DNA of 64,000 nucleotides from Burkholderiaceae bacterium (GTDB lineage Bacteria; Pseudomonadota; Gammaproteobacteria; Burkholderiales; Burkholderiaceae_C): positions 1-64,000 of the forward strand of contig JAGOPK010000016.1 in the NCBI GenBank assembly GCA_017992055.1. The letters are read 5' to 3'. Both the position numbers and the translations under genes were made by a program. The notes beneath the pieces were generated by a model. The model did no database searches. It saw only the letters and a list, made by a program, of their open reading frames with translations, and was not told the origin of the DNA. Within the stretch, counting starts at the first letter, position 1; each line of letters starts with the position of its first letter. This document shows positions 1 through 64,000 of the stretch, in pieces.

Positions 1-1210
1 TCTGAAAATCTTCCAGGCTCTGGCCGCGCATCGCCGCATAGATGTGCAGGTTGGACACGCCGACCACCGCGCCCAGCTTCTCCAGCATGAAGAAGATCAC
101 GCCGTGGTGGATCAGGCCACGCCAGTCGCGCTCGCGCACCAGGCGGCACTCTTCGTCGGACAGGCCGGCTTCGCGCATGGCGCCGGCTTCGTCGGCCAGG
201 AAGCGCTGGCGCTGCGCCGGCACCACCAGCTGGTGCAGAAAGTGGTTGAGCCGGTAGGCCTTGACGCTGCGCTGCAGGTCGAAGGGATAGGTGCCGGACA
301 GCCCTTCGGCGCCGGCCAGCTGCAGCGCCATGTGCTGGCGGTGGCGCTGCAGCACCGCCGGCGGCAAGGCCTGCTGCACCGGCTCGTAGATGGCGGTGGC
401 GATGCCGGTCATCGACGGCAGGTAATAGTCGCGGTGCAAGCAGGTTACCTGGGCGGCCAGGGCGCCACGCATCACCAGCCACATGATGACCTCGGCACCT
501 TCCAGGCCGCCCAGCGCCGCGTACTCGGCATGGGTGATGCCGGTCAGCGCCTCGGGATCGCGCTCGAACAGGTCGAGGAACTGCGCGTCCCACTCGGGGT
601 TGTTGAAGCCGGCGCGCTCGCCATGCACCTGGTGCGACAGGCCGCCGGTGGCGACGATGGCCACCTTCAGGTCTTCGGGATAACTCTCGATGGCGCGGCG
701 CAGCGCCTGGCCCAGCTTCCAGCAGCGGCGCGCCGTGGGGATGGGGAACTGCAGCACGCCCATCTGCAGCGGCACCAGCTTCAGCGGCCAGCCGCCTTCA
801 TGCGGACACATCACCGACAGCGGCGAGAAGATGCCGTGGTCCAGGCCCTTGTGCTGGAACAGCGACAGGTCGAACTCGTCGCTCATCAGGCTTTGCGCGA
901 TGTGCGCGGCCAGCGCCGGATGGCCGTCCACCGGCGGCAGGTCGCGTGCGCCGCCGCCCTCGTCGGCCACCGCCCACTGCTCGCCCACGCCCAGCGCAAA
1001 GGCCGAGTAGTGGTCGAAGAAGAACGAGGTGACGTGGTCGTTGTAGACCATCAGCAGCACATCGGGCCGCTTGTCGGCGATCCACTGCTGGATGGGCCGG
1101 AAGGCCTTGAAGATCGGCGCCCAGACCGGATCGTCCTGCTTGTCGCGGTCGAAGGCGAAGCCGATGGTCGGCGTGTGCGAGGCGGCGATGCCGCCGATGA
1201 TGCGGGCCAC
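1..1210 (-). CDS. Gallate dioxygenase (DesB/GalA type), 3' end cut by window start
   Basis: Extradiol ring cleavage of gallate to 4-oxalomesaconate in the cytoplasm. About 403 residues are visible. The LigB-like catalytic part comes first and shows the type II Fe(II) site: His12 (in SHTP), His59 (in YNDH) and a Glu near 240 (in GAEVIMW), with candidate acid/base His residues in GLDHGIF and GGLSHQ. These positions match the DesB ligands almost residue for residue. The LigA-like domain follows at the C-terminus (around residues 290-400), which is the single-chain fusion typical of gallate dioxygenases rather than two-subunit LigAB. The start is GTG at 1210, with AGGAG about 9 nt upstream. It lies 17 nt after the TRAP receptor gene, apparently in the same operon. 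Comparison with the ~420-residue family suggests only some 15-20 residues are missing. Protocatechuate or methylgallate activity cannot be excluded. Confidence 0.88.
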   Translation of the reverse strand, partial: MARIIGGIAASHTPTIGFAFDRDKQDDPVWAPIFKAFRPIQQWIADKRPDVLLMVYNDHVTSFFFDHYSAFALGVGEQWAVADEGGGARDLPPVDGHPALAAHIAQSLMSDEFDLSLFQHKGLDHGIFSPLSVMCPHEGGWPLKLVPLQMGVLQFPIPTARRCWKLGQALRRAIESYPEDLKVAIVATGGLSHQVHGERAGFNNPEWDAQFLDLFERDPEALTGITHAEYAALGGLEGAEVIMWLVMRGALAAQVTCLHRDYYLPSMTGIATAIYEPVQQALPPAVLQRHRQHMALQLAGAEGLSGTYPFDLQRSVKAYRLNHFLHQLVVPAQRQRFLADEAGAMREAGLSDEECRLVRERDWRGLIHHGVIFFMLEKLGAVVGVSNLHIYAAMRGQSLEDFQ

Positions 1211-1227
1211 GGACAGCGCTCCTGTGC

Positions 1228-2256
1228 TTACTTGCCGGCGGCGTGCTTGGCGATCAGGGCCTTGGCATCGTCCAGCATCTTGCTGCCGGCCAGGCCCTTG
1301 CCGTTCATCTCGGCCACCCATTCGGCGGCCAGCTTGTCGCCCAGGGTCTTCCACTGCGCAAGCTCGGCCGCCGGGATCACGTTGGTGGTGTTCTTGCCGG
1401 TCAGCTTCTTGCCTTCGACATCGGCCTGCAGAAAGGCCTTGCCGATCTGGCCCGACAGGCCCACGCCGGAGTTGTTGTCGATGACCTTCTTCAGGTCGGC
1501 CGGCAGCGACTCGTACTTGGCCTTGTTCATCGCGAAGATGAAGGTGGAGGTGTAGAAGGCCGGCTGGGCCGGATCGGTCTCGGAATGGAACTTCACCAGT
1601 TCCTGGATCTTCACCGCCGGCACCACCTCATACGGCACCACGGCACCGTCGATCACGCCCTTGCTCAGCGCATCACCCACCTGCGGCACCGGCATGCCCA
1701 CCGGCGTGGCACCCAGCATGGCGATGAATTTGTTGGTCATGCGCGTGGGCGCACGCAGCTTCAGGCCGCGCAGGTCGGCCAGGGCCTTGACCGGCTTGCT
1801 GGTCATGTGGAACACGCCGTCGCCGTGCACATGGAAGGCCAGCGGCTTGACGTCCGCGAACTCCTTGGCGCCGTGCAACTGCGCATAGTCCCACAGCGCC
1901 CTGGAGGTGGCCTCGGGGCTTTGCATCATGAACGGCAGCTCGAAGGCCTCGACCGACGGGAAGCGGCCGGCGGTATAGCCCGGCAGCGTCCACACCACGT
2001 CGGCCACGCCGTCCTTGACCTGCGAGATCAGCTGCGGCGGCGTGCCGCCCAGTTGCATCGACGGGTAGATCTGGCACTTCATCCGGTTGCCCGAGTCCTT
2101 GGCGATCTTGTCGCACCAGGGCTGGATGAACAGGGTCTGCGCAAACGAGCTGGGCGGCAGGAAGTGGTGCAGCTTCAGCACCACCTCGTCGGCCTGGGCA
2201 CCGAGGCTGGCGCCGGCCAGCAGGGCCGCGGCGGCCAGGGTCGAGCGGATGTTCAT
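1228..2256 (-). CDS. dctP: TRAP transporter periplasmic substrate-binding protein (DctP family)
   Basis: Periplasmic receptor of a tripartite ATP-independent transporter, 342 residues, the usual DctP length. It has a Sec signal peptide (residues 1-22, ending AGASLGAQA) and a classic DctP body with the LKLHHFLPP start and the RAPTRM segment that carries the conserved Arg contacting the substrate carboxylate. ATG at 2256 is preceded by GGAGAC. Its gene follows dctQ and dctM and precedes the gallate dioxygenase gene, so uptake of gallate or a related aromatic acid is the likely job (inference from context; DctP proteins also bind C4-dicarboxylates and other acids). Confidence 0.93.
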   Translation of the reverse strand: MNIRSTLAAAALLAGASLGAQADEVVLKLHHFLPPSSFAQTLFIQPWCDKIAKDSGNRMKCQIYPSMQLGGTPPQLISQVKDGVADVVWTLPGYTAGRFPSVEAFELPFMMQSPEATSRALWDYAQLHGAKEFADVKPLAFHVHGDGVFHMTSKPVKALADLRGLKLRAPTRMTNKFIAMLGATPVGMPVPQVGDALSKGVIDGAVVPYEVVPAVKIQELVKFHSETDPAQPAFYTSTFIFAMNKAKYESLPADLKKVIDNNSGVGLSGQIGKAFLQADVEGKKLTGKNTTNVIPAAELAQWKTLGDKLAAEWVAEMNGKGLAGSKMLDDAKALIAKHAAGK

Positions 2257-2286
2257 GGTCTGTCTCCTTGTGGGTGGACCCGGGGT

Positions 2287-3609
2287 CTAGGTCAGTCGAT
2301 GGACCAGCCACAGGGCCAGCCCGGGGAACAGGATCAGCGCCGCCAGGCGCAGCGCATCGGTGATCAGAAAGGGCACCACGCCCTTGTAGGTCTCGACCAT
2401 GGCCACGTCGCGGGCCAGGCCGTTCATCACATAGACGTTCAGGCCCACCGGCGGGAAGATCATCCCGATCTCGCAGACGGTGAGGATCAGGATGCCGAAC
2501 CACAGCGCCTTGTCGGCGGGGTTCAGGCCGAAGAAGTCCATGCCCATGATCACCGGGAACAGCGTGGGCACGGTGAGCAGGATCATGCTCATCTCGTCCA
2601 TCACGCAGCCCAGCAGCACATAGAACAGCATCACGCCGGCCATCACCAGCAGCGGCGACAGCTGCAGATGGCCCACCAGGTCGGCCAGCTGGGCCGGCAG
2701 CTGCGACAGCGCCAGCGCGGCATTGATCATGTCCGCGCCGATGAAGATCAGGAAGATCATGCCGCTGGTCTGGGCCGTGGTGCGCACCGCCTCCACGAAC
2801 TTGCCGCGGTTGATCTCGCCACGCAGCACGGTGATGGCAAAGGTCAGCACCACGCCGATGGCCGCACCCTCGGTGGCGGTGAACAGGCCGCCGTAGATGC
2901 CGCCGAACACGACCACGAAGATGGCCACGATGGGCCAGACCTTCAGCGCCGCCTGGGCCACCTCGGCCGCCGAGGCCGCCTGCGCCGCCGGGGCATGCTG
3001 GGGATGCAGGCGCACCACGCAGGCGATGGCCAGCAGGTAGCCGGCGGCGGCGATCAGCGCCGGCACATAGGCGGCCAGGAACATCTTGGTGATGTTCTGC
3101 TCGGTGAGGATGGCATAGACCATCAGCGTCACCGATGGCGGCAGCAGCACGCCCATGGTGCCGCCGGTGGCCAGGGCTGCCGTGGCCAGCCGGCCCGAGT
3201 AGCCGATGCGCCGCATCTGCGGATAGGCCACCTGGGCGATGGTGGCGGTGGTGGCCACGGTGGAGCCCGAGATCGAGCCGAAGGCCGCGCAGGCCAGCAC
3301 GCCGGCCATGGCCATGCCGCCGCGAAGGCGCCCCAGCAGCGCATTGGCAAAGTCGAACAGCGCGCGCGCCAGCCCGCCCTGCACCGCCAGGCCGCCCATC
3401 AGCATGAACAGCGGGATCACCGACAGGTCGTAGACCGAGACGCGGCCATAGACCGCGCCCTTCAGGTGGGCCAGCAGCGGGTCCCAGCCCGACAGCGCCA
3501 CATAGCCCAGGGCGCCGGGCACGAACATGGCGATGGCGATGGGCACACGCACCGCCATCAGCACCAGCATGCCGGCAAACAGGGTCAGACCGATGGACAT
3601 CGTGCTCAT
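2287..3609 (-). CDS. dctM: TRAP transporter large permease (DctM)
   Basis: Large membrane subunit of the TRAP transporter, 440 residues and about 12 hydrophobic segments. It works as the ion-coupled translocation pore together with DctQ and DctP. The sequence is typical of DctM, with glycine-rich segments such as GTMGVLLPPSV and the C-terminal FPPVGLNVYV. ATG at 3609 overlaps the dctQ stop (ATGA), indicating translational coupling. An open frame continues upstream of this ATG, but those residues are out-of-frame shadow of dctQ. The dctP gene follows after about 30 nt. Confidence 0.94.
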   Translation of the reverse strand: MSTMSIGLTLFAGMLVLMAVRVPIAIAMFVPGALGYVALSGWDPLLAHLKGAVYGRVSVYDLSVIPLFMLMGGLAVQGGLARALFDFANALLGRLRGGMAMAGVLACAAFGSISGSTVATTATIAQVAYPQMRRIGYSGRLATAALATGGTMGVLLPPSVTLMVYAILTEQNITKMFLAAYVPALIAAAGYLLAIACVVRLHPQHAPAAQAASAAEVAQAALKVWPIVAIFVVVFGGIYGGLFTATEGAAIGVVLTFAITVLRGEINRGKFVEAVRTTAQTSGMIFLIFIGADMINAALALSQLPAQLADLVGHLQLSPLLVMAGVMLFYVLLGCVMDEMSMILLTVPTLFPVIMGMDFFGLNPADKALWFGILILTVCEIGMIFPPVGLNVYVMNGLARDVAMVETYKGVVPFLITDALRLAALILFPGLALWLVHRLT

Positions 3610-4136
3610 GCGGCAAGCTCCGGAGCGGGGCCGCACAGGCGCAGCGACTGCACGCTGCCGATCAGCACGCACAGCGCCAGGCCGGGCAGCATCAGCAGGT
3701 AGGGAATCCACAGCGGCAGGGCCATCAGCATCGAGCGCTCGCCGTCGCGCCACATGCCCAGGCCGCCGGCGGCCACGCGCCACAGCACCAGGGCCAGCAC
3801 CACCGTGTACAGCAGCGTGCCCAGCAGGTCCATGCGACGCTGCGCCGCGGCACTGGCACCGGTGGTGAAGAAGTCGACGATGATGTTGGCGCGCCGCACC
3901 TGGGTGTAGGGCAGGAACGAGGCCACCACCACCGCGCCGCCCAGCTGCACCAGCTCCACATCGCCCAGGATGGGATGGGCAAAGAAGGCGCGGCCGATGA
4001 CGCTGACCGCGGTCATTGCGGCCATCGCCAGCAGCACCAGGGCGCCGATGGCGGCGCTGGCATCGCACAGGCGCTCCAGCCAGCCGGTGGCCGCGGGCGC
4101 TGATGGCGATGAGGGCAGATCGGAAGAATCGGACAA
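3606..4136 (-). CDS. dctQ: TRAP transporter small permease (DctQ)
   Basis: Small four-helix membrane subunit of the TRAP transporter, about 176 residues, with hydrophobic segments around ALVLLAMAAMTAV, ELVQLGGAVVVASFLPY, LLGTLLYTVVLALVLW and IPYLLMLPGLALCVLI. The start is uncertain: a TTG at 4136 has a well placed GGAGAC and fits the operon's other start sites; a longer frame from a TTG at 4184 adds 16 polar residues and has no good ribosome binding site. First gene of the dctQMP/gallate dioxygenase operon, divergent from the LysR gene at 4258. Confidence 0.85.
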   Translation of the reverse strand: MSDSSDLPSSPSAPAATGWLERLCDASAAIGALVLLAMAAMTAVSVIGRAFFAHPILGDVELVQLGGAVVVASFLPYTQVRRANIIVDFFTTGASAAAQRRMDLLGTLLYTVVLALVLWRVAAGGLGMWRDGERSMLMALPLWIPYLLMLPGLALCVLIGSVQSLRLCGPAPELAA

Positions 4137-4232
4137 GTGCTTGTCTCCGGATGTTCTTGTGCTGTCTTGAAGGTCCGGCGGCAATGTAGAAAAGCAGGCC
4201 CGTCATGGGGAGATGGCGCAAATCGCGGGGCG

Positions 4233-4247
4233 ATTACCGCTGGTTAT
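4233..4247. promoter_or_regulatory. Candidate LysR operator between dctQ operon and lysR gene
   Basis: ATTACC-N3-GGTTAT is an imperfect dyad that also contains the T-N11-A spacing favoured by LysR-type regulators. It sits just upstream of the LysR start (4258) and about 100 nt upstream of the dctQ start, where an autoregulatory and activation site would be expected. Assigned by eye only. Confidence 0.4.
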
Positions 4248-4257
4248 CATCCCGGCG

Positions 4258-5178
4258 ATGAAGCTCACCAGCCTGCGCGCCCTGGTCGCCGCCATCGAGG
4301 AAGGCAGCCTGCGCTCGGCCGCGCGCCGCCTGGGCGTGACCCAGCCGGCGCTGACCAAGCTGATCCGCGAGCTGGAGCGCGAGCTGGCCACCACCCTGCT
4401 GCTGCGCGCCAGCACCGGCGTGGTGGCCACGGCCCAGGGCATGGTGCTGTACGAGCGCGCACGCGCCGCCGAGCGTGAACTGGCCCAGGCGGTGGACCAG
4501 ATCCAGCAGCTCGATGGCCGCATGACCGGCAGCCTGAGCATCGGCGCGGTGCCGCTGGCGGTGATGCTGCTGATCCCGGAGGTGGTGCGCACCTATGGCC
4601 GCGAGTTCCCGCAGATCCAGCTGCGCGTGATCGAGGAGCTGTACATCGCCCAGCTGACCCGGCTGCGCAACAGCGAGGTCGACATCGCGCTGGGCCCGCT
4701 GCCCGAGCAGCTGGTGCCGGGCGAGTTCGTGGTCGAGGAGCTGATGCCCATCGCCATGGTCATCGTCGTGCGCAAGGGCCATGAGCTGGCCCAGGCGCGG
4801 CGCCTGGCCGACCTGGCCAAGGCGCCCTGGGTCTACACCGGTGCCGCCACCGACACGGGTTATGCGCGCGTCTACTACGAGCGCCACGGCCTGGAGCCGC
4901 CGCCCACCGCGGCCCTGGTCAATTCCACGCTGGGCCTGCTGTCGCTGCTGGCCGCCGGCACCTGCGTGGGCCTGATGCCCTACCAGATCGCCGTGCACCC
5001 GATGGCCGCGGCCTACCTGGACGTGGTGCCGGTGGCCGAAGGCCCGCTGAAGCTGACGCTGGGCGCGATGGCCCGCTCGGACACCGTGCTCAAACCCAGC
5101 GTGCGCCACTTCCTGGCGCATCTGCACCGCGCCGCCCACCAGCTGAGCAGCGGCGCCACGCCCTGGCTGGCGGCCTGA
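4258..5178 (+). CDS. LysR-type transcriptional regulator (likely gallate operon regulator)
   Basis: 306 residues, normal LTTR length. The N-terminal winged helix-turn-helix (about residues 2-60, SLRALVAAIEEGSLRSAARR then VTQPALTKLIRELE) is followed by a two-lobe effector domain (about 90-295). ATG at 4258 was chosen because it places the HTH at the family's usual distance; an upstream in-frame ATG at 4213 would add 15 atypical residues. Divergent from the TRAP/gallate dioxygenase operon, so it probably controls it, as GalR-like LTTRs do in other proteobacteria (inference). Its last 89 nt are overlapped by a convergent membrane-protein gene. Confidence 0.9.
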   Translation: MKLTSLRALVAAIEEGSLRSAARRLGVTQPALTKLIRELERELATTLLLRASTGVVATAQGMVLYERARAAERELAQAVDQIQQLDGRMTGSLSIGAVPLAVMLLIPEVVRTYGREFPQIQLRVIEELYIAQLTRLRNSEVDIALGPLPEQLVPGEFVVEELMPIAMVIVVRKGHELAQARRLADLAKAPWVYTGAATDTGYARVYYERHGLEPPPTAALVNSTLGLLSLLAAGTCVGLMPYQIAVHPMAAAYLDVVPVAEGPLKLTLGAMARSDTVLKPSVRHFLAHLHRAAHQLSSGATPWLAA

Positions 5179-6148
5179 GCCCCAGCCAGGCCAGCAGGGC
5201 CGCGGCACCGATCAGGCCCTGCAGCGGCAGCAGCGCCGCCGGCCCCCAGCCGGCCAGCAGGCCGCCGATCAGCAGGGCCAGCAGCGACTGGCGCGCGGCC
5301 GTCCAGCCGGCCGATCCGCTTGCCGGGGCGGCACCGGCCAGGCTCCAGGCCAGGCCATGGGCCAGGCCGACCCAGAGCATGGCCGAGACCGGATCGGCCG
5401 GCCGCACCAGCAGCGGCCACAGGGCCGAGGCCAGCAGCAGCGGCACCAGCACGGGCCGCAGCCAGCGGCCGGCCAAGCCGGACAGCAGCGCCGGCACGAA
5501 CATCGCGGCCAGATGCCCGGCCAGCAGCCCAGTGGCCGAGCCGCCACCGGTCCGGCACTGCTGCAGCATCAGCGGCAGCGCACACATCATCGCCAGCATG
5601 GACAGTCGCGCCAGCATCGCAGGCACGCCGTCGATGGCCGAACCCAACAGGCAATCGAAGCGTCCTGCAACAGCCTGGACCCGTGCCACCGGCCGCAGCG
5701 CCAGCAGCCCGGCCGCCACCAGGGCCAGTGCGGCCAGGCGCTCGCCCAGGGCCTGGCTGTGGTTGACATCACCCAGCACCCACCCGGCCAGGGCCGCGCC
5801 CAGCACCGCATGCAAGCCCACGGGCCGGTCCGGCCCGGCCGGGGCGCGTTGCATCGCCGCCGCCGCCAGCCAGGCCCAGGCGGCCAGGCCCATCAGCAGC
5901 GCTGTCGGGCCGCCGCCTCGTGGCGCCGCCTGCAGGGCCAGGGCCGCCACGGCGCCGGCGGCCAGCAGCAGCGGGCGCTGCAGGGCCGGACCGCGGCGGC
6001 CCAGCACCTGCAGACCCCAGGCCGCCGCGGCCAGCACCAGCGGCCAGGCGGCGATCACCGCCTGGGCCTGGGCCACGCCGGGCGCCAGCACCAGGGCCAG
6101 CGCGCCGCCGCCCAGCCAGCCCGACAGCAGCAGGGCCCAGGCCAGCAT
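5090..6148 (-). CDS. Polytopic membrane protein at the end of the cox operon
   Basis: Unassigned integral membrane protein of 352 residues with roughly ten hydrophobic segments, very rich in Ala, Leu, Gly and Trp. The stretch around residues 195-240, with a His-Leu-Ala-Ala-Met-Phe-x-Pro segment, faintly resembles the middle of some major facilitator proteins, but no N-terminal MFS signature is visible, so no function is assigned. ATG at 6148 lies 5 nt after the stop of the mocA-like gene, so it should be translated with the cox accessory genes. A role in membrane anchoring or maturation of CO dehydrogenase is possible but not shown. The 3' end runs 89 nt into the convergent LysR gene. Confidence 0.7.
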   Translation of the reverse strand: MLAWALLLSGWLGGGALALVLAPGVAQAQAVIAAWPLVLAAAAWGLQVLGRRGPALQRPLLLAAGAVAALALQAAPRGGGPTALLMGLAAWAWLAAAAMQRAPAGPDRPVGLHAVLGAALAGWVLGDVNHSQALGERLAALALVAAGLLALRPVARVQAVAGRFDCLLGSAIDGVPAMLARLSMLAMMCALPLMLQQCRTGGGSATGLLAGHLAAMFVPALLSGLAGRWLRPVLVPLLLASALWPLLVRPADPVSAMLWVGLAHGLAWSLAGAAPASGSAGWTAARQSLLALLIGGLLAGWGPAALLPLQGLIGAAALLAWLGLRPPARAWRRCSAGGRRGADAPGSGARWV

Positions 6149-6153
6149 GGGTG

Positions 6154-6825
6154 TCAGCCCTCGGCCAGGACCGGCCAGCGCAGCTCGTGGCCGGTGCGCT
6201 GGCTGAAGGCCGCCAGGTCCTCGGGCGTGTCGATGTCGATGCGGTAGCGCGGGTTGTCGCAGTCGAACCAGTGCACACGCTCGGGGTGGGCCAGGCGCCA
6301 CTGGCGGCAGGCGGCATCGGCCTCGCCGGCCAGCCATTCATCCTTCAGCCCGGCCTCGAAGATCACCGGATTGCCCGGCTCGCCGGCCACGCGCGGCACC
6401 ACCATCGCGGCCGGGCCACGCTGCTTGAAGGCGGCGATCAGGGCCGTGATGTCCTGGGCGTGGATCAGCGGCTGGTCGGCCAGCGCAACGATCACCGCAT
6501 CCAGGCGCCCACCCAGCGCTGCCAGGCCGACACGGGCCGAGCTGGCCTGGCCCAGCTCGGGCGTGGCATTGCGCACCACGCTGACCGGAAAGTCGCACAC
6601 CGCGGCCTCGATGGCCTCGGCATGGTGGCCCAGCACCACCACCAGCTCGTCGACCCCGGCGCCCGACAGCGCGATCAGCTGGCGGCGGATCAGCGGCACG
6701 CCGGCCAGCTCCAGCAGGCACTTGGGGCGGCCACCCAGGCGCGATCCGGCGCCGGCGGCCAGCAGCACCGCGCCCACGGTCAGCCGCGAATACAGGCCGC
6801 CGCCACCCTTCAGGATGCAGCCCAT
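6154..6825 (-). CDS. mocA: Molybdenum cofactor cytidylyltransferase (MocA-like)
   Basis: 223-residue MobA/MocA-type nucleotidyltransferase with the N-terminal motif LLAAGAGSRLGG-x-PK (about residues 17-30) and the ADQPLI metal/nucleotide segment. The third position of the motif is Ala (LAAG). In the family LAAG/TAAG goes with CTP (MocA) and LAGG with GTP (MobA), so this enzyme most likely attaches CMP to molybdopterin, giving the MCD cofactor that form I CO dehydrogenase uses. ATG at 6825 follows the coxF stop by 1 nt. The open frame extends upstream but those residues are shadow. Location inside the cox operon strongly supports the assignment. Confidence 0.85.
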   Translation of the reverse strand: MGCILKGGGGLYSRLTVGAVLLAAGAGSRLGGRPKCLLELAGVPLIRRQLIALSGAGVDELVVVLGHHAEAIEAAVCDFPVSVVRNATPELGQASSARVGLAALGGRLDAVIVALADQPLIHAQDITALIAAFKQRGPAAMVVPRVAGEPGNPVIFEAGLKDEWLAGEADAACRQWRLAHPERVHWFDCDNPRYRIDIDTPEDLAAFSQRTGHELRWPVLAEG

Positions 6826-6826
6826 G

Positions 6827-7714
6827 TCAACGGCCTCCGCCGCAGCAGGACGGCACAAATGCCTTGGCCGCCAGAGGCTCAGGCAGGGCTTCCACCGCCA
6901 CGGGGGACGGAGCCACGGCCGCCCCGCCCCGCCGCGCCGCCACCACCGCCGCCAGCACGCTGAGCGCGATCTCCTGCGGCGTGCTGGCGCTGATCGGGTA
7001 GCCGGCCGGGGCGACGATGGCGGCCACCGCCGCGGCATCGGCGCCGGCCGCGCACAGCGCGTCCTTCAGCACCTGGGCCTTGCGTGCGCTGGCCACCAGG
7101 CTGATCTGCCGCGCCTGCAGCGACAGCGCCAGGCGCAGGCCCTGCACGTCGCGCCGGCCCTGGGTGGCGACCACCACCCAGGCGCCAGGCCCTATGCCCT
7201 GGGCCTGCGCCGGCTCGTCGCTGGTGATGACCTGGCGCGCGCCGGCAAAGGCCGCGGCATCGGCGCCATGGGCCACCACCACCACCTCGAAGCCCAGGTG
7301 CGGCGCCAGCTGGGCCAGGCCAACGGCCACCGGCGAGGCACCGATGACCACCAGCCGCGCCCGCGGCACGATGGGGTCGACAAACAGCTCCAGCGTGCCG
7401 CCGGAATGGCAGGCCATGCCGAACTCCAGCACATCGCCCAGCTCGCGCAACTCGCCCTCGGCCGCCGGCGCGATGCGCATCAGCCGGCCGCGGCCGTCCT
7501 GCAGGCAGCGCTGCACGCTGCGCAGCACCGCCGGCTGGGCGCAGCCACCGCCGATCCAGCCCTGCAGCTGGCCATCGGCAGTGACCACGGCCTTGTCGCC
7601 GGGCTTGGCCGAGGTCGGCGCCTCGGCGCGCACCACGGTCACCAGCGCATGCGGCGTGCCGGCCTGCTGCAGGCGGCGCGAGGCATCGAACAGGTCCAGT
7701 GCATCCAGGCTCAC
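6827..7714 (-). CDS. coxF: CoxF/XdhC-family molybdenum hydroxylase maturation protein
   Basis: 295 residues, XdhC/CoxI family. The N-terminal XdhC domain carries GWIGGGCAQP (about 52-61), and a Rossmann-type C-terminal half starts near residue 119 (ARLVVIGASPVAVGL). The protein ends in CCGGG. Family members bind and deliver the sulfurated molybdenum cofactor to the large subunit; CoxF is needed for a functional CO dehydrogenase site in Oligotropha (established for the family). GTG start at 7714 with GGAGA 7 nt upstream. It sits 39 nt after coxE, across a short tandem repeat. Confidence 0.87.
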   Translation of the reverse strand: MSLDALDLFDASRRLQQAGTPHALVTVVRAEAPTSAKPGDKAVVTADGQLQGWIGGGCAQPAVLRSVQRCLQDGRGRLMRIAPAAEGELRELGDVLEFGMACHSGGTLELFVDPIVPRARLVVIGASPVAVGLAQLAPHLGFEVVVVAHGADAAAFAGARQVITSDEPAQAQGIGPGAWVVVATQGRRDVQGLRLALSLQARQISLVASARKAQVLKDALCAAGADAAAVAAIVAPAGYPISASTPQEIALSVLAAVVAARRGGAAVAPSPVAVEALPEPLAAKAFVPSCCGGGR

Positions 7715-7728
7715 GATGTTTCTCCGGT

Positions 7729-7767
7729 CAGTCGAGCAAATCAGTCCAGCAAATCAGTCCAGCAGGT
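7729..7767. repeat. Three tandem copies of a 13-bp unit at the coxE/coxF junction
   Basis: Units CAGTCGAGCAAAT (7729-7741), CAGTCCAGCAAAT (7742-7754) and CAGTCCAGCAGGT (7755-7767) run across the last codons and stop of coxE into the spacer before coxF. The repeat looks like duplication of the coxE end, leaving two copies outside the reading frame. Confidence 0.8.
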
Positions 7768-8938
7768 GCTCCAGCCGCTGCAGGCTGGCCAGGTTGTGCA
7801 AGGGGGCGAAGGCATGCACCAGGGGGCGGGCCGCGCCCATCGCCGCCGAGGCCGGCACGCCCACCGTGGGATGCAGCCAGGCGATGCGCGCCCCCTGGCC
7901 ACGCAGCGCCGCCAGCTGGGCGGCCAGCTGCTCGGGCGGATCGGCATCAAAGCCATCGGACAGCAGCCAGACCCGCGCGCCACGGCCCAGCTGGCCCTTG
8001 GCATGCGTGTGCTGGAAGTCGGCCAGGCTGCTGGCGATGCGCGTGCCGCCGCCAAAGCCGGCGGTGACGGCATTGATCTTTTCCTGCACCCGGCCGGAGT
8101 CGCGGCGCAGCAGCGGCGTGACCTCGGCCAGCCGGGTGTGGAAGACGAACACCCGCGCCTGCATCGCAGCGACGAAGGCGCGGGCGATGCGCAGGAACAG
8201 CTGGGCATGGGTTTCCATCGAGCGGCTCACGTCCACCAGCAGGTACAGGCGCGGGCGCTCGCGGCGCGGTGCGCGCCAGGCCGGGTGCAGCGGCAGGCCG
8301 CCGCTGGCCAGGCTGGCGCGCAGCGTGCGGCGCAGGTCCAGGCGGCGACGCTGGCTTTGCGCACCGGCCTGGGCCTGCTGGCGGCGCAGCAGGCGCTGGC
8401 GCAGGCGCCGGGCCAGCTGCTCGACCAGGCGCTGCAGCCGGGCCAGGTCCTGCGGCAGCCATTGCTCGCCCAGGCCGCGCTGCACCAGGGCCTCGGTGCG
8501 CGAGGCGCCGCCCTGGGCGCGTGGCGCCATGGCCGGGGCATCGTCGCCCGCGACGTCCTGCAGGGCCGTGTCACCGGGCGCCGGGCCTGGCGCAGCGCCC
8601 TGGTCCATCTGCTGGTGCATCTGCTGCACCAGCTGGCGCAGGTCGCGCCGCGGCCGGGTGCTGACCTGGCTGCGCAGCTGGCCCCGCCCCTGGGGCGGCA
8701 GCCAGTAGTCGTCGAACAGTGGGCCGAAGCGCCGCCAATCGGCCGCCCGGTGGCAGACCAGGGCGCGCCAGCCATGGCGCAGCCGGGCCATGGAGCCTGG
8801 TCCCAGGGCCAGGGCGGCGCGCAGCATGGCCTGCTGCTCGGCGATGCCCACGGCCAGGCCGGCCTCGCGCAGATGGGCGGCAAAGCCGGCGATGGCCTGC
8901 AGCGGCTGCGGGCTTGGCAGGGCCATGGACTGGCTCAT
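7754..8938 (-). CDS. coxE: CoxE: VWA-domain protein of CO dehydrogenase maturation
   Basis: 394 residues. The N-terminal half is helical and Arg/Gln rich with a Gln-rich, possibly coiled segment near 155-195. The C-terminal half is a von Willebrand A domain with the MIDAS motif Asp236-x-Ser238-x-Ser240 (DVSRS) and LLSDGFD later on. In Oligotropha CoxE works with the AAA ATPase CoxD to introduce sulfur and copper into the Mo-Cu cluster of CoxL. ATG at 8938 overlaps the coxD stop (ATGA), fitting the known CoxD-CoxE partnership. Confidence 0.9.
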   Translation of the reverse strand: MSQSMALPSPQPLQAIAGFAAHLREAGLAVGIAEQQAMLRAALALGPGSMARLRHGWRALVCHRAADWRRFGPLFDDYWLPPQGRGQLRSQVSTRPRRDLRQLVQQMHQQMDQGAAPGPAPGDTALQDVAGDDAPAMAPRAQGGASRTEALVQRGLGEQWLPQDLARLQRLVEQLARRLRQRLLRRQQAQAGAQSQRRRLDLRRTLRASLASGGLPLHPAWRAPRRERPRLYLLVDVSRSMETHAQLFLRIARAFVAAMQARVFVFHTRLAEVTPLLRRDSGRVQEKINAVTAGFGGGTRIASSLADFQHTHAKGQLGRGARVWLLSDGFDADPPEQLAAQLAALRGQGARIAWLHPTVGVPASAAMGAARPLVHAFAPLHNLASLQRLEHLLD

Positions 8939-9840
8939 GACCGCGGCACCGCCACGCCGCGCTGCGCCGGCTGCAGCAGCCGGTCCAGCGCCTGCGCATC
9001 GACCTGGAAGCGGTCTTCGCGGGTCTTCAGCAAACAGGCCAGCGTGTGCTGCAGGGCCTGGCCGGTATCGGGCAGGCTGCGCAGCCCGAGGCGGTGCAAG
9101 GCATGCACCCAGTCCAGGCTCTCGGCGATGCCGGGCGCCTTCTTCAGGTCCTCGCGGCGCAGCGCCTGCACCAGGGCCACGGCCTGCTGCACGAGCTGGG
9201 CCTCGGCCTGCGGCAGGCGGGCGCGCACGATGTCCACCTCGCGCTCCGGCGTCGGATAGTCCAGCCAGTGGTACAGGCAGCGGCGGCGCAGCGCATCGCT
9301 CAGCTCGCGCGTGCCATTGCTGGTCAGCAGCACCCAGGGCACATGGCGCGCGGCCACCGTGCCCAGCTCGGGGATGCTCAGCTGCCAGTCGGCCAGCAGC
9401 TCCAGCAGAAAGGCCTCGAAGGCCTCGTCGGCCCGGTCGATCTCGTCGATCAGCAGCACCGCCGGCTGCTCGCTGCTCAGCGCCGCCAGCAGCGGCCGCT
9501 CCAGCAGGTAGTCGCGGCCGAACAGCTGGGCCTCGGCCAGGCTGGCATCGACCCTGTTGGCGCCGGTCTCCTGCAGGCGGATGGCCAGCAGCTGGCGCGC
9601 ATAGTTCCATTCGTACGCGGCCTGGTTCAGGTCCAGGCCCTCCACGCACTGCAGGCGGATCAGGCGCCGGCCGCAGGCCGTGGCCAGGGCCTGGGCCAGC
9701 GCGGTCTTGCCGACGCCGGCATCGCCCTCCAGCAGCAGCGGGCGCTGCAGTTCCAGCGCCAGCCACTGCGTGGTCAGCAAGGCCTCGTCGGCCAGGTAGC
9801 CGGCCTGGCGCAGGCCGGTGCGCAGCGCCGCCTCGTCCAT
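8935..9840 (-). CDS. coxD: CoxD: MoxR-like AAA ATPase for Mo-Cu cluster assembly
   Basis: 301 residues, MoxR/CoxD type AAA+ ATPase. Walker A GDAGVGKT spans about 39-46 and Walker B LLIDEIDRAD has Asp132-Glu133; a sensor-like Ser-Asn (LLTSNGTREL) follows. CoxD is a membrane-associated chaperone that reshapes apo-CoxL so the copper and bridging sulfur can be inserted. ATG at 9840 was preferred over an upstream in-frame start (9882) because it starts 2 nt after coxG. Overlaps coxE by 4 nt. Confidence 0.92.
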   Translation of the reverse strand: MDEAALRTGLRQAGYLADEALLTTQWLALELQRPLLLEGDAGVGKTALAQALATACGRRLIRLQCVEGLDLNQAAYEWNYARQLLAIRLQETGANRVDASLAEAQLFGRDYLLERPLLAALSSEQPAVLLIDEIDRADEAFEAFLLELLADWQLSIPELGTVAARHVPWVLLTSNGTRELSDALRRRCLYHWLDYPTPEREVDIVRARLPQAEAQLVQQAVALVQALRREDLKKAPGIAESLDWVHALHRLGLRSLPDTGQALQHTLACLLKTREDRFQVDAQALDRLLQPAQRGVAVPRS

Positions 9841-9842
9841 GC

Positions 9843-10466
9843 TCAGCCCGCGCTGCGGCGGCCGAACAGGCCGGCCAGCCACTGCTTGAGCAGCTGCCAG
9901 ACGATGGCGCCGGCATTCAGCGCCTGGGTGGGCGGCGGCGCCACCGGTGCTTCAGGCACCGGCGCTTCGGCAGCCTGGGCCGGCGCGGCAACAACGGCTT
10001 CGGCCACCGGCACGGCCTGGGCGGCAGCGCGGAAGTTGTCGGCAAACTGCGCCAGGATCATCTCCGACACCTGGCCCATCAGCCGGCCGCCGAACTGCGC
10101 AAACTTGCCGTTGACCTGCACCGTGGCCTCGCCCACCAGCACGCAGTCACCCGGCGCCTGGCCGGCCTCCACGCGGGCATCCAGGTCCATGGAGGCGGTG
10201 GAGCCGCTGCGGTCGGCGCCCTTGCCCAGCAGGCGCATGCGGCGCGCCGCCTCGTCGATGCCACCGACCGTGATGTCGCCGCCAAAGGCCGCGGTGGCCG
10301 GCCCGACCTTGACCTTGACCGTGCCCTTGTAATGCGCCGCGTCCAGTTGCTCGGTGATGGCCGCGCCGGGCATGCAGCCGGCCACCGCGCGCACGTCGCG
10401 CAGCACGGCCCAGGCCTGGTCCACCGTCACCGGAAGCGGATAACGCTTGTCGAGTTTGACTTCCAA
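9843..10466 (-). CDS. coxG: CoxG: SRPBCC-fold membrane recruitment protein
   Basis: 207 residues. The N-terminal ~150 residues form a CoxG/SRPBCC lipid-binding-like domain (YPLPVTVDQAWAVLRDVRAVAGCMPGA, then GxVKVKVGPATAAF). A low-complexity Ala/Pro/Val linker (about 150-185) leads to a short hydrophobic C-terminal helix. In mycobacteria and Oligotropha, CoxG moves CO dehydrogenase to the membrane, and recent work gives it a menaquinone carrier role; the C-terminal tail is its membrane tether. Start is TTG at 10466. It lies 22 nt after coxL, whereas in Oligotropha coxG comes after coxF. Confidence 0.88.
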   Translation of the reverse strand: MEVKLDKRYPLPVTVDQAWAVLRDVRAVAGCMPGAAITEQLDAAHYKGTVKVKVGPATAAFGGDITVGGIDEAARRMRLLGKGADRSGSTASMDLDARVEAGQAPGDCVLVGEATVQVNGKFAQFGGRLMGQVSEMILAQFADNFRAAAQAVPVAEAVVAAPAQAAEAPVPEAPVAPPPTQALNAGAIVWQLLKQWLAGLFGRRSAG

Positions 10467-10488
10467 GTGCCTTGCTCCGATGTCGTCT

Positions 10489-12885
10489 TCAAAGCGCCGC
10501 GCCGCTGCTTCGCAGCTGCTGCCAGACGCGGTAGGCGGTGTGCGGCATGGTCATGTGCGTCACGCCCAGGTGGGCGAAGGCATCGACCACCGCATTGGTG
10601 AAGCAGGGGATGGAGCCCACATGCGGCGATTCGGCCACGCCCTTGGCGCCGATGGGGTGGTGCGGGCTGGGCGTGACCGTGTGGTCGGTCTCCCAGCGCG
10701 GCGTTTCCACCGCGGTGGGCAGGTAGTAGTCCATCAGCGTATTGCCCAGCAGATTGCCCTGGGCATCAAACGGCATCTGCTGGCCCATGGCCACGGCAAA
10801 GCCCTCGGTCAGGCCGCCGTGGATCTGGCCCTCGATGATCATCGGGTTGATGCGCGTGCCGCAGTCGTCCAGCGCCAGGAAGCGCCGCACCTGGGTTTCG
10901 CCGGTGGCGCGGTCGATGTCCACAACCGCCAGGTAGATGCCGAACGGGAAGGTGAAGTTGGGTGGGTCGTAGTAGTGCACCGCCTCCAGCCCGGGCTCCA
11001 GCCCCGGCGGCGGGCTGTTGTACGAGGCCCAGGCGATGTCCTTCATGCTCTTGAAGCGCACGTCATCGCCCTTGACCTTGAAGCGGTCGATCTCCCAGTC
11101 CAGATCGCCCTCGCCCACCTCCAGCAGGTGGGCGGCGATCTTGCGCGCCTTGGCATGGATCTTCCGCGCGGCCAGCGCGATGGCCGCGCCGGCCACCGGC
11201 GTGGAGCGCGAGCCATAGGTGCCCAGGCCATAGGGCGCGGTGGAGGTGTCGCCCTCCTCGACCTGGATCACCTCGCTGGGGATGCCCAGCTCTGTTGCGA
11301 TGATCTGCGCATAGGTGGTCTGGTGGCCCTGGCCTTGCGTGATGGTGCCCATGCGCGCGATGGCGCTGCCGGTGGGATGCACGCGGATCTCGCAGGAATC
11401 GAACATGCCCACGCCCAGGATGTCGCACATCTTGCTGGGGCCGGCGCCCACCACCTCGGTGAAGCTGCACAGGCCGATGCCCATCAGCGTGGGGCTGTGT
11501 GGGTCGGCACGCTTGGCGGCCTGCTCGGCGCGCAGGCCGGCATAGTCCACCCGCTCCAGCACCCGCTCCAGCGCGGTGGCGTAGTCGCCCGAGTCGTACT
11601 CGAAGCCGAAGGCGCTGCGGTACGGGAACTGGTCTTTCTGGATGAAGTTGCGGCGCCGGATCTCGGCCTTGTCCAGGCCCAGCTTCTGCGCCAGCACATC
11701 GACCAGGCGCTCGATCAGGTACACCGCTTCGGTGACGCGGAAGCTGCAGCGGTAGGCCACGCCGCCCGGCGCCTTGTTGGTGTACACGCCTTCGACCAGC
11801 GCATGGGCGGCCGGGATGTCGTAGGAGCCCGAGCAGATGTGGAACAGGCCGGCCGGGTACTTGCTGGGGTCGGCGCAGGCGTCGAAGGCGCCATGGTCGG
11901 CGATGACATGGGTGCGCAGGCCCAGGATGCGGCCCTCGGCCGTGGCCGCCAGCTCGCCGGTCATCCAGTAGTCGCGGGCAAAGGCCGTGGTCGAGATGTT
12001 CTCGATGCGGTCTTCCACCCACTTCACCGGCCGGCCCAGCACGATGGACGCGACGATGGCGCAGACATAACCCGGATAGACGCCGACCTTGTTGCCGAAG
12101 CCGCCGCCGATGTCCGGCGAGACGATGCGCACCTTGGACTCGGGAATGCCCGAGAGCATGCTGACCACGGTGCGCACCACATGCGGCGCCTGGCTGGTCA
12201 TCCAGGTGGTCAGCTCGCCCTTGATCGGATCGAAGCTGGCCACGCAGCCGCAGGTCTCCAGCGGGCAGGGGTGGACGCGCGGATAGGGCAGCTCCTGCTT
12301 CACCGTCACCGCGGCGCTGGCAAAGGCGGCGTCGGCGGCGTCCTTGTCGCCGGCCTCCCAGCTGAAGATGTGGTTGGGGTGCTTGCGCGGGCCGTGGGCG
12401 CCATGGGTCTTGCCGGCCAGGTCTTCGCGCAGCACCGGCGCATCGGGCTTCAGCGCCTCGAAGGGATCGATCAGCACCGGCAGCTCTTCGTACTCCACCA
12501 CCACCGCCTCCACCGCATCGGCGGCGATGTAGCGGTCGTCGGCGATGACGATGGCCACCTCCTGCATCTGGAAGTGCACTTTCTCGTCCGCCAGCACCGC
12601 GGCCACGTCGCCGGCCAGCGTGGGCATCCAGTGCAGCTTCAGCGGCTTGAAGTCGTCGGCCGTCAGCACCGCATGCACGCCGGGCATGGCCAGGGCCGCG
12701 CTCTTGTCGATGGACTTGATGCGCGCATGGGCCAGCGGGCTGCGCACGATGTCCATGTGCAGCATGCCGGGCAGCTGGATGTCGTCCACATAGTGGCCCT
12801 TGCCCTGGATGAAGCGCGCGTCTTCCTTGCGCAGGCGGCTGTCGCCCAGGCCCTGCAGCGCGGCCAGTCGGTCGGGCGCGTTCAT
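10489..12885 (-). CDS. coxL: Aerobic carbon monoxide dehydrogenase large subunit, form I
   Basis: 798-residue molybdenum subunit that oxidises CO with water to CO2, passing electrons to CoxS and CoxM. The diagnostic active-site loop A377-YRCSFR-383 is present; Cys380 corresponds to the Cys that holds copper in the Mo-S-Cu centre, and this motif separates form I from form II (AYRGAGR) proteins. The catalytic Glu is Glu752 in GVAES. Other xanthine oxidase family features include DIGGGFGNK (258-266) and [11 protein letters not shown] (517-527). ATG at 12885 overlaps the coxS stop (ATGA). Length and motifs are intact, so the enzyme should be functional. Confidence 0.97.
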
Positions 12886-13385
12886 GCGGCCACCTTGTTG
12901 GTTTCGCCGGCCTCGGCCTGCAGCTTGGCGGCCGCATACAGCACGGCCTTGACGATGTTCTGATAGCCGGTGCAGCGACACAGGTTGCCGCTCATGCCCT
13001 GGCGCACCTCGTCCTCGGTCGGATCGGGGTTCTCCTGCAGAAACCGGTAGGCGCGCATCAGCATGCCCGGCGTGCAGAAGCCGCATTGCAGGCCATGCTG
13101 GGTGTAGAAGCCTTCCTGCACCGCATGCAGCACGCCGCCCTGTGCAAGACCTTCGACGGTCTTCACCTCGCTGCCTTCGCATTGCACGGCCAGGTGGGTG
13201 CAGCTCTTGACGCTGCGGCCGTCGATGTCGACGGTGCAGGCGCCGCAGTGGCTGGTCTCGCAGCCGATGTGGGCGCCGGTGAGGCGGCAGTCCTCGCGCA
13301 GGAAGTGCACGAGCAGGGTGCGTGGCTCGACGGCTTTTTCCACCGTGCGGCCGTTGAGCGTCATCGTGACCAGTTTCTTGGGCAT
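12882..13385 (-). CDS. coxS: CO dehydrogenase small iron-sulfur subunit
   Basis: 167 residues with two 2Fe-2S centres. The N-terminal plant-ferredoxin-like cluster is bound by Cys42, Cys47, Cys50 and Cys62 ([10 protein letters not shown]). The C-terminal helical cluster uses Cys101, Cys104, Cys136 and Cys138 (CGFC and CRC). All eight ligands are present. It carries electrons from the molybdenum site of CoxL to FAD in CoxM. ATG at 13385 lies 12 nt after coxM; the last bases overlap coxL. Confidence 0.96.
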
Positions 13386-13397
13386 GCAGTGTCTCCG

Positions 13398-14267
13398 TCA
13401 GGCCTGGGCCGCGCGTGCGGCGGCTTTCTGAATCGCGCGGCGCAGCATCTGGCCGGCCATCGCGGTCTTGTAGTCGCGGTCGCCGCGCAGGTCTTCGGCG
13501 GGGTCGCAGATGGCCATGGCCCGCTGGGCCGCGGCGTCCAGCGTGGCCGGCGTCAGGGCCTGGCCCAGCAGCGCCGCCTCGGCGTCATGGGCGCGCAGCG
13601 CGGTGGCCGCCACATTGGTCAGCGCAATGCGCACAAAGCTGACCACGCCGCCGTCAAGGCGCAACACCACGGCCGCGCCGGCCGTGGCCCAGTCGCCGGT
13701 CTTGCGCTTGAGCTTCTCGTAGGCCCAGCCGGTGCGTGCTGCAAAGGCCGGCACGCGGATGCTCTCCAGGATCTCGTCCTCGGCCAGCGCCGTCATGTAG
13801 GTGCCGAGGAAGAAGTCGCCGGCCGCCACCTGGCGCCGGCCGCCGGGCCCGTGCAGCGTGAACACCGCATCCAGCGCCAGCGACAGCGCCGGATGGTCGT
13901 TGCCCGGGTCGCCGTGGGCGATGTCGCCGCCGATGGTGCCGCGGTTGCGCACCTGCGGATCGGCGATCAGCAGCGCCGCCTCGGGCAGCAGCGGAACGCG
14001 CGCCCGCAGCAGCGGGCTGGTGATCAGGTCGTTCTCGACCGTCATCGCGCCGATGACCACCCCATCGCCATCCTCGCGGATGCCGCGCAGCTCGGCGATG
14101 CGGTTCAGGTCGATCAGGTGCGCCGGCTGCGCAAAGCGCAGCTTCATCATCGGCAGCAGGCTGTGGCCGCCGGCCAGCAGCTTGGCCTCGGGGCCCAGCT
14201 CGCCCAGCAGCCTGATGGCGTCGGCCACGCTGTGGGGCGCGTGGTAGTCGAACTCCGGTGGAATCAT
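13398..14267 (-). CDS. coxM: CO dehydrogenase medium FAD-binding subunit
   Basis: 289 residues, FAD-binding subunit. The two flavin motifs are AGGHS (32-36) and TIGGD (111-115), followed by the CO_deh_flav C-terminal domain. It receives electrons from CoxS and donates them to the quinone pool. ATG at 14267 is preceded by GGAGACAAG; an open frame extending to 14318 adds 17 Cys/Arg-rich residues not seen in the family and was rejected. First structural gene of the cox operon, 150 nt downstream of rcoM. Confidence 0.95.
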   Translation of the reverse strand: MIPPEFDYHAPHSVADAIRLLGELGPEAKLLAGGHSLLPMMKLRFAQPAHLIDLNRIAELRGIREDGDGVVIGAMTVENDLITSPLLRARVPLLPEAALLIADPQVRNRGTIGGDIAHGDPGNDHPALSLALDAVFTLHGPGGRRQVAAGDFFLGTYMTALAEDEILESIRVPAFAARTGWAYEKLKRKTGDWATAGAAVVLRLDGGVVSFVRIALTNVAATALRAHDAEAALLGQALTPATLDAAAQRAMAICDPAEDLRGDRDYKTAMAGQMLRRAIQKAAARAAQA

Positions 14268-14417
14268 GCGCTTGTCTCCGTGCGTCTGGCACCGCTTGCA
14301 GCAGCGGCGCGGGCGCAAAGCTAAGACAGCGCGGGGCGATCCGTGAATTGGGGGTTCACCAACGGCGGCCGTGGCGCACGAACGGCGCGCGCCGCTGCAT
14401 GAACAGCAGGGCCGGGA
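14268..14417. promoter_or_regulatory. rcoM-coxM intergenic region with candidate RcoM sites
   Basis: This 150-nt spacer is the only sizeable non-coding stretch in the cox cluster. Read on the minus strand it has three TTnnnG hexamers in the same direction: TTCGTG (14382-14377), TTGGTG (14362-14357) and TTCACG (14347-14342). RcoM is reported to use a triplet TTnnnG motif, which I recall without being able to check the spacing; here the steps are 20 and 15 nt. The last two overlap a 17-bp dyad GTGAA-N7-TTCAC at 14343-14359. A CO-induced coxM promoter here is inference. Confidence 0.5.
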
Positions 14418-14430
14418 TCAGGCCCCGGCC
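14410..14430. other. GC-rich stem-loop across the rcoM stop codon
   Basis: GGCCGGG (14410-14416) and CCCGGCC (14424-14430) can pair around a 7-nt loop that contains the rcoM stop. No T-tract follows on the minus strand, so an intrinsic terminator is doubtful; partial attenuation between rcoM and coxM is possible. Confidence 0.3.
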
Positions 14431-15173
14431 GTGTCGCCCAGGCCCAGGCGGCCCAGCAGCACGGGAATCGAGGCCCGCGACACCGGCAGCGCCGCGTCCT
14501 CGTGGCGCAGCTTCAGGCTGACGCGGCCATCGTCGCGCAGGATCTGCTCGGCGAAGTCGAGGTTGGCCAGGTAGCTGCGGTGCACACGCAGGAACGAGGC
14601 CGCCGGCAGCCGCGCCTCCAGGTCGCCGATGCTGAGGTTGCAGAAGCTGGCGCCCTGGGCCGTGGTGACCCAGGTGTAATGGCCCTCGGCGCGCACATGC
14701 ACCACGCTGGACGCATCGACCAGCACGATGCGGTTGGCCGACACCGTGGGGATCTTCTGGAACTGGCGCTTGGCATCGGGCCGCTGGCCGGCCGGCTCGT
14801 CACGGCTCACCGCCTCGGTGATGTCGTGGAAGATCAGCGTATAGCCGGTGGTGGTGCCGGCCAGGTCGGACATCTTGGCCAGCTTGATCATCAGCACCCG
14901 CTCGGGGATGTTGATGATCATGGTCATCGGCGGCGGATTGCTGACCGGGCACTCGGTCTGGTCGATCAGAAAGCGCACCTTGGACTGCGAGCGCTCGGGA
15001 TGGAAGCTCAGCACCATCTTCTCGAACGGCTGCTTCTCCTCCACCGGCAGCACGCGGCGGGCAAAGCCGTTCATGGACACGACGGTGAGGGCCGCATCCA
15101 GCTGCACCACGCCGAACTCGGAGCGCTCCAGGTGGTACAGCGGACTGCCGGCAGGCGGGCGGTTGGCGGGCAT
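14418..15173 (-). CDS. rcoM: RcoM-type CO-sensing heme-PAS LytTR transcriptional activator
   Basis: 251 residues from ATG 15173 (a GTG at 15191 would add 6). The N-terminal PAS domain (about 10-120) is followed by a LytTR DNA-binding domain (about 145-245, ending LRVHRSYLANLDF and further). Heme ligands known from Burkholderia RcoM (His74, Cys94, Met104) have counterparts here in His58 (LSFHPERS), Cys75 (TECPVS) and Met85 (PPMTMIIN). The Cys-to-Met step of 10 is identical, while the His-to-Cys step is 17 instead of 20. RcoM switches to a DNA-binding form when CO binds the ferrous heme. Position directly upstream of coxM on the same strand strongly supports CO-dependent control of the cox operon. 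Confidence 0.9.
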   Translation of the reverse strand: MPANRPPAGSPLYHLERSEFGVVQLDAALTVVSMNGFARRVLPVEEKQPFEKMVLSFHPERSQSKVRFLIDQTECPVSNPPPMTMIINIPERVLMIKLAKMSDLAGTTTGYTLIFHDITEAVSRDEPAGQRPDAKRQFQKIPTVSANRIVLVDASSVVHVRAEGHYTWVTTAQGASFCNLSIGDLEARLPAASFLRVHRSYLANLDFAEQILRDDGRVSLKLRHEDAALPVSRASIPVLLGRLGLGDTAGA

Positions 15174-15233
15174 GGGAGGCGATTGAATCACCTTCCGCCG
15201 GACCTGCGCGGCAGGGAAAGTCCGTGCTGCGGG

Positions 15234-15602
15234 TCAGCCGGAGCCAGGACCGTCCGTGCCCCCGCGCAGGCTTTGCAGTTGTCCCAGCATCTCTGGCAGG
15301 GCCCGCTGCACCGTGTCCCACACCAGATCAAGATTGATGTCGAAGTAGCCGTGGGCCATGCGGTTGCGCATGCCGCGCATGCTGCGCCAGGGCAGGTTGG
15401 CGTGGTCCTGCACGAAGCCTGGATGACCGTCCATCAACTTGGTCGCGGCCTCGCCGATGATGATCAGGCTCATGATCACGGCCTGCTGCGTGCGCTTGTC
15501 CTGGAGGAAGTCCTCCCTGGCCATGCCCTCGACGAAACCACAGGCATCGACCGCAGCCTGCTGCATGTGACCGAGGTAGTCAGCCGGCCGGCTTTCGCTC
15601 AT
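15234..15602 (-). CDS. hepT: HepT-like HEPN toxin
   Basis: 122-residue all-helical HEPN/DUF86 protein. The RNase motif R79-x4-H84-x-Y86 (RNRMAHGY) is intact. In type VII MntA/HepT systems HepT cleaves RNA and is silenced when MntA adds AMP to the motif Tyr. ATG at 15602 overlaps the mntA stop (ATGA), the usual organisation. The gene is not obviously linked in function to the cox or glycoside operons that flank it. Confidence 0.88.
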   Translation of the reverse strand: MSESRPADYLGHMQQAAVDACGFVEGMAREDFLQDKRTQQAVIMSLIIIGEAATKLMDGHPGFVQDHANLPWRSMRGMRNRMAHGYFDINLDLVWDTVQRALPEMLGQLQSLRGGTDGPGSG

Positions 15603-15889
15603 ATCGGCTGGGCCTCGGCCAGCACCTGGGCGCGGAAGCTTGCGGGCAGGTCCGCTGGCGTCAGCAGATCAACGCGGATACCGAGCAGTGCCTCGAGTTC
15701 GTCCTGCAGGCCGCCCAGGTCGAACAGCGTGGCGCCCGGCAAGGCGTCGACCAGCAGGTCCAGATCAGACCCTTCGCGGTCGGTGCCATGCAAGGCCGAA
15801 CCGAAAACCCGCGGATGGCTCACCGGAAAGCGGCTGGCCAGCTCACGCACGGCGGTTCGCTGGATGGCAAGCACGGCGGACGGTCGCAT
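15599..15889 (-). CDS. mntA: MntA-like antitoxin, minimal nucleotidyltransferase
   Basis: 96-residue minimal polymerase-beta-fold nucleotidyltransferase. The GSX10DXD motif is exact: Gly30-Ser31 then Asp42-x-Asp44 (GSALHG to SDLDLL), with a third candidate Asp in VDLLTP. It should AMPylate and neutralise the HepT toxin encoded next. ATG at 15889 has a GAGAG ribosome site; an in-frame ATG at 15910 is an alternative that adds 7 residues. It lies about 50 nt downstream of the GH78 gene stop. Confidence 0.86.
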   Translation of the reverse strand: MRPSAVLAIQRTAVRELASRFPVSHPRVFGSALHGTDREGSDLDLLVDALPGATLFDLGGLQDELEALLGIRVDLLTPADLPASFRAQVLAEAQPI

Positions 15890-15941
15890 GGGCAGAACTC
15901 TCTCAGGCATTCCGGTTCGGCCGGATGATATGAGATGCGGA

Positions 15942-18737
15942 TCACCCTGCCTCGGCTTCAAAGCGATGGCGGCCGCCGACCACGGTCTGTGCCGGCTGGC
16001 CCGGCAGCTCGATGCGGGCCGGCAGGCCCGGCGGCAACCGCAGCTCGTGCCAGCAGCGGCCATCGTCGCCCACGCCCCAGGCGGCGTGCAGCCGGCCCTG
16101 CACCGTGTCGTGCCAGGCCTGGCCACTGCCCAGGCGGGCATCCATCAGCGGCCGGCAGCGCAGGCTGGCAAAGCCGGGCTCGGCGGCCTCCAGGCCGGCG
16201 ATGCGGCGGTAGAGGAAGCCGGTCACCGCGCCCAGCGCATAGTGATTGAAGGAATTCATCGCCAGGTCACCGGTGTCGCCGTTCCAGCGCTCCCAGATGG
16301 TCGTGGCGCCGCGGCTGACCATGTAGCCCCAGCCGGGAAACTCGGTGCGCAGCAGCAGGTCCACCGCCAGGCCGGCATGGCCCTGCTCGGCCAGCACGTC
16401 CAGGCTGAACGGCGTGCCCAGGAAGCCGGTGGACAGCAGCGTGCCGCGCCTTCGGATGTCGGCCGCCAGCCGGTCGGCCGCGGCCTGCTGCAGCGCGGCC
16501 GGCACCAGGCCGAAGGCCAGGGCCAGGATGTGGCTGCTGTGGCTGCCGTTGCCGATGCGGCCATCGTCGGCCACGAACTCGGCCTGGAAGGCCTGCAGCA
16601 CCCGCGCATGCCAGGCCTCGAAGTGAGCGGCCCGCTCGCCTCGGCCGCTGGCCCGCGCCAGCTCGGCCATCATCGCCAGCATGCGCGCCCAGCAGGCGCT
16701 GGCCGACAGCAGCTTGGGCGTGGTCTCGTCCATCAGGTTCACCGCGTCCAGCGACAGCCAGTCGCCGAAGTCGACCTGGCGCCGCTGCCGCCACAAGCCA
16801 TCGCCGTTGGGCTCGGCGATCCAGGCCATCCAGCGCTCCATCGACGGCCAGTGCTCGTCCAGCACCGACAGGTCGCCATAGTGGCGCCACAGCGTGTGCG
16901 GCAGCACCACGCCGGCATCGCTCCAGCCCGGCGCGCCGGCCGCCGGCAGGGCCGGCGGATTGGTATCCATGTAGGCGCCGCCGGGCTGCTGGCTGGCGCG
17001 CAGATCGGCCAGGAAGCGGGCGGTGAAGCCGCGCACGTCCATGTTGTAGGCGGCGGTGGGCCAGAAGATCTGTGCATCGCCGGTCCAGCCCAGGCGCTCG
17101 TCGCGCTGCGGGCAGTCGGTGGGCAGGCCGACGAAGTTGCTGCGCTGGCTCCACAGCGTGTTGTGCCACAGGCCTTGCACGATGGGCTGGCTGCTGCTGA
17201 GCTGACCGGTGATGGCCAGGTCGCTGTGCAGCACCACGCCGGCGATCTGCTCGGGTGACAGCTCGCCGGGCCAGCCGCTGAGTTGCACGTAGCGGAAGCC
17301 GTGGTAGGTGAAGCGCGGCTGCCAGGTCTCGCCGTCCGCATCGCCACGCAGGATGTAGCGGTCGGTGCAGCGCGCTGCACGCAGATTGCGCATGTCCACG
17401 CTGCCGTCCTCGGCCAGCAGCTCGGCATGGCGCAGCGTGATCTGGCGGCCGGCCTCGCCGCGCACGCGGATGCGGCAGACGCCGGCGAAGTTCTGGCCGA
17501 AGTCAACCACCCAGTCGCCCGCATGTTCACCGCCGTCCAGCCGGGTGATGCGCTGCGGCCGCAGCGTCAGCGTCTCGCGGATCGGTGGGCTGTGCTGCAG
17601 GTGCAGCGCACAGGGGGGTCGGGGCGCGGCCCAGGCGGCCGGCCAGCCGCTGTCGTCGAAGCCCGGATCGCACCAGCCGGCGGGCTCCAGCCGCGCATCA
17701 TGGGTTTCGCCGTGGTAGATCTCGGAGAACAGCACCGGCGCCGGCGCGCTGCACCAGCCGGCCTGGGCCGCGTCGCTGCCGATGCACAGGCGCTGGCCGC
17801 CGGCCAGTTCCACCGCCAGATGCAGCCACAGCCGGCGCGGTGCCTCGCCGAACGGATAACGTCCACGGCCGATGGCCTCGCTGGCGTAGAAGCCGTCGGC
17901 CACCATCACGCCCAGCGCATTGCCACCCTGGCTGAGCAGGGCCGTGACATCGTGGCGCTGCACCAGCAGGCGCTGCCGGGTGTCGCTGTTCTCCGGCGCC
18001 AGCTGCGCATCGCCGACCCGCCGGCCGTTGATCTGCGCCTCGTAGCCGCCCAGCGCGGTGATCCACAGCGTGGCCGAGCGCGGCGCCGCCGGCAGCGTGA
18101 AGCCGCGACGCAGCAGCCGCGCCGGCTGCGGCGCCGTGGGCCGCCAGGCCAGGTCACAGGCCGGCGTCTGCGCGGTCTGCCAATCACCTGGCGCCATGCG
18201 CTGCACGGCGCCGGCCGCGGTCCAGCCCTCGGGCGGGTCCAGCCGGGTGCACCAGTCGCTGGCCTGTGGCGACAGGAAGCGCCGGCCCGCGGCAGCGTCG
18301 CCGCCCGCCGACAGCCGCGCCGCCAGCCCACCTTCCAGCGGCTGCTTGATGAACGGATGAAACAGCCGCACCAGCACCGCCAGCCGGTGGCTGCCACGGG
18401 CCAGGCGGCCCAGGTCCAGGTCGCGGAGTTCACGGCCGCCCAGCACGTCGTCGCTGGCGTGCAGGGCCACGCCATTCAGCCACACGCCGGCCAGGCCTTT
18501 TTGCGCGGCGATCAGCAGGCGCGCCTGCGGCCAGTCCTCGTCGAGCTCGAAGCGCCAGACGAAGGCGCGCGGCCGCTCGTCCTGCGGTGCCTCGCCCCAG
18601 GCCCAATGCCAGCCGGCCTGGCGCTCGGCCAGTTCGGCCGCGTCTTCGGCAGCCAGCCAGGGCGTGCCGCCGGCGATGTGGTCCAGTTCGGCCTGGCCGG
18701 CCTGGTGCGGTGGGAGGGTTTCGGTCAACAGGGTCAT
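15942..18737 (-). CDS. GH78 alpha-L-rhamnosidase
   Basis: 931 residues, the standard multi-domain bacterial GH78 rhamnosidase: N-terminal beta-sandwich domains (to about 420), then the (alpha/alpha)6 barrel and a C-terminal beta domain. Catalytic features fit family knowledge: Asp541, Glu547 (general acid), Trp551 and Asp554 in DCPQRDERLGWTGD, and the base Glu in TTIWERWNG followed by FNHYALG with the conserved His. No signal peptide is visible, so it probably acts on rhamnosides in the cytoplasm. ATG at 18737 overlaps the GH43 stop. Last gene of the eight-gene operon starting at the TonB receptor. Confidence 0.94.
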   Translation of the reverse strand: MTLLTETLPPHQAGQAELDHIAGGTPWLAAEDAAELAERQAGWHWAWGEAPQDERPRAFVWRFELDEDWPQARLLIAAQKGLAGVWLNGVALHASDDVLGGRELRDLDLGRLARGSHRLAVLVRLFHPFIKQPLEGGLAARLSAGGDAAAGRRFLSPQASDWCTRLDPPEGWTAAGAVQRMAPGDWQTAQTPACDLAWRPTAPQPARLLRRGFTLPAAPRSATLWITALGGYEAQINGRRVGDAQLAPENSDTRQRLLVQRHDVTALLSQGGNALGVMVADGFYASEAIGRGRYPFGEAPRRLWLHLAVELAGGQRLCIGSDAAQAGWCSAPAPVLFSEIYHGETHDARLEPAGWCDPGFDDSGWPAAWAAPRPPCALHLQHSPPIRETLTLRPQRITRLDGGEHAGDWVVDFGQNFAGVCRIRVRGEAGRQITLRHAELLAEDGSVDMRNLRAARCTDRYILRGDADGETWQPRFTYHGFRYVQLSGWPGELSPEQIAGVVLHSDLAITGQLSSSQPIVQGLWHNTLWSQRSNFVGLPTDCPQRDERLGWTGDAQIFWPTAAYNMDVRGFTARFLADLRASQQPGGAYMDTNPPALPAAGAPGWSDAGVVLPHTLWRHYGDLSVLDEHWPSMERWMAWIAEPNGDGLWRQRRQVDFGDWLSLDAVNLMDETTPKLLSASACWARMLAMMAELARASGRGERAAHFEAWHARVLQAFQAEFVADDGRIGNGSHSSHILALAFGLVPAALQQAAADRLAADIRRRGTLLSTGFLGTPFSLDVLAEQGHAGLAVDLLLRTEFPGWGYMVSRGATTIWERWNGDTGDLAMNSFNHYALGAVTGFLYRRIAGLEAAEPGFASLRCRPLMDARLGSGQAWHDTVQGRLHAAWGVGDDGRCWHELRLPPGLPARIELPGQPAQTVVGGRHRFEAEAG

Positions 18738-20302
18738 GGTTGCAGGTCCAGGCGGACCTCGGTGAAGGCCGCCGGCACGCTGGCCGGCCGACCGCGGCCG
18801 CTGGCATACAGGCCCAGCATCACGCCGGTGAAGCCGCCGGCCACCTCGGCCGACAGCATCGCGCATTCGGTCGTGCCCAGCGGCTGCAGCGGGCCACCCG
18901 CCGGACCGGCCAAGTACCGGTGCTCGCGCGCATCGGCCACGATGCGCAGGGCCAGGTCACCCTCGGGCGCCGGGCCCAGATCGTCCTCGCGCCACAGCGA
19001 ACCCAGCCGGCGGCGCAGCAGCAGCCGGCAGCCCGTGGCCTGGCGGCGCAGCAGGATCTGGTGGTGGAAGCGCTCGTTGGCATAGACCACCAGGCCGGCC
19101 TCCTCCCCATCGGCCTGGGGCTGGAACTGCAGCCGGGCGCTGAACACGCAGTCAAACTGCGTCTGCCAGCGGCCGACGAAGGCCGGCGTGGCGGCCTCGT
19201 CGTCCAGCGTGGCCGACTGGCCGTACAGCAGCAGCCAGCCCGGGCGCTGGCTCAGCGACCACAGCGGCTGCAGCGGCGTGCGCAGCACGCTCCAATCGGC
19301 CGAAAGCCGATCGGGCGCTTCGGCCGTGGCCATGCCGCTGGCGGCCAGCGCAGGCTGCGGCCAGGGCTGCAGCGGCGGCAAGGCCTCGGCCGGCAACTGC
19401 AGCGGCACGCGCCCCCAGCCGGTGCCGGCCAGGCCCAGCTGCGGCCAGCCCTTGGCATCCCATTGCAGCGGCAGCACGCAGGTCTCGCGGCCCAGGTGGT
19501 GGCGCTGCGGCGCAAACGGCACGGGCGCTGGCCGCGTGGCCAGCAGCACCGCCCACCAGCGACCGTCGCTGCCCTGCACCAGGTCGGCATGGCCGGTGCA
19601 CTGCAGCGCATGGTCCAGGCTGCGATGGCTGAGCACCGGGTTGTGCGGACAGGGCTCGAAGGGGCCGAACGGATGATCGGAGCGGGCCACCGTGACCATG
19701 TGGCCGGCCTCGGTGCCGCCCTCGGCGATCAGCAGCAGCCAGGCCTGGCCGACGGCATACAGATGCGGGCCCTCGGGCGCCTTGGCGCCGCTGCCGGCCC
19801 AGATCAGGCGGCGCGGGCTCAGCAGGCGGCCGCTGTCCAGGTCGATCTGCGCCTGGTAGATGCCCTTGGGCTCGTCGCCATGGAAGCCGCCGTTGCCGGT
19901 GATCAGCACCCGGCCATCGGCCAGGAAGCACAGCGATGGATCGATGCCCGGCCAGTCCAGCGTCACCGGATCGGACCAGGGGCCCTCGGCGCGCTCGGCC
20001 CAGAGATGGACATTGCGCCGCTGGTGCACGACGGTGGTCACCAGGTGGAAGCGGCCGCCATGGTGGCGCAGCGTGGGCGCAAACAGGCCCAGGCCGCTGG
20101 GGCAGCCGCTCAGGTCCAGCTGCGACGGGCGCGTGAACACATGGCCGATGGGCCGCCAATGCGCCAGGTCGCGGCTGTGGAACAACGGGATGCCGGGCCA
20201 GGTGTGAAAGGAACTGGTGGCCAGGTAGAAATGTTCGCCGACCCGGCAGATGCTGGGGTCGGGATGGCAGCCCGGCAACACCGGGTTGTCGACCCGGCTC
20301 AC
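18734..20302 (-). CDS. GH43 beta-xylosidase or alpha-L-arabinofuranosidase
   Basis: 522 residues. The five-bladed GH43 domain (about 1-310) has the catalytic base Asp in CHPDPSICR, the transition-state Asp in GIDPSLCF and the acid Glu in APEGPHLY. The C-terminal half is a beta-sandwich domain like that of family 43 xylosidases. No signal peptide. GTG start at 20302 overlaps the esterase stop (GTGA). The open frame continues far upstream but that is shadow of the esterase. Probably removes arabinose or xylose from imported rhamnose-containing oligosaccharides; specificity cannot be read from sequence alone. Confidence 0.9.
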   Translation of the reverse strand: MSRVDNPVLPGCHPDPSICRVGEHFYLATSSFHTWPGIPLFHSRDLAHWRPIGHVFTRPSQLDLSGCPSGLGLFAPTLRHHGGRFHLVTTVVHQRRNVHLWAERAEGPWSDPVTLDWPGIDPSLCFLADGRVLITGNGGFHGDEPKGIYQAQIDLDSGRLLSPRRLIWAGSGAKAPEGPHLYAVGQAWLLLIAEGGTEAGHMVTVARSDHPFGPFEPCPHNPVLSHRSLDHALQCTGHADLVQGSDGRWWAVLLATRPAPVPFAPQRHHLGRETCVLPLQWDAKGWPQLGLAGTGWGRVPLQLPAEALPPLQPWPQPALAASGMATAEAPDRLSADWSVLRTPLQPLWSLSQRPGWLLLYGQSATLDDEAATPAFVGRWQTQFDCVFSARLQFQPQADGEEAGLVVYANERFHHQILLRRQATGCRLLLRRRLGSLWREDDLGPAPEGDLALRIVADAREHRYLAGPAGGPLQPLGTTECAMLSAEVAGGFTGVMLGLYASGRGRPASVPAAFTEVRLDLQP

Positions 20303-21249
20303 TGCCGCGCCAGCCAGGCCAGGTAGCTGTCGAACCAGCCGTCGCTGGTGTTGCCGCGTGGCGCCATCAGGCCGAAGCCGTGGTTGCCCCGCTCGTACAA
20401 ATGCAGTTCCACCCGCTGGCCGGCGCGGCGCCAGTCCTGCACGATGTCGAAGTGATCGGGCGGGAACAGCGCATCGTCGGCGGCCTGGGCCAGAAACAGC
20501 GGCGGCACCGGTGCACGCGGCCGTGTGCTGGCAAAGCCGCCGTAGATCAAGGCCAGGCTGTCGGGCATCTGCGCCGGTTCGGCGCGCTCGACCAGGGCCC
20601 GGCCGGTGCGCGCGCCGGCCGAGAAGCCGATCAGGGCGATGCGCGCGGCGCTGAAGCCCTGCTCGGCCGCATGGGCGCGCAGCCAGGCCATGGCCTGCAG
20701 CGCATCGTCGACCGCCGGGCCGTGGGCGGCCAGGTCGATCGGCGCCTTGGCCGCGCCGGGGGCAAAGCGCTGGGCGATCTCGGCATTCACCAGCTCGGCA
20801 AAGGCCGTGTCGTCCACCGGCGTGGGCATCACGCGGTAGACCAGCACATAGGCGGTGTAGCCCGCCGCAGCCAAGCGCTGGGCCACCGGCAGGCCCTCGT
20901 TCTCGATGGCCAGGAACTTGTAGCCGCCGCCGGGCAGCACCAGCACGGCCCGGCCCTTGCCCGGCCCGTCCGCCTGGCCGGCCGTCGGCCGCAGCGCATA
21001 CAGCTGGGCCCGCGTGCTGTTGCGCAGCACACGCTCGCGGATCAGGCTGGTCCACTGGAAGGCCGGGCCCGAGCCCTGGCCCAGCTCGATGGGCACGGGC
21101 AGGGCCATCGGCGTGGCCGGCTGGGCGCGGAACATCGGCACCGACGGCGGGGCCGCGGGCGCCGGGGTCTGGGCCGCACTCTGGGCCGCAGCCATGGACA
21201 GCACGGCCCAGGCCAGGCCGGCCGACAGCCAGCGATCACGCGCCATCAT
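20299..21249 (-). CDS. Exported alpha/beta-hydrolase (acetylesterase-like)
   Basis: 316 residues. A Sec signal peptide (residues 1-27, ending AAQSAAQ) is followed by an alpha/beta-hydrolase of the acetylxylan-esterase/BD-FAE type with oxyanion segment LVLPGGGYKFLA, nucleophile elbow GFSAG, an Asp in AADDALFP and a His in RGNHGFG. Likely removes acetyl or other ester groups from the glycoside substrate in the periplasm. Two adjacent ATGs (21249 and 21246) are possible; the first overlaps the preceding gene's stop. It is a relative of the hydrolase at 40392-41435, with the same PGGGF/Y, LVYRV and SAGAR pattern. Confidence 0.88.
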   Translation of the reverse strand: MMARDRWLSAGLAWAVLSMAAAQSAAQTPAPAAPPSVPMFRAQPATPMALPVPIELGQGSGPAFQWTSLIRERVLRNSTRAQLYALRPTAGQADGPGKGRAVLVLPGGGYKFLAIENEGLPVAQRLAAAGYTAYVLVYRVMPTPVDDTAFAELVNAEIAQRFAPGAAKAPIDLAAHGPAVDDALQAMAWLRAHAAEQGFSAARIALIGFSAGARTGRALVERAEPAQMPDSLALIYGGFASTRPRAPVPPLFLAQAADDALFPPDHFDIVQDWRRAGQRVELHLYERGNHGFGLMAPRGNTSDGWFDSYLAWLARQ

Positions 21250-22265
21250 GTCTTCTCCTTGCTCACCGCGGCCTGCAGCCGCAGCTTGGCCAGCAGGTCG
21301 GCGATCACCGCGCGGGCCTCGATGCGCTCGCACAGCAGCAGCTCGCGCGGCATGCCGGTCGCCGCGCCATCGGGCCGCGGCAGCAGGGCCTGCGCCGGCA
21401 CCGGCCGCAGCGGGCCCTGGCGGTCCAGCACCGCCGCCTGCACCAGGGCGCTGTCGCCCAGGGTCACGGTCGGCCCCAGCTGGAGGAAGGGCGGCAGCTG
21501 CAGGTAGCGGCCATGCAGCCAGTCGCCCAGGGCCGAGATCGGCCGCAGATCGGCCTCCAGCTCGGCCACCGACAGCGTCAGCTGGCGATAGGCCTCGCGC
21601 GGCACCACGCGCACGGCCAGCCCCGGCTGCCACAGCACCTGGCGCGCGGCCTCGACATCGGTGGCCAGGTTGTATTCGGGCTCGCCGCGGCCATCCAGCG
21701 CGCCGCCGATCCACACCAGGGTCAGGCGCGGGGCGATCTGCGGCGCCAGGCGCAGCGCGGCGGCCACATTGGTCAGCGGTCCGCCACAGGTCAGCCACAG
21801 CGGCAGTGGGTCGTCGCGCAAGGCCTCGTCGACGATGGCCCGGGCGGCCGGGCTGACCTGGGCAGCTCCGACGCCAAAGCCCTCGGCCCCGGCCAGCACC
21901 GGACAGGGCAGGCCCAGCTTGCCGGCCCGGGCCAGCTGCAGCACCTGGTCGCGGCCCTTGGCGGCGGTGCGCCCGGCCGGCTCGCCGGCCAGCGCGGCCA
22001 GCCGCGCATCCAGCGCCGAACTCGTCACCAGCACCGTGCGCGCCGTGGGGCTGAGCCACTGGTGGGCCAAAGCGAACAGGCCGTCGGGATCGCCGGCAAA
22101 GTCGTTGTCGACGATGACCCGCACCGCGGCCTGCTGGCCGATGCGGCCGGCGGCGGCGCCGGGCGCTGCAACGGCTGGACCCAGGCCAGCCAGGCCGCCG
22201 ATCCCGGCCCACCCGGCCAGGGCCTGGCCCAGCAGCCGGCGACGCTGCCAGCCGCCCTGCCTCAC
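21246..22265 (-). CDS. Nucleoside-hydrolase-like protein with export signal
   Basis: 339 residues, inosine-uridine preferring nucleoside hydrolase (IUNH) fold. The N-terminal metal-site motif reads DNDFAGDPDGLFAL instead of the textbook DxDxGxDD, and a later GGPLTNVAAAL matches the family. It begins with a twin-arginine-like signal (RRRLLGQALAGWAG) and hydrophobic stretch, suggesting export. IUNH-like proteins hydrolyse N-ribosides, but those in polysaccharide loci may act on other furanosides, and the altered metal motif makes the reaction uncertain. GTG start at 22265 overlaps the stop of the GH1-amidohydrolase gene. Confidence 0.8.
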   Translation of the reverse strand: MRQGGWQRRRLLGQALAGWAGIGGLAGLGPAVAAPGAAAGRIGQQAAVRVIVDNDFAGDPDGLFALAHQWLSPTARTVLVTSSALDARLAALAGEPAGRTAAKGRDQVLQLARAGKLGLPCPVLAGAEGFGVGAAQVSPAARAIVDEALRDDPLPLWLTCGGPLTNVAAALRLAPQIAPRLTLVWIGGALDGRGEPEYNLATDVEAARQVLWQPGLAVRVVPREAYRQLTLSVAELEADLRPISALGDWLHGRYLQLPPFLQLGPTVTLGDSALVQAAVLDRQGPLRPVPAQALLPRPDGAATGMPRELLLCERIEARAVIADLLAKLRLQAAVSKEKT

Positions 22266-24823
22266 TGCGGCTCCTTGTGGAAGCGCCCGTCCTTCATGAT
22301 GGCGCGCAGCCTGGCCTTGTTCTGCAGGATCGCCACGTCCTCGGTGGGATCACCCTCCACCAGCAGCAGGTCGGCCAGGAAGCCCTCGCGCAGCTGGCCC
22401 AGCTCGTCGGGCCGGCCCATGATCTGCCCACCCAGCGCGGTGGCCGCATGCAGGGCCTCGGCCGGCGTGTAGCCGAAGTGCTGCACCCACAGCTCCAGGT
22501 CGCGGGCATTGCGGCCGTTGGGGTTGAACGGAAAGCCGTAGTCGCCGCCCGGCAGCAGGCGCAGGCCGCGGCGGCGCAGCTCGGGCACCAGCTTCTTCTG
22601 GTGCTCCAGCACGGTGGCCGCGTCCTGCTTCATGTGCGTCATGTCGAAGTGCGGCGGCGGGTTGGCATCCAGCGTGGCCTGCACGATGCCGATGCTGGGG
22701 GCGATGAAGACCTGGTCCTTCACCGATTCCAGCAGGTCCAGCGCCTCCTCGTCCGCGTAGGTGCAGTGATAGAGCACACGGAAGCCGGCCTTGACGCCCA
22801 GCTTCACCGCTGCCGCGGCATGGGCATGGCCGGTCAGCCACAGGCCCAGCTCGCGCGCGGCCGCGCCGGCGGCCATCAGCTCTTCTTCGGTGTAGAGCAG
22901 CTGCTGCGAGGCGCCGGGCTTGAGCGCACTCTCGCCCGAGATCAGGAACTTCACGGCCTGGGCGCCGATGTCCTTGCAGCCCTGGACGAAGGCCGCCACA
23001 TTGGCCGGCCCCACGCCATGCTCGTCGACCTTGCCGGGGTCCAGCAGCGAGCCGTCGCTGGGCGGCTCGCGCTCCACCGACGAGGCCACCAGGCGCGGCC
23101 CGGGCATGCCGCCGGAGTCGATCATCTCCTTCAGCGCCGGCTCGATGCGCTTGCCCAGGGCCCCGGCCGAATAGGCGCTGGTGAAGCCATGGTCCAGCAG
23201 GATGCGCGCATTGCGCGCTGCCGTCAGCGTCAGCTCCTCGGGCGGCAGGCTCATGCCGGGCACGAACTTCTCCACGCTGGTCGGCCAGGTCAGGTGGGCA
23301 TGGGCCTCGGTCAGGCCGGGCATCAGCACGCCGCCGCGGCCGTCGATGAGGCGGGCGTTGTCGCGCGGCACCCGGGCACCCTCGCGGGCGATGGCGCTGA
23401 TGCGCTGGCCGTCCACGCGCAGCTCGCCGGCAAAGGGCGCGCCGCCCGAGCCGTCGAAGATGCGCACGTTGGCGAAGACGATGCCGGGCTGGCTGGCCGG
23501 CGGGATGTAGACATGGTCCAGCGCCAGATCCTGGGCCGGCCCGGGCTGGGCCTGGGCCTGCAGCCCGTCGGGCAGGGCATTGGCCCGCGCCACCTCCCCC
23601 AGCCAGTGGCCGCTGGGCTTGATGCTGCGCTGCTGGGTGGCGCGGTCCACCGCGATCAGGCCAAAGCGCTTGGCATAGCCGAACATCCACTCGTAGTTGT
23701 CGAAGGCGCTCCAGCAGGTGTAGCCGATCACCGGCACGCCGTCGGCCATGGCCGCGCCCAGGCTGGCCAGGGCGCGCTGCAGGAAGACGACACGGCGCGG
23801 GTCGTCGTCGCCGCAGTAGCCGTTTTCGGCAATCAGCAGCGGCAGCTTCAGCTCGTGGGCCACCCGCCGCAGCACCGCACCCAGGGCCTCGGGCGCAAAC
23901 TCGTAGCCCATGCCGGTGGCGGCCTCCGGACCGGCCACCTGGCCATGGGCGGCATAGATCTCGCGCGTGTAGTTGGAGAACGCGAAATAGTCGTCGCCGT
24001 CGATCACCGGCAGCCACTGGCGGAAGTTCAGCTGCCACTGGCGTGCGGCCAGCTGCTCGCCACCGGGCAGGAACTGGGGCTGCGACAGCGCCAGCGACAG
24101 GCCGACCTTCACCCCCGGGGCGACACGGCGTATGGCCGCACGCGCCGCACGGTGGGCCGCGGCCACGATGGCCTGGCCCTGGGTGTCACCGGCCATCAGA
24201 AACGAGCAGTAGGTGGCGGCATCGGTGCCGCAGGCGCGGGCCGCGGCCTCGCGCCAGGCCGGCGCACGCCACTGGCCGGGGTCCACGCCCACCGGGGGCA
24301 CGATGTCCAGCTCGGAGAACAGGCCGTGCAGCAGCACGCCGATGTTGCATTCGTTCATCGTCAGCACATGGCCGACGCCGCTGCCCAGTGCGGTCATGAC
24401 CTGCTCGACATAGCGCGCAAACAGGCCCGGGGTGCGCGCATCGCGCCAGCCGCCCAGGGCCATCAGCCACTGCGGCGAGGTGAAGTGGTGCAGCGTGACC
24501 AGGGGCTGCAGGCCATGGACCCGGCAGGCGTCGACCACGGCGCGGTAGTGCGCCAGCGCCGCGGCATCGAACTCGCCTTCGCGCGGCTCGACGCGGGCCC
24601 ACTCCACCGAGAAGCGGTAGGACTTGAGCCCCAGCGAGGCCAGCAGCGCGATGTCGGCTTCAAAGCGCGTGTAGTGCTCGATGGCGGACGCGCTCTTGTC
24701 GGCATAGGGAGAGCCATCGGCCCATTCTTCGGCCCAGGTGTCGCAATTACTGTTGTGGCCTTCCACCTGGTGGGCGGCGGTGGCCGCGCCCCAGAGGAAG
24801 TCGGGCGGAAACTGGATGCTCAT
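22262..24823 (-). CDS. Two-enzyme fusion: GH1 beta-glycosidase plus imidazolonepropionase-like amidohydrolase
   Basis: 853 residues in one uninterrupted frame. Residues 1-415 are a GH1 barrel: start FPPDFLWGAATAAHQVEG, acid/base Glu158 in TMNECN (the usual NEP is NEC here), nucleophile Glu333 in IAENG, and the SAFDNYEWMFGY subsite. A Pro/Ala-rich linker (about 415-447) joins a metal-dependent amidohydrolase (about 448-853) with His508-x-His510, candidate carboxylated Lys625, His666, His686 and Asp761. Both active sites look complete. No signal peptide. ATG at 24823 follows the symporter gene by 40 nt. Presumably removes beta-glucose and then opens a ring or hydrolyses an amide or lactone in the aglycone (inference). 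Confidence 0.9.
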   Translation of the reverse strand: MSIQFPPDFLWGAATAAHQVEGHNSNCDTWAEEWADGSPYADKSASAIEHYTRFEADIALLASLGLKSYRFSVEWARVEPREGEFDAAALAHYRAVVDACRVHGLQPLVTLHHFTSPQWLMALGGWRDARTPGLFARYVEQVMTALGSGVGHVLTMNECNIGVLLHGLFSELDIVPPVGVDPGQWRAPAWREAAARACGTDAATYCSFLMAGDTQGQAIVAAAHRAARAAIRRVAPGVKVGLSLALSQPQFLPGGEQLAARQWQLNFRQWLPVIDGDDYFAFSNYTREIYAAHGQVAGPEAATGMGYEFAPEALGAVLRRVAHELKLPLLIAENGYCGDDDPRRVVFLQRALASLGAAMADGVPVIGYTCWSAFDNYEWMFGYAKRFGLIAVDRATQQRSIKPSGHWLGEVARANALPDGLQAQAQPGPAQDLALDHVYIPPASQPGIVFANVRIFDGSGGAPFAGELRVDGQRISAIAREGARVPRDNARLIDGRGGVLMPGLTEAHAHLTWPTSVEKFVPGMSLPPEELTLTAARNARILLDHGFTSAYSAGALGKRIEPALKEMIDSGGMPGPRLVASSVEREPPSDGSLLDPGKVDEHGVGPANVAAFVQGCKDIGAQAVKFLISGESALKPGASQQLLYTEEELMAAGAAARELGLWLTGHAHAAAAVKLGVKAGFRVLYHCTYADEEALDLLESVKDQVFIAPSIGIVQATLDANPPPHFDMTHMKQDAATVLEHQKKLVPELRRRGLRLLPGGDYGFPFNPNGRNARDLELWVQHFGYTPAEALHAATALGGQIMGRPDELGQLREGFLADLLLVEGDPTEDVAILQNKARLRAIMKDGRFHKEPQ

Positions 24824-24863
24824 CGAGCGGACTCCGGCAAAGGGTGAACAGGGAAAACGGGAT

Positions 24864-26231
24864 TCAGGCCGGCACGGCAGCCGCGCGGCGGGCCGCCAGC
24901 TCGTCGCGCAGCTGGGCCACCTCGGCCCGGCCCAGCGGATAGCCCCAGCCGATCAGCGCGGCAATGGCCAGGGCCACGGCGCCGCACACCGGTCCCATCA
25001 GCGCGGCAATGCCCCACAGCGCCTCGGCCGGCTGCTCCGGCCGGCCGGCCAGGTAGCCGGTGGCCGACAGCACGCCGCCGACCACGGCGCTGGCCGCGCC
25101 GGCGCCGATCTTCTGCGTGAAGTTGATGCTGGCGAACAGCGTGCCGACGACACGCCGGCCGCTGTCGCGCTCGATGGCGTCGGCGGTGTCCGACAGCAGC
25201 GACTGGGTGATCGGCGCGCCGATGCCCAGCGCCAGGTTGGTGGCCAGGGCCAGGGCCAGCACCGCCGGCACCGGGCCGGTCATCACCGCCAGGTAGCCCA
25301 TCGAGACCAGGCCCATGGCGGCCGTGGCCGTGACCAGCACGCGCTTCTTGCAGTAGCGCCGCGTCAGCCGGTCGCTGATGACCACGCCCAGCATCAGGCC
25401 CAGGCCCGACAGGCCCATGAACGGCCCGATCAGCGCCGGCTGCTTGAGCACCGCGGCGAAGAAGTACACGCCGGCGGCCAGCGGCAGGCCGATCAGCAGG
25501 GCCAGCAGCGCAAAGGCCAGCAGGCACACGCGCCAGCCGCGGTTGCCCCACAGCGCGGCGAAGTCGGCGCGCAGGTCCGGCGCCCTGACCGCGCCGGCGC
25601 TGACCCGCTCGCGGGTGCCGAAGGCGCAGACCCAGGTCAGCAGCGTGCCCGCGCCGCCGAAGATCAGCGCCGCACGCCAGAAGCCCTGGGCCGGCTGGCC
25701 GTCGGCCAGCAGGTCCTTGACGATGGGAAAGCCGGCGCCGCAGCCGACCACGCAGACGAACATCAGAAAGGAGTTCACGCCCAGCAGGCGCAGGCGCTCG
25801 TCGGGATCGGGCGCCACCAGGGCCGGCATGGACTGGAACGGGATCATCACCGCGCTGTAGCACCACCACAGCGCGGTATAGGTCAGCACCACCCAGGCCA
25901 GGCGCGCCGTGGGATCGGCGAACGGCGGCACGGTGAAGGCGGCGACGAAGGCCAGGCCCATCAGCGGCGCGGCAAACATCAGGAACGGCCGGCACTGGCC
26001 CCAGCGGCTGCGCGTGCGGTCGACCCAGCGGCCCACGCAGATGTCCCACACCGCATCGGCCAGGCGCACCAGCAGCAGCAGGCTGCCGATCAGCGCGGCG
26101 CTGAGGCCCACCACGTCGGTGTAGAAGTACATCGCCATGCCGCCGGTGGCGGTGACGGCGGTGGGGAACAGGTTGCCGCAGCCATAGGCGAGCTTCTCGC
26201 CGAAGGACAGCTTGGGGGAGGGATTCATCAT
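24864..26231 (-). CDS. GPH-family sugar:cation symporter
   Basis: 455 residues with about 12 hydrophobic segments. Typical of the glycoside-pentoside-hexuronide:cation symporter family (MelB/XynB-like): N-terminal KLAYGCGNL, DICVGRWVDRTRSRWGQCRPF after TM2, and a paired basic loop DRLTRRYCKKR in the second half. Imports a mono- or oligosaccharide across the inner membrane for the intracellular glycosidases of the operon. Two consecutive ATGs are possible at 26231/26228. It lies 6 nt after the GH106 gene. Confidence 0.92.
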   Translation of the reverse strand: MMNPSPKLSFGEKLAYGCGNLFPTAVTATGGMAMYFYTDVVGLSAALIGSLLLLVRLADAVWDICVGRWVDRTRSRWGQCRPFLMFAAPLMGLAFVAAFTVPPFADPTARLAWVVLTYTALWWCYSAVMIPFQSMPALVAPDPDERLRLLGVNSFLMFVCVVGCGAGFPIVKDLLADGQPAQGFWRAALIFGGAGTLLTWVCAFGTRERVSAGAVRAPDLRADFAALWGNRGWRVCLLAFALLALLIGLPLAAGVYFFAAVLKQPALIGPFMGLSGLGLMLGVVISDRLTRRYCKKRVLVTATAAMGLVSMGYLAVMTGPVPAVLALALATNLALGIGAPITQSLLSDTADAIERDSGRRVVGTLFASINFTQKIGAGAASAVVGGVLSATGYLAGRPEQPAEALWGIAALMGPVCGAVALAIAALIGWGYPLGRAEVAQLRDELAARRAAAVPA

Positions 26232-26237
26232 CTGACC

Positions 26238-29129
26238 TCAGGCAAGGCACCAGCGCGTGGCTGCTGCGGTGGCGGTGAACAGGCGCACCGGGCCCAGCAG
26301 GCCGGTGGGCAGGCGCTGCAGGCGGCGGCCGGGCAGCGGGATGCCGCCGGGGCGCTGCGGGTCGCGGCAGGCGTTTTCGGGCCGGTTGGCCACGCGGATG
26401 TGCAGCCGGTTGCGGCCGGGGCGCAGCGCGGCGGCGAGGTCGTAGACAAACGCGGCCTCGCAGCCGGTGACCGCCGGCGCGTCATTGAGCTGCACGCTGG
26501 CGGCATCGGCCACCTGGCCCAGGTCCAGCCACAGCGGCCCGGCCTGCAGCGCCGCGCCGTCCAGCTCGAAGTCCAGCCGGTAGTGCAGCTCGCCGGCGAA
26601 ATCGGCCCACGGCGCCAGCGCCGGCTGCCGTGACAGGTCGTGCAGCTCGGTCCAGGTCTGCTCGAAGGCGATGCGCCGCCCGCCCAGGCCGCGGCCCTGG
26701 GCCTGCACCTGCCAGGGGCCGGCCAGGCGCTGCTCGAAGGCCGGAGCGGCGGTGGCGGGCCGGGCCGGTGACAGCGGCCGGCAGTCGTCCACCGCGGCCA
26801 GGCGCAGCAGCCGGGCGCCGCCGGCCGGCAGCATCACCGGCACCGCGCCCTGGCCATCGGCGGCCAGGCGCTCGATGCGGCCGGTCCAGCCATGCCACAG
26901 CTCGGCGCCCTGGCCCGGCTGCAGCGGCAGGGCCAGGCGCTGCGGCCGGGCCTGCGGGTTGTGCAGGAACAGCCAGCGCTGGCCGGCGTCCTCGCGCAGA
27001 TGCCAGTTCAGCATGGCGCCCGGCTCGGCCGGCAGCTCCAGCACCGGCGCCAGGCCGGCGGCACGCAGGGCCGGGCCGATGCCGGCCGCGGCCACCACCC
27101 GCTGGCCGTCGCGCAGCGCCTGCTGCATGGCCTGCTGCACACGCTGGTCGCGCCGGGCGGCGTCCAGCCAGCCCTCCTCGCGGTCGGGCGCCCGGTCCAG
27201 GGCCCAGACCTGCAGGCCGGCCCCGGCGGCCGCGGCCAGGTGCTCGGCCAGCTCGGCACGCAGCGCCGGCAGGGCCGGCAGCAGCAGGGCCGGGTAGCGG
27301 TGGCCGCCGGGCATGACCAGGGCGCCCTGCTCGATGCGCGCCGACATCAGCGTGGCCGGCGAGATCCAGTCCCAGTCCAGCCCGGCCTGCTGCAGCGAGG
27401 CATGCCAGGCCGGCGCTTCCTCCTGGCCGGCCGCGCCGAGAAAGGCGAACAGGTCCAGCGGGGCCAGCACCGCCACCGGCACCACCGCACGGCCACGCTG
27501 CAGCACGGCCTGGCAGCGCGCCAGGTAGTCGGTCAGCGGGCGCAGCAGCGGCCACAGCGGGTTGTTGTGTGCATCCAGCGGCGTGCCGATCTCCATCGCC
27601 TCGAACGCATACCAGGGCGGATCGTCATCGCTGTCGTCATCGCTGCCGGCCAGCGGCGCGCTGGCACCATGGGCCACCAGCTGCTGCACGCCGGCGGCGA
27701 AAAACGCATCGGCGCGCTCGCGCAGCTGCTGCGGCGTGACCGCCAGGCCTTCGATCAGGAAGCAGAAGGCCTCGGCGCTGACCCGGGCCCGGCCCTGCTG
27801 GTGGGCGGCCGAGCGCGCCACGCGCAGAAAGTGCGGCGCAGCGCCACCGGCCAGGTCCTCGGTCTCGGGGATGCCGGCCAGGCCATAGGCCTGCAGCCAG
27901 TCCACCGGCGCGCCATGGGCCTGGATCTTGGCCTGCACGCCATGGCGACCGGCCCAGTCGGCAAACGGTGCGTACAGGCGCTCCAGCATCAGCTCGGACA
28001 CGGTCAGCCGGTAGTCGGCACGCACCCGCGGCCCGGCCTCGGCGGCCTCGAACAGCGGCGGGCCGCTGCGCGCCTGGAAGCAGTTGCGCCAGCCCGGCTG
28101 CAGCAGCAGCGGCAGCCAGGGTCGCAGCGCATAACCCCGGCGCTGCGCGAACTGGTCTTCGAAGTCGTCGCACCAGGGCAGGTCGACCGGGATCTCCAGG
28201 CTGTCGACGAACACCGAGCGCCAGGCGCGGCCGGCCTGGGCCTGCCACTGCGGCCAGCCGGCATCGGCCACGCGCCAGGCATGGGCGTCGAAGGCCTGGC
28301 GGTTCAGCGGATCGGCCGCCAGCTGCGGGCCGCAGCCGGCGGCCTCGGCCAAGCGCTGGTCGCTGACGAAGCGGCGCAGCACGATGATCTGCCAGGTCCC
28401 CGGCGGCACCTGCCAGTCCAGGCTGCCATCGGCCTGCAGGCGATCGCCGAGGTCGATGCAGCTGGCCGGGTCCAGCTGGCCGGCGGCGCGCACGCGGCCC
28501 CAGCGATCGGCCAGGGTCAGCGGCGGCACGAAGCCGTCGAACGGCGCCAGCTCGGGCGCGCTGCCACGCAGGGCCAGCACGGCCACGGTCTGCTCGCGGG
28601 CGTCGATGCGCTGCGGCCAGCCGGGCGGCAGCTGCTGCCCGGGGTCGATGTGGCCATCCTGCTCCAGCCGCGTGCCGATGCGCTGCGGCCGCTGCGGCTG
28701 GGCCGGCCGGCCACGCCAGCGGCCCGGGCCCTGCACCGGGGTCCAGTCCAGGCTCAGCTCCTGGGCCGCCAGCTCGGGCGTGATGGCCTCGCCGCCGCCA
28801 AAGGGCCAGCAGGAGCCGAAGGTCAGGTCCACGCTCAGGCCCAGCCGGTCGGCCTGGTCCATGACCCGGGCCACGGTGTCGAACCAGTCGGGCGTGAACA
28901 CCTGGTGCACGCGCCGGGCATCGACCCGCCCGGCCTCCAGCACGGCATCCAGCCCGCCGCGGAAGGCCTGGATCTCGACCCCGCCCCAGCCGGCCTCGGC
29001 AAAGCCGCGCAGCTGGGCGCACAGCGCGTCGGCATCAACGGCGCCGCCGGGCCACCACCAGCGCAGCGCCGGCCGTTGCGCCGGGCCGGGCTGCTGGAAC
29101 CAGGCCGCAGGGGACGAGGCTGCCGTCAT
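26238..29129 (-). CDS. GH106 alpha-L-rhamnosidase
   Basis: 963 residues. N-terminal region matches GH106 (RPALRWWWPGGAVD, GFAEAGWGGVEIQAF, then VDLTFGSCWPFGGG), a barrel with ancillary beta domains, and a C-terminal galactose-binding-like sandwich (LDLGQVADAASVQLN). GH106 enzymes release alpha-L-rhamnose, for example from rhamnogalacturonan or flavonoid glycosides. No clear signal peptide. ATG at 29129 shares one base with the TonB receptor stop (TGATG). The open frame extends into the receptor gene but that part is shadow. A second, unrelated rhamnosidase family (GH78) closes the same operon. Confidence 0.88.
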   Translation of the reverse strand: MTAASSPAAWFQQPGPAQRPALRWWWPGGAVDADALCAQLRGFAEAGWGGVEIQAFRGGLDAVLEAGRVDARRVHQVFTPDWFDTVARVMDQADRLGLSVDLTFGSCWPFGGGEAITPELAAQELSLDWTPVQGPGRWRGRPAQPQRPQRIGTRLEQDGHIDPGQQLPPGWPQRIDAREQTVAVLALRGSAPELAPFDGFVPPLTLADRWGRVRAAGQLDPASCIDLGDRLQADGSLDWQVPPGTWQIIVLRRFVSDQRLAEAAGCGPQLAADPLNRQAFDAHAWRVADAGWPQWQAQAGRAWRSVFVDSLEIPVDLPWCDDFEDQFAQRRGYALRPWLPLLLQPGWRNCFQARSGPPLFEAAEAGPRVRADYRLTVSELMLERLYAPFADWAGRHGVQAKIQAHGAPVDWLQAYGLAGIPETEDLAGGAAPHFLRVARSAAHQQGRARVSAEAFCFLIEGLAVTPQQLRERADAFFAAGVQQLVAHGASAPLAGSDDDSDDDPPWYAFEAMEIGTPLDAHNNPLWPLLRPLTDYLARCQAVLQRGRAVVPVAVLAPLDLFAFLGAAGQEEAPAWHASLQQAGLDWDWISPATLMSARIEQGALVMPGGHRYPALLLPALPALRAELAEHLAAAAGAGLQVWALDRAPDREEGWLDAARRDQRVQQAMQQALRDGQRVVAAAGIGPALRAAGLAPVLELPAEPGAMLNWHLREDAGQRWLFLHNPQARPQRLALPLQPGQGAELWHGWTGRIERLAADGQGAVPVMLPAGGARLLRLAAVDDCRPLSPARPATAAPAFEQRLAGPWQVQAQGRGLGGRRIAFEQTWTELHDLSRQPALAPWADFAGELHYRLDFELDGAALQAGPLWLDLGQVADAASVQLNDAPAVTGCEAAFVYDLAAALRPGRNRLHIRVANRPENACRDPQRPGGIPLPGRRLQRLPTGLLGPVRLFTATAAATRWCLA

Positions 29130-31429
29130 CAGAAGCGGTAGTCGGCCGTCATGCCCACGCTGCGGAACGAGTTGGCGCCCAGCGAATGCGCATAACCCGA
29201 GCCGCCGCCCTTGCCCGGCAGCGGGTAGAGGATGGCATTGGGCACACGCTCGTCGCCGAGGTTGCGCACGAACAGCGCCACGCCCCACTTGTCGTCGGGG
29301 CTGCGCAGCGCGGTGCGCAGGCCGGCGATGGCATGGGCCTTGAAGCCGCAGTGCTCGTCCAGCGTATTGCACAGGCGCACGCGGGTCTTGTAGGTGAGGT
29401 CGGCGCCGATGGTCCACTCGTGGTCGCCCAGCACCGACATCGCATACTGCGCGCCCAGCACCAGCTTGCCCTTGGGCGAATACAGCAGGCGCTGGCCGCC
29501 GACGTCGTTGCCGTCGAAGCTGAAGCCGGCCGGATAGCGCGTGCCCAGCACCGCGGCGGCGCCCAGGTTCAGCGTCAGCCCCGGCAGCGGGCGGGCGCGC
29601 AGGTCCAGCTCGGCGCCATAGGTGGTGACGTCGGGCACGTTCAGCGGGATGCAGCTCAGCGCGCCCACGGCGCTGAGCGTGCAGTTCTGCTCCTGGAAGT
29701 CCTTCACCGAGCTGCGGAACAGCGCGATGTCGGCATCGAGCTTGCGGTCGGCCGTGGCCAGCTTCAGGCCCAGCTCCAGCGAGGTGGAGATCTCGGGCTT
29801 GACGATGTTGCCCAGGCCGCTGCCGCTGGTGGCGAGGGCCGCGATGACCGTGCTGTTGTCGATCTGCGGGCCCTTGTAGCCGCGCGCCAGCGTGGCATAG
29901 AGGTTGGTGCCGCGGTCCAGCGCGTACTGCAGGCCCAGCTTGCCCGACAGATTGGTCTGCGTGCTCTGGTTCTGGCTGGTCTTGGTGGTGTTGGGCAGGG
30001 CAAAGCCGGCAAAGGCCACCGTCGTCACCTGCGACTGCTCGTCGGCCACGCGGTCCTTGGTGTAGCGCAGGCCGGCCAGCGCCGACAGCTTGTCGTCGAG
30101 CTTGTACGAGCCCTGGCCGAACAGCGCCCAGGAGCGCATCTCGGTGTCGTTGACATTGACGTTGAGGATGGAGCGCGGCACCGGCGGCGACGGCGCATAC
30201 GGCGAGGGCAGGATCACCGTCTGGTCGTCCTTGCTGCCCTGGCTGTCGGAATAGAAGGCGCCGGCGGTCCACTCCAGCGCCGCCTTGGACGGCGAGGTCA
30301 GGCGCAGCTCCTGGGTGATCTGGCGGATGCGCACCACGCCCGGCCCGTTGCGCACCTTGTCGTAGCCCTTGGACATGTCGATGGTCACGGTGTCGGGGCC
30401 GGTCTCGCGCTCGCGCCAGGCGCTGATCGAGGTCAGCGTCAGGCCATTGCCCAGGGTCCAGTCGATCTGGCCCGACAGGCCCTGCACACGCACGCGGGTG
30501 TACTCGGGGCCGTCCGAGCAGACCTGGTTGTTCTCGGCGTTGACGGTCACGCCGCAGGCGGCGAACTCGGCCAGCGCGTTGTGGCCCATGGCGCTGGTGG
30601 TGTTGGCGACGAAGGGCGCGAAGAACACCGCATTGCGGCTGGTGGTGGTGTCGTGCTCGGCGATCAGGTTCACCACCAGGTCGGCCGAGGGCTTGTACAG
30701 CAGGCGCGCACGCAGGCCCTCGCCCTGGGTCACGCTGTCGGCATTGAGAAACACATTGCGGTAGACGCCGGACAGCCGGTCGCCATGGGCGGTGACGCGC
30801 AGCGCCGCGGTCTCGCCCAGCGGCAGGTTGACCGCGCCGCGCAGCGAGCGGTTGTGGGTCTCGCCACCGGCCAGCTCCAGCGTGCCAAAGCCCTCGAAGC
30901 GCTTGAGCACCGGCGCCTTGCTGACCATGTTGATGACGCCGGCCGAGGCGTTCTTGCCGAACAGCGTGCCCTGCGGGCCGCGCAGCACCTCCACCCGCTC
31001 CAGGTCGAACAGCGCGCCGCCGGCGGTATTGCCCAGGGCCACGCCGTCGACGACCACGCCCACCGAGCTTTCGGCCGAGGTGGTGAACACCGCCGTGCCG
31101 ATGCCGCGGATCGAGGCGCTGCCGCCGGGACCGCCGGCCTTCTGGTCGCCGAATTCCAGGCCGGCCGTGGCCTTGGCCAGGTCGGCGATGTCGCGCAGGC
31201 CTTCCTTTTCCAGCTGGTCGGCGCCCAGCACGGTGATGGCCAGCGGCACCTCCTTGATGTTCTGCGCCCGCTTCTGCGCGGTGACGACCACGGTCTGCGG
31301 CTCGGCCTTGGTCTCGGCCTTGGCCTCGGCGGCGGGCTGGGTCTGGGCCAGGGCGGCGACGGCCTGCGACAGCAGGCCCGCCGCCAGCAGGGCACGCGAC
31401 AGGGGATGTGGGGAAGGCTGGCGATGCAT
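29129..31429 (-). CDS. TonB-dependent outer-membrane receptor
   Basis: 766 residues. Signal peptide 1-28 (ending AVAALAQ), an Ala/Lys/Glu-rich stretch, plug domain with QTVVVTAQKRAQNIKEVPLAITVL, RGIGTAVF and VEVLRGPQGTLFGKNASAGVINM, then a beta-barrel ending in Phe (MTADYRF). Expected to take oligosaccharides or glycosides across the outer membrane with TonB energy. No SusD partner is encoded, as usual for proteobacterial receptors. First gene of the glycoside operon, with ATG at 31429 preceded by ACGGAGACACC; divergent from the LacI regulator. Confidence 0.94.
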   Translation of the reverse strand: MHRQPSPHPLSRALLAAGLLSQAVAALAQTQPAAEAKAETKAEPQTVVVTAQKRAQNIKEVPLAITVLGADQLEKEGLRDIADLAKATAGLEFGDQKAGGPGGSASIRGIGTAVFTTSAESSVGVVVDGVALGNTAGGALFDLERVEVLRGPQGTLFGKNASAGVINMVSKAPVLKRFEGFGTLELAGGETHNRSLRGAVNLPLGETAALRVTAHGDRLSGVYRNVFLNADSVTQGEGLRARLLYKPSADLVVNLIAEHDTTTSRNAVFFAPFVANTTSAMGHNALAEFAACGVTVNAENNQVCSDGPEYTRVRVQGLSGQIDWTLGNGLTLTSISAWRERETGPDTVTIDMSKGYDKVRNGPGVVRIRQITQELRLTSPSKAALEWTAGAFYSDSQGSKDDQTVILPSPYAPSPPVPRSILNVNVNDTEMRSWALFGQGSYKLDDKLSALAGLRYTKDRVADEQSQVTTVAFAGFALPNTTKTSQNQSTQTNLSGKLGLQYALDRGTNLYATLARGYKGPQIDNSTVIAALATSGSGLGNIVKPEISTSLELGLKLATADRKLDADIALFRSSVKDFQEQNCTLSAVGALSCIPLNVPDVTTYGAELDLRARPLPGLTLNLGAAAVLGTRYPAGFSFDGNDVGGQRLLYSPKGKLVLGAQYAMSVLGDHEWTIGADLTYKTRVRLCNTLDEHCGFKAHAIAGLRTALRSPDDKWGVALFVRNLGDERVPNAILYPLPGKGGGSGYAHSLGANSFRSVGMTADYRF

Positions 31430-31474
31430 GGTGTCTCCGTTGTCTCTACAGGGTCCGCGCCGACCGCGGGTATT

Positions 31475-31506
31475 CGTTTACTGCTAGTTTTCCGAAAGCG
31501 TTTACA
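31475..31506. promoter_or_regulatory. Candidate LacI-family operator in the divergent control region
   Basis: At 31493-31506 the minus strand reads TGTAAACGCTTTCG, close to the LacI/GntR-family operator pattern with central CG. A second half-site CGTTTAC lies 24 bp away at 31475-31481. Both sit in the 187-nt region between the TonB receptor and lacI-type genes, suitable to repress the operon and autoregulate. The rest of this spacer (31430-31616) shows no clear -35/-10 pair that I would defend. Confidence 0.55.
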
Positions 31507-31616
31507 TTGTGTTCGGCCCTGCGCTGCCTCAACCATCGGGGACAACCCGCGATGAACGGCCTTCAGACCGCGCTGCGGGGCCGGAAGGATGCGCTATCGT
31601 TGCGCGGCAACAACCC

Positions 31617-32708
31617 ATGAAAACTCAACGTACCCCAGGCCCTGCAACCCCTGCAGCCCCTGCAGCCCCGGCCGCCAGCCCGGCGCCCACGCCGGCCCGG
31701 CGCAGCACCATCAAGGACGTGGCCAAGGCCGCCGGCGTGTCCATCGCCACCGTGTCGCGGGTGGTCAACGACGAGGGCCAGGTCAGCCAGGCCACGCGCG
31801 ACCATGTGCTGGCGGTGATCGACGCGCTGAACTTCCAGCCCAACATGGCCGCCCGCCACATGGGCGGGGCCCGCTCCAAGTGGGTGGCCCTGGTCTATCA
31901 CAACCCCGGCATCGGCTTCATGCACCTGGTGCAGGGTGGCGCGGTGGACCGCTGCCGCGCCGACGGCTACATGCTGTCGGTGCATGCCTGCCAGTACACC
32001 GGCGCGGCCCTGGGCCAGGAGCTGCTGGGCATCGTCGACCAGTTGCAGCCCAGCGGCCTGATCCTGCCGCCGCCGCTGAGCGTGTCGCCGCAGGCCGTGT
32101 CCACGCTGGCCGCACGGGGCGTGCCCTTTGTGCGCCTGTGCCCGGCCGAGGACGACCTGCCCTACCCCCGCGTCTGGTTCGACGAGCGGGCCGCGATGCG
32201 CGCGATGACCGAGCACCTGATCGGCCTGGGCCACCGCCAGCTGGCGATGATCTCGGGCCTGCCCGAAGGCAAGCTGGACGGCCGCCGCGACGGCTACCTG
32301 GATGCGGTGCGCGCCGCGCGCCTGCTGCCGGCCGAGGCCAACATCCACTTCGGCAGCTTCACCTTCGAGGCCGCGCTGCCGGTGGCGCTGAAGCTGCTGC
32401 AGCGCAAGCGCCGGCCCACGGCGCTGATCTGCGCCAGCGACGACATGGCCGCCGCGGCCCTGCATGCGGCCCACCAGCTGGGCCTGCGCGTGCCCGACGA
32501 CCTGTCGGTGACCGGCTTCGACGACGGCTACATCGCCAGCGTGATGTCGCCGGCGCTGAGCACCGTGCACTCGCCGCTGCGCGAGTTGGGCCAGGCCGCG
32601 GCCGACCTGCTGATCAAGGGCCCGCCCGACATGCAGGCCGGCCTGGCCCTGGTGCGGCCCTGGAAGCTGTCCCTGCGCGCCTCCACCGCGGCGCCGCCGG
32701 CGGACTGA
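31617..32708 (+). CDS. LacI-family transcriptional regulator of the glycoside operon
   Basis: 363 residues. An Ala/Pro-rich leader (about 1-28, encoded by short CCCTGCAGC-like repeats) precedes the LacI HTH (TIKDVAKAAGVSIATVSRVV) and hinge helix (NFQPNMAARHM), then a periplasmic-binding-like effector domain (about 85-350). It should repress the divergent TonB-receptor operon until a sugar inducer, possibly rhamnose-derived, is bound. ATG at 31617 lacks a strong ribosome site. The 3' end converges on the esterase gene at 32731. Confidence 0.9.
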   Translation: MKTQRTPGPATPAAPAAPAASPAPTPARRSTIKDVAKAAGVSIATVSRVVNDEGQVSQATRDHVLAVIDALNFQPNMAARHMGGARSKWVALVYHNPGIGFMHLVQGGAVDRCRADGYMLSVHACQYTGAALGQELLGIVDQLQPSGLILPPPLSVSPQAVSTLAARGVPFVRLCPAEDDLPYPRVWFDERAAMRAMTEHLIGLGHRQLAMISGLPEGKLDGRRDGYLDAVRAARLLPAEANIHFGSFTFEAALPVALKLLQRKRRPTALICASDDMAAAALHAAHQLGLRVPDDLSVTGFDDGYIASVMSPALSTVHSPLRELGQAAADLLIKGPPDMQAGLALVRPWKLSLRASTAAPPAD

Positions 32709-32716
32709 TCCGCGCG

Positions 32717-32730
32717 GCCCGGCGCCGGGC
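32717..32730. other. Perfect 14-bp GC palindrome between convergent genes
   Basis: GCCCGGCGCCGGGC lies exactly between the stop of the LacI gene and the stop of the convergent esterase gene. It could fold into a short hairpin on both transcripts but has no T-tract, so terminator function is only a guess. Confidence 0.3.
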
Positions 32731-33624
32731 TCAGGCATGGCGCGCCACGAAGTCCAGCACCGGGCCCGACAGGCTGCTGTCGCCGCTGCCGATGGCCTGG
32801 GTCTGCGAGAAATGGTTGTGCTCGGCCAGCCACAGCAGCTCAGGCGCAAAGCCGTGCTGCGACACCAGGCGCGCAAACAGCTCGCCGGCCTGCACCTGCA
32901 TCTGCAGCAGGTCGCGCTGGGCGCTGGCGATCAGCAGCGGCAGCGGCGCGGCATCGATGCGCTCGACGATGCTGCAGTCGGCCAGGGCCTGGGCATCGTC
33001 GCTGCCGAAGTAGGCATCGTTGCGCGGATCGGGCGTGGCGACGCCGAAGGCGCCGCGCGCCAGCCGCTCCAATCGCGCGTTGTAAGGCCCGGACACCAGC
33101 ACCGCGCCGCGCACGCCGGCCGCCGCATCCAGGCCGAAGCGGCGCAGCAGCACGGCCGCTGCCACATGGGCGGCACCGGCCGACTCGCCCATCAGCACGA
33201 TGCGCTGGGCATCGCCGCCCAGGGCCCGGGCCTGCTGCCTTGCCCAGGCCACCACCGCAGCCACGTCCTCTGGGCCGCTGGGCCAGCGGTGCCCGGGCGC
33301 CAGGCGGTAGTTGGGCACCAGGGTCAGCAGGCCCTGGCGCGCGAAGTGCCAGCCGGCATTGGCGCGCTCGGCCTTGTCGCCGCGCACGAAGCCGCCGCCA
33401 TGCACGCACACCAGCACCGGGCACAGGCCGGCCCGGCCGTGCTGCGGCACATAGGCGTCCAGCCGCTGGCGCGCATCGCCGCCATAGGCCAGGTCGGCCT
33501 GCAGCTGCACGCCGTCGCGCAGCTGGGCGGCCAGCAGCGGCGCATACAGCTCGCGCACCTGGGGCAGGTTGAAGCCGCTGCCCAGCTCGCGCAGGCGCTC
33601 GGCGATGGCGCGGTCCATGCTCAT
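32731..33624 (-). CDS. Alpha/beta-hydrolase (kynurenine formamidase/acetylesterase-like)
   Basis: 297 residues, cytoplasmic. Alpha/beta-hydrolase with oxyanion motif VHGGGFVRGDK, nucleophile elbow GESAGAAH, acid Asp near SAQRDLLQ and His near LAEHNHFSQ. Family members hydrolyse short esters or formamides. Last gene of the aromatic meta-cleavage operon, overlapping the Bug gene stop by 4 nt, so it may open an ester or lactone substrate at the head of the pathway or release an acid (inference). It is not a C-C bond hydrolase of the MhpC type by motif. Confidence 0.82.
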   Translation of the reverse strand: MSMDRAIAERLRELGSGFNLPQVRELYAPLLAAQLRDGVQLQADLAYGGDARQRLDAYVPQHGRAGLCPVLVCVHGGGFVRGDKAERANAGWHFARQGLLTLVPNYRLAPGHRWPSGPEDVAAVVAWARQQARALGGDAQRIVLMGESAGAAHVAAAVLLRRFGLDAAAGVRGAVLVSGPYNARLERLARGAFGVATPDPRNDAYFGSDDAQALADCSIVERIDAAPLPLLIASAQRDLLQMQVQAGELFARLVSQHGFAPELLWLAEHNHFSQTQAIGSGDSSLSGPVLDFVARHA

Positions 33625-34607
33625 TCCGGCAGCACGCCGATCTCCTTGGCGATGCCGGCCCAGCGGCTGGCCTCGTCGCGCAGGAAGGCGCCAACCTGGG
33701 GCAGACTCTGACCCAGGCCGGCATCGACGATGGGGCCGATGGCGGCGATGCGCTCGGCCATCTCGCGCTCGGCCAGCAGGGCATTCACGTCGCGGTGGCA
33801 GCGCTCGATGGCCGCGGCCGGCGTGCCGGCGGGCGCGACGATGGCGAACCAGCCCACCATGTCGAAGCCGGGCAGCTTCTCGGACAGCGAGGGCACCTGC
33901 TCCCAGCCGGCGACGCGGCGCGCCGAGGTGGTGGCCAGCACACGCAGCCGGCCCTGGCGCACCAGGCCCGCGGTGGAGGCCAGGTCGGCCACCATCGCAT
34001 CCACATGGCCGCCCAGCAGGTCCTGCGTGCCCACGCCCACGCTGGCATAGGGCACCAGATTGGCCGCGGCCTGGGTGCGGGCATTGAGCAGGCGCGCGAT
34101 CATGCCGCTGAAGGTGCGCGGGCCCTCGTTGCCCAGGGCCAGCTTGCCCGGCGCAGCCTTGGAGCGGGCCACCAGGTCGTCCACGCCGGTGATCGCCGAA
34201 TCGGCCTTGACCAGCAGCGCAAACGGGCTGCGCGCGATGAAGGCCACCGGCACGAAATCCTTGGCCGGCTCGTAGGGCAGGCTCTTGAACAGCAGCGGGT
34301 TGGTGACCAGGGCCGCGGTGGTGGCGAAGTAGAAGTGGTGGCCATCGGCCGGCGAGCGCGCCGCGGCCTGGGCGCCGATGGTGTTCTGGCCACCAGGCTT
34401 GTTGTCGATGACCACGGCCTGGCCCCAGGTCTTGGCCAGGCGCTCGCTGAGCAGCCGGGCCACGTTGTCGGGGCCCGAGCCGGGCGGCTGCGACAGGATC
34501 CACTTCACCGGCCGCTCGGGCCAGCTCTGCGCGCGGGCCGCGCCGGCGGCCCATGCGCCGGTCGCCACACCGGCCGCCAGGCCCTGGGTGAACAGTCGTC
34601 GTTGCAT
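33621..34607 (-). CDS. Bug/TctC-family periplasmic binding receptor
   Basis: 328 residues. Signal peptide with a twin-arginine-like start (MQRRLFTQGLAAGVATGAWAAGAARAQ). Mature part has the Bug pattern WPERPVKWILSQPPGSGPDNVARLL, a DNKPGGQNTIGA loop and ADGHHFYFAT. Bug receptors bind small carboxylates or aromatics; no TctAB membrane genes are nearby, as is common for this family. ATG at 34607 has AGGAGAC upstream. It lies 49 nt after the hydroxylase gene; the spacer contains TTTCTGATG twice in tandem (34622-34639). Confidence 0.9.
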   Translation of the reverse strand: MQRRLFTQGLAAGVATGAWAAGAARAQSWPERPVKWILSQPPGSGPDNVARLLSERLAKTWGQAVVIDNKPGGQNTIGAQAAARSPADGHHFYFATTAALVTNPLLFKSLPYEPAKDFVPVAFIARSPFALLVKADSAITGVDDLVARSKAAPGKLALGNEGPRTFSGMIARLLNARTQAAANLVPYASVGVGTQDLLGGHVDAMVADLASTAGLVRQGRLRVLATTSARRVAGWEQVPSLSEKLPGFDMVGWFAIVAPAGTPAAAIERCHRDVNALLAEREMAERIAAIGPIVDAGLGQSLPQVGAFLRDEASRWAGIAKEIGVLPE

Positions 34608-34656
34608 GTCTTGTCTCCTGGTTTCTGATGTTTCTGATGTGTTGGAGGGGCGCGCT

Positions 34657-36129
34657 TCAGCGGCTGCGCCACTGCGCCAGCAACGCCTCCAGCGCGCCGG
34701 CATCGGCGGCCGTGCCGTAGACGTAGTGGTCGGGGCGCACCAGGGCCGCATGCACGCCGTGGCGGGCCATCCAGGCCGCCACCACGCCTTCGGCCTCGGG
34801 CGTGCTGTCCAGGTCGATGCAGGCCAGGCCGCCCTGCGCGGGCAGGTCCAGGCGGCCATCGCCGACCAGGCGCCAGCCGCAGCCGAAGCGCTGGTCCATC
34901 AGCACGCCATCGGCCAGGCGCGGCTGCGGGAACAGCGTGCCGGCGCCGGGCGTGGCCGTGACCAGGCCGCAGCTCAGCGCCGGCAGGATGTCCTGGCGCG
35001 GCGTGTCGCGCACCTGGCCGCCGCACTCGGCCAGCAGGCGCTCATCGCGCTGGCGGGCCTTGGCCACGTCGCGCTCGCAGATCACCGCGCCCACGGCCTT
35101 GATGCGCGTGGTCAGCTCGCGCACATGGGCGCCACGTTCGGCGCCGTAGCTGTCCAGCAGGCGCTCGGCGGCCGCGCCGGCCACCTCGCCGCGCAGCACC
35201 GCGCCCAGCTTCCAGCTCAGGTTGGCCACGTCGCGCACGCCCTGGCACATGCCCTGGCCCAGGAAGGGCGGCTGCATGTGGGCGGCGTCGCCGGCCAGGA
35301 ACACGCGGCCGGCACGCCAGCGGCTGGCCACCAGCGCATGGAAGCGGTAGCTGCTCTGGCGCCACAGCTCGCCGTCCTCGGGCGTGATCCAGCGCGACAG
35401 CAGGGCCCAGGTGCCCTCGGGCGTGGCCATCTGCTGCGGATCCTCGCCGGGCTTCAGGCTGATCTCCCAGCGCCGGTGGTTGCCGGGGCCGATGACCAGG
35501 GTGCTGGGCCGCTCGGGCTCGCAGTACTGCACGCTGGTGCGGGGCAGCTTGGCCAGGCCGCGTGGGTTGACGCGCACGTCCACCACCAGCCAGGGCTCGT
35601 CGAAGTCCAGGTCGTCCAGCGCGATGTCCAGCTGGCTGCGCAGGCCGCTGCTGCCGCCGTCGGCGGCGATGGCCCAGCGCGCGCGCACGGCCTGGCCGTC
35701 GACACTGAGTGTCACGCCCTGCCCGTCCTGCTGCAGCCCGGTGCATTCCACGCCCAGGGCCACCTGCACATTGGGCAGCGCCGCCACGCGCTCGCGCAGC
35801 GCCCGCTCCACCGGCGGCTGGGTGAAGACGATGGACGGCGTATAGCCCTGCGGATAGGGCGGCGCCACCATGGTCATGCGCCGGATCAGCTGGCCGTCGA
35901 CGCCGAAGTACTCGGAGTTGGTGAACGGCTCGCAGTGCTGCTGCACGGCCTGCACCACGCCCAGCTGCTGGAACACACGCATGATCTCGTGGTCCAGCGC
36001 AATCGCGCGCGGGATCTCGTAGACGCCGGTCAGCCGGTCGCAGACATACACCGAAAAACCGGCCTGGCCCAGCAAGGCGGCCGCCACCGCGCCTGCCGGC
36101 CCGTAGCCGACGATGGCCACATCGAACAT
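34657..36129 (-). CDS. FAD-dependent aromatic hydroxylase (MhpA-like)
   Basis: 490 residues, class A flavoprotein monooxygenase of the PheA/MhpA group. FAD dinucleotide motif VGYGPAG near residue 9, a DG motif at ADGGSSGLRSQ, and the second FAD motif FLAGDAAHMQPPFLGQGMCQGVRDVANLSWKL, a string typical of 3-(3-hydroxyphenyl)propionate hydroxylase relatives. It probably uses NAD(P)H to add an ortho hydroxyl to a phenolic compound, making the catechol for the extradiol dioxygenase of the same operon. ATG at 36129 follows the FAH gene by 1 nt. Confidence 0.88.
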   Translation of the reverse strand: MFDVAIVGYGPAGAVAAALLGQAGFSVYVCDRLTGVYEIPRAIALDHEIMRVFQQLGVVQAVQQHCEPFTNSEYFGVDGQLIRRMTMVAPPYPQGYTPSIVFTQPPVERALRERVAALPNVQVALGVECTGLQQDGQGVTLSVDGQAVRARWAIAADGGSSGLRSQLDIALDDLDFDEPWLVVDVRVNPRGLAKLPRTSVQYCEPERPSTLVIGPGNHRRWEISLKPGEDPQQMATPEGTWALLSRWITPEDGELWRQSSYRFHALVASRWRAGRVFLAGDAAHMQPPFLGQGMCQGVRDVANLSWKLGAVLRGEVAGAAAERLLDSYGAERGAHVRELTTRIKAVGAVICERDVAKARQRDERLLAECGGQVRDTPRQDILPALSCGLVTATPGAGTLFPQPRLADGVLMDQRFGCGWRLVGDGRLDLPAQGGLACIDLDSTPEAEGVVAAWMARHGVHAALVRPDHYVYGTAADAGALEALLAQWRSR

Positions 36130-36130
36130 C

Positions 36131-36973
36131 TCAGGCCTCGGCAACGATGGGGTTGCGCAGCGTGCCGATGCGCTCGATCTCGATCTCGATCACATCGCCG
36201 GCCTTCATCCACACCGGCGGCGTGCGCGCCTGGCCCACGCCAGCCGGCGTGCCCATGATGATGGCGTCGCCGGCCTCCAGCGTCATGCACTCGGACAGCA
36301 GGGCGATGGTCTCGGCCACGCTGAAGATCATGTCGTCGGTGTTGGCGTCCTGCATCACCTGGCCATTGAGCCGGCTCTGAATGCGCAGGCCGGTGGCGCC
36401 GGGCGCCAGCTCGTCGGCCGTCACCAGCAGCGGACCGAAGCCACCGGTGCCGTCGAAGTTCTTGCCGATGGTCCATTGCGGCGTGCGCTTCTGGAAGTCG
36501 CGCACCGACATGTCGTTGAAGCAGCTGTAGCCGAACACGTACTGCAGCGCATCGGCCTGGGCCACATGGCGCGGCACGGTACTGGCGATGACCACGGCCA
36601 GCTCGGCCTCGTAGTCGAACTTGTCGCTGGCGCGCGGCTTCAGGCCCGGCTGGCCATGGCCGATCAGCGAGCTCTTGCCGCGGTAGAAGAACCACGGGTA
36701 CTCGGGCTTGTCGCGGCCGCCCTCCTTGGCATGGTCGAAGTAGTTCAGGCCCAGGCAGATGGTCTTGCCGGGCTCGGGCACCAGCGGCGCGAACTGCAGG
36801 CCGGCCAGCGGCAGGCGCGGCGCGGCGCTGGCGATGGCGGCGCGGCCGGCGGCCAGCAGGTCGGTGCCGGCGGCCAGTTCGGCGCGCAGGTCGGCGGCCA
36901 GATCGATGGCGCTGTCGCCGTCGATCACGGCCAGGCGCGGCGCGCCGTTGTTCAGGTAGGTGGTGAAGCGCAT
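36131..36973 (-). CDS. Fumarylacetoacetate hydrolase family protein
   Basis: 280 residues, FAH fold. Conserved blocks: ICLGLNYFDHAKEGG, KFDYEAELAVVI (Glu residues for the divalent metal), KNFDGTGGFGPLLV, ANTDDMIFSVAETIALLS and GDAIIMGTPAGVG. Members hydrolyse C-C bonds of acylpyruvates or act as hydratases or isomerases on ring-cleavage products. Here it most likely processes the extradiol cleavage product made by the neighbouring dioxygenase. ATG at 36973; 20 nt after the dioxygenase gene. Confidence 0.9.
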   Translation of the reverse strand: MRFTTYLNNGAPRLAVIDGDSAIDLAADLRAELAAGTDLLAAGRAAIASAAPRLPLAGLQFAPLVPEPGKTICLGLNYFDHAKEGGRDKPEYPWFFYRGKSSLIGHGQPGLKPRASDKFDYEAELAVVIASTVPRHVAQADALQYVFGYSCFNDMSVRDFQKRTPQWTIGKNFDGTGGFGPLLVTADELAPGATGLRIQSRLNGQVMQDANTDDMIFSVAETIALLSECMTLEAGDAIIMGTPAGVGQARTPPVWMKAGDVIEIEIERIGTLRNPIVAEA

Positions 36974-36993
36974 GGAAGCTCTCGTTGCAGGGT

Positions 36994-37899
36994 TCAGAGG
37001 AAGGGGGAGAAGAAGACCGCGCGCTGCGCCGCCTTCAGCTCGGGCGTGGGCGGCTGGCCCAGGCCCCATTGGTCGATGCGGCCGGGCGGCCAGGTCCAGT
37101 CGCCGGGGCCGCCGGCCTGGTAGCTGTCGTCGATCTGCTCGACCTCGGCCGTGTACTCGATGACGATGCCGAAGGGGTCGATGAAGTAGTTGAAGGCGTT
37201 GTCGCCCGGCCCGTGGCGGCCCGGGCCCCAGTGGATGGCATGGCCGGCGTCCTTCATGCGACCGCCGCCGCGCATCACCGCGTCCAGCGTCGGCATCACG
37301 AAGGCGATGTGGTTCAGCGCATCGTTGTCGGTGTCGCCCAGCGCCAGCGTGTGGTGGTCGCTGTCGCAGTTCATGAAGGCCATGATGCGGGTGCGGTCGG
37401 CCAGCACAAAGCCCAGCGCCTGCTCCAGGAAGGCGCGCGTGGCCTCTACCGCATGGCTGTTCAGCACCGCATGGGCCAGGCGCTGCGGCTGGTCGGGTGG
37501 CGGCGGTGCATCGGCCTGGCGGCGCGCATCGCCGTGCACGATCTCGAAGCGGCGGCCGTCGGCATCGCGGATCAGCAGGCGCTGGCCGCCGGCCGGATCG
37601 CTGGCCGCGGCCAGGCCCTGCTCGACCACACCGCCGGCCGCCGGCGTGGCCTGGGCAATGGCCGACAGCGCGGCCAGGCTGCGCGCGCGCAGCGTGACCT
37701 TGTGGATCTGCGGCACGCCGGGGCGCTGCTGCAGGGCCAGCAGGTGGTGGTCGCGGCCACTGCCACGCAGATAGACCACGCCCGGCTCGCGCGCGGCCAC
37801 CTCCAGCCGCCACACCTGGGTGTAGAAGGCCTCGGCGGCGGCCAGGTCGGGCACCGTGAGGGCCACGCTGCGCAGCGCCTCGATCCAGGGAGATTTCAT
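36994..37899 (-). CDS. Extradiol ring-cleavage dioxygenase, type I (VOC family)
   Basis: 301 residues with two vicinal-oxygen-chelate domains. The C-terminal domain holds the Fe(II) site: His143 (LAHAVLN), His197 (NHIAF) and Glu248 (IVIEY), with a downstream Tyr (SYQAG) and His residues in HWGPGRHGPG suited to acid/base roles. Typical of catechol 2,3-dioxygenase or BphC-like enzymes. Cleaves a substituted catechol next to the diol. ATG at 37899 overlaps the decarboxylase stop (ATGA). Confidence 0.92.
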   Translation of the reverse strand: MKSPWIEALRSVALTVPDLAAAEAFYTQVWRLEVAAREPGVVYLRGSGRDHHLLALQQRPGVPQIHKVTLRARSLAALSAIAQATPAAGGVVEQGLAAASDPAGGQRLLIRDADGRRFEIVHGDARRQADAPPPPDQPQRLAHAVLNSHAVEATRAFLEQALGFVLADRTRIMAFMNCDSDHHTLALGDTDNDALNHIAFVMPTLDAVMRGGGRMKDAGHAIHWGPGRHGPGDNAFNYFIDPFGIVIEYTAEVEQIDDSYQAGGPGDWTWPPGRIDQWGLGQPPTPELKAAQRAVFFSPFL

Positions 37900-38963
37900 G
37901 CCGGTTCCAGTTCCAGTTCAGGCAGGGTGAGCGGGCGGCCCAGAAAACGCAGGGCATTGCCGTAGGCCAGGGCCCGGGCGCCGGCGGCGTCCAGGCCGGC
38001 AGCGTCCAGCGCCTCCAGCCGGGCCAGCGGCGCGCGCTCATGGAAGTTGAAGGGATAGTCGGTGCCCAGCATCAGCTGGCGCAGGCCGAACACCTGCAGC
38101 AGGTGGCCCAGCGTGGGCCCATCGAACACCAGGGTGTCGAAGAACAGGCGCCGGGCCTGCTCCAGCGGCGACTCGGCGATGCTGTCGCGCAGGGCCGGAA
38201 ACACGCCCCAGCCCTGCTGCAGCCGCGGCAGCAGCAGGGCCAGCGTGCCGCCGCCATGGCTGAAGCCCAGGCGCAGGCCCGGCAGGCGCTGCAGCAGGCC
38301 GCCGGTGATCACCGAGGCCGCGGCCAGGCCCACATCGGTGGGATAGGCCAGCACCTGCTGCAGCGGCGCCGGACCGACCAGGCGCTCCATGCCGGCAGGC
38401 CGCAGGGCATGCACGAACACCGGCACGTCCAGCGCCACGCAGGCAGCGAAGAAAGGCTCGAAGCGGGCATCGCCGATGGCCACGCCATTGATGTTGCTGC
38501 CGATCTCCACCCCCACCAGGCCCAGGGTCTGCACCGCATGGCGCAGTTCGTCGATGGCCGCGTCCATGTCCTGCAAGGGCACGGCGGCCAGGCCCAGCAG
38601 GCGGCCGCCGCCCTCGGCGCACAGCGCAGCCGTGTGCTCGTTGAGAAAGCGGATCAGCGGCCGGGCATCGGCCAGGTCCAGCCAGTAGCCGAGCAGCTCG
38701 GGCATCGGCGACAGCACCTGCGCGGCCAGGCCCATGGCGGGCAGGTCGGCCAGCCGGCGCGAGGGCGACCAGCTGCGCTCGTCCAGCGTGCGGTAGTGCT
38801 TTCCACCCACCAGCACATGGCGGTGGCACAGGCCCCCCACCGTCGGCGCCGGCGCGGTGCTGGGCCAGGCCGCCGGAGCACGGCTGCCCAGATGGGCCGG
38901 AAAGGCCTCGGGCACGACATGCGCGTGCAGGTCGATGCCGCAGGGGCAGTGCAGCAGGGCCAT
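37896..38963 (-). CDS. ACMSD-type amidohydrolase, probable aromatic acid decarboxylase
   Basis: 355 residues, PF04909 amidohydrolase-2 barrel. Metal ligands His13-x-His15 (DLHAHVVPE), a His in FVHALRP, a His in GFSHGGG and Asp in GTDYPF are present. Relatives decarboxylate aminocarboxymuconate semialdehyde, gamma-resorcylate or 5-carboxyvanillate; 4-oxalomesaconate hydratase is also in the family. In this operon a non-oxidative decarboxylation of a hydroxybenzoate-like acid is the best guess. ATG at 38963; about 56 nt after the HbpS-like gene. Confidence 0.85.
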   Translation of the reverse strand: MALLHCPCGIDLHAHVVPEAFPAHLGSRAPAAWPSTAPAPTVGGLCHRHVLVGGKHYRTLDERSWSPSRRLADLPAMGLAAQVLSPMPELLGYWLDLADARPLIRFLNEHTAALCAEGGGRLLGLAAVPLQDMDAAIDELRHAVQTLGLVGVEIGSNINGVAIGDARFEPFFAACVALDVPVFVHALRPAGMERLVGPAPLQQVLAYPTDVGLAAASVITGGLLQRLPGLRLGFSHGGGTLALLLPRLQQGWGVFPALRDSIAESPLEQARRLFFDTLVFDGPTLGHLLQVFGLRQLMLGTDYPFNFHERAPLARLEALDAAGLDAAGARALAYGNALRFLGRPLTLPELELEPA

Positions 38964-39019
38964 GGCTTGCGGTGTCTGATGCGGCGGACGGCTCGGGGTC
39001 GGCGGGGCTCGGCCCGGCC

Positions 39020-39445
39020 TCAGGCGTGCTGCAGCCCGGCGGCGGCAATGCCGGCGATGACGATCTGCTCGTCCTCGTCGCCGGTGCCGCCCGAGGCCCC
39101 GGCCGCGCCCAGCACCCGGCCATCGGCGGCGCAGATCAGCACCGCGCCGGTCTGCGGGATGAACTTCTGCGCCGACGCCGCCGACACCGCGCCGAAAAAC
39201 GCCGGCAGCGCCTTGGCGCGCTCGGTGAGCACGCGGCTGTTGACGCCCATGCCCACCGCGGCCGCGGCCTTGCCCAGCGCGATGTCCAGGCGCAGCGCGC
39301 TGGCACCGTCTTCGCGCGCGCTGGCCACCACCTGGGCGGCGGCATCCACCACCACCACCCCCATGGGCTTGTAGCCGGCGGAACGGGCCGCCTGCAGGGC
39401 GGCGGTGATCAGGGTCTGGGCCTGGTCCAGGGTCAGGGAGCTCAT
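39020..39445 (-). CDS. GlcG/HbpS-family protein
   Basis: 141 residues, the usual size of HbpS/GlcG/Cob(I)-adenosyltransferase-like domain proteins: helix TLDQAQTLITAALQAARSAGYKPMGVVVVD, then KFIPQTGAVLICAADGRVLGAAGASGGTGDEDEQIVIAG. Family members occur in many catabolic operons; some bind heme, and an accessory or chaperone role is usually assumed. No signal peptide from ATG 39445. First gene of the meta-cleavage operon, 112 nt from the divergent GntR start. Confidence 0.85.
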   Translation of the reverse strand: MSSLTLDQAQTLITAALQAARSAGYKPMGVVVVDAAAQVVASAREDGASALRLDIALGKAAAAVGMGVNSRVLTERAKALPAFFGAVSAASAQKFIPQTGAVLICAADGRVLGAAGASGGTGDEDEQIVIAGIAAAGLQHA

Positions 39446-39477
39446 CGTCTTGGGTGTGCAAAAACGGGATGATCGTA

Positions 39478-39493
39478 GTTTTATATACAAAAC
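39478..39493. promoter_or_regulatory. Near-palindromic AT-rich operator/promoter of the meta-cleavage operon
   Basis: GTTTTATATACAAAAC differs from its own reverse complement at only one base pair of positions. It is a striking AT island in very GC-rich DNA, about 33 nt upstream of the HbpS-like gene, and on the minus strand contains TATAAA as a possible -10. A GntR/FCD dimer site overlapping the operon promoter is the natural reading. Confidence 0.55.
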
Positions 39494-39520
39494 GTCTTCA
39501 TGCAACCGTTAAGACATAAA

Positions 39521-39548
39521 TTGACGGTGTCACGAAGTTGTGTACATT
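39521..39548 (+). promoter_or_regulatory. Candidate sigma-70 promoter and second operator of the gntR-type gene
   Basis: TTGACG (39521-39526) and TACATT (39543-39548) are spaced by 16 nt. The -10 overlaps TTGTGTACAT (39538-39547), resembling the TTGTATACAA core bound by FCD-type GntR regulators. Transcription would begin about 7 nt later, almost at the ATG at 39558. Confidence 0.5.
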
Positions 39549-39557
39549 CCAGGCCCG

Positions 39558-40271
39558 ATGTCCCGACTGCCTGCGCCCACCCCCGCCACCGCCGCCACCA
39601 GCGGCATGGCCACCCGCGCCACCAACCTCTACGACCAGCTGCGCTGCGACCTGCTGGACGGCACGCTGGAGCCGGGCAGCAAGCTGGCCATCGAGGCCCT
39701 GGCCGAGCGCTATGCCACCAGCGCCACGCCGCTGCGCGAGGCGCTGAACCGGCTGATCTCCGACGGCCTGGTGGAGCGGCGCGAGCAGCGTGGCTTTGTG
39801 GTGGCCGGCATCAGCGCCGAGGACCTGGCCGAGATCACCAAGACGCGCTGCTGGCTGGAGGAGATTGCGCTGCGCGAGTCCATCGCCGCGCACCGCACCG
39901 AGTGGGAAGAGGCCCTGGTGCTGGCCCACCACCGGCTGGCGCGCACGCCACGCTCGCTGTCGGACAGCCACTTCGAGAACAACCCCGAATGGGAGCCGCT
40001 GCACCGCGCCTTCCACCGCGCGCTGATCGGCGGCTGCGGCTCACGCTGGCTGCTGGGCTTTTGCGACCAGCTGGCCGACCAGCACCACCGCTACCGGCGG
40101 CTGTCGGCACCCCGCGCCTTTGCCAAGCGCGGCGTGAAGAGCGAGCACCAGCAGCTGATGGAAGCCGCCATCGAAGGCCGCGCCGACGAGGCCGTGGCCC
40201 TGCTGCGCCAGCACTTCGAACGCACGGCACGCATCATCCGCGAGGATCCGGGGCTGTTTGCGGGGGAGTGA
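39558..40271 (+). CDS. GntR-family (FadR/FCD type) regulator of the meta-cleavage operon
   Basis: 237 residues from ATG 39558. The winged HTH (about 24-88, NLYDQLRCDLLDGTLEPGSKLAIEALAERYATSATPLREALNRLISDGLV) is followed by an all-helical FCD effector domain (about 95-225) with the metal-type HRAFHRALI segment and ADEAVALLRQHFERTARII near the end. The start is uncertain: GTG 39540 or ATG 39606 are also in frame, and none has a good ribosome site. Divergent from the seven-gene catabolic operon; probably represses it until an aromatic acid or pathway intermediate binds. Confidence 0.88.
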   Translation: MSRLPAPTPATAATSGMATRATNLYDQLRCDLLDGTLEPGSKLAIEALAERYATSATPLREALNRLISDGLVERREQRGFVVAGISAEDLAEITKTRCWLEEIALRESIAAHRTEWEEALVLAHHRLARTPRSLSDSHFENNPEWEPLHRAFHRALIGGCGSRWLLGFCDQLADQHHRYRRLSAPRAFAKRGVKSEHQQLMEAAIEGRADEAVALLRQHFERTARIIREDPGLFAGE

Positions 40272-40391
40272 GGCGCGGGGCTGGTGCGGGACCGGACGAT
40301 GTCGCGGCTTGGATGGGTGCTGTCGCGGGCTGGTATCGGCCAGGAGCGGCCAACTGCCACCGTCTGCTCTGTGGCACCTGATGGGCAGACA
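40272..40391. other. Short spacer between convergent genes with a weak hairpin
   Basis: No gene. TGCCAC (40355-40360) and GTGGCA (40371-40376) could form a stem with a 10-nt loop and might serve as a weak bidirectional terminator. The spacer marks the left edge of the 40-49 kb block with different base texture. Confidence 0.3.
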
Positions 40392-41435
40392 TCAATGTCC
40401 AGGGTTCGGGATCACGCCTTCCCAGAATCGGATGGCCTCGTCGATCCAGCCTTCGGCTGATGTCCCCGTGCCGGCTCCGAAGCCGTGCCCGACACCGGCG
40501 TACCGGCGGTACTCCACACGTGTCCCCGCCCGCCGAAGGGCGGCGACTCGACGCTCCATCACGTCCGCTGGCGCGACGCGGTCTTGGTCGCCCGCAATGA
40601 CGAAGGCAGGGGGCTCTGTGCCAGCTTGCCCGGCGATCTCCGAGTGTCCGGTGTAAGCCATGACGACCGCTGCCGGCCGCGGCAATTCGTCGCCGCCGTA
40701 CGCGGCCGTGCCATGCGTGCCGATGGCCGCCACCATCCGCGCACCGGCCGAGCTGCCCCAAAGCGACCAGTCTCGCGATGACACGGCCAGCTGGGCGGCA
40801 TGGCGTACGACATGCGACAGCGCGACCGCGAGGTCGCGCCTAGCGGGTGTGCAACCTTGGCCCACGCGGTAGACAAGGACAAAGGCATTGTGGCCGCGAC
40901 GGTTGATCTGCAGTGCGTACGGCAGACCTTCGTGAAGTGTGGCCACATAGGAGAACCCACCCCCCGGTGCAACCAGCGCGAACGGTGCCCCCGGCCTGCC
41001 GCGCAGGAAGAAAAGGCCCGTGGCTTGCAGCGACGGATCACGGCGCTTCTCGGCCGCCGTGTAGATGTCGTGGAAGACCACGTGGCCACTGCGCGCGTCG
41101 TCGATCAACCGGTTCAGTGCCCCCACCACCGAGGGCGAGTGCACGCGCGAGTGGTACGGCATCAGCGAGCCGACATCGCGTAGCCGCATGTCAGGGTCGA
41201 CCGTGACGCTGCCGCCTGGCAGCAGCAAGCGGGCAAAGCCAGCAAAGGCCGGGTGCCGCAGCAGGTCCGAGATCCGGTCGTCGACGAGCAAGTGCCTGTT
41301 CATGGGTGGCCAGGTGGTGGCGCCTGCGGCGGTGCAGGTGGGCTGGATCCCGGCCGCCAGGGCTGCAGCACCCAACAGCGACCGCCGGCCGACGCCCCCG
41401 CTGACGCTGGAGGTCTTTCGCTTCAAGTCGGCCAC
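40392..41435 (-). CDS. Tat-exported alpha/beta-hydrolase (acetylesterase-like)
   Basis: 347 residues. A twin-arginine signal GRRSLLGAAALAAG occurs around residues 15-30. The catalytic part has VAPGGGFSYVA, nucleophile elbow GSSAGAR, an Asp in AGDQDRVAP and His in GVGHGFG, the BD-FAE/acetylesterase pattern. It resembles the exported esterase at 20299-21249 in motif order. GTG start at 41435 overlaps the end of the membrane cytochrome gene by 13 nt; an internal ATG at 41302 would remove the signal. Last gene of the eight-gene operon starting near 48.4 kb. Substrate unknown. Confidence 0.82.
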   Translation of the reverse strand: MADLKRKTSSVSGGVGRRSLLGAAALAAGIQPTCTAAGATTWPPMNRHLLVDDRISDLLRHPAFAGFARLLLPGGSVTVDPDMRLRDVGSLMPYHSRVHSPSVVGALNRLIDDARSGHVVFHDIYTAAEKRRDPSLQATGLFFLRGRPGAPFALVAPGGGFSYVATLHEGLPYALQINRRGHNAFVLVYRVGQGCTPARRDLAVALSHVVRHAAQLAVSSRDWSLWGSSAGARMVAAIGTHGTAAYGGDELPRPAAVVMAYTGHSEIAGQAGTEPPAFVIAGDQDRVAPADVMERRVAALRRAGTRVEYRRYAGVGHGFGAGTGTSAEGWIDEAIRFWEGVIPNPGH

Positions 41436-42112
41436 CCTTTCAGGCGCCGTGCAGCGGCCCAGCGGTGAAACACCTGGTGGGCGAGGCTCGCGTACAGACC
41501 GACGACGGCAAGGTGGTGGACGAAGAAGGCCAAGGTCGATTCGACGAAGTCCCAGCCATCCAGGCTCATGCGCGAAACCAGCTTGCCGCCGATGCCGAGC
41601 TGGAACGAGCTGTAGATGCCAGCCGCCGCGAGCACGGCGATCACCAGGGCCCGCGCGGCCCGGGGCGGTTGCCATGGCAGCTGTAGCGCCTGCGCGCACT
41701 GGCGCATCGCACCGAGCAGCACGCGCCAGCGGCTGCCGATGTGCAGCGCCACGATGATCAAGGCCCAGTACGCCGCTGCCAGGTGCACACGCCGGGCGGC
41801 ATGGGCGTCGGCCGGCGCGATCGCGGTGAAGACGGTCTGAGAGATCAGCACACTGGTGATCAGCAGGGTCGCCATCGCCGCGAGCAGCGCCGCCACGAGC
41901 AGCTTGTCGAGTGTCGGTCGGGGGGCCTGCCTGCGACGCAGACTCGTGTACCAGCGACGGTTGAGCACGTTGTGAACCACCAGCAGGCCGAACAGGCTCG
42001 TTCCAGCGACTTCGTGCGTGAAGTTGCCGAGCCACCAGTACGCCATGCACAGCAGCAGCAAGCCGCCGCTCGTGCAGTCCAGTGCCAGCCGGAGGGTCAG
42101 CTTGCGGTTCAT
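41423..42112 (-). CDS. Membrane cytochrome b-like protein (DUF4405-like)
   Basis: 229 residues with four to five transmembrane segments. His residues lie inside or at the edges of the helices (VVHNVLNRRWY, RVHLAAAYWALIIVALHIGSRW, FVHHLAVVGLYASLAHQVFHRW), as expected for heme b ligands in DUF4405/flavinylation-associated cytochromes. It may pass electrons from the quinone pool to or from the periplasmic P460-like cytochrome encoded just upstream. ATG at 42112 overlaps that gene's stop (ATGA). Assignment to DUF4405 is by pattern and not verified. Confidence 0.75.
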   Translation of the reverse strand: MNRKLTLRLALDCTSGGLLLLCMAYWWLGNFTHEVAGTSLFGLLVVHNVLNRRWYTSLRRRQAPRPTLDKLLVAALLAAMATLLITSVLISQTVFTAIAPADAHAARRVHLAAAYWALIIVALHIGSRWRVLLGAMRQCAQALQLPWQPPRAARALVIAVLAAAGIYSSFQLGIGGKLVSRMSLDGWDFVESTLAFFVHHLAVVGLYASLAHQVFHRWAAARRLKGWPT

Positions 42113-42591
42113 CGGCGTCGCAGGTGGTCAAAGGTGTACAGGAAGCTCTCGCTGCCGCGAGACTGGTGGCACGACTGGCAGCGCGCAGGGTTCTCCGCCA
42201 TGTTCACCGTGCGGTCGGGCTTGAAGGCCTGGAAGTGCCAGTCACCGGTGCGACGGCGCGCGTCGTAGTCCGCGCCCCAGCCTTCACCCTTCTCCATCAC
42301 GAAGTAGCGGAACACCTCGCCGTCCCGGTAGTCGACGAGCACGACATGGGTGCCCGCGGGAATCTCGCGGCCTGCGCGCACCGCATTGATCGCCGCCTGC
42401 GTGGTCAGCATCTGCTCGGTGCTGTCGCCACGCTGGACCGTCGTGTAGTGGACGAGCTTGTCCAGATCCTTCGGGAAGCTCACCCGCGTGCGCTCGGCTG
42501 CGAATGCAACCGCAGCGATGGCCGCCAAGGACGACAGGAGGATGGCGAGCGACAGGCGACGGAGCCGGCGCGAATGCAGACGGGGTGACAT
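42109..42591 (-). CDS. Cytochrome P460-like c-type heme protein
   Basis: 160 residues. An N-terminal Sec signal (LSLAILLSSLAAIAAVAFAA) is followed by a P460 fold: FPKDLDKLVHYTTV, YFVMEKGEGWGADYDARRRTGDWHFQAF, and a C-terminal CxxCH heme site (CQSCH). P460 family members oxidise hydroxylamine or detoxify NO, but many are uncharacterised c-type cytochromes; whether the Lys-heme cross-link Lys is present was not established. ATG at 42591. Coupled to the membrane cytochrome gene, suggesting a two-component electron transfer unit. Confidence 0.85.
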   Translation of the reverse strand: MSPRLHSRRLRRLSLAILLSSLAAIAAVAFAAERTRVSFPKDLDKLVHYTTVQRGDSTEQMLTTQAAINAVRAGREIPAGTHVVLVDYRDGEVFRYFVMEKGEGWGADYDARRRTGDWHFQAFKPDRTVNMAENPARCQSCHQSRGSESFLYTFDHLRRR

Positions 42592-42612
42592 ATGAACTCC
42601 CGGCAAGGCCTG

Positions 42613-44902
<2,290 letters not shown>

Positions 44903-44903
44903 C

Positions 44904-46097
44904 TCATGGCCTCGATGCGGCGGCAATGGCCTGCGTGAGCGCTTCGTCGGCACGTCGGGCGGCATCGGGAACGCCTTCGTCTTCCAGCAACCGAGTCAGT
45001 TGGCGCAGCTGCGAGGCGGTCAGGCCGACGCGCAGGCTGGCCCGCATGTGCGAGCGCAACTGCGCCTCCACGCCGGGGGTGGCCGCCAGCGCACCGACGG
45101 TGGCGAGCTCGCGGCTCTGCCAGTCGAGGTTGTCGCGCTCGAAGATGGCGCCAAACAGATGCGCCTGCAGGAAGCGGTTGATGACGGGGGCGAAGTCGAA
45201 GACGGGACCCTGCACCGGTCCGCCGGAAATCTCCGTCTGGTTCGCCTTGCCGGCAGCGAGCAGTTCGGCCCCGGTGTCCACCGGCCTGCCGGGATCCTGG
45301 CCTGCTGCGTCCTCGATCCCGCGCTGCCTGCGCGCCTCCACGACCTTGAGCAACTCGCCGAGGGCGTTGAGGCTCTTGGGAAAGCCCGCGTAGGCATAGA
45401 GCTGCACCAGGACCTCCTTGGCTTCGCTCACGGTCAGGCCCGCATCCAGGCCGCGGCTCAACGCGGCGCTGAGCCGCGGCATGTCGCTGCTGGCCATGAA
45501 GGCGGCCATCAGCGGGATGGCCTGCTGTCTGGCGGACAGCGTTTCCGATGTGGGTCGTGCGCGCGGTACGAGAGACCGTGCCACGCGGCCGTCCAGGCCG
45601 AGACCGACACCCGCCAGCGCCGCCCGGTAGTCCTCTTCGCTGACCTTGTCGAGCCACGTCACCGAGATGCCGTCATGGCGCTCGGCGATGGCCACATGGG
45701 TCATCGCGTCGTCGGGGCCTGCGCCGTGCCAGTGCCGAACGTTGGGCGCAATGGTGACGACGTCGCCGGGGCGCATCACCCGCGCCGGCTGGCCTTGCTG
45801 CTGCACCAGACCCAGCCCGGCCGTGACGATCAGCGTCTGCCCGAGCGGATGGGTGTGCCAGGCCGTGCGGGCGCGCGCCTCGAAGCTCACGGTGGCGCCA
45901 CCGGCGCGGCCTGGAGCCGGCATCTGGAACGGCGCCGTGATGCGCGCGACGCCGGTGAAGTTCTCGTTCGAGCCGTTGACGGCGGGCGCGGCAGAGACCG
46001 GATGCACCTCGACGGCCGGCGCCGCAGGAGCGGCCAGAGACTGCGCTGCCGCGGTGATGGTGGTGGCGCTGAGGGCCATGCCCAGCAGTGTTTTCAC
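44904..46097 (-). CDS. Exported cupin plus carboxymuconolactone decarboxylase fusion
   Basis: 397 residues. Signal peptide 1-19 (VKTLLGMALSATTITAAAQ). A cupin domain (about 50-145) with metal ligands His81, His83, Gln87 and His122/124 is followed by two CMD-like helical repeats (about 190-275 and 315-390; LTVSEAKEVLVQLYAYAGFPKSLNALGELL). No AhpD CxxC pair is visible, so a peroxiredoxin-reductase role is unlikely. GTG start at 46097 with AGGAGG 7 nt upstream, overlapping the MFS stop (GTGA). Such cupin-CMD proteins occur with aldo/keto reductases in other bacteria; the reaction is unknown. Confidence 0.86.
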   Translation of the reverse strand: MKTLLGMALSATTITAAAQSLAAPAAPAVEVHPVSAAPAVNGSNENFTGVARITAPFQMPAPGRAGGATVSFEARARTAWHTHPLGQTLIVTAGLGLVQQQGQPARVMRPGDVVTIAPNVRHWHGAGPDDAMTHVAIAERHDGISVTWLDKVSEEDYRAALAGVGLGLDGRVARSLVPRARPTSETLSARQQAIPLMAAFMASSDMPRLSAALSRGLDAGLTVSEAKEVLVQLYAYAGFPKSLNALGELLKVVEARRQRGIEDAAGQDPGRPVDTGAELLAAGKANQTEISGGPVQGPVFDFAPVINRFLQAHLFGAIFERDNLDWQSRELATVGALAATPGVEAQLRSHMRASLRVGLTASQLRQLTRLLEDEGVPDAARRADEALTQAIAAASRP

Positions 46098-47524
46098 GAG
46101 AGTGCCTCCTGTTGCCGCGCACGGGCGCGACGTTGCGGTGTGACGATGAGGAACCAGGACACGAGCATCGCCAGGCCGAGCAGCAGCGCCCCAACGTCCA
46201 TCACCGCGGAGATGCGATGGGCGAGGGCTGCGCTGTCCTGGGCGGCAGCGGGCGCCGCGCTGGCGAAGACGAGCACCAGCAACCCCAGCCCCAGCGCGCC
46301 GCCCAGCTGGTGCGCGACATTGACCAGGCCCGATGCGGCACCGGCGTCCTCGCGGCCGACCCCCGCCACACCGGCTGCGGTCAGTGGTGCCAGCAGCAGG
46401 CCCTGGCCCAGGCCGATGAGCAGCATGGGCGGCGCAACGTCCAGCCAGTAGCGGGCATCGGCATCGGCCAGGCCCAGCCACAACAGGCCGAGCACACCGA
46501 GCATCAGTCCGGCGAGCAGCAGTCGCTCGCTGCCGTAGCGGCGCGCCAGCCTGGGCACTGCGATGGCGGAAGCGAAGTTGGGCAGCGTCACCGGAAGAAA
46601 GGCCAGGCCGGCCAGCAAGGGGCGAAGATGCAGCACTCCTTGCAGCAGCTGCGTGGAGAAGAACCAGAAGCCCACCGCGCCCCCGAGGAAGAGCATGCGC
46701 GCCAGGTACGCGCCAGCACGCTCGTGGCTGGCCAGCAGGCGCAACGGAAGGATGGGCTGGCGGACCTTGCGCTCGATCACGACGAAGGCGGCGATCAGCA
46801 GCAGGCCGCCGGCCAGCGCTGCGGACACGAGGCCGTCGTGCCAGCCGACATCGGCGGCACGCACCAGGCCGTAGACCAGCGCCGTCATGCCGAGCGTGGA
46901 GCTGAGCGCGCCACCCAGGTCAAAGTCGCCCGGTTGCGGCTGCGTCTCTGCGATGTGGCGCCTGGCCGCGACGATCAGCAGCGCGCCGATGGGCAGGTTG
47001 ATGAAGAAGCCGGCGCGCCAGGACACCAGGTCGGCGAACAGCCCGCCCAGCACGAGACCCAGCGTGGCGCCCACGCCGGCCGCTGCGGCATACATGGACA
47101 GGGCCCGCGTGCGCGCCGGGCCCTCGGCGAAGTGGGTGGACAGCAGCGCCAGCGTGGACGGTGCCAGCACCGCCGCGCCGGCCCCCTGGACCGCGCGCGC
47201 CGCCAGCAGCCAGCCAGCAGACTGCGCCAGACCGATGGCCATCGACGCCAGAGTGAACAGCGACAAACCGGCAATGAACATGCGCCGCCGGCCCAGGATG
47301 TCGCCGAGGCGGGCACCCAGCAGCAGAAGGCCGCCGAAGGCGAGCGTGTAGGCATTGGTCACCCAGGACAGCTGCGCCGGGCTGAAGCCCAGGCTGGCCT
47401 GGATGCGCGGCAGGCCGGTGATGACGATGGAGATGTCCACCACGATCATCAGGTAGCTGGCCACGATGATCGCCAGCACGCTGCCGGTATGGCGGGTCGG
47501 CGCCTCGGTTGCGGAGATGCTCAT
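46094..47524 (-). CDS. MFS transporter, DHA2-type 14-TM efflux family
   Basis: 476 residues with about 14 hydrophobic segments. Motif A GARLGDILGRRRMF (after TM2) and motif C-like GATLGLVLGGLFADLVSWRAGFFINLPIG are characteristic of DHA2 drug:proton antiporters. Probably exports the compound handled by this operon or a toxic product. ATG at 47524, 9 nt after the aldo/keto reductase gene stop. Confidence 0.9.
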   Translation of the reverse strand: MSISATEAPTRHTGSVLAIIVASYLMIVVDISIVITGLPRIQASLGFSPAQLSWVTNAYTLAFGGLLLLGARLGDILGRRRMFIAGLSLFTLASMAIGLAQSAGWLLAARAVQGAGAAVLAPSTLALLSTHFAEGPARTRALSMYAAAAGVGATLGLVLGGLFADLVSWRAGFFINLPIGALLIVAARRHIAETQPQPGDFDLGGALSSTLGMTALVYGLVRAADVGWHDGLVSAALAGGLLLIAAFVVIERKVRQPILPLRLLASHERAGAYLARMLFLGGAVGFWFFSTQLLQGVLHLRPLLAGLAFLPVTLPNFASAIAVPRLARRYGSERLLLAGLMLGVLGLLWLGLADADARYWLDVAPPMLLIGLGQGLLLAPLTAAGVAGVGREDAGAASGLVNVAHQLGGALGLGLLVLVFASAAPAAAQDSAALAHRISAVMDVGALLLGLAMLVSWFLIVTPQRRARARQQEALS

Positions 47525-47533
47525 GGCCCGGCC

Positions 47534-49495
<1,962 letters not shown>

Positions 49496-49592
49496 CAGCA
49501 CAAGGGTGTTGTCGGCCGTCGGACAGGGAGCGGGGTGCCACAGGACATCGGTGAAGAGTGGCCGCTTCGCAGGATGTCTTTCACCCTTGCCT

Positions 49593-49620
49593 GGGACCGC
49601 AATGGGCCGACAGCGGTCCC
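49593..49620. terminator. Candidate bidirectional hairpin between convergent lysR and araC genes
   Basis: GGGACCGC (49593-49600) and GCGGTCCC (49613-49620) form a perfect 8-bp stem with a 12-nt loop in the 166-nt spacer between the convergent LysR (ends 49495) and AraC (ends 49662) genes. No T-tract, so terminator efficiency is uncertain. Nothing else recognisable in 49496-49661. Confidence 0.4.
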
Positions 49621-49661
49621 GCCCCTCCGCATTCACCCGCTCTCGCCATCGCGCCCCCAGC

Positions 49662-50555
49662 TCAAGGCCCCGCCACCTCCCCCCGCTGCAGTGCCGCCCG
49701 CCAGGCCTGCGGCGGCCAGCCGGCGCGGCGGGCGAAGAAACGGCTGAAGTAAGCCGGATCGTCGAAGCCCAGTTGCTGCGCCACCTCGGCCACGCTGGCC
49801 GGGGTGTAGGCCAGCAGGCGGCGCGCCTCCAGCAGCAGGCGCTCGTGCATCAGCGCCAGTGCCGGCTGGCCGGTGATGGAACGGCAGATGCGGCTCAGGT
49901 GATCAACCGACACGCCCAGTTCGCCGGCATAAAACTCCAGCGGCGGCTGGCGGCGCAGGTGCAGCTCCAGCAGCGCGCGAAAGCGCGCCACCAGGGTGTC
50001 GCGCAGCGCATGGCGGCGGTCCTGCGGCGTGGTCTCGGCCACCTGGCGCAGCACCCAGGTGGCCAGCAGCAGGGCCTGGGCCTGCAGCACCTGGGCGCGG
50101 CCCGGTGCGGCCTGGGCAAACTCGGCCGCCAGCGGCTCGAACAACTGGCGCGGCACATCGCCGGCCGGCAGCAGCGCTTCGGCCGCCAGCACCACCGGCT
50201 GGGCCAGCCGCGCCGCCAGCAGCGGCGCACCCTGCAGGGCCTGCTGCAGCATCGCGCTGGGCACGCTGACCTGCCAGCCGTCGCTGCCCGGATCGAAGTG
50301 CAGGCCATGCACGCAGCCCGGCGCCAGCATCAGCAGCGCCGGCGCCTGCAGCCGCTGCTCGGCATCGTCCAGCGACAGCCGCAGGCCCCCACGCTCCAGC
50401 CACAGAAACTGGTGCAGGCCCTCGTGGCGATGCGGCGGAATCGTCCAAGCGTGCAGCGCGCCGCGCACCGACAGCGGCTCGCAGTGCAGCGCATCGTCGG
50501 GCTGGAAATGCCGCACCTCACGGAAGGCGACGGCCAGCGGCGCGGGGGTGTTCAT
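49662..50555 (-). CDS. AraC-family regulator with cupin sensor domain
   Basis: 297 residues. N-terminal cupin-like sensor (about 25-130; WTIPPHRHEGLHQFLWLERG, LLMLAPGCVHGLHF) and C-terminal AraC double HTH (about 190-290; LEFYAGELGVSVDHLSRICRSITG and ASVAEVAQQLGFDDPAYFSRFFARRAGWPPQAWR). Architecture is like the PobR-type AraC activators of aromatic acid catabolism. ATG at 50555. Divergent from the Bug/ThDP gene pair, which it presumably activates. Confidence 0.9.
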   Translation of the reverse strand: MNTPAPLAVAFREVRHFQPDDALHCEPLSVRGALHAWTIPPHRHEGLHQFLWLERGGLRLSLDDAEQRLQAPALLMLAPGCVHGLHFDPGSDGWQVSVPSAMLQQALQGAPLLAARLAQPVVLAAEALLPAGDVPRQLFEPLAAEFAQAAPGRAQVLQAQALLLATWVLRQVAETTPQDRRHALRDTLVARFRALLELHLRRQPPLEFYAGELGVSVDHLSRICRSITGQPALALMHERLLLEARRLLAYTPASVAEVAQQLGFDDPAYFSRFFARRAGWPPQAWRAALQRGEVAGP

Positions 50556-50658
50556 CGAGGCCGGGAATGTACCGAAGCGAGCGGGAAAGTCCATGGGCAG
50601 AAGCCCCGCACAGGCCCAGCATTGCAGACATCAGAACGACAGACCCCCGGAGACCGAG

Positions 50659-51648
50659 ATGATCCACCGCCGCCGCCTGCTGGCGCTGCCCGCATGGCCT
50701 GCCCTGCTGGGCCTGGCCCCGGCCCAGGCTCCAGCGCAAAGCCTGCCGCCCGTCACCACCATCTGGTCGGGCTTTCCGCCCGGCGGCCTGGGCGACCAGG
50801 TCACGCGGCCGCTGCTGGACCGGCTGAAGACGCGCTGGCCGGGCACGCTGCTGCTGGACAGCAAACCCGGCGCCGGTGGCCGCATCGCCGCCGGCCATGT
50901 CAAGCTGGCCGCACCCGACGGTGCCACGCTGCTGCAGCTGCCCTCGTCGCCGCTGGCGCTGTATCCGCATCTGTATGGCAAGCGCCTGCCCTACGATCCG
51001 CTGGCCGACTTTGTGCCTGTCGCTCCGCTGGTGAGTTACTGCCTGTCGGTGACGGTGGGCCCGGCGGTGCCGGCCGAGGTGCGCACTGTGGCCGACTTCG
51101 TGCGCTGGGTGCGCGCCAATCCGGCCCAGGCGAACTACGGCGTGCCGGCGGCCGGCTCGGCGCCGCACTTCGCCGGCATGATGTTCGAGCGCGCCATGGG
51201 CCTGGACATGAAGAGCGTGCCCTACCGCGGCGGCGCGCCGCTGCTGCAGGACCTGATGGGCGGCCAGGTGCCCGTGGCCTTCAACGTCATCAGCGAGGTG
51301 CTGCCCCATCTGCGCTCGGGCAAGCTGCGCTCGCTGGCCGTCACCAGCGCCCAGCGCTGGCCGGCCCTGGCCGAGGTGCCGACCCTGGTCGAGCTGGGCC
51401 ACAAGGATCTGGTGGTGGTCGAGTACCTGGGCTGGTACGCGCCGGCACGCACGCCGGCCGAGCTGGTGCGGCGGCTGAACGCGGCGGTGCAGGAGGCGCT
51501 GGCCACGCCCGAGATGGCCGAGGTGTTCCAGCGCAACGGCCTGCAGGCGCTGCGCGAGAGCCCCGAGGTGTTTGCCAGCCGGCTGAAGGCCGATCTGGCG
51601 CACTGGGGGCCCATCGTCAAGGCCACCGGCTTCACCCCGGAGGATTGA
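50659..51648 (+). CDS. Bug/TctC-family periplasmic binding receptor
   Basis: 329 residues. Signal peptide with RRR start (MIHRRRLLALPAWPALLGLAPAQAPAQS). Bug features: IWSGFPPGGLGDQVTRPLLDRL, a SKPGAGGRIAAGHVKLAAPDGATLLQ block and GAPLLQDLMGGQVPVAFNVISEVLPHLRSGKLRSLAVTS. ATG at 50659 with CCCGGAGACCGAG upstream. Its stop overlaps the ThDP enzyme start (TGATG), so the two are co-translated and the receptor may sense or import the substrate of that enzyme. Confidence 0.9.
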   Translation: MIHRRRLLALPAWPALLGLAPAQAPAQSLPPVTTIWSGFPPGGLGDQVTRPLLDRLKTRWPGTLLLDSKPGAGGRIAAGHVKLAAPDGATLLQLPSSPLALYPHLYGKRLPYDPLADFVPVAPLVSYCLSVTVGPAVPAEVRTVADFVRWVRANPAQANYGVPAAGSAPHFAGMMFERAMGLDMKSVPYRGGAPLLQDLMGGQVPVAFNVISEVLPHLRSGKLRSLAVTSAQRWPALAEVPTLVELGHKDLVVVEYLGWYAPARTPAELVRRLNAAVQEALATPEMAEVFQRNGLQALRESPEVFASRLKADLAHWGPIVKATGFTPED

Positions 51649-53369
51649 TGAGCGCCACCCCCACCCTGCGCCTGAACGGCGCCCAGGTGCTGGTGCGCCT
51701 GCTGGAAGCCGAAGGCGTGCAGCAGGCCTTCGGTCTGGTGGGCGGCAAGCTGGCGCCGCTGCTGCAGGCGATCTCGCAATCGCGCCTGCAATGGACCGGT
51801 GTGCGCCACGAGGCCGCCGCGCCGATGATGGCCGCCGCCGTGCACGCCCGCAGCGGCGGCCTGGCCCTGGCCCTGGCCGAGATGGGCCCGGGCAGCCTGA
51901 ACCTGGCCGCCGGCACCGGCCTGGCGCGCAACAACCACCTGGCGCTGCTGCTGGTCACCAGCAACCAGCACCGCGCGGCCGCCTATCCGCACCGCGGCAT
52001 GTTCATGGACCTGGACACGCGCGCCGTGCTGGCGCCGCTGACCAAGTGGAATGCCGTGGTGCACGATCTGCGCCGCCTGCCCGAGCTGCTGCGCACGGCG
52101 CTGCGCCAGGCGCTCGGTGGCCGGCCCGGCCCGGTGCACCTGGACATTCCGCAAGACCTGCTGGCCGAGACGCTCGACTGGCCGCTGGCCCTGCTGGAGG
52201 TGCCGCCGTCGGCCTACCGCGCCCTGCACCGGCCGCGCCCGGCCGCCGCGGCGGTGCAGCAGGCCGCGGCCCTGCTGGCCGGCGCGCGGCGCCCCTTGCT
52301 GCTGGCCGGCGGCGGCGTGATCGCCGCCGGTGCCGAGGCTTCGCTGCAGGCCCTGGCCCGGCGCCTGCGGGCCCCGCTGCTGCCCACGCAGATGGCGCTG
52401 GGCCTGGTGGCCAGCAGCAGCCCGGACTTCATCGGCCAGGGCGGGCTGATCGCCGGCCCGGCGGTGCTGCAGGCGCTGCGCCAGGCCGATGTGGTGCTGG
52501 CCGTGGGCTGCCGCTTCTCGTCCTGGCTGTGGGACGAGCAGGGCCCGCTGGTGCGCTCGCCGCAGGCCCTGATCAACCTCAACATCGACGAGCAGGCCCT
52601 GGGCCAGCCGGCCCTGCATGCGCTGGCCCTGCACGGCGACGCACGCGAGGGCCTGCAGGATCTGCTGCAGGCGCTGGAGAACCGGTCCATGAGCGCCGAT
52701 CCCGACTGGCTGCCCGGCCTGCGCCGGCTGCGCCAGGCCGACGAGCAGCAGCTGCAGCAGCTGGCCGATGCACCCAGCGCGCCGGGCCAGGCCATGCATC
52801 CGGCGGCGCTGGCCCATGCCATCGGCCAGGCCCTGCCGGACGACGCGCTGGTGGTCTACGACGGTGGCCACACCACGTTCTGGAGCAACGACCTGACGCC
52901 GGTGCACGAGCCGCGCAGCCGCTTCCACGACCCCGGCATGAGCCAGCTCGGCTTTGGCCTGCCCTATGCGCTGGCGCTGAAGCGCCTGCATCCCGAGCGG
53001 CCGGTGTTCAACCTCACCGGCGACGGCTCCTTCGGCTTCACGCTGCAGGAGCTGGACACCGCGCGCCGTGAAGGCCTGGCGGTGGTGACGGTGGTGCACA
53101 ACAACGCCGCCTGGGGCGTGATCCGTGCCGGCCAGCACAAGGCCGGCTTCGAGTTCGGCAGTGGCCTGGCCGGCACCGACCATGCGGCCATCGCCCGCGG
53201 CTTTGGCTGCCATGGCGAGACCGTGAGCCGGCCCGAAGACCTGGCGCCGGCGCTGCAGCGCGCACTGGCCAGCGGCCTGCCGGCGGTGCTGGACTGCATC
53301 ACCCGCTTCGAGCCCCATCCCTGCATGCCGGCCTTCGGCGCGATGAATCGCGCCGGCTTCGCGCTGTGA
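51648..53369 (+). CDS. ThDP-dependent enzyme (acetolactate synthase/benzoylformate decarboxylase-like)
   Basis: 573 residues with the three-domain POX layout: N-terminal Pyr domain with the cofactor-activating Glu55 ([12 protein letters not shown]), central domain (about 195-340), and PP domain with the ThDP/Mg motif GDGS (458-461) through NN (485-486) and a following AAWG. Typical of 2-keto acid decarboxylases or carboligases. The lack of an FAD-type central motif that I can recognise leaves decarboxylase and synthase equally possible. ATG at 51648 is coupled to the Bug gene. Confidence 0.88.
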
Positions 53370-53387
53370 GCCGCCACCGCTGAAGCT

Positions 53388-53807
53388 TCAGGTCGCGGCC
53401 GGCCCCACGGCCTTCAGGATGGCGCTGGCGGTGATCAGCTCCTGGCCATCGGCCACCACCTGGCCCTGCATGAACACCAGGCTGGAGGTGGCGCGGGCCA
53501 CGCGGCCGCGGGCTTCGAGGAACTGGCCTTCGCGCCCGGACGACAGGAACTGCGTGTCCAGCTGCACCGTCACGCAGGCGCGGCGGCCCAGGGCCTGCCA
53601 GGCGATGGCGCTCAGCGCATGGTCGATCAGCGTCGTCAGCACGCCGCCATGCACCAGGCCCAGCGGGTTGAGGTGGGCCGGCGCCACACGCAGGCCATAG
53701 GCCCAGCCAGCCTCTTCGCGGCACGTCCACAGCGGGCCGATCAGGCCGACGAAGCCGGGCAGCTCGCGCGGCTTCCAGCCGGCGTCGATCAGGGCGGGTT
53801 CGTCCAT
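53388..53807 (-). CDS. Hot-dog thioesterase (PaaI-like)
   Basis: 139 residues, one hot-dog fold. The active-site region reads LNPLGLVHGGVLTTLIDHALSAIAW, with the HGG..T..D pattern of the PaaI/4HBT-II group. Hydrolyses acyl- or aryl-CoA thioesters, possibly as a release valve for the CoA pathway encoded divergently. ATG at 53807, 2 nt after the IclR stop. Its stop lies in a perfect 10-bp palindrome TGAAGCTTCA (53381-53390) close to the convergent ThDP gene. Confidence 0.9.
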   Translation of the reverse strand: MDEPALIDAGWKPRELPGFVGLIGPLWTCREEAGWAYGLRVAPAHLNPLGLVHGGVLTTLIDHALSAIAWQALGRRACVTVQLDTQFLSSGREGQFLEARGRVARATSSLVFMQGQVVADGQELITASAILKAVGPAAT

Positions 53808-53809
53808 GC

Positions 53810-54631
53810 TCAGCTCCGCGCGGCCAGCAGCTGCGTCAAGGCCTGGGCCTCGGCCTGCAGATCCTTCACCAGGGCCTGGCTCTTGGCGCCCCCCAGCTGG
53901 TCGGCCACGCCGGCGGCGACCAGCGAATGCGTCAGGCGGCCGTGGGCGTCGAACACCGGCACGGCGATCACCGTCACGCCGCTGATGTAGTTGCCCCGGT
54001 CCATGCTGACGCCCTTGCGCCGCACCGCCTCCACCTCCTTGCGCCAGGCCGCCACATCGGGCGGCTGGTCCCAGCGCAGGGCCTTGAAGCGCTGCTCGAC
54101 CTCAGCCTCGGGCAGCTGGGTGTAGGCCGCCACCAGGCGGCCGGTGGCGCTGATCAGCGCCGGAAAGCGGCTGCCCACGTCCACATGCAGGCGAAACGGC
54201 GAACGCGAGCTGGACAGAGCCAGCACCACCATGTGCTCCAGCCCGGTGACCTCGACACCGATGGCGGTGACGTTCCAGTCGGCGGCAATGCGGTCCAGCA
54301 CCGGCTGGGCCAGGGCCGGGAAGGGGCTGCTGTCGATCACGCTGCGCGCCAGCGCCAGCATGCCCACGCCCAGTCCATAGCGCTTGGTTGCAGCGTCCAC
54401 CTTGACCAGGCCCTCGTCCACCAGCACACGCAGGATGTGCAGGCAGGTGCTGGTGACCATGCCCAGCTCCTGCGAGATGGACTTCAGCGTCTGCGGCTGC
54501 GGGCTGCGGCCCAGCAGCCGCAGGATGGCAATGGCGCGGGTCACCGCGGGCACGGCGCGCACCACCGGCGCGGCGCGGCCGGTGCTGGCGGGGGGCTCGG
54601 TCGGGGGGGTATCGGCTGGGGGTCTGGGCAT
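53810..54631 (-). CDS. IclR-family regulator of the acyl-CoA operon
   Basis: 273 residues. A Pro-rich leader (about 1-30), then the IclR winged HTH (about 32-90; TRAIAILRLLGR, LKSISQELGMVTSTCLHILRVLVDEGLV) and an effector domain (about 105-265; FRLHVDVGSRFPALISATGRLVAAY, ISGVTVIAVPVFDAHGRL). ATG at 54631 chosen over an upstream in-frame start that adds 21 Arg/His-rich residues. Divergent from the CoA ligase operon and co-transcribed with the PaaI-like gene. Confidence 0.9.
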   Translation of the reverse strand: MPRPPADTPPTEPPASTGRAAPVVRAVPAVTRAIAILRLLGRSPQPQTLKSISQELGMVTSTCLHILRVLVDEGLVKVDAATKRYGLGVGMLALARSVIDSSPFPALAQPVLDRIAADWNVTAIGVEVTGLEHMVVLALSSSRSPFRLHVDVGSRFPALISATGRLVAAYTQLPEAEVEQRFKALRWDQPPDVAAWRKEVEAVRRKGVSMDRGNYISGVTVIAVPVFDAHGRLTHSLVAAGVADQLGGAKSQALVKDLQAEAQALTQLLAARS

Positions 54632-54732
54632 GTCGCGATTCTCGCGTGGGTGTCGACAGGCCCGCCGAGCATAAGCGGCGGCGGCCGGCACCACGCAAGG
54701 CGTCGTATCGGCGGCACGGCGCCTGGTTCATG

Positions 54733-54768
54733 ATTGTCTATGTACAACTCATAAACGCTATTGACAAT
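54733..54768. promoter_or_regulatory. Divergent control region with inverted ATTGTC/GACAAT half-sites
   Basis: ATTGTC (54733-54738) and GACAAT (54763-54768) are inverted half-sites 24 nt apart in the only AT-rich patch between the IclR and ligase genes. Within it, minus-strand TTGTCA and TACATA spaced by 17 nt could be the iclR promoter, and TTGACA at 54761-54766 a plus-strand -35 with a poor -10. IclR binding here is inference. Confidence 0.45.
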
Positions 54769-54817
54769 TCATGGCGCGGCGCGCAAAGTGCCAGACATCG
54801 GCCCGCTACGCCCCACC

Positions 54818-56386
54818 ATGACCCTGCTCACCGACCACACCTCCTATGCCGACGCCCAGGCGCTGTGCACCCCCGAACGGCTCTGGCAGCTGTTCGACGG
54901 CAGCCGCCAGCGCATGAACATCGCCCACGAATGCCTGGACCGCCATGCGCTGGCCCCGGGCGGCGCCGAGCGCACGGCCATCGTGCTGGTGCGCGCCAAT
55001 GGCCAGGACCAGTGCCTGAGCTTCGGCTCGCTGGCGGACGATTCGTCGCGCTTTGCGCACTGGCTTCAGCAGCGTGGCATCCAGCCCGGCGACCGCGTGG
55101 CGGTGATGCTGGAGCCCTCGCGCGAGTTCTACGTGGCCATGTTCGGCGCCATGAAGATGGGCGCCATCGCGGTGCCGCTGTTCACGCTGTTCGGCCCCGA
55201 CGGCATCCGCCTGCGCGTCGGCGACTGCCGACCGCGCCTGCTGGTGACCAATGCCGAGAAGGCGCCGCTGGTGACCGCCAGCGACGACATGCAGCTGCTG
55301 GTGGCCGATGCCGGCTTCGTCGACAGCCTGCGCGATCTGCCCGACCACTACGACTGCCAGACCCGCGGCGACGACCTGGCGATCTTCCAGTACACCTCGG
55401 GCACCACGCGCGAGCTGCCCGATGCGGTGAAGCACACGCACCGCTCGCTGGTGACGCTGATGCTGGCCGCGCTGTACGGCACGGGCATCCGTCCGGGCGA
55501 CCGCTTCATGTGCCCGTCGTCACCGGCCTGGGGCCATGGCCTGTGGCATGGCACGCTGGCGCCGCTGGCGCTCGGCGTGACCATCGGCGCCTATGCCGGC
55601 AAGTTCAATGCCGAGCGCCTGCTGCAGGCGCTGGAGCAGCATGGCTTCACCAACCTGTCGGCCGCCGCCACGCACTACCGCATGATGCGCAACTGCGGCG
55701 CCGCCGGTAGCCACCGCTACCAGCTGCGCAAGCTGTCCTTCACCGGCGAGCCCATCGACAGCGAGACCGCGCAGTTTGCCGAGGCCACCTTCGGCCGGCC
55801 GGTGTGCAGCATGTATGGCACCACCGAGATCGGCGTGTGCCTGGTCAACTACCCCGGTGCCGAGGACTTCGTGGTCAAGCCCGGCTCGCTGGGCAAGCCC
55901 ATCCCCGGGCTGCGCGTCGAGGTGCAGGATGCCCAGGGTGCGCCCTGCCCGCCCGGCGTCACCGGCGAGCTCAAGCTGTGGCGCCGCGGCGAATGGCTGC
56001 CCACCAAGGACCTGGGCCGCGTCGACGAGGACGGCTACTTCTGGCACGGCGGCCGCGCCGACGACGTGATCATCTCGGCCGGCTGGACCATCGGCGCGGT
56101 GGAGGTCGAGGATGCCATCCTCAAGCACCCCGATGTGCGCGAGGCCGCGGTCATCGGCGTGCCCGATGCGCTGCGCGGCCAGGTGGTCAAGGCCTTCGTG
56201 GTCTCGACCCGCGCCGGCGACGAGGCCTTTGTGCAGGAGATCCAGGACGCCGTGCGCAGCCGCCTGGCCCAGCACGAGTACCCGCGCCAGGTGGCCTTCG
56301 TCGCCGAGTTGCCCAAGACCCCGGCCGGAAAGATCCACCGCCGCAAGCTGCGGGAAGCCGAACTGGCCGAACCGGCCTCCACCTGA
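54818..56386 (+). CDS. AMP-forming acyl- or aryl-CoA ligase
   Basis: 522 residues, ANL superfamily. The phosphate loop is unusual: YTSGTTRELPDAVKHTHRS (192-210), where most members have TSGTTG-x-PKG. The rest is canonical: YGTTEIG (A5), TKDLGRVDEDGYFWHGGRADDVI (A7/A8) and the adenylation Lys in TPAGKIHRRKL near the C-terminus. Makes a CoA thioester from a carboxylic acid in the cytoplasm. ATG at 54818 chosen; ATG 54761 would lie inside the control region. First gene of the four-gene operon. Substrate unknown; medium-chain, cyclic or aryl acids are all plausible. Confidence 0.88.
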   Translation: MTLLTDHTSYADAQALCTPERLWQLFDGSRQRMNIAHECLDRHALAPGGAERTAIVLVRANGQDQCLSFGSLADDSSRFAHWLQQRGIQPGDRVAVMLEPSREFYVAMFGAMKMGAIAVPLFTLFGPDGIRLRVGDCRPRLLVTNAEKAPLVTASDDMQLLVADAGFVDSLRDLPDHYDCQTRGDDLAIFQYTSGTTRELPDAVKHTHRSLVTLMLAALYGTGIRPGDRFMCPSSPAWGHGLWHGTLAPLALGVTIGAYAGKFNAERLLQALEQHGFTNLSAAATHYRMMRNCGAAGSHRYQLRKLSFTGEPIDSETAQFAEATFGRPVCSMYGTTEIGVCLVNYPGAEDFVVKPGSLGKPIPGLRVEVQDAQGAPCPPGVTGELKLWRRGEWLPTKDLGRVDEDGYFWHGGRADDVIISAGWTIGAVEVEDAILKHPDVREAAVIGVPDALRGQVVKAFVVSTRAGDEAFVQEIQDAVRSRLAQHEYPRQVAFVAELPKTPAGKIHRRKLREAELAEPAST

Positions 56387-56424
56387 ACCCCGATCCCGCC
56401 CCCCATCCATCCCGAGGAGACAAG

Positions 56425-57561
56425 ATGTCCCACACCGAACGCAGCTTTCCCAAGATCACCGAGGCCGGCCTGGACGACCTGCGCCGCCGCATCGGCGTGA
56501 AGATCGGCAAGACCGTCGAGCCCTGGTGCTACGAGGCCACGCGCGACAACATCCGCCACTATGCGCACGGCATCGGCGACGACAACCCGCTGTGGTGCGA
56601 CCCGGAGTACGCGGCCAAGACGCGTTATGGCGGCATCGTCGCCCTGCCCAGCTTTCTGTTCGCCACCAGCCGCATCGTGTCGGGCTATGTGGGTGGCCTG
56701 TCGGGCGTGCATGCCATGTGGTCGGGTGCCGACTGGCAATGGCACAAGCCGATCCGCCGCAACGACGTGATCTCCACCGAGGCCACGCTGAAGGACCTGA
56801 TCGAGCACCAGACGCGTTTTGCCGGCCGCGCCGTGCAGCAGATCTACAACGTCAAGTTCTACAACCAGGACGGCGACTTCATCGCCGAGGCCGACAGCTG
56901 GTGCTTCCGCACCGAGCGCGACCACGCGCGCGAGCAGGGCACCAAGTACAAGGAAGTGCGTGCGCGCGAGCCGCGCCGCTACAGCGACGAAGAGCTGGCC
57001 GCCGCCTACCAGCTGTACCGCGACGAGCAGGTGCGTGGCGCCGTGCCGCGCTACTGGCAGGACGTGAGCGAGGGCGAAGAGCTGCCGACCATGTTCAAGG
57101 GCCCGATGACGGTGACCGGCTTCATCGCCTATGCCCAGGGCTGGGGCGGCCTGTACATCCGCGCCAACAAGCTGGCCTGGAAGCTGCACGACGAACACCC
57201 CGGCACCGGCATCAAGAACCGCTTCGGCATCCCCGACTGCCCCGAGCGCGTGCACTGGGAGGAAGACTTCGCGCTGGAAGTCGGCGCCCCCGGCGCCTAC
57301 GACTACGGCCCCGAGCGCACCTCGTGGCTGACCCATCACCTGACCAACTGGATGGGCGACGACGGCTTCCTGCGCAAGGCCAGCTGCAAGATCCGCCGCC
57401 ACAACCCCGAGGGCGACATGCTGTTCATCAAGGGCAAGGTCAAGCGCAAGTACATCGAGGACGGCCGCCACCTGGTGGAGGTCGAGCAGGAGGCGCGCAA
57501 CCAGGACAACGAGCTGTCGGTGCTGGGCTCGGGCGTGGTCGAGCTGCCGTCGCGGGCCTGA
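56425..57561 (+). CDS. MaoC-like double hot-dog hydratase/dehydratase
   Basis: 378 residues with two hot-dog halves: an N-terminal FAS1-type dehydratase domain (about 10-165) and a C-terminal MaoC-like half (about 210-375). The hydratase-2-like motif YAHGIGDDNPLWCDPEYA has the Asp but Trp where classical R-hydratases have His, so the catalytic pair must come from elsewhere, as in other FAS1A proteins. Probably hydrates an unsaturated acyl-CoA, comparable to mesaconyl-CoA hydratase-type enzymes. ATG at 56425 with GAGGAGACAAG upstream. Confidence 0.85.
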   Translation: MSHTERSFPKITEAGLDDLRRRIGVKIGKTVEPWCYEATRDNIRHYAHGIGDDNPLWCDPEYAAKTRYGGIVALPSFLFATSRIVSGYVGGLSGVHAMWSGADWQWHKPIRRNDVISTEATLKDLIEHQTRFAGRAVQQIYNVKFYNQDGDFIAEADSWCFRTERDHAREQGTKYKEVRAREPRRYSDEELAAAYQLYRDEQVRGAVPRYWQDVSEGEELPTMFKGPMTVTGFIAYAQGWGGLYIRANKLAWKLHDEHPGTGIKNRFGIPDCPERVHWEEDFALEVGAPGAYDYGPERTSWLTHHLTNWMGDDGFLRKASCKIRRHNPEGDMLFIKGKVKRKYIEDGRHLVEVEQEARNQDNELSVLGSGVVELPSRA

Positions 57562-58790
57562 TGAACCCCGGCCCCACCCCGCCGCAGGCCGGTGGTGCCC
57601 TGGCCGGCCTGCGCGTGATCGACCTGTCGCGCGTGCTGGCCGGGCCGCTGTGCACGCAGATGCTGGCCGACCATGGCGCCAACGTGATCAAGATCGAGCC
57701 GCCGGCCGGCGACGAGACGCGTGGCCTGGGGCCGCCGTTCAATGCCGATGGCGACGCGGCCTACTTCACCGCGGTCAACCGCGGCAAGCGTGGCCTGGCC
57801 CTGGACCTGTCACGGCCCGAGGGGCAGGCCGTGCTGCTGCGGCTGCTGGAAGGCGCCGACGTGCTGGTGGAGAACTTCCTGCCCGGCACGCTGGCCCGCT
57901 GGGGCCTGGACTATGAGCAGGTGCTGCGGCCGCGCTTTCCGCGCCTGATCCATTGCGCGATCTCGGGCTTCGGCAACGACGGTCCGCTGGGCGGCCTGCC
58001 GGGCTACGACGCCATCCTGCAGGCCATGTGCGGGCTGATGAGCGTCAACGGCGATCCGGCCTCGGGGCCCACGCGCGTGGGCATGCCCATCGTCGACCAC
58101 CTGACCGGCTACACCGCCCTGGTGGGCGTGCTGCTGGCCCTGGTGGAGCGCGGCCGCAGCGGCCTGGGCCAGCGCGTCGAGGCCACGCTGTTCGACACCG
58201 CCTTGAGCCTGCTGCTGCCGCATGCCGCCAACTGGATGCACTCGGACCGCACGCCCGAACTGCTGGGCAGCGCCCACCCCAACATCGCGCCGTATGACCG
58301 CTTCGCCTGCGCCGACGGCCCGGTGTTCCTGGGCATCCTGAACGATCGACAGTTCGCGCGTTTCTGCCAGCACCTGGGGCTGCAGGCGCTGCTGGACGAT
58401 CCGCGCTTTGCCAGCAATGCCCAGCGCCTGCAGCACCGCCAGGCGCTGCGCGAGCAGATCGAGGCCGCGCTGGCCGGCCGCCAGCGCGAGGACCTGTGCC
58501 AGGGCCTGATGCGCGAAGGCGTGCCGGTGGGCCCGGTGCACAGCGTGCCCCAGGCCTTCGAGCAGGCCCATGCACGGCACCGCGGCATGCGCGTGGACCA
58601 GGGCAGCTACCACGGCCTGGGCCTGCCCACGCGGCTGGAGCGCACGCCGGGCCGCCCCGGCGGCCGGCCACCGCGCTTTGGCGAGCATGGCGAGGCCGTG
58701 CTGCAGGAGGCCGGCCTGGACAGTCCGCAGATCGAGGCCCTGCGCCGCGCCGGCGTGCTGCCGGGCCAGGCAAGATCGGGCGTCGGCTAG
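57561..58790 (+). CDS. Class III CoA transferase (CaiB/BaiF family)
   Basis: 409 residues. Family start LRVIDLSRVLAGPLCTQMLADHGANVIKIEPPAGDETR, then VENFLPGTLARWGLDYE and the candidate catalytic Asp179 in PIVDHLTG, matching the position of the formyl-CoA transferase nucleophile. Moves CoA between acids, for example from a pathway product to a new substrate. ATG at 57561 overlaps the hydratase gene stop (TGATG), so the two are coupled. Confidence 0.92.
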   Translation: MNPGPTPPQAGGALAGLRVIDLSRVLAGPLCTQMLADHGANVIKIEPPAGDETRGLGPPFNADGDAAYFTAVNRGKRGLALDLSRPEGQAVLLRLLEGADVLVENFLPGTLARWGLDYEQVLRPRFPRLIHCAISGFGNDGPLGGLPGYDAILQAMCGLMSVNGDPASGPTRVGMPIVDHLTGYTALVGVLLALVERGRSGLGQRVEATLFDTALSLLLPHAANWMHSDRTPELLGSAHPNIAPYDRFACADGPVFLGILNDRQFARFCQHLGLQALLDDPRFASNAQRLQHRQALREQIEAALAGRQREDLCQGLMREGVPVGPVHSVPQAFEQAHARHRGMRVDQGSYHGLGLPTRLERTPGRPGGRPPRFGEHGEAVLQEAGLDSPQIEALRRAGVLPGQARSGVG

Positions 58791-58838
58791 CAGCCGGGGC
58801 CACCGTTCATTCGTCCGTACAACAAGCAGGAGACAGCG

Positions 58839-59807
58839 ATGAAGAGACGAGTTCTGAACCTGGCCGCCGCGCTGGCGCTGGCCCTACCCGCCACGCTGGC
58901 CTGGGCCCAGGCCTGGCCGGCCAAGCCGGTGCGCATCATCGTGCCCTACCAGCCGGGCCAGGGCACCGACGTGGCCACGCGCTACCTGGCCGAGCACCTG
59001 GGCCGCGCCCTGGGCCAGGCCATCGTCATCGACAACAAGGCCGGCGCCGGCGGCAACATCGGCACGGCCGAGGCCGCCCGCGCCGCGCCCGATGGCCATA
59101 CGCTGCTGATGGGCACCAATGGCACGCATGTGCTGAACCAGTTTCTCTACCCCAGCATGCCCTTCGATGCCGAGAAGGACTTCGAGCCGGTGATGCTGGT
59201 CAGCGCCTTCCCGATGGTGGTGCTGGCCGCGCCGGCCTCGCCGCTGAACAGCCTGGCCGACCTGCTGACCACGGCCAAGGCCAAGCCCGACAGCGTGGAC
59301 GTGGCCCTGCCCAGCACCACCGCCCTGCTGGTGCTGGAGCTGCTGAAGCAGCAGACCGGCAGCGAGATCCGCGGCATCCGCTACAAGGGTTCGAGCACGG
59401 CCATGACCGAGCTGCTGGGCGGCCATGTGCCTCTGGCCATCGACACCGTCAGCGCCGCCCGCTCCTTCATCCAGAGCGGCAAGCTCAAGGCCCTGGCCGT
59501 GACCTCGCCCGGCGCCACCGCCCTGCTGCCCGGCATCAAGCCGGTGTCGGCGCAAAGCGGGCTGGACGGCTTCCAGGTGCTGGCCTGGAACGGCCTGTAT
59601 GCGCCGCGTGGCACGCCGGCGGCGGTGGTGCAGAAGCTCAATGCCGAGCTGGCCAAGATCCTGGCCCAGGCCGAGGTGCGCGCCAAGCTGCTGGAACTGG
59701 GCCACGAGGCCATGGGCGGCACGCCGGCGCGGCTGGGCGAGTTTGCCCGGAGCGAGCGGCAGAAATGGGGACCGCTGATCCACAAGGCCGGCATCAAGGC
59801 GGACTGA
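58839..59807 (+). CDS. Bug/TctC-family periplasmic binding receptor
   Basis: 322 residues. Signal peptide 1-23 (ending ATLAWAQ). Canonical Bug start WPAKPVRIIVPYQPGQGTDVATRYLAEHL, DNKAGAGGNIGTAEAARAAPDGHTLLMGT, and a C-terminal ARSERQKWGPLIHKAGIKAD. ATG at 58839 with AGGAGACAGCG upstream. Last gene of the ligase/hydratase/CoA-transferase operon, so it likely binds the acid that feeds this pathway. Converges on the RND outer-membrane gene. Confidence 0.93.
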   Translation: MKRRVLNLAAALALALPATLAWAQAWPAKPVRIIVPYQPGQGTDVATRYLAEHLGRALGQAIVIDNKAGAGGNIGTAEAARAAPDGHTLLMGTNGTHVLNQFLYPSMPFDAEKDFEPVMLVSAFPMVVLAAPASPLNSLADLLTTAKAKPDSVDVALPSTTALLVLELLKQQTGSEIRGIRYKGSSTAMTELLGGHVPLAIDTVSAARSFIQSGKLKALAVTSPGATALLPGIKPVSAQSGLDGFQVLAWNGLYAPRGTPAAVVQKLNAELAKILAQAEVRAKLLELGHEAMGGTPARLGEFARSERQKWGPLIHKAGIKAD

Positions 59808-59841
59808 AGCCGGCCCGGGCAGCGTCTTCGGCGGCGGTTCA

Positions 59842-59860
59842 GGCGGCGCTTCAGGCCGCC
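59842..59860. other. Possible hairpin between convergent Bug and nodT-type genes
   Basis: GGCGGC (59842-59847) and GCCGCC (59855-59860) can pair around a 7-nt loop and overlap the stop codon of the outer-membrane factor gene. GC-rich without T-tract; terminator role doubtful. Confidence 0.25.
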
Positions 59861-61290
59861 TTCCAGCCCCCGCCCAGGGCCTTGAACAGGCTCACCCGGT
59901 TGCCCTGCTCGGTCAGCCGCAGCGTGATCAGGCCCTGCTGGGCCGCGTACAGGGTGCGTTGGGCGTCCAGCACGTCCAGCGCGCTGCTGGCGCCGGCGGC
60001 CTGGCGGGCCTCGGCCAGTTGCAGGGCCTGGGCCGCCGCGTCCACCAGGGCCTGCTGGGCCGCCAGGCGGCGGTCCAGCGTGGCGCGCACGGCCAGCGCA
60101 TCGGCCACCTCGCGGAAGGCGGTCTGCAGCGTCTGGTCATAGGCCGCCAGCTGGATGTCGCGCGCCACCTCCTTGGCGCTGACGTTGGCCCGGGCCGCGC
60201 CGCCGTCGAAGATCGGCAGGCTGATGCTGGGCACGAAGGACCAGGCGCCGCCCTTGAACAGATCGCCCAGGCTGGTGCTGGCCGTGCCCAGCGAGCTGGT
60301 CAGGCGGATGCTGGGGTACAGCGCGGCGCGCGCCGCGCCGATGTCCTGGGCCGCGGCACGCAGCGCATGCTCGGCGGCCAGCACATCGGGCCGCTGCTGC
60401 AGCACGCTGGACGGCAGGTCGGCGGGCACGGCCACCAGGCCGGTGACGGCGGCCGCGGTGCCGGCGGTGCCAGCGGCACCTGTCTCTGGCGGCAGCAGGC
60501 CGGCCGGGATCTCGGTGCCCACCAGGGCCTGCAGCGCATTGCGGTCCTGCTGCACCTGGGCCTCGTAGGCCGCCACGTCGCGGCGCGCGCCTTCCACGCC
60601 GGTCTGCAGCTGGGCCAGGCTCAGGCCGGAGCTGGCGCCCAGGGCATGGCGCTGCTGCTGCAGGTCCAGCGTGCGCTGCTGGCTGTCCAGCGTGCGCCGG
60701 GCCAGGGCCAGCTGGGCCTGGTCGGCGGCCAGCGCCAGCCAGGCCTGGCTGAGCTCGGCCACCAGGCTGATCTGGGCGCTGCGCCGCGCCTGCTCGGTGG
60801 CCAGAAAGCTCTCCAGCGCCGCATCCTTGAGGTTGGCGACGCGGCCGAACAGGTCGACCTCGTAGGCCGAGATGCCCACGCTGAGGCTGTTGCTGCGCGA
60901 GCGCTGCACCTGGCCGCTGGACGTGGCCTGGGCCGGCGTGCGCGAGTTGCTGACCGAGGCGCCGGCCTCCACCGTGGGCCATTGCGCTGCGTCGCTGATG
61001 CGGTAGCTGGCGCGGGCCTGCTCGATGGCCAGCACGGCCTGGCGCAGGCTGCGGTTGTTCTGCAGTGCCAGCGCGATGGTGTCGCGCAGCCGCGGCTCCT
61101 GCACAAAATCCTGCCAGGCGATCTGAGCGGCATCGACGGTGGTGCTGCTGGCGACACTGCCGGCCACGCTCTGGCCGAACTGGGTCGGGATGGCCGCGGC
61201 CGGCGTGCCCTGGCTGGGCGCCAGGCTGGCGCAGGCCGACAGCAGGGCGGCCAGCGCGACCACGGAAAGACGAGTCAGGGGACGGTTCAT
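59851..61290 (-). CDS. RND efflux outer-membrane factor (NodT/OprM family lipoprotein)
   Basis: 479 residues. Lipoprotein signal LSVVALAALLSAC with Cys near residue 20, then two OEP repeats (about 60-260 and 275-470), each with long helices such as LSVGISAYEVDLFGRVANLKDAALESFLATEQARRSAQISLVAELSQAWLALAADQ. Forms the trimeric outer-membrane channel of the tripartite pump. ATG at 61290 overlaps the pump gene stop (ATGA). Confidence 0.94.
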   Translation of the reverse strand: MNRPLTRLSVVALAALLSACASLAPSQGTPAAAIPTQFGQSVAGSVASSTTVDAAQIAWQDFVQEPRLRDTIALALQNNRSLRQAVLAIEQARASYRISDAAQWPTVEAGASVSNSRTPAQATSSGQVQRSRSNSLSVGISAYEVDLFGRVANLKDAALESFLATEQARRSAQISLVAELSQAWLALAADQAQLALARRTLDSQQRTLDLQQQRHALGASSGLSLAQLQTGVEGARRDVAAYEAQVQQDRNALQALVGTEIPAGLLPPETGAAGTAGTAAAVTGLVAVPADLPSSVLQQRPDVLAAEHALRAAAQDIGAARAALYPSIRLTSSLGTASTSLGDLFKGGAWSFVPSISLPIFDGGAARANVSAKEVARDIQLAAYDQTLQTAFREVADALAVRATLDRRLAAQQALVDAAAQALQLAEARQAAGASSALDVLDAQRTLYAAQQGLITLRLTEQGNRVSLFKALGGGWKAA

Positions 61291-64000
61291 GCTTGCAGCT
61301 CCGGCTGCGAGGAAGTGACGACCGGCGCGCGCCGGCTGAACAGCCTGCGCACCAGCACGAAGAACAGCGGCACGAAGAACACGCCCAGCACGGTGGCGCT
61401 CAGCATGCCGCCCAGCACGCCGGTGCCGATGGCCTGGCGGCTGCCGGCGCCGGCGCCACTGGCCAGGGCCAGCGGCAGCACGCCGAAGATGAAGGCCAGC
61501 GAGGTCATCAGGATGGGCCGCAGCCGCAGCCGCAGCGCCTGCAGCGTGGCCTGCACCAGGGCCTCGCCTTCGGCCAGGCGCTGCATCGCAAACTCCACCA
61601 CCAGGATGGCGTTCTTGGCTGCCAGGCCCACGGTGGTGAGCAGGCCGACCTGGAAGTACACGTCGTTGTGCAGGCCGGTGGCCCAGCTCAGGCCCAGCGC
61701 ACCCACCACGCCCAGCGGCACCACCAGCATCACCGAGAACGGCACCGACCAGCTCTCGTACAGCGCGGCCATGCACAGGAAGACGAACAGGATCGACAGC
61801 GCATACAGCATCGGCGCCTGCGATCCCGACAGCCGCTCCTGGTAGGACTGGCCCGACCATTCGATGCCCACGCCGGCCGGCAGCTGGGCGACGATCTCTT
61901 CCACCGCCGCCATCGCCGCACCCGAGCTGGTGCCCGCCGCCGCCTCGCCGACGATCTCGATCGAGCCCATGCCGTTGTAGCGCTCCAGCTTGGGTGCGCC
62001 ATAGGTCCAGCCAGTGCTGGCGAAGGACGAGTACGGCACCATGGCCCCGGCGCTGTTGCGCACAAACCATTGCAGGATGCTGTCGGGCGCCATGCGGAAG
62101 GCCGCATCGCCCTGCACATAGACCTTCTTCACCCGGCCGGCGTCGATGAAGTCGTTGACGTAGCTGCCGCCTAGCGCCACCGACAGGGTGTTGTTGATGT
62201 CGCCGGTGGCCAGGCCCAGGGCGCCGGCCTTGCGGTCGTCGATCTGGATGCCGTACTGCGGCGCGTCGTCCAGGCCGGAGAAGCGCACCTGGGCCAGCGC
62301 CGGATGCTTCTTCGCCAGCTCCAGGAACTGGTCACGCACCTTGGCCAGGCCGTCGTGGCCCAGGCCGCCGCGGTCCTGCAGCTGCACCGTCCAGCCGCTG
62401 GCCGAGCCCAGGCCGCGGATGGTGGGCGGCTGCATCAGAAACACCCGCGCATCGCGCAGGCTGGCCAGCTCGCGGTTGGCGCGGGCGGCGATCTCGGCCG
62501 CGCTCTGGCCCTTGCCTTGGCGCTCGCTCCAGTCCTTCAGGCGGATGAAGGCGCGGCCGGTGGCCTGGTCGCCGCCGGTGCCCGAGATCAGGGTGTAGCC
62601 GTCGATGTCGGCCTGCTGGCCCAGCCAGTTTTCCACCTGCTGCAGCGACTGCAGCAGGCGCTCGCTGGTGGCGCCCGAGGGCAGGCGCACCTCGCCCATC
62701 AGCACGCCCTGGTCCTCGTCGGGCAGGAAGGACGTGGGCAGGCGCTGGTACATGAAGGCCATGGCCGCGACGATCAGGCCGTACACCAGCATGCTGCGGC
62801 CCGGCCGGCCCAGCATGGCGCCGGCCACGCGCTGCACGCCGCCGTTGCCACGCTCGAAGCCGCGGTTGAAGCCGTTGAAGAAGCGGCCCAGCAGACCGCG
62901 GTGCGGCGCATGGGTCTGGCCGGCCGGCAAGGGCTTGAGCAGCGTGGCGCACAGCGCCGGCGCCAGCGTCAGCGCCACCAGCACGCTGAGCAGCATGGCC
63001 GAGACCACGGTGATCGAGAACTGGCGGTAGATCACGCCGGTGGAGCCGCCGAAAAACGCCATCGGGATGAACACGCCGGCCAGCACCAGGGCGATGCCGA
63101 CCAGGGCGCCGGTGATCTGGCCCATCGACTCGCGCGTGGCCTCGCGTGGGCTCAGGCCCTTCTCGGCCATCAGGCGCTCGACGTTCTCGACCACCACGAT
63201 GGCATCGTCAACCAAGAGGCCGATGGCCAGCACCATGCCGAACATGGTCAGGCTGTTGATCGAGTAGCCGGCGGCGGCCAGCACGCCAAAGGTGCCCAGC
63301 AGCACCACCGGCACGGTGATGGCCGGGATCAGCGTGGCGCGCCAGCTCTGCAGGAACAGGTACATGATCAGCACCACCAGCACGATGGCCTCGGCCAGGG
63401 TCTTGACCACTTCCTCGATCGACACCTTCACGAACGGCGTGGTGTCATAGGTCATCTCGGTCTGCAGCTGGTACGGGAAGCCCGGCTGCAGCTCGGCCAG
63501 CCGGGCCTTCACCGCATTGGCCACGCCGATGGCATTGGCGCCCGAGGCCAGGTACACGCCCATGGCCGCCGAGGGCCGGCCCTTGTAGCGGGTGGAGACG
63601 GTGTAGTTGTCGCCACCCAGCTCCACGCGGGCCACGTCGGACAACCGCACCAGGCTGCCGTCGCTGCCGGTCTTCAGCACGATGTCCTTGAACTGCGCCA
63701 CCGTGCTGAGCTTGCTGCGCGCGGTGATGCTGACATTGAGCTGCTGGCCCGGCGCGGCCGGCAGGCCGCCCACCTGGCCGGCGGAGACCTGGGCGTTCTG
63801 CGCCGTGATGGCCGCGGTCACGTCCGACGGCATCAGCGCGCGCGAGGCCAGCTTGGCCGGGTCCAGCCAGATGCGCATGGCGTTCTGCGTGCCCAGGGTC
63901 TGCACGTCGCCCACGCCCTCGATGCGGCTGATGGTGTCGACCAGCTGCGAGCTGATGTAGTCGCCGATCTGGATGTTGCTGGCGCTGCCGTCGGCCGAGT
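61287..64000 (-). CDS. RND multidrug efflux pump inner-membrane subunit (AcrB/MexB type), 5' end outside the window
   Basis: About 904 of some 1040 residues are present; the start and first ~140 residues lie beyond 64000. HAE1-type RND features: the TM4 region with DDAIVVVENVERLM (proton-relay Asp pair), a large periplasmic domain with FLPDEDQGVLMGEVRLPSGAT, and a C-terminal TM block with TVGLAAKNAILVVEFA and GVLPLALASGAGAGSRQAIGTGVLGGM. Exports hydrophobic drugs by proton antiport. A membrane fusion protein gene is expected just upstream, outside the window. Confidence 0.95.
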   Translation of the reverse strand, partial: SADGSASNIQIGDYISSQLVDTISRIEGVGDVQTLGTQNAMRIWLDPAKLASRALMPSDVTAAITAQNAQVSAGQVGGLPAAPGQQLNVSITARSKLSTVAQFKDIVLKTGSDGSLVRLSDVARVELGGDNYTVSTRYKGRPSAAMGVYLASGANAIGVANAVKARLAELQPGFPYQLQTEMTYDTTPFVKVSIEEVVKTLAEAIVLVVLIMYLFLQSWRATLIPAITVPVVLLGTFGVLAAAGYSINSLTMFGMVLAIGLLVDDAIVVVENVERLMAEKGLSPREATRESMGQITGALVGIALVLAGVFIPMAFFGGSTGVIYRQFSITVVSAMLLSVLVALTLAPALCATLLKPLPAGQTHAPHRGLLGRFFNGFNRGFERGNGGVQRVAGAMLGRPGRSMLVYGLIVAAMAFMYQRLPTSFLPDEDQGVLMGEVRLPSGATSERLLQSLQQVENWLGQQADIDGYTLISGTGGDQATGRAFIRLKDWSERQGKGQSAAEIAARANRELASLRDARVFLMQPPTIRGLGSASGWTVQLQDRGGLGHDGLAKVRDQFLELAKKHPALAQVRFSGLDDAPQYGIQIDDRKAGALGLATGDINNTLSVALGGSYVNDFIDAGRVKKVYVQGDAAFRMAPDSILQWFVRNSAGAMVPYSSFASTGWTYGAPKLERYNGMGSIEIVGEAAAGTSSGAAMAAVEEIVAQLPAGVGIEWSGQSYQERLSGSQAPMLYALSILFVFLCMAALYESWSVPFSVMLVVPLGVVGALGLSWATGLHNDVYFQVGLLTTVGLAAKNAILVVEFAMQRLAEGEALVQATLQALRLRLRPILMTSLAFIFGVLPLALASGAGAGSRQAIGTGVLGGMLSATVLGVFFVPLFFVLVRRLFSRRAPVVTSSQPELQA

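What the first reader, a model, noticed from the sequence alone, without database searches (positions are those of the whole stretch)
22262..24823. One polypeptide joins a GH1 beta-glycosidase to an imidazolonepropionase-like amidohydrolase
A single 853-codon frame holds two complete, unrelated hydrolases: GH1 with Glu158 and Glu333, and an amidohydrolase with HxH (508/510), Lys625, His666, His686 and Asp761. I do not know this fusion as a described enzyme. It suggests channelled deglycosylation followed by ring or amide/lactone hydrolysis of an aglycone, within an operon carrying two rhamnosidases. The GH1 acid/base loop is also atypical (NEC for NEP).
Basis: partly seen in the sequence, partly recalled or inferred. 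Interest (0 to 1): 0.8.

Follow-up and report, generated by a model that had tools for sequence, protein, structure and literature searches.

The report
Beta-glucosidase fused to aromatic-pathway amidohydrolase
An unnamed bacterium makes one protein that seems both to cut the sugar off a plant aromatic compound and to carry out another step in breaking that compound down, and comparison with relatives suggests that the joining went with moving the sugar-cutting step inside the cell.

Summary
The fusion is real, on the minus strand (22262-24823, ATG, 853 codons): a complete GH1 beta-glycosidase, a 32-residue linker and a complete amidohydrolase (AMH). Five distinct genomes carry it, gap-free through the linker, with all named catalytic residues kept. 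NEC replaces NEP in these five and in none of 29 unfused rows. The AMH is not an imidazolonepropionase. In most relatives it stands alone beside aromatic ring-cleavage genes (FAD monooxygenase, VOC dioxygenase, FAH-family hydrolase): 64 of 76 loci have at least one of the three. That operon is in the window at 32731-39505, and 4 of 5 fusion genomes hold monooxygenase and VOC 3.5-16 kb from the fusion; the fifth lacks both. Unfused GH1s near AMHs look Tat-exported (28 of 29); unfused AMHs show no leader (0 of 73); the fusions have none, and a GPH symporter was found in 4 of 5 fusion genomes and in no unfused locus. Most likely one pathway for plant aryl glycosides (flavonoid rhamnoglucosides are a guess): GH1 frees the aglycone in the cytosol, AMH acts at ring cleavage. 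Direct channelling is unsupported.

The parts
22262..24823 (-). GH1-AMH fusion protein, 853 aa, ATG start (first start codon after the upstream stop), no leader seen
23582..24817 (-). GH1 beta-glycosidase half, residues about 3-414 (Glu158 in NEC, Glu333)
23486..23581 (-). linker, residues 415-446, gap-free in five fusions
22265..23485 (-). amidohydrolase half, residues about 447-853 (His508, His510, Lys625, His666, His686, Asp761)
24864..26231 (-). GPH-family (MFS_2) glycoside:cation symporter, 40 bases upstream of the fusion
   Evidence: (TIGR00792 246 bits, cut-off 231.35)
26238..29129 (-). GH106 alpha-L-rhamnosidase, no leader seen (start chosen by eye)
29129..31429 (-). TonB-dependent outer-membrane receptor
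31509..32708 (+). LacI-family regulator (true start possibly further in)
32731..33624 (-). HSL/BD-FAE-type alpha/beta hydrolase
33621..34607 (-). TctC-type solute-binding protein
34657..36144 (-). FAD monooxygenase, MhpA-like subfamily NF004829 (475.3 bits, cut-off 390)
36131..36973 (-). FAH-family hydrolase
36994..37899 (-). VOC extradiol dioxygenase-like protein
37896..38963 (-). Amidohydro_2 protein, nearest to ACMSD decarboxylases
39020..39505 (-). HbpS-like protein
39540..40271 (+). GntR-family regulator
21246..22265 (-). nucleoside-hydrolase-like protein (IU_nuc_hydro), overlapping the fusion's stop codon
20299..21249 (-). Abhydrolase_3/BD-FAE-like esterase
18734..20302 (-). GH43 with GH43_C2 domain
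15942..18737 (-). GH78 alpha-L-rhamnosidase, no leader seen (start chosen by eye)

Best explanation
One cytosolic bifunctional protein of a plant aryl-glycoside catabolic cluster. Proposed order: a TonB receptor and a GPH symporter bring in the intact or partly trimmed glycoside; cytosolic rhamnosidases GH106 and GH78 remove rhamnose; the GH1 half (Glu158/Glu333) removes the last beta-glucose. The aglycone is hydroxylated by the FAD monooxygenase, its ring is opened by the VOC extradiol dioxygenase, and the AMH half hydrolyses an intermediate of that stage (my guess: a lactone or pyrone left by ring fission), beside the FAH-family hydrolase, the ACMSD-like protein and the HSL esterase. The fusion would thus join the first and a later step of one pathway, and mark a lineage in which deglycosylation moved from the periplasm to the cytosol. 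Seen in sequence: fusion, conserved residues, gene neighbours, presence or absence of leaders, symporter. Inferred: substrates, order of steps, metal content, location, any benefit of the joining.
For: Five fusions with constant spacing and full catalytic sets. In 4 of 5 fusion genomes (own, G548, G116, G557) the monooxygenase and VOC genes lie 3.5-16 kb from the fusion on the same contig. AMH linkage: 64 of 76 loci have at least one of FMO (300 bits or more), VOC or FAH, 38 all three; 0 of 20 control 18-kb stretches hit any of the 13 profiles (the profiles were built from families chosen because they recur in the AMH loci, so this shows density only). Hydrogenophaga flava L044: lone AMH 86%, FMO 81%, VOC 75%, FAH 75%, AH2 71%, HSL 61%. 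N. aromaticivorans pNL2: AMH-FMO-HbpS-VOC-FAH-abH in a row, 37-55% to the window. A GH1 of the same subfamily is fused (3 loci), 67-131 bases upstream on the same strand (6) or about 1-6.4 kb away, in 31 of 76 loci in all; a GH106 or GH78 in 23 of 76. With one rule for both sets, Tat-like leaders in 28 of 29 unfused GH1s and in 0 of 73 unfused AMHs. GH106: leaders in 13 of 13 readable unfused loci, none in window, L139, L142 (by eye). Window GPH: hits at E 1e-20 only in fusion loci, 4 of 5 genomes.
Against: The AMH substrate is unknown; its nearest solved relatives are dipeptidase- or ochratoxinase-like at 125 bits or less. Fusion genome G544 (NC_groundwater, 94% complete) has no match to the window's monooxygenase or VOC at the thresholds used, and its FAH/TctC/HSL genes sit on the fusion's contig near a second, unfused AMH. 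12 of 76 AMH loci show none of FMO/VOC/FAH. More distant AMH paralogues (about 38-45%) are common in the order and I did not study their neighbours. Pelomonas KK5 has no GPH gene on its 19.7-kb contig. The AMH tree does not unite the fused rows: lone AMHs L044-L046 lie among them, though one clade is not rejected (AU p 0.074 with four fused rows; 0.117 with five). Leader calls rest on motif and hydropathy. GH78 of unfused L106 shows no clear leader. GH43 and the nucleoside-hydrolase-like gene are unexplained.
Confidence: 0.6

Rival explanations
1. Consecutive-step channelling: GH1 frees an aglycone that is itself an amide, ester or lactone, and the AMH half hydrolyses it at once, before ring hydroxylation.
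For: Physical fusion with constant spacing; GH1 directly before AMH on one strand in six Massilia/Telluria loci; AMH is the gene just before the monooxygenase in N. aromaticivorans and Sphingobium RAC03.
Against: Unfused GH1s look exported and AMHs do not, so in those relatives the halves would not meet; AMH stays with FMO, VOC and FAH where none of the three glycosidase profiles hit, 14 of 76 loci.
Confidence: 0.2
2. The AMH half is a dipeptidase-like hydrolase of N-acyl amino acid or dipeptide bonds (Cc2672- or ochratoxinase-like), cutting amino-acid conjugates of plant aromatics.
For: Closest solved relatives are 2qs8, 9kov, Cc2672 3mtw, then further amidohydrolases with ochratoxinase 4c5y among them; a Xaa-Pro dipeptidase model is the best NCBIfam hit of this half.
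Against: 172 bits against a cut-off of 500; linkage to ring-cleavage genes.
Confidence: 0.15
3. Bystander fusion: two genes of one gene run became one frame and stayed so because both products work in the cytosol, without functional coupling. This can be true together with the best explanation.
For: Halves are co-directional and adjacent in Massilia; the linker changes faster than the domains (aa difference 0.48 against 0.26 and 0.20); lone AMHs L044-L046 lie among the fused ones in the tree.
Against: Kept gap-free in the linker in five genomes, the other four 69-80% identical to the window's protein; NEC is specific to the fused GH1s. The fused GH1 clade is not drawn from the Massilia-adjacent clade.
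Confidence: 0.3
4. Assembly or sequencing artefact, or two proteins from an internal start.
For: None found.
Against: Five genomes; coding signature across the linker; no plausible internal start.
Confidence: 0.02

Closest known systems
GH1 beta-glucosidases 4r27 and SGR_2426 (8kap, 9u98)
   Same: Nearest solved GH1s by sequence (387.8, 285.4 and 281.8 bits). SGR_2426 is a beta-1,2-glucosidase without an N-terminal signal, its location left open by the authors (PMC12369401: abstract and first part of Discussion read).
   Different: Those entries are GH1 alone (414-434 aa); the fused GH1s have NEC for NEP and a C-terminal AMH, in a cluster with aromatic-degradation genes.
Amidohydrolases 2qs8 (Xaa-Pro dipeptidase), Cc2672 (3mtw), ochratoxinase 4c5y
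   Same: Same domain over nearly its full length; conserved HxH, Lys, His, His, Asp (their role as binuclear metal ligands is recalled).
   Different: 125 bits at most; NCBIfam dipeptidase cut-off not met; here fused to GH1, or in relatives near ring-cleavage genes.
ifc isoflavone cluster of Variovorax V35 (PMC11069340, parts 1-3 of 6 read) and fde naringenin operon of Herbaspirillum (passages in PMC11303751, PMC8552027, PMC10799723)
   Same: FAD monooxygenase plus glyoxalase/VOC-type dioxygenase acting on the A ring; 17 of the 38 more distant AMH loci also hold a protein of the group near 2,6-dihydroxypseudooxynicotine hydrolase (2jbw), as ifc does.
   Different: The window monooxygenase is MhpA-like. 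The word amidohydrolase does not occur in PMC11069340 by the search count. Window genes were not compared with Fde or Ifc sequences.
AMH-FMO-HbpS-VOC-FAH-abH gene run of N. aromaticivorans pNL2 (SARO_RS17935 to SARO_RS17960)
   Same: Six window homologues at 37-55% identity.
   Different: AMH unfused and no GH1 annotated in the 29-kb stretch; a search of the held library for six of its tags and accessions found no paper.

Membership tests
GH1 (PF00232) | Pfam gathering score | tested here: met
   219.7 bits, cut-off 22.6
GH1 (PF00232) | acid/base Glu and nucleophile Glu | tested here: met
   Glu158 and Glu333 in 34 of 34 rows
GH1 (PF00232) | usual NEP at the acid/base loop (recalled as usual, not as defining) | tested here: not met
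   NEC in 5 of 5 distinct fusions; NEP in 29 of 29 unfused rows
TIGR03356 BGL equivalog | curated cut-off 478.5 bits | tested here: not met
   243.5 bits
Amidohydrolase family (PF01979) | Pfam gathering score | tested here: met
   72.3 bits, cut-off 25
Amidohydrolase family (PF01979) | HxH, Lys, His, His, Asp | tested here: met
   78 of 78 rows
Imidazolonepropionase HutI (TIGR01224) | curated cut-off 298.15 bits | tested here: not met
   48.8 bits
Xaa-Pro dipeptidase NF051886 | curated cut-off 500 bits | tested here: not met
   172 bits
Binuclear amidohydrolase with carbamylated Lys | metal content and carbamylation of Lys625 | not testable with these tools
   only the residue pattern was seen
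fde/ifc-type flavonoid catabolism | monooxygenase and VOC dioxygenase that act on a flavonoid A ring | tested here: inconclusive
   both gene types present in the window; no Fde or Ifc sequence compared, no activity known
Tat-exported GH1 near AMH | twin-arginine leader | tested here: not met
   28 of 29 unfused GH1s have it; the fusions start at or near the GH1 domain with no leader

The most novel reading that the evidence does not exclude
The AMH is an unassigned core enzyme of aerobic flavonoid (or related aryl) catabolism in Proteobacteria and Actinobacteria, acting on the pyrone or lactone left after the A ring is opened (the kind of step, X2 to X3, for which the isoflavone study could name no gene), and in this lineage it was fused to the deglycosylating GH1 when the whole sugar-removing module moved from periplasm to cytosol.
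Probability: 0.2. Interest if true: 0.75.

Novelty: new variant of a known kind. Interest (0 to 1): 0.5.

Why it matters
It is a natural link, in one chain, between glycoside removal and aromatic ring cleavage, and it ties an uncharacterised amidohydrolase group to a pathway that can be tested in a laboratory strain with the unfused gene (N. aromaticivorans). The change of compartment that seems to go with the fusion is a comparative case of how a catabolic cluster is rebuilt around uptake of whole glycosides. I saw no report of the fusion among the papers listed by searches (titles and openings of abstracts; one search listed none; open-licence papers only; no search of protein-architecture databases was possible).

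Tried and rejected
Assembly error and internal start: rejected. Six Massilia/Telluria hits that looked full-length are two adjacent genes, not fusions. A single clade of fused AMH halves was not obtained: lone AMHs L044-L046 lie among them; with the fifth fusion L114 added the window's nearest AMH is L114 (89%), but the fused rows still need three changes on the tree. Imidazolonepropionase label: rejected. Coumarin and riboflavin pathways: passages of PMC13181038 and PMC12746152 showed no gene set like this one; benzoxazinoids were only thought about. PMC4440368 had none of the five terms sought. A home-made gene caller gave wrong frames in this GC-rich DNA and was replaced by frames picked by homology. 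The plasmid search found no record with 80% of the fusion, of 955 with a match. Pantoea plasmid p33.1_1 has GH1 and AMH near each other at only 29% and 35% identity. My first leader test broke ties between start codons differently for GH1 and AMH; I repeated it with one rule and the result held. Clusters come from stop-to-stop frames and single linkage, so they are approximate; 12 of the 13 profiles were built's clusters and the GH1 profile from the rows. The 76 loci are not independent (several near-identical Acidimicrobiia and Novosphingobium records), and the control is 20 stretches of one contig.
Full report
Observation. The 853-codon frame is on the minus strand at 22262-24823. Pfam finds GH1 and Amidohydro_1 in the one protein. 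Against solved structures the GH1 half matches 4r27 over nearly its whole length, and the AMH half matches 2qs8, 9kov, 3mtw and, lower, ochratoxinase 4c5y.

Reality of the fusion. In genome contigs 76 loci matched. One frame with both halves is in three of them, L038, L039 and L043; six Massilia/Telluria loci that matched both halves have two genes 67-131 bases apart. Among whole genomes the fusion is in 3 of 21 of the genus (own, G548, G544), 2 of 150 of the family sample (own, G116) and 1 of 399 of the order sample (own). G116's copy is identical to L043 and G544's to L039 over the last 600 residues compared, on contigs of the same length (for L009/L043; for L039/G544), so five distinct genomes are known: own, G548 (L114), L038 (G557), L039 and L043. 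Across the linker there is no gap in 320 codon pairs and third positions change most. The only start-type codons in 416-470 are GTG 453 and 470.

The fused GH1. NEC in place of NEP is in all five fusions and in none of the 29 unfused rows. The fused GH1s form one clade (SH-aLRT 100 with four rows; 99 with five, which warns of long branches meeting). They are not part of the clade adjacent to AMH in Massilia, so GH1 and AMH seem to have come together in more than one way; this is inference. In the AMH tree three unfused AMHs lie among the fused ones; one clade is not rejected (AU p 0.074 and 0.117).

What the AMH belongs to. I clustered neighbours and then searched all frames with 13 home-made profiles. 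Of 76 AMH loci, 64 have at least one of FMO (300 bits or more), VOC or FAH, and 38 have all three; 31 have a GH1 of this subfamily, 23 a GH106 or GH78, and 14 have all three aromatic genes with none of these glycosidases; 12 have none of the three aromatic genes. None of the 13 profiles hit in 20 control stretches, but the families had been chosen because they recur in the AMH loci. The window holds the aromatic set at 32731-39505; four of its genes (monooxygenase, VOC, FAH, AH2) are 71-81% identical to those of Hydrogenophaga flava, whose AMH stands alone. N. aromaticivorans pNL2 and Sphingobium RAC03 have AMH, an MhpA-annotated monooxygenase, a heme-binding protein, VOC and FAH in a row. Loci L049 and L050 add a sulfatase and its modifying enzyme (L049 by Pfam; L050 by cluster), which would fit conjugated phenolics.

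Fusion genomes. The window's monooxygenase and VOC have close matches in G548 (67 and 70%), G116 (65 and 72%) and G557 (75 and 79%), each on the contig of the fusion, 3.5-14 kb (monooxygenase) and 6-16 kb (VOC) away. G544 has neither at the thresholds used, although a FAH, TctC, HSL and GntR set lies on the fusion's contig with a second AMH. So for G544 the link with ring cleavage is weaker.

Compartment. With one rule for both sets, a start codon within 70 codons of the domain gives a Tat-like leader in 28 of 29 unfused GH1s and in 0 of 73 unfused AMHs, and a Sec-like leader in 0 of 73 AMHs. The exception, the first GH1 of L055, has RGR where its neighbours have RRR. Four GH1s of the subfamily without an AMH match within their 12-14 kb stretches, L143-L146, also show RR leaders by eye. 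The fusions start at or near the GH1 domain with no leader. GH106 follows: by eye, leaders in 13 of 13 unfused loci where the start is readable (three more, L054, L086, L109, are not), none in the window, L139 and L142; for GH78, no leader in the window, L038 and L139, hydrophobic or lipoprotein-like N-termini in L052, L058, L066 and L072, and no clear leader in L106. The window's GPH symporter has matches at E 1e-20 in L038, L039 and L139 (and copies of those loci) and in no unfused locus; the Pelomonas contig has none. A more distant transporter of this kind could be missed.

Function. From this I infer one pathway: uptake of a glycoside, cytosolic deglycosylation, hydroxylation, extradiol opening, hydrolysis. 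That flavonoid rhamnoglucosides are the substrate is a guess from rhamnosidases, GH1, monooxygenase and VOC, and from the ifc and fde literature (PMC11069340 parts 1-3 of 6 read; PMC11303751, PMC8552027 and PMC10799723 passages). In the isoflavone study the gene for X2 to X3 was not identified; I suggest an AMH as a candidate for that kind of step, without sequence evidence from that strain.

Limits. No structure could be predicted. The AMH's substrate, metal and place in the pathway are open. Loci are partly redundant. The literature searches cover open-licence papers only, and their listings showed no report of the fusion.

Noticed in passing
21246-22265 (-): Nucleoside-hydrolase-like gene with an RRRLLG N-terminus overlaps the fusion's stop codon; no homologue at E 1e-12 in the 76 AMH loci. 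Its role here is unexplained.
   Followed up: partly
20299-21249 (-): BD-FAE-like esterase with what looks like a Sec leader; homologues in 11 AMH loci, among them Novosphingobium, Caulobacter and L038.
   Followed up: partly
L049:12309-15120 and L050: Sulfatase and formylglycine-generating-enzyme-like genes near the lone AMH.
   Followed up: partly
L148 (Pantoea agglomerans plasmid p33.1_1): A distant AMH (35%), FAH, heme-binding and kelch proteins and a leader-bearing GH1 (29%) form a similar cluster.
   Followed up: partly
L039 and L108, one contig (NC_groundwater, G544): The contig carries the fused AMH and, by the FAH/TctC/HSL genes, a second unfused AMH at about 49% identity; no match to the window's monooxygenase or VOC in that genome at the thresholds used.
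   Followed up: partly
18734-20302 (-): GH43 with C2 domain lies in the same strand run; no homologue at E 1e-12 in the 76 AMH loci.
   Followed up: no
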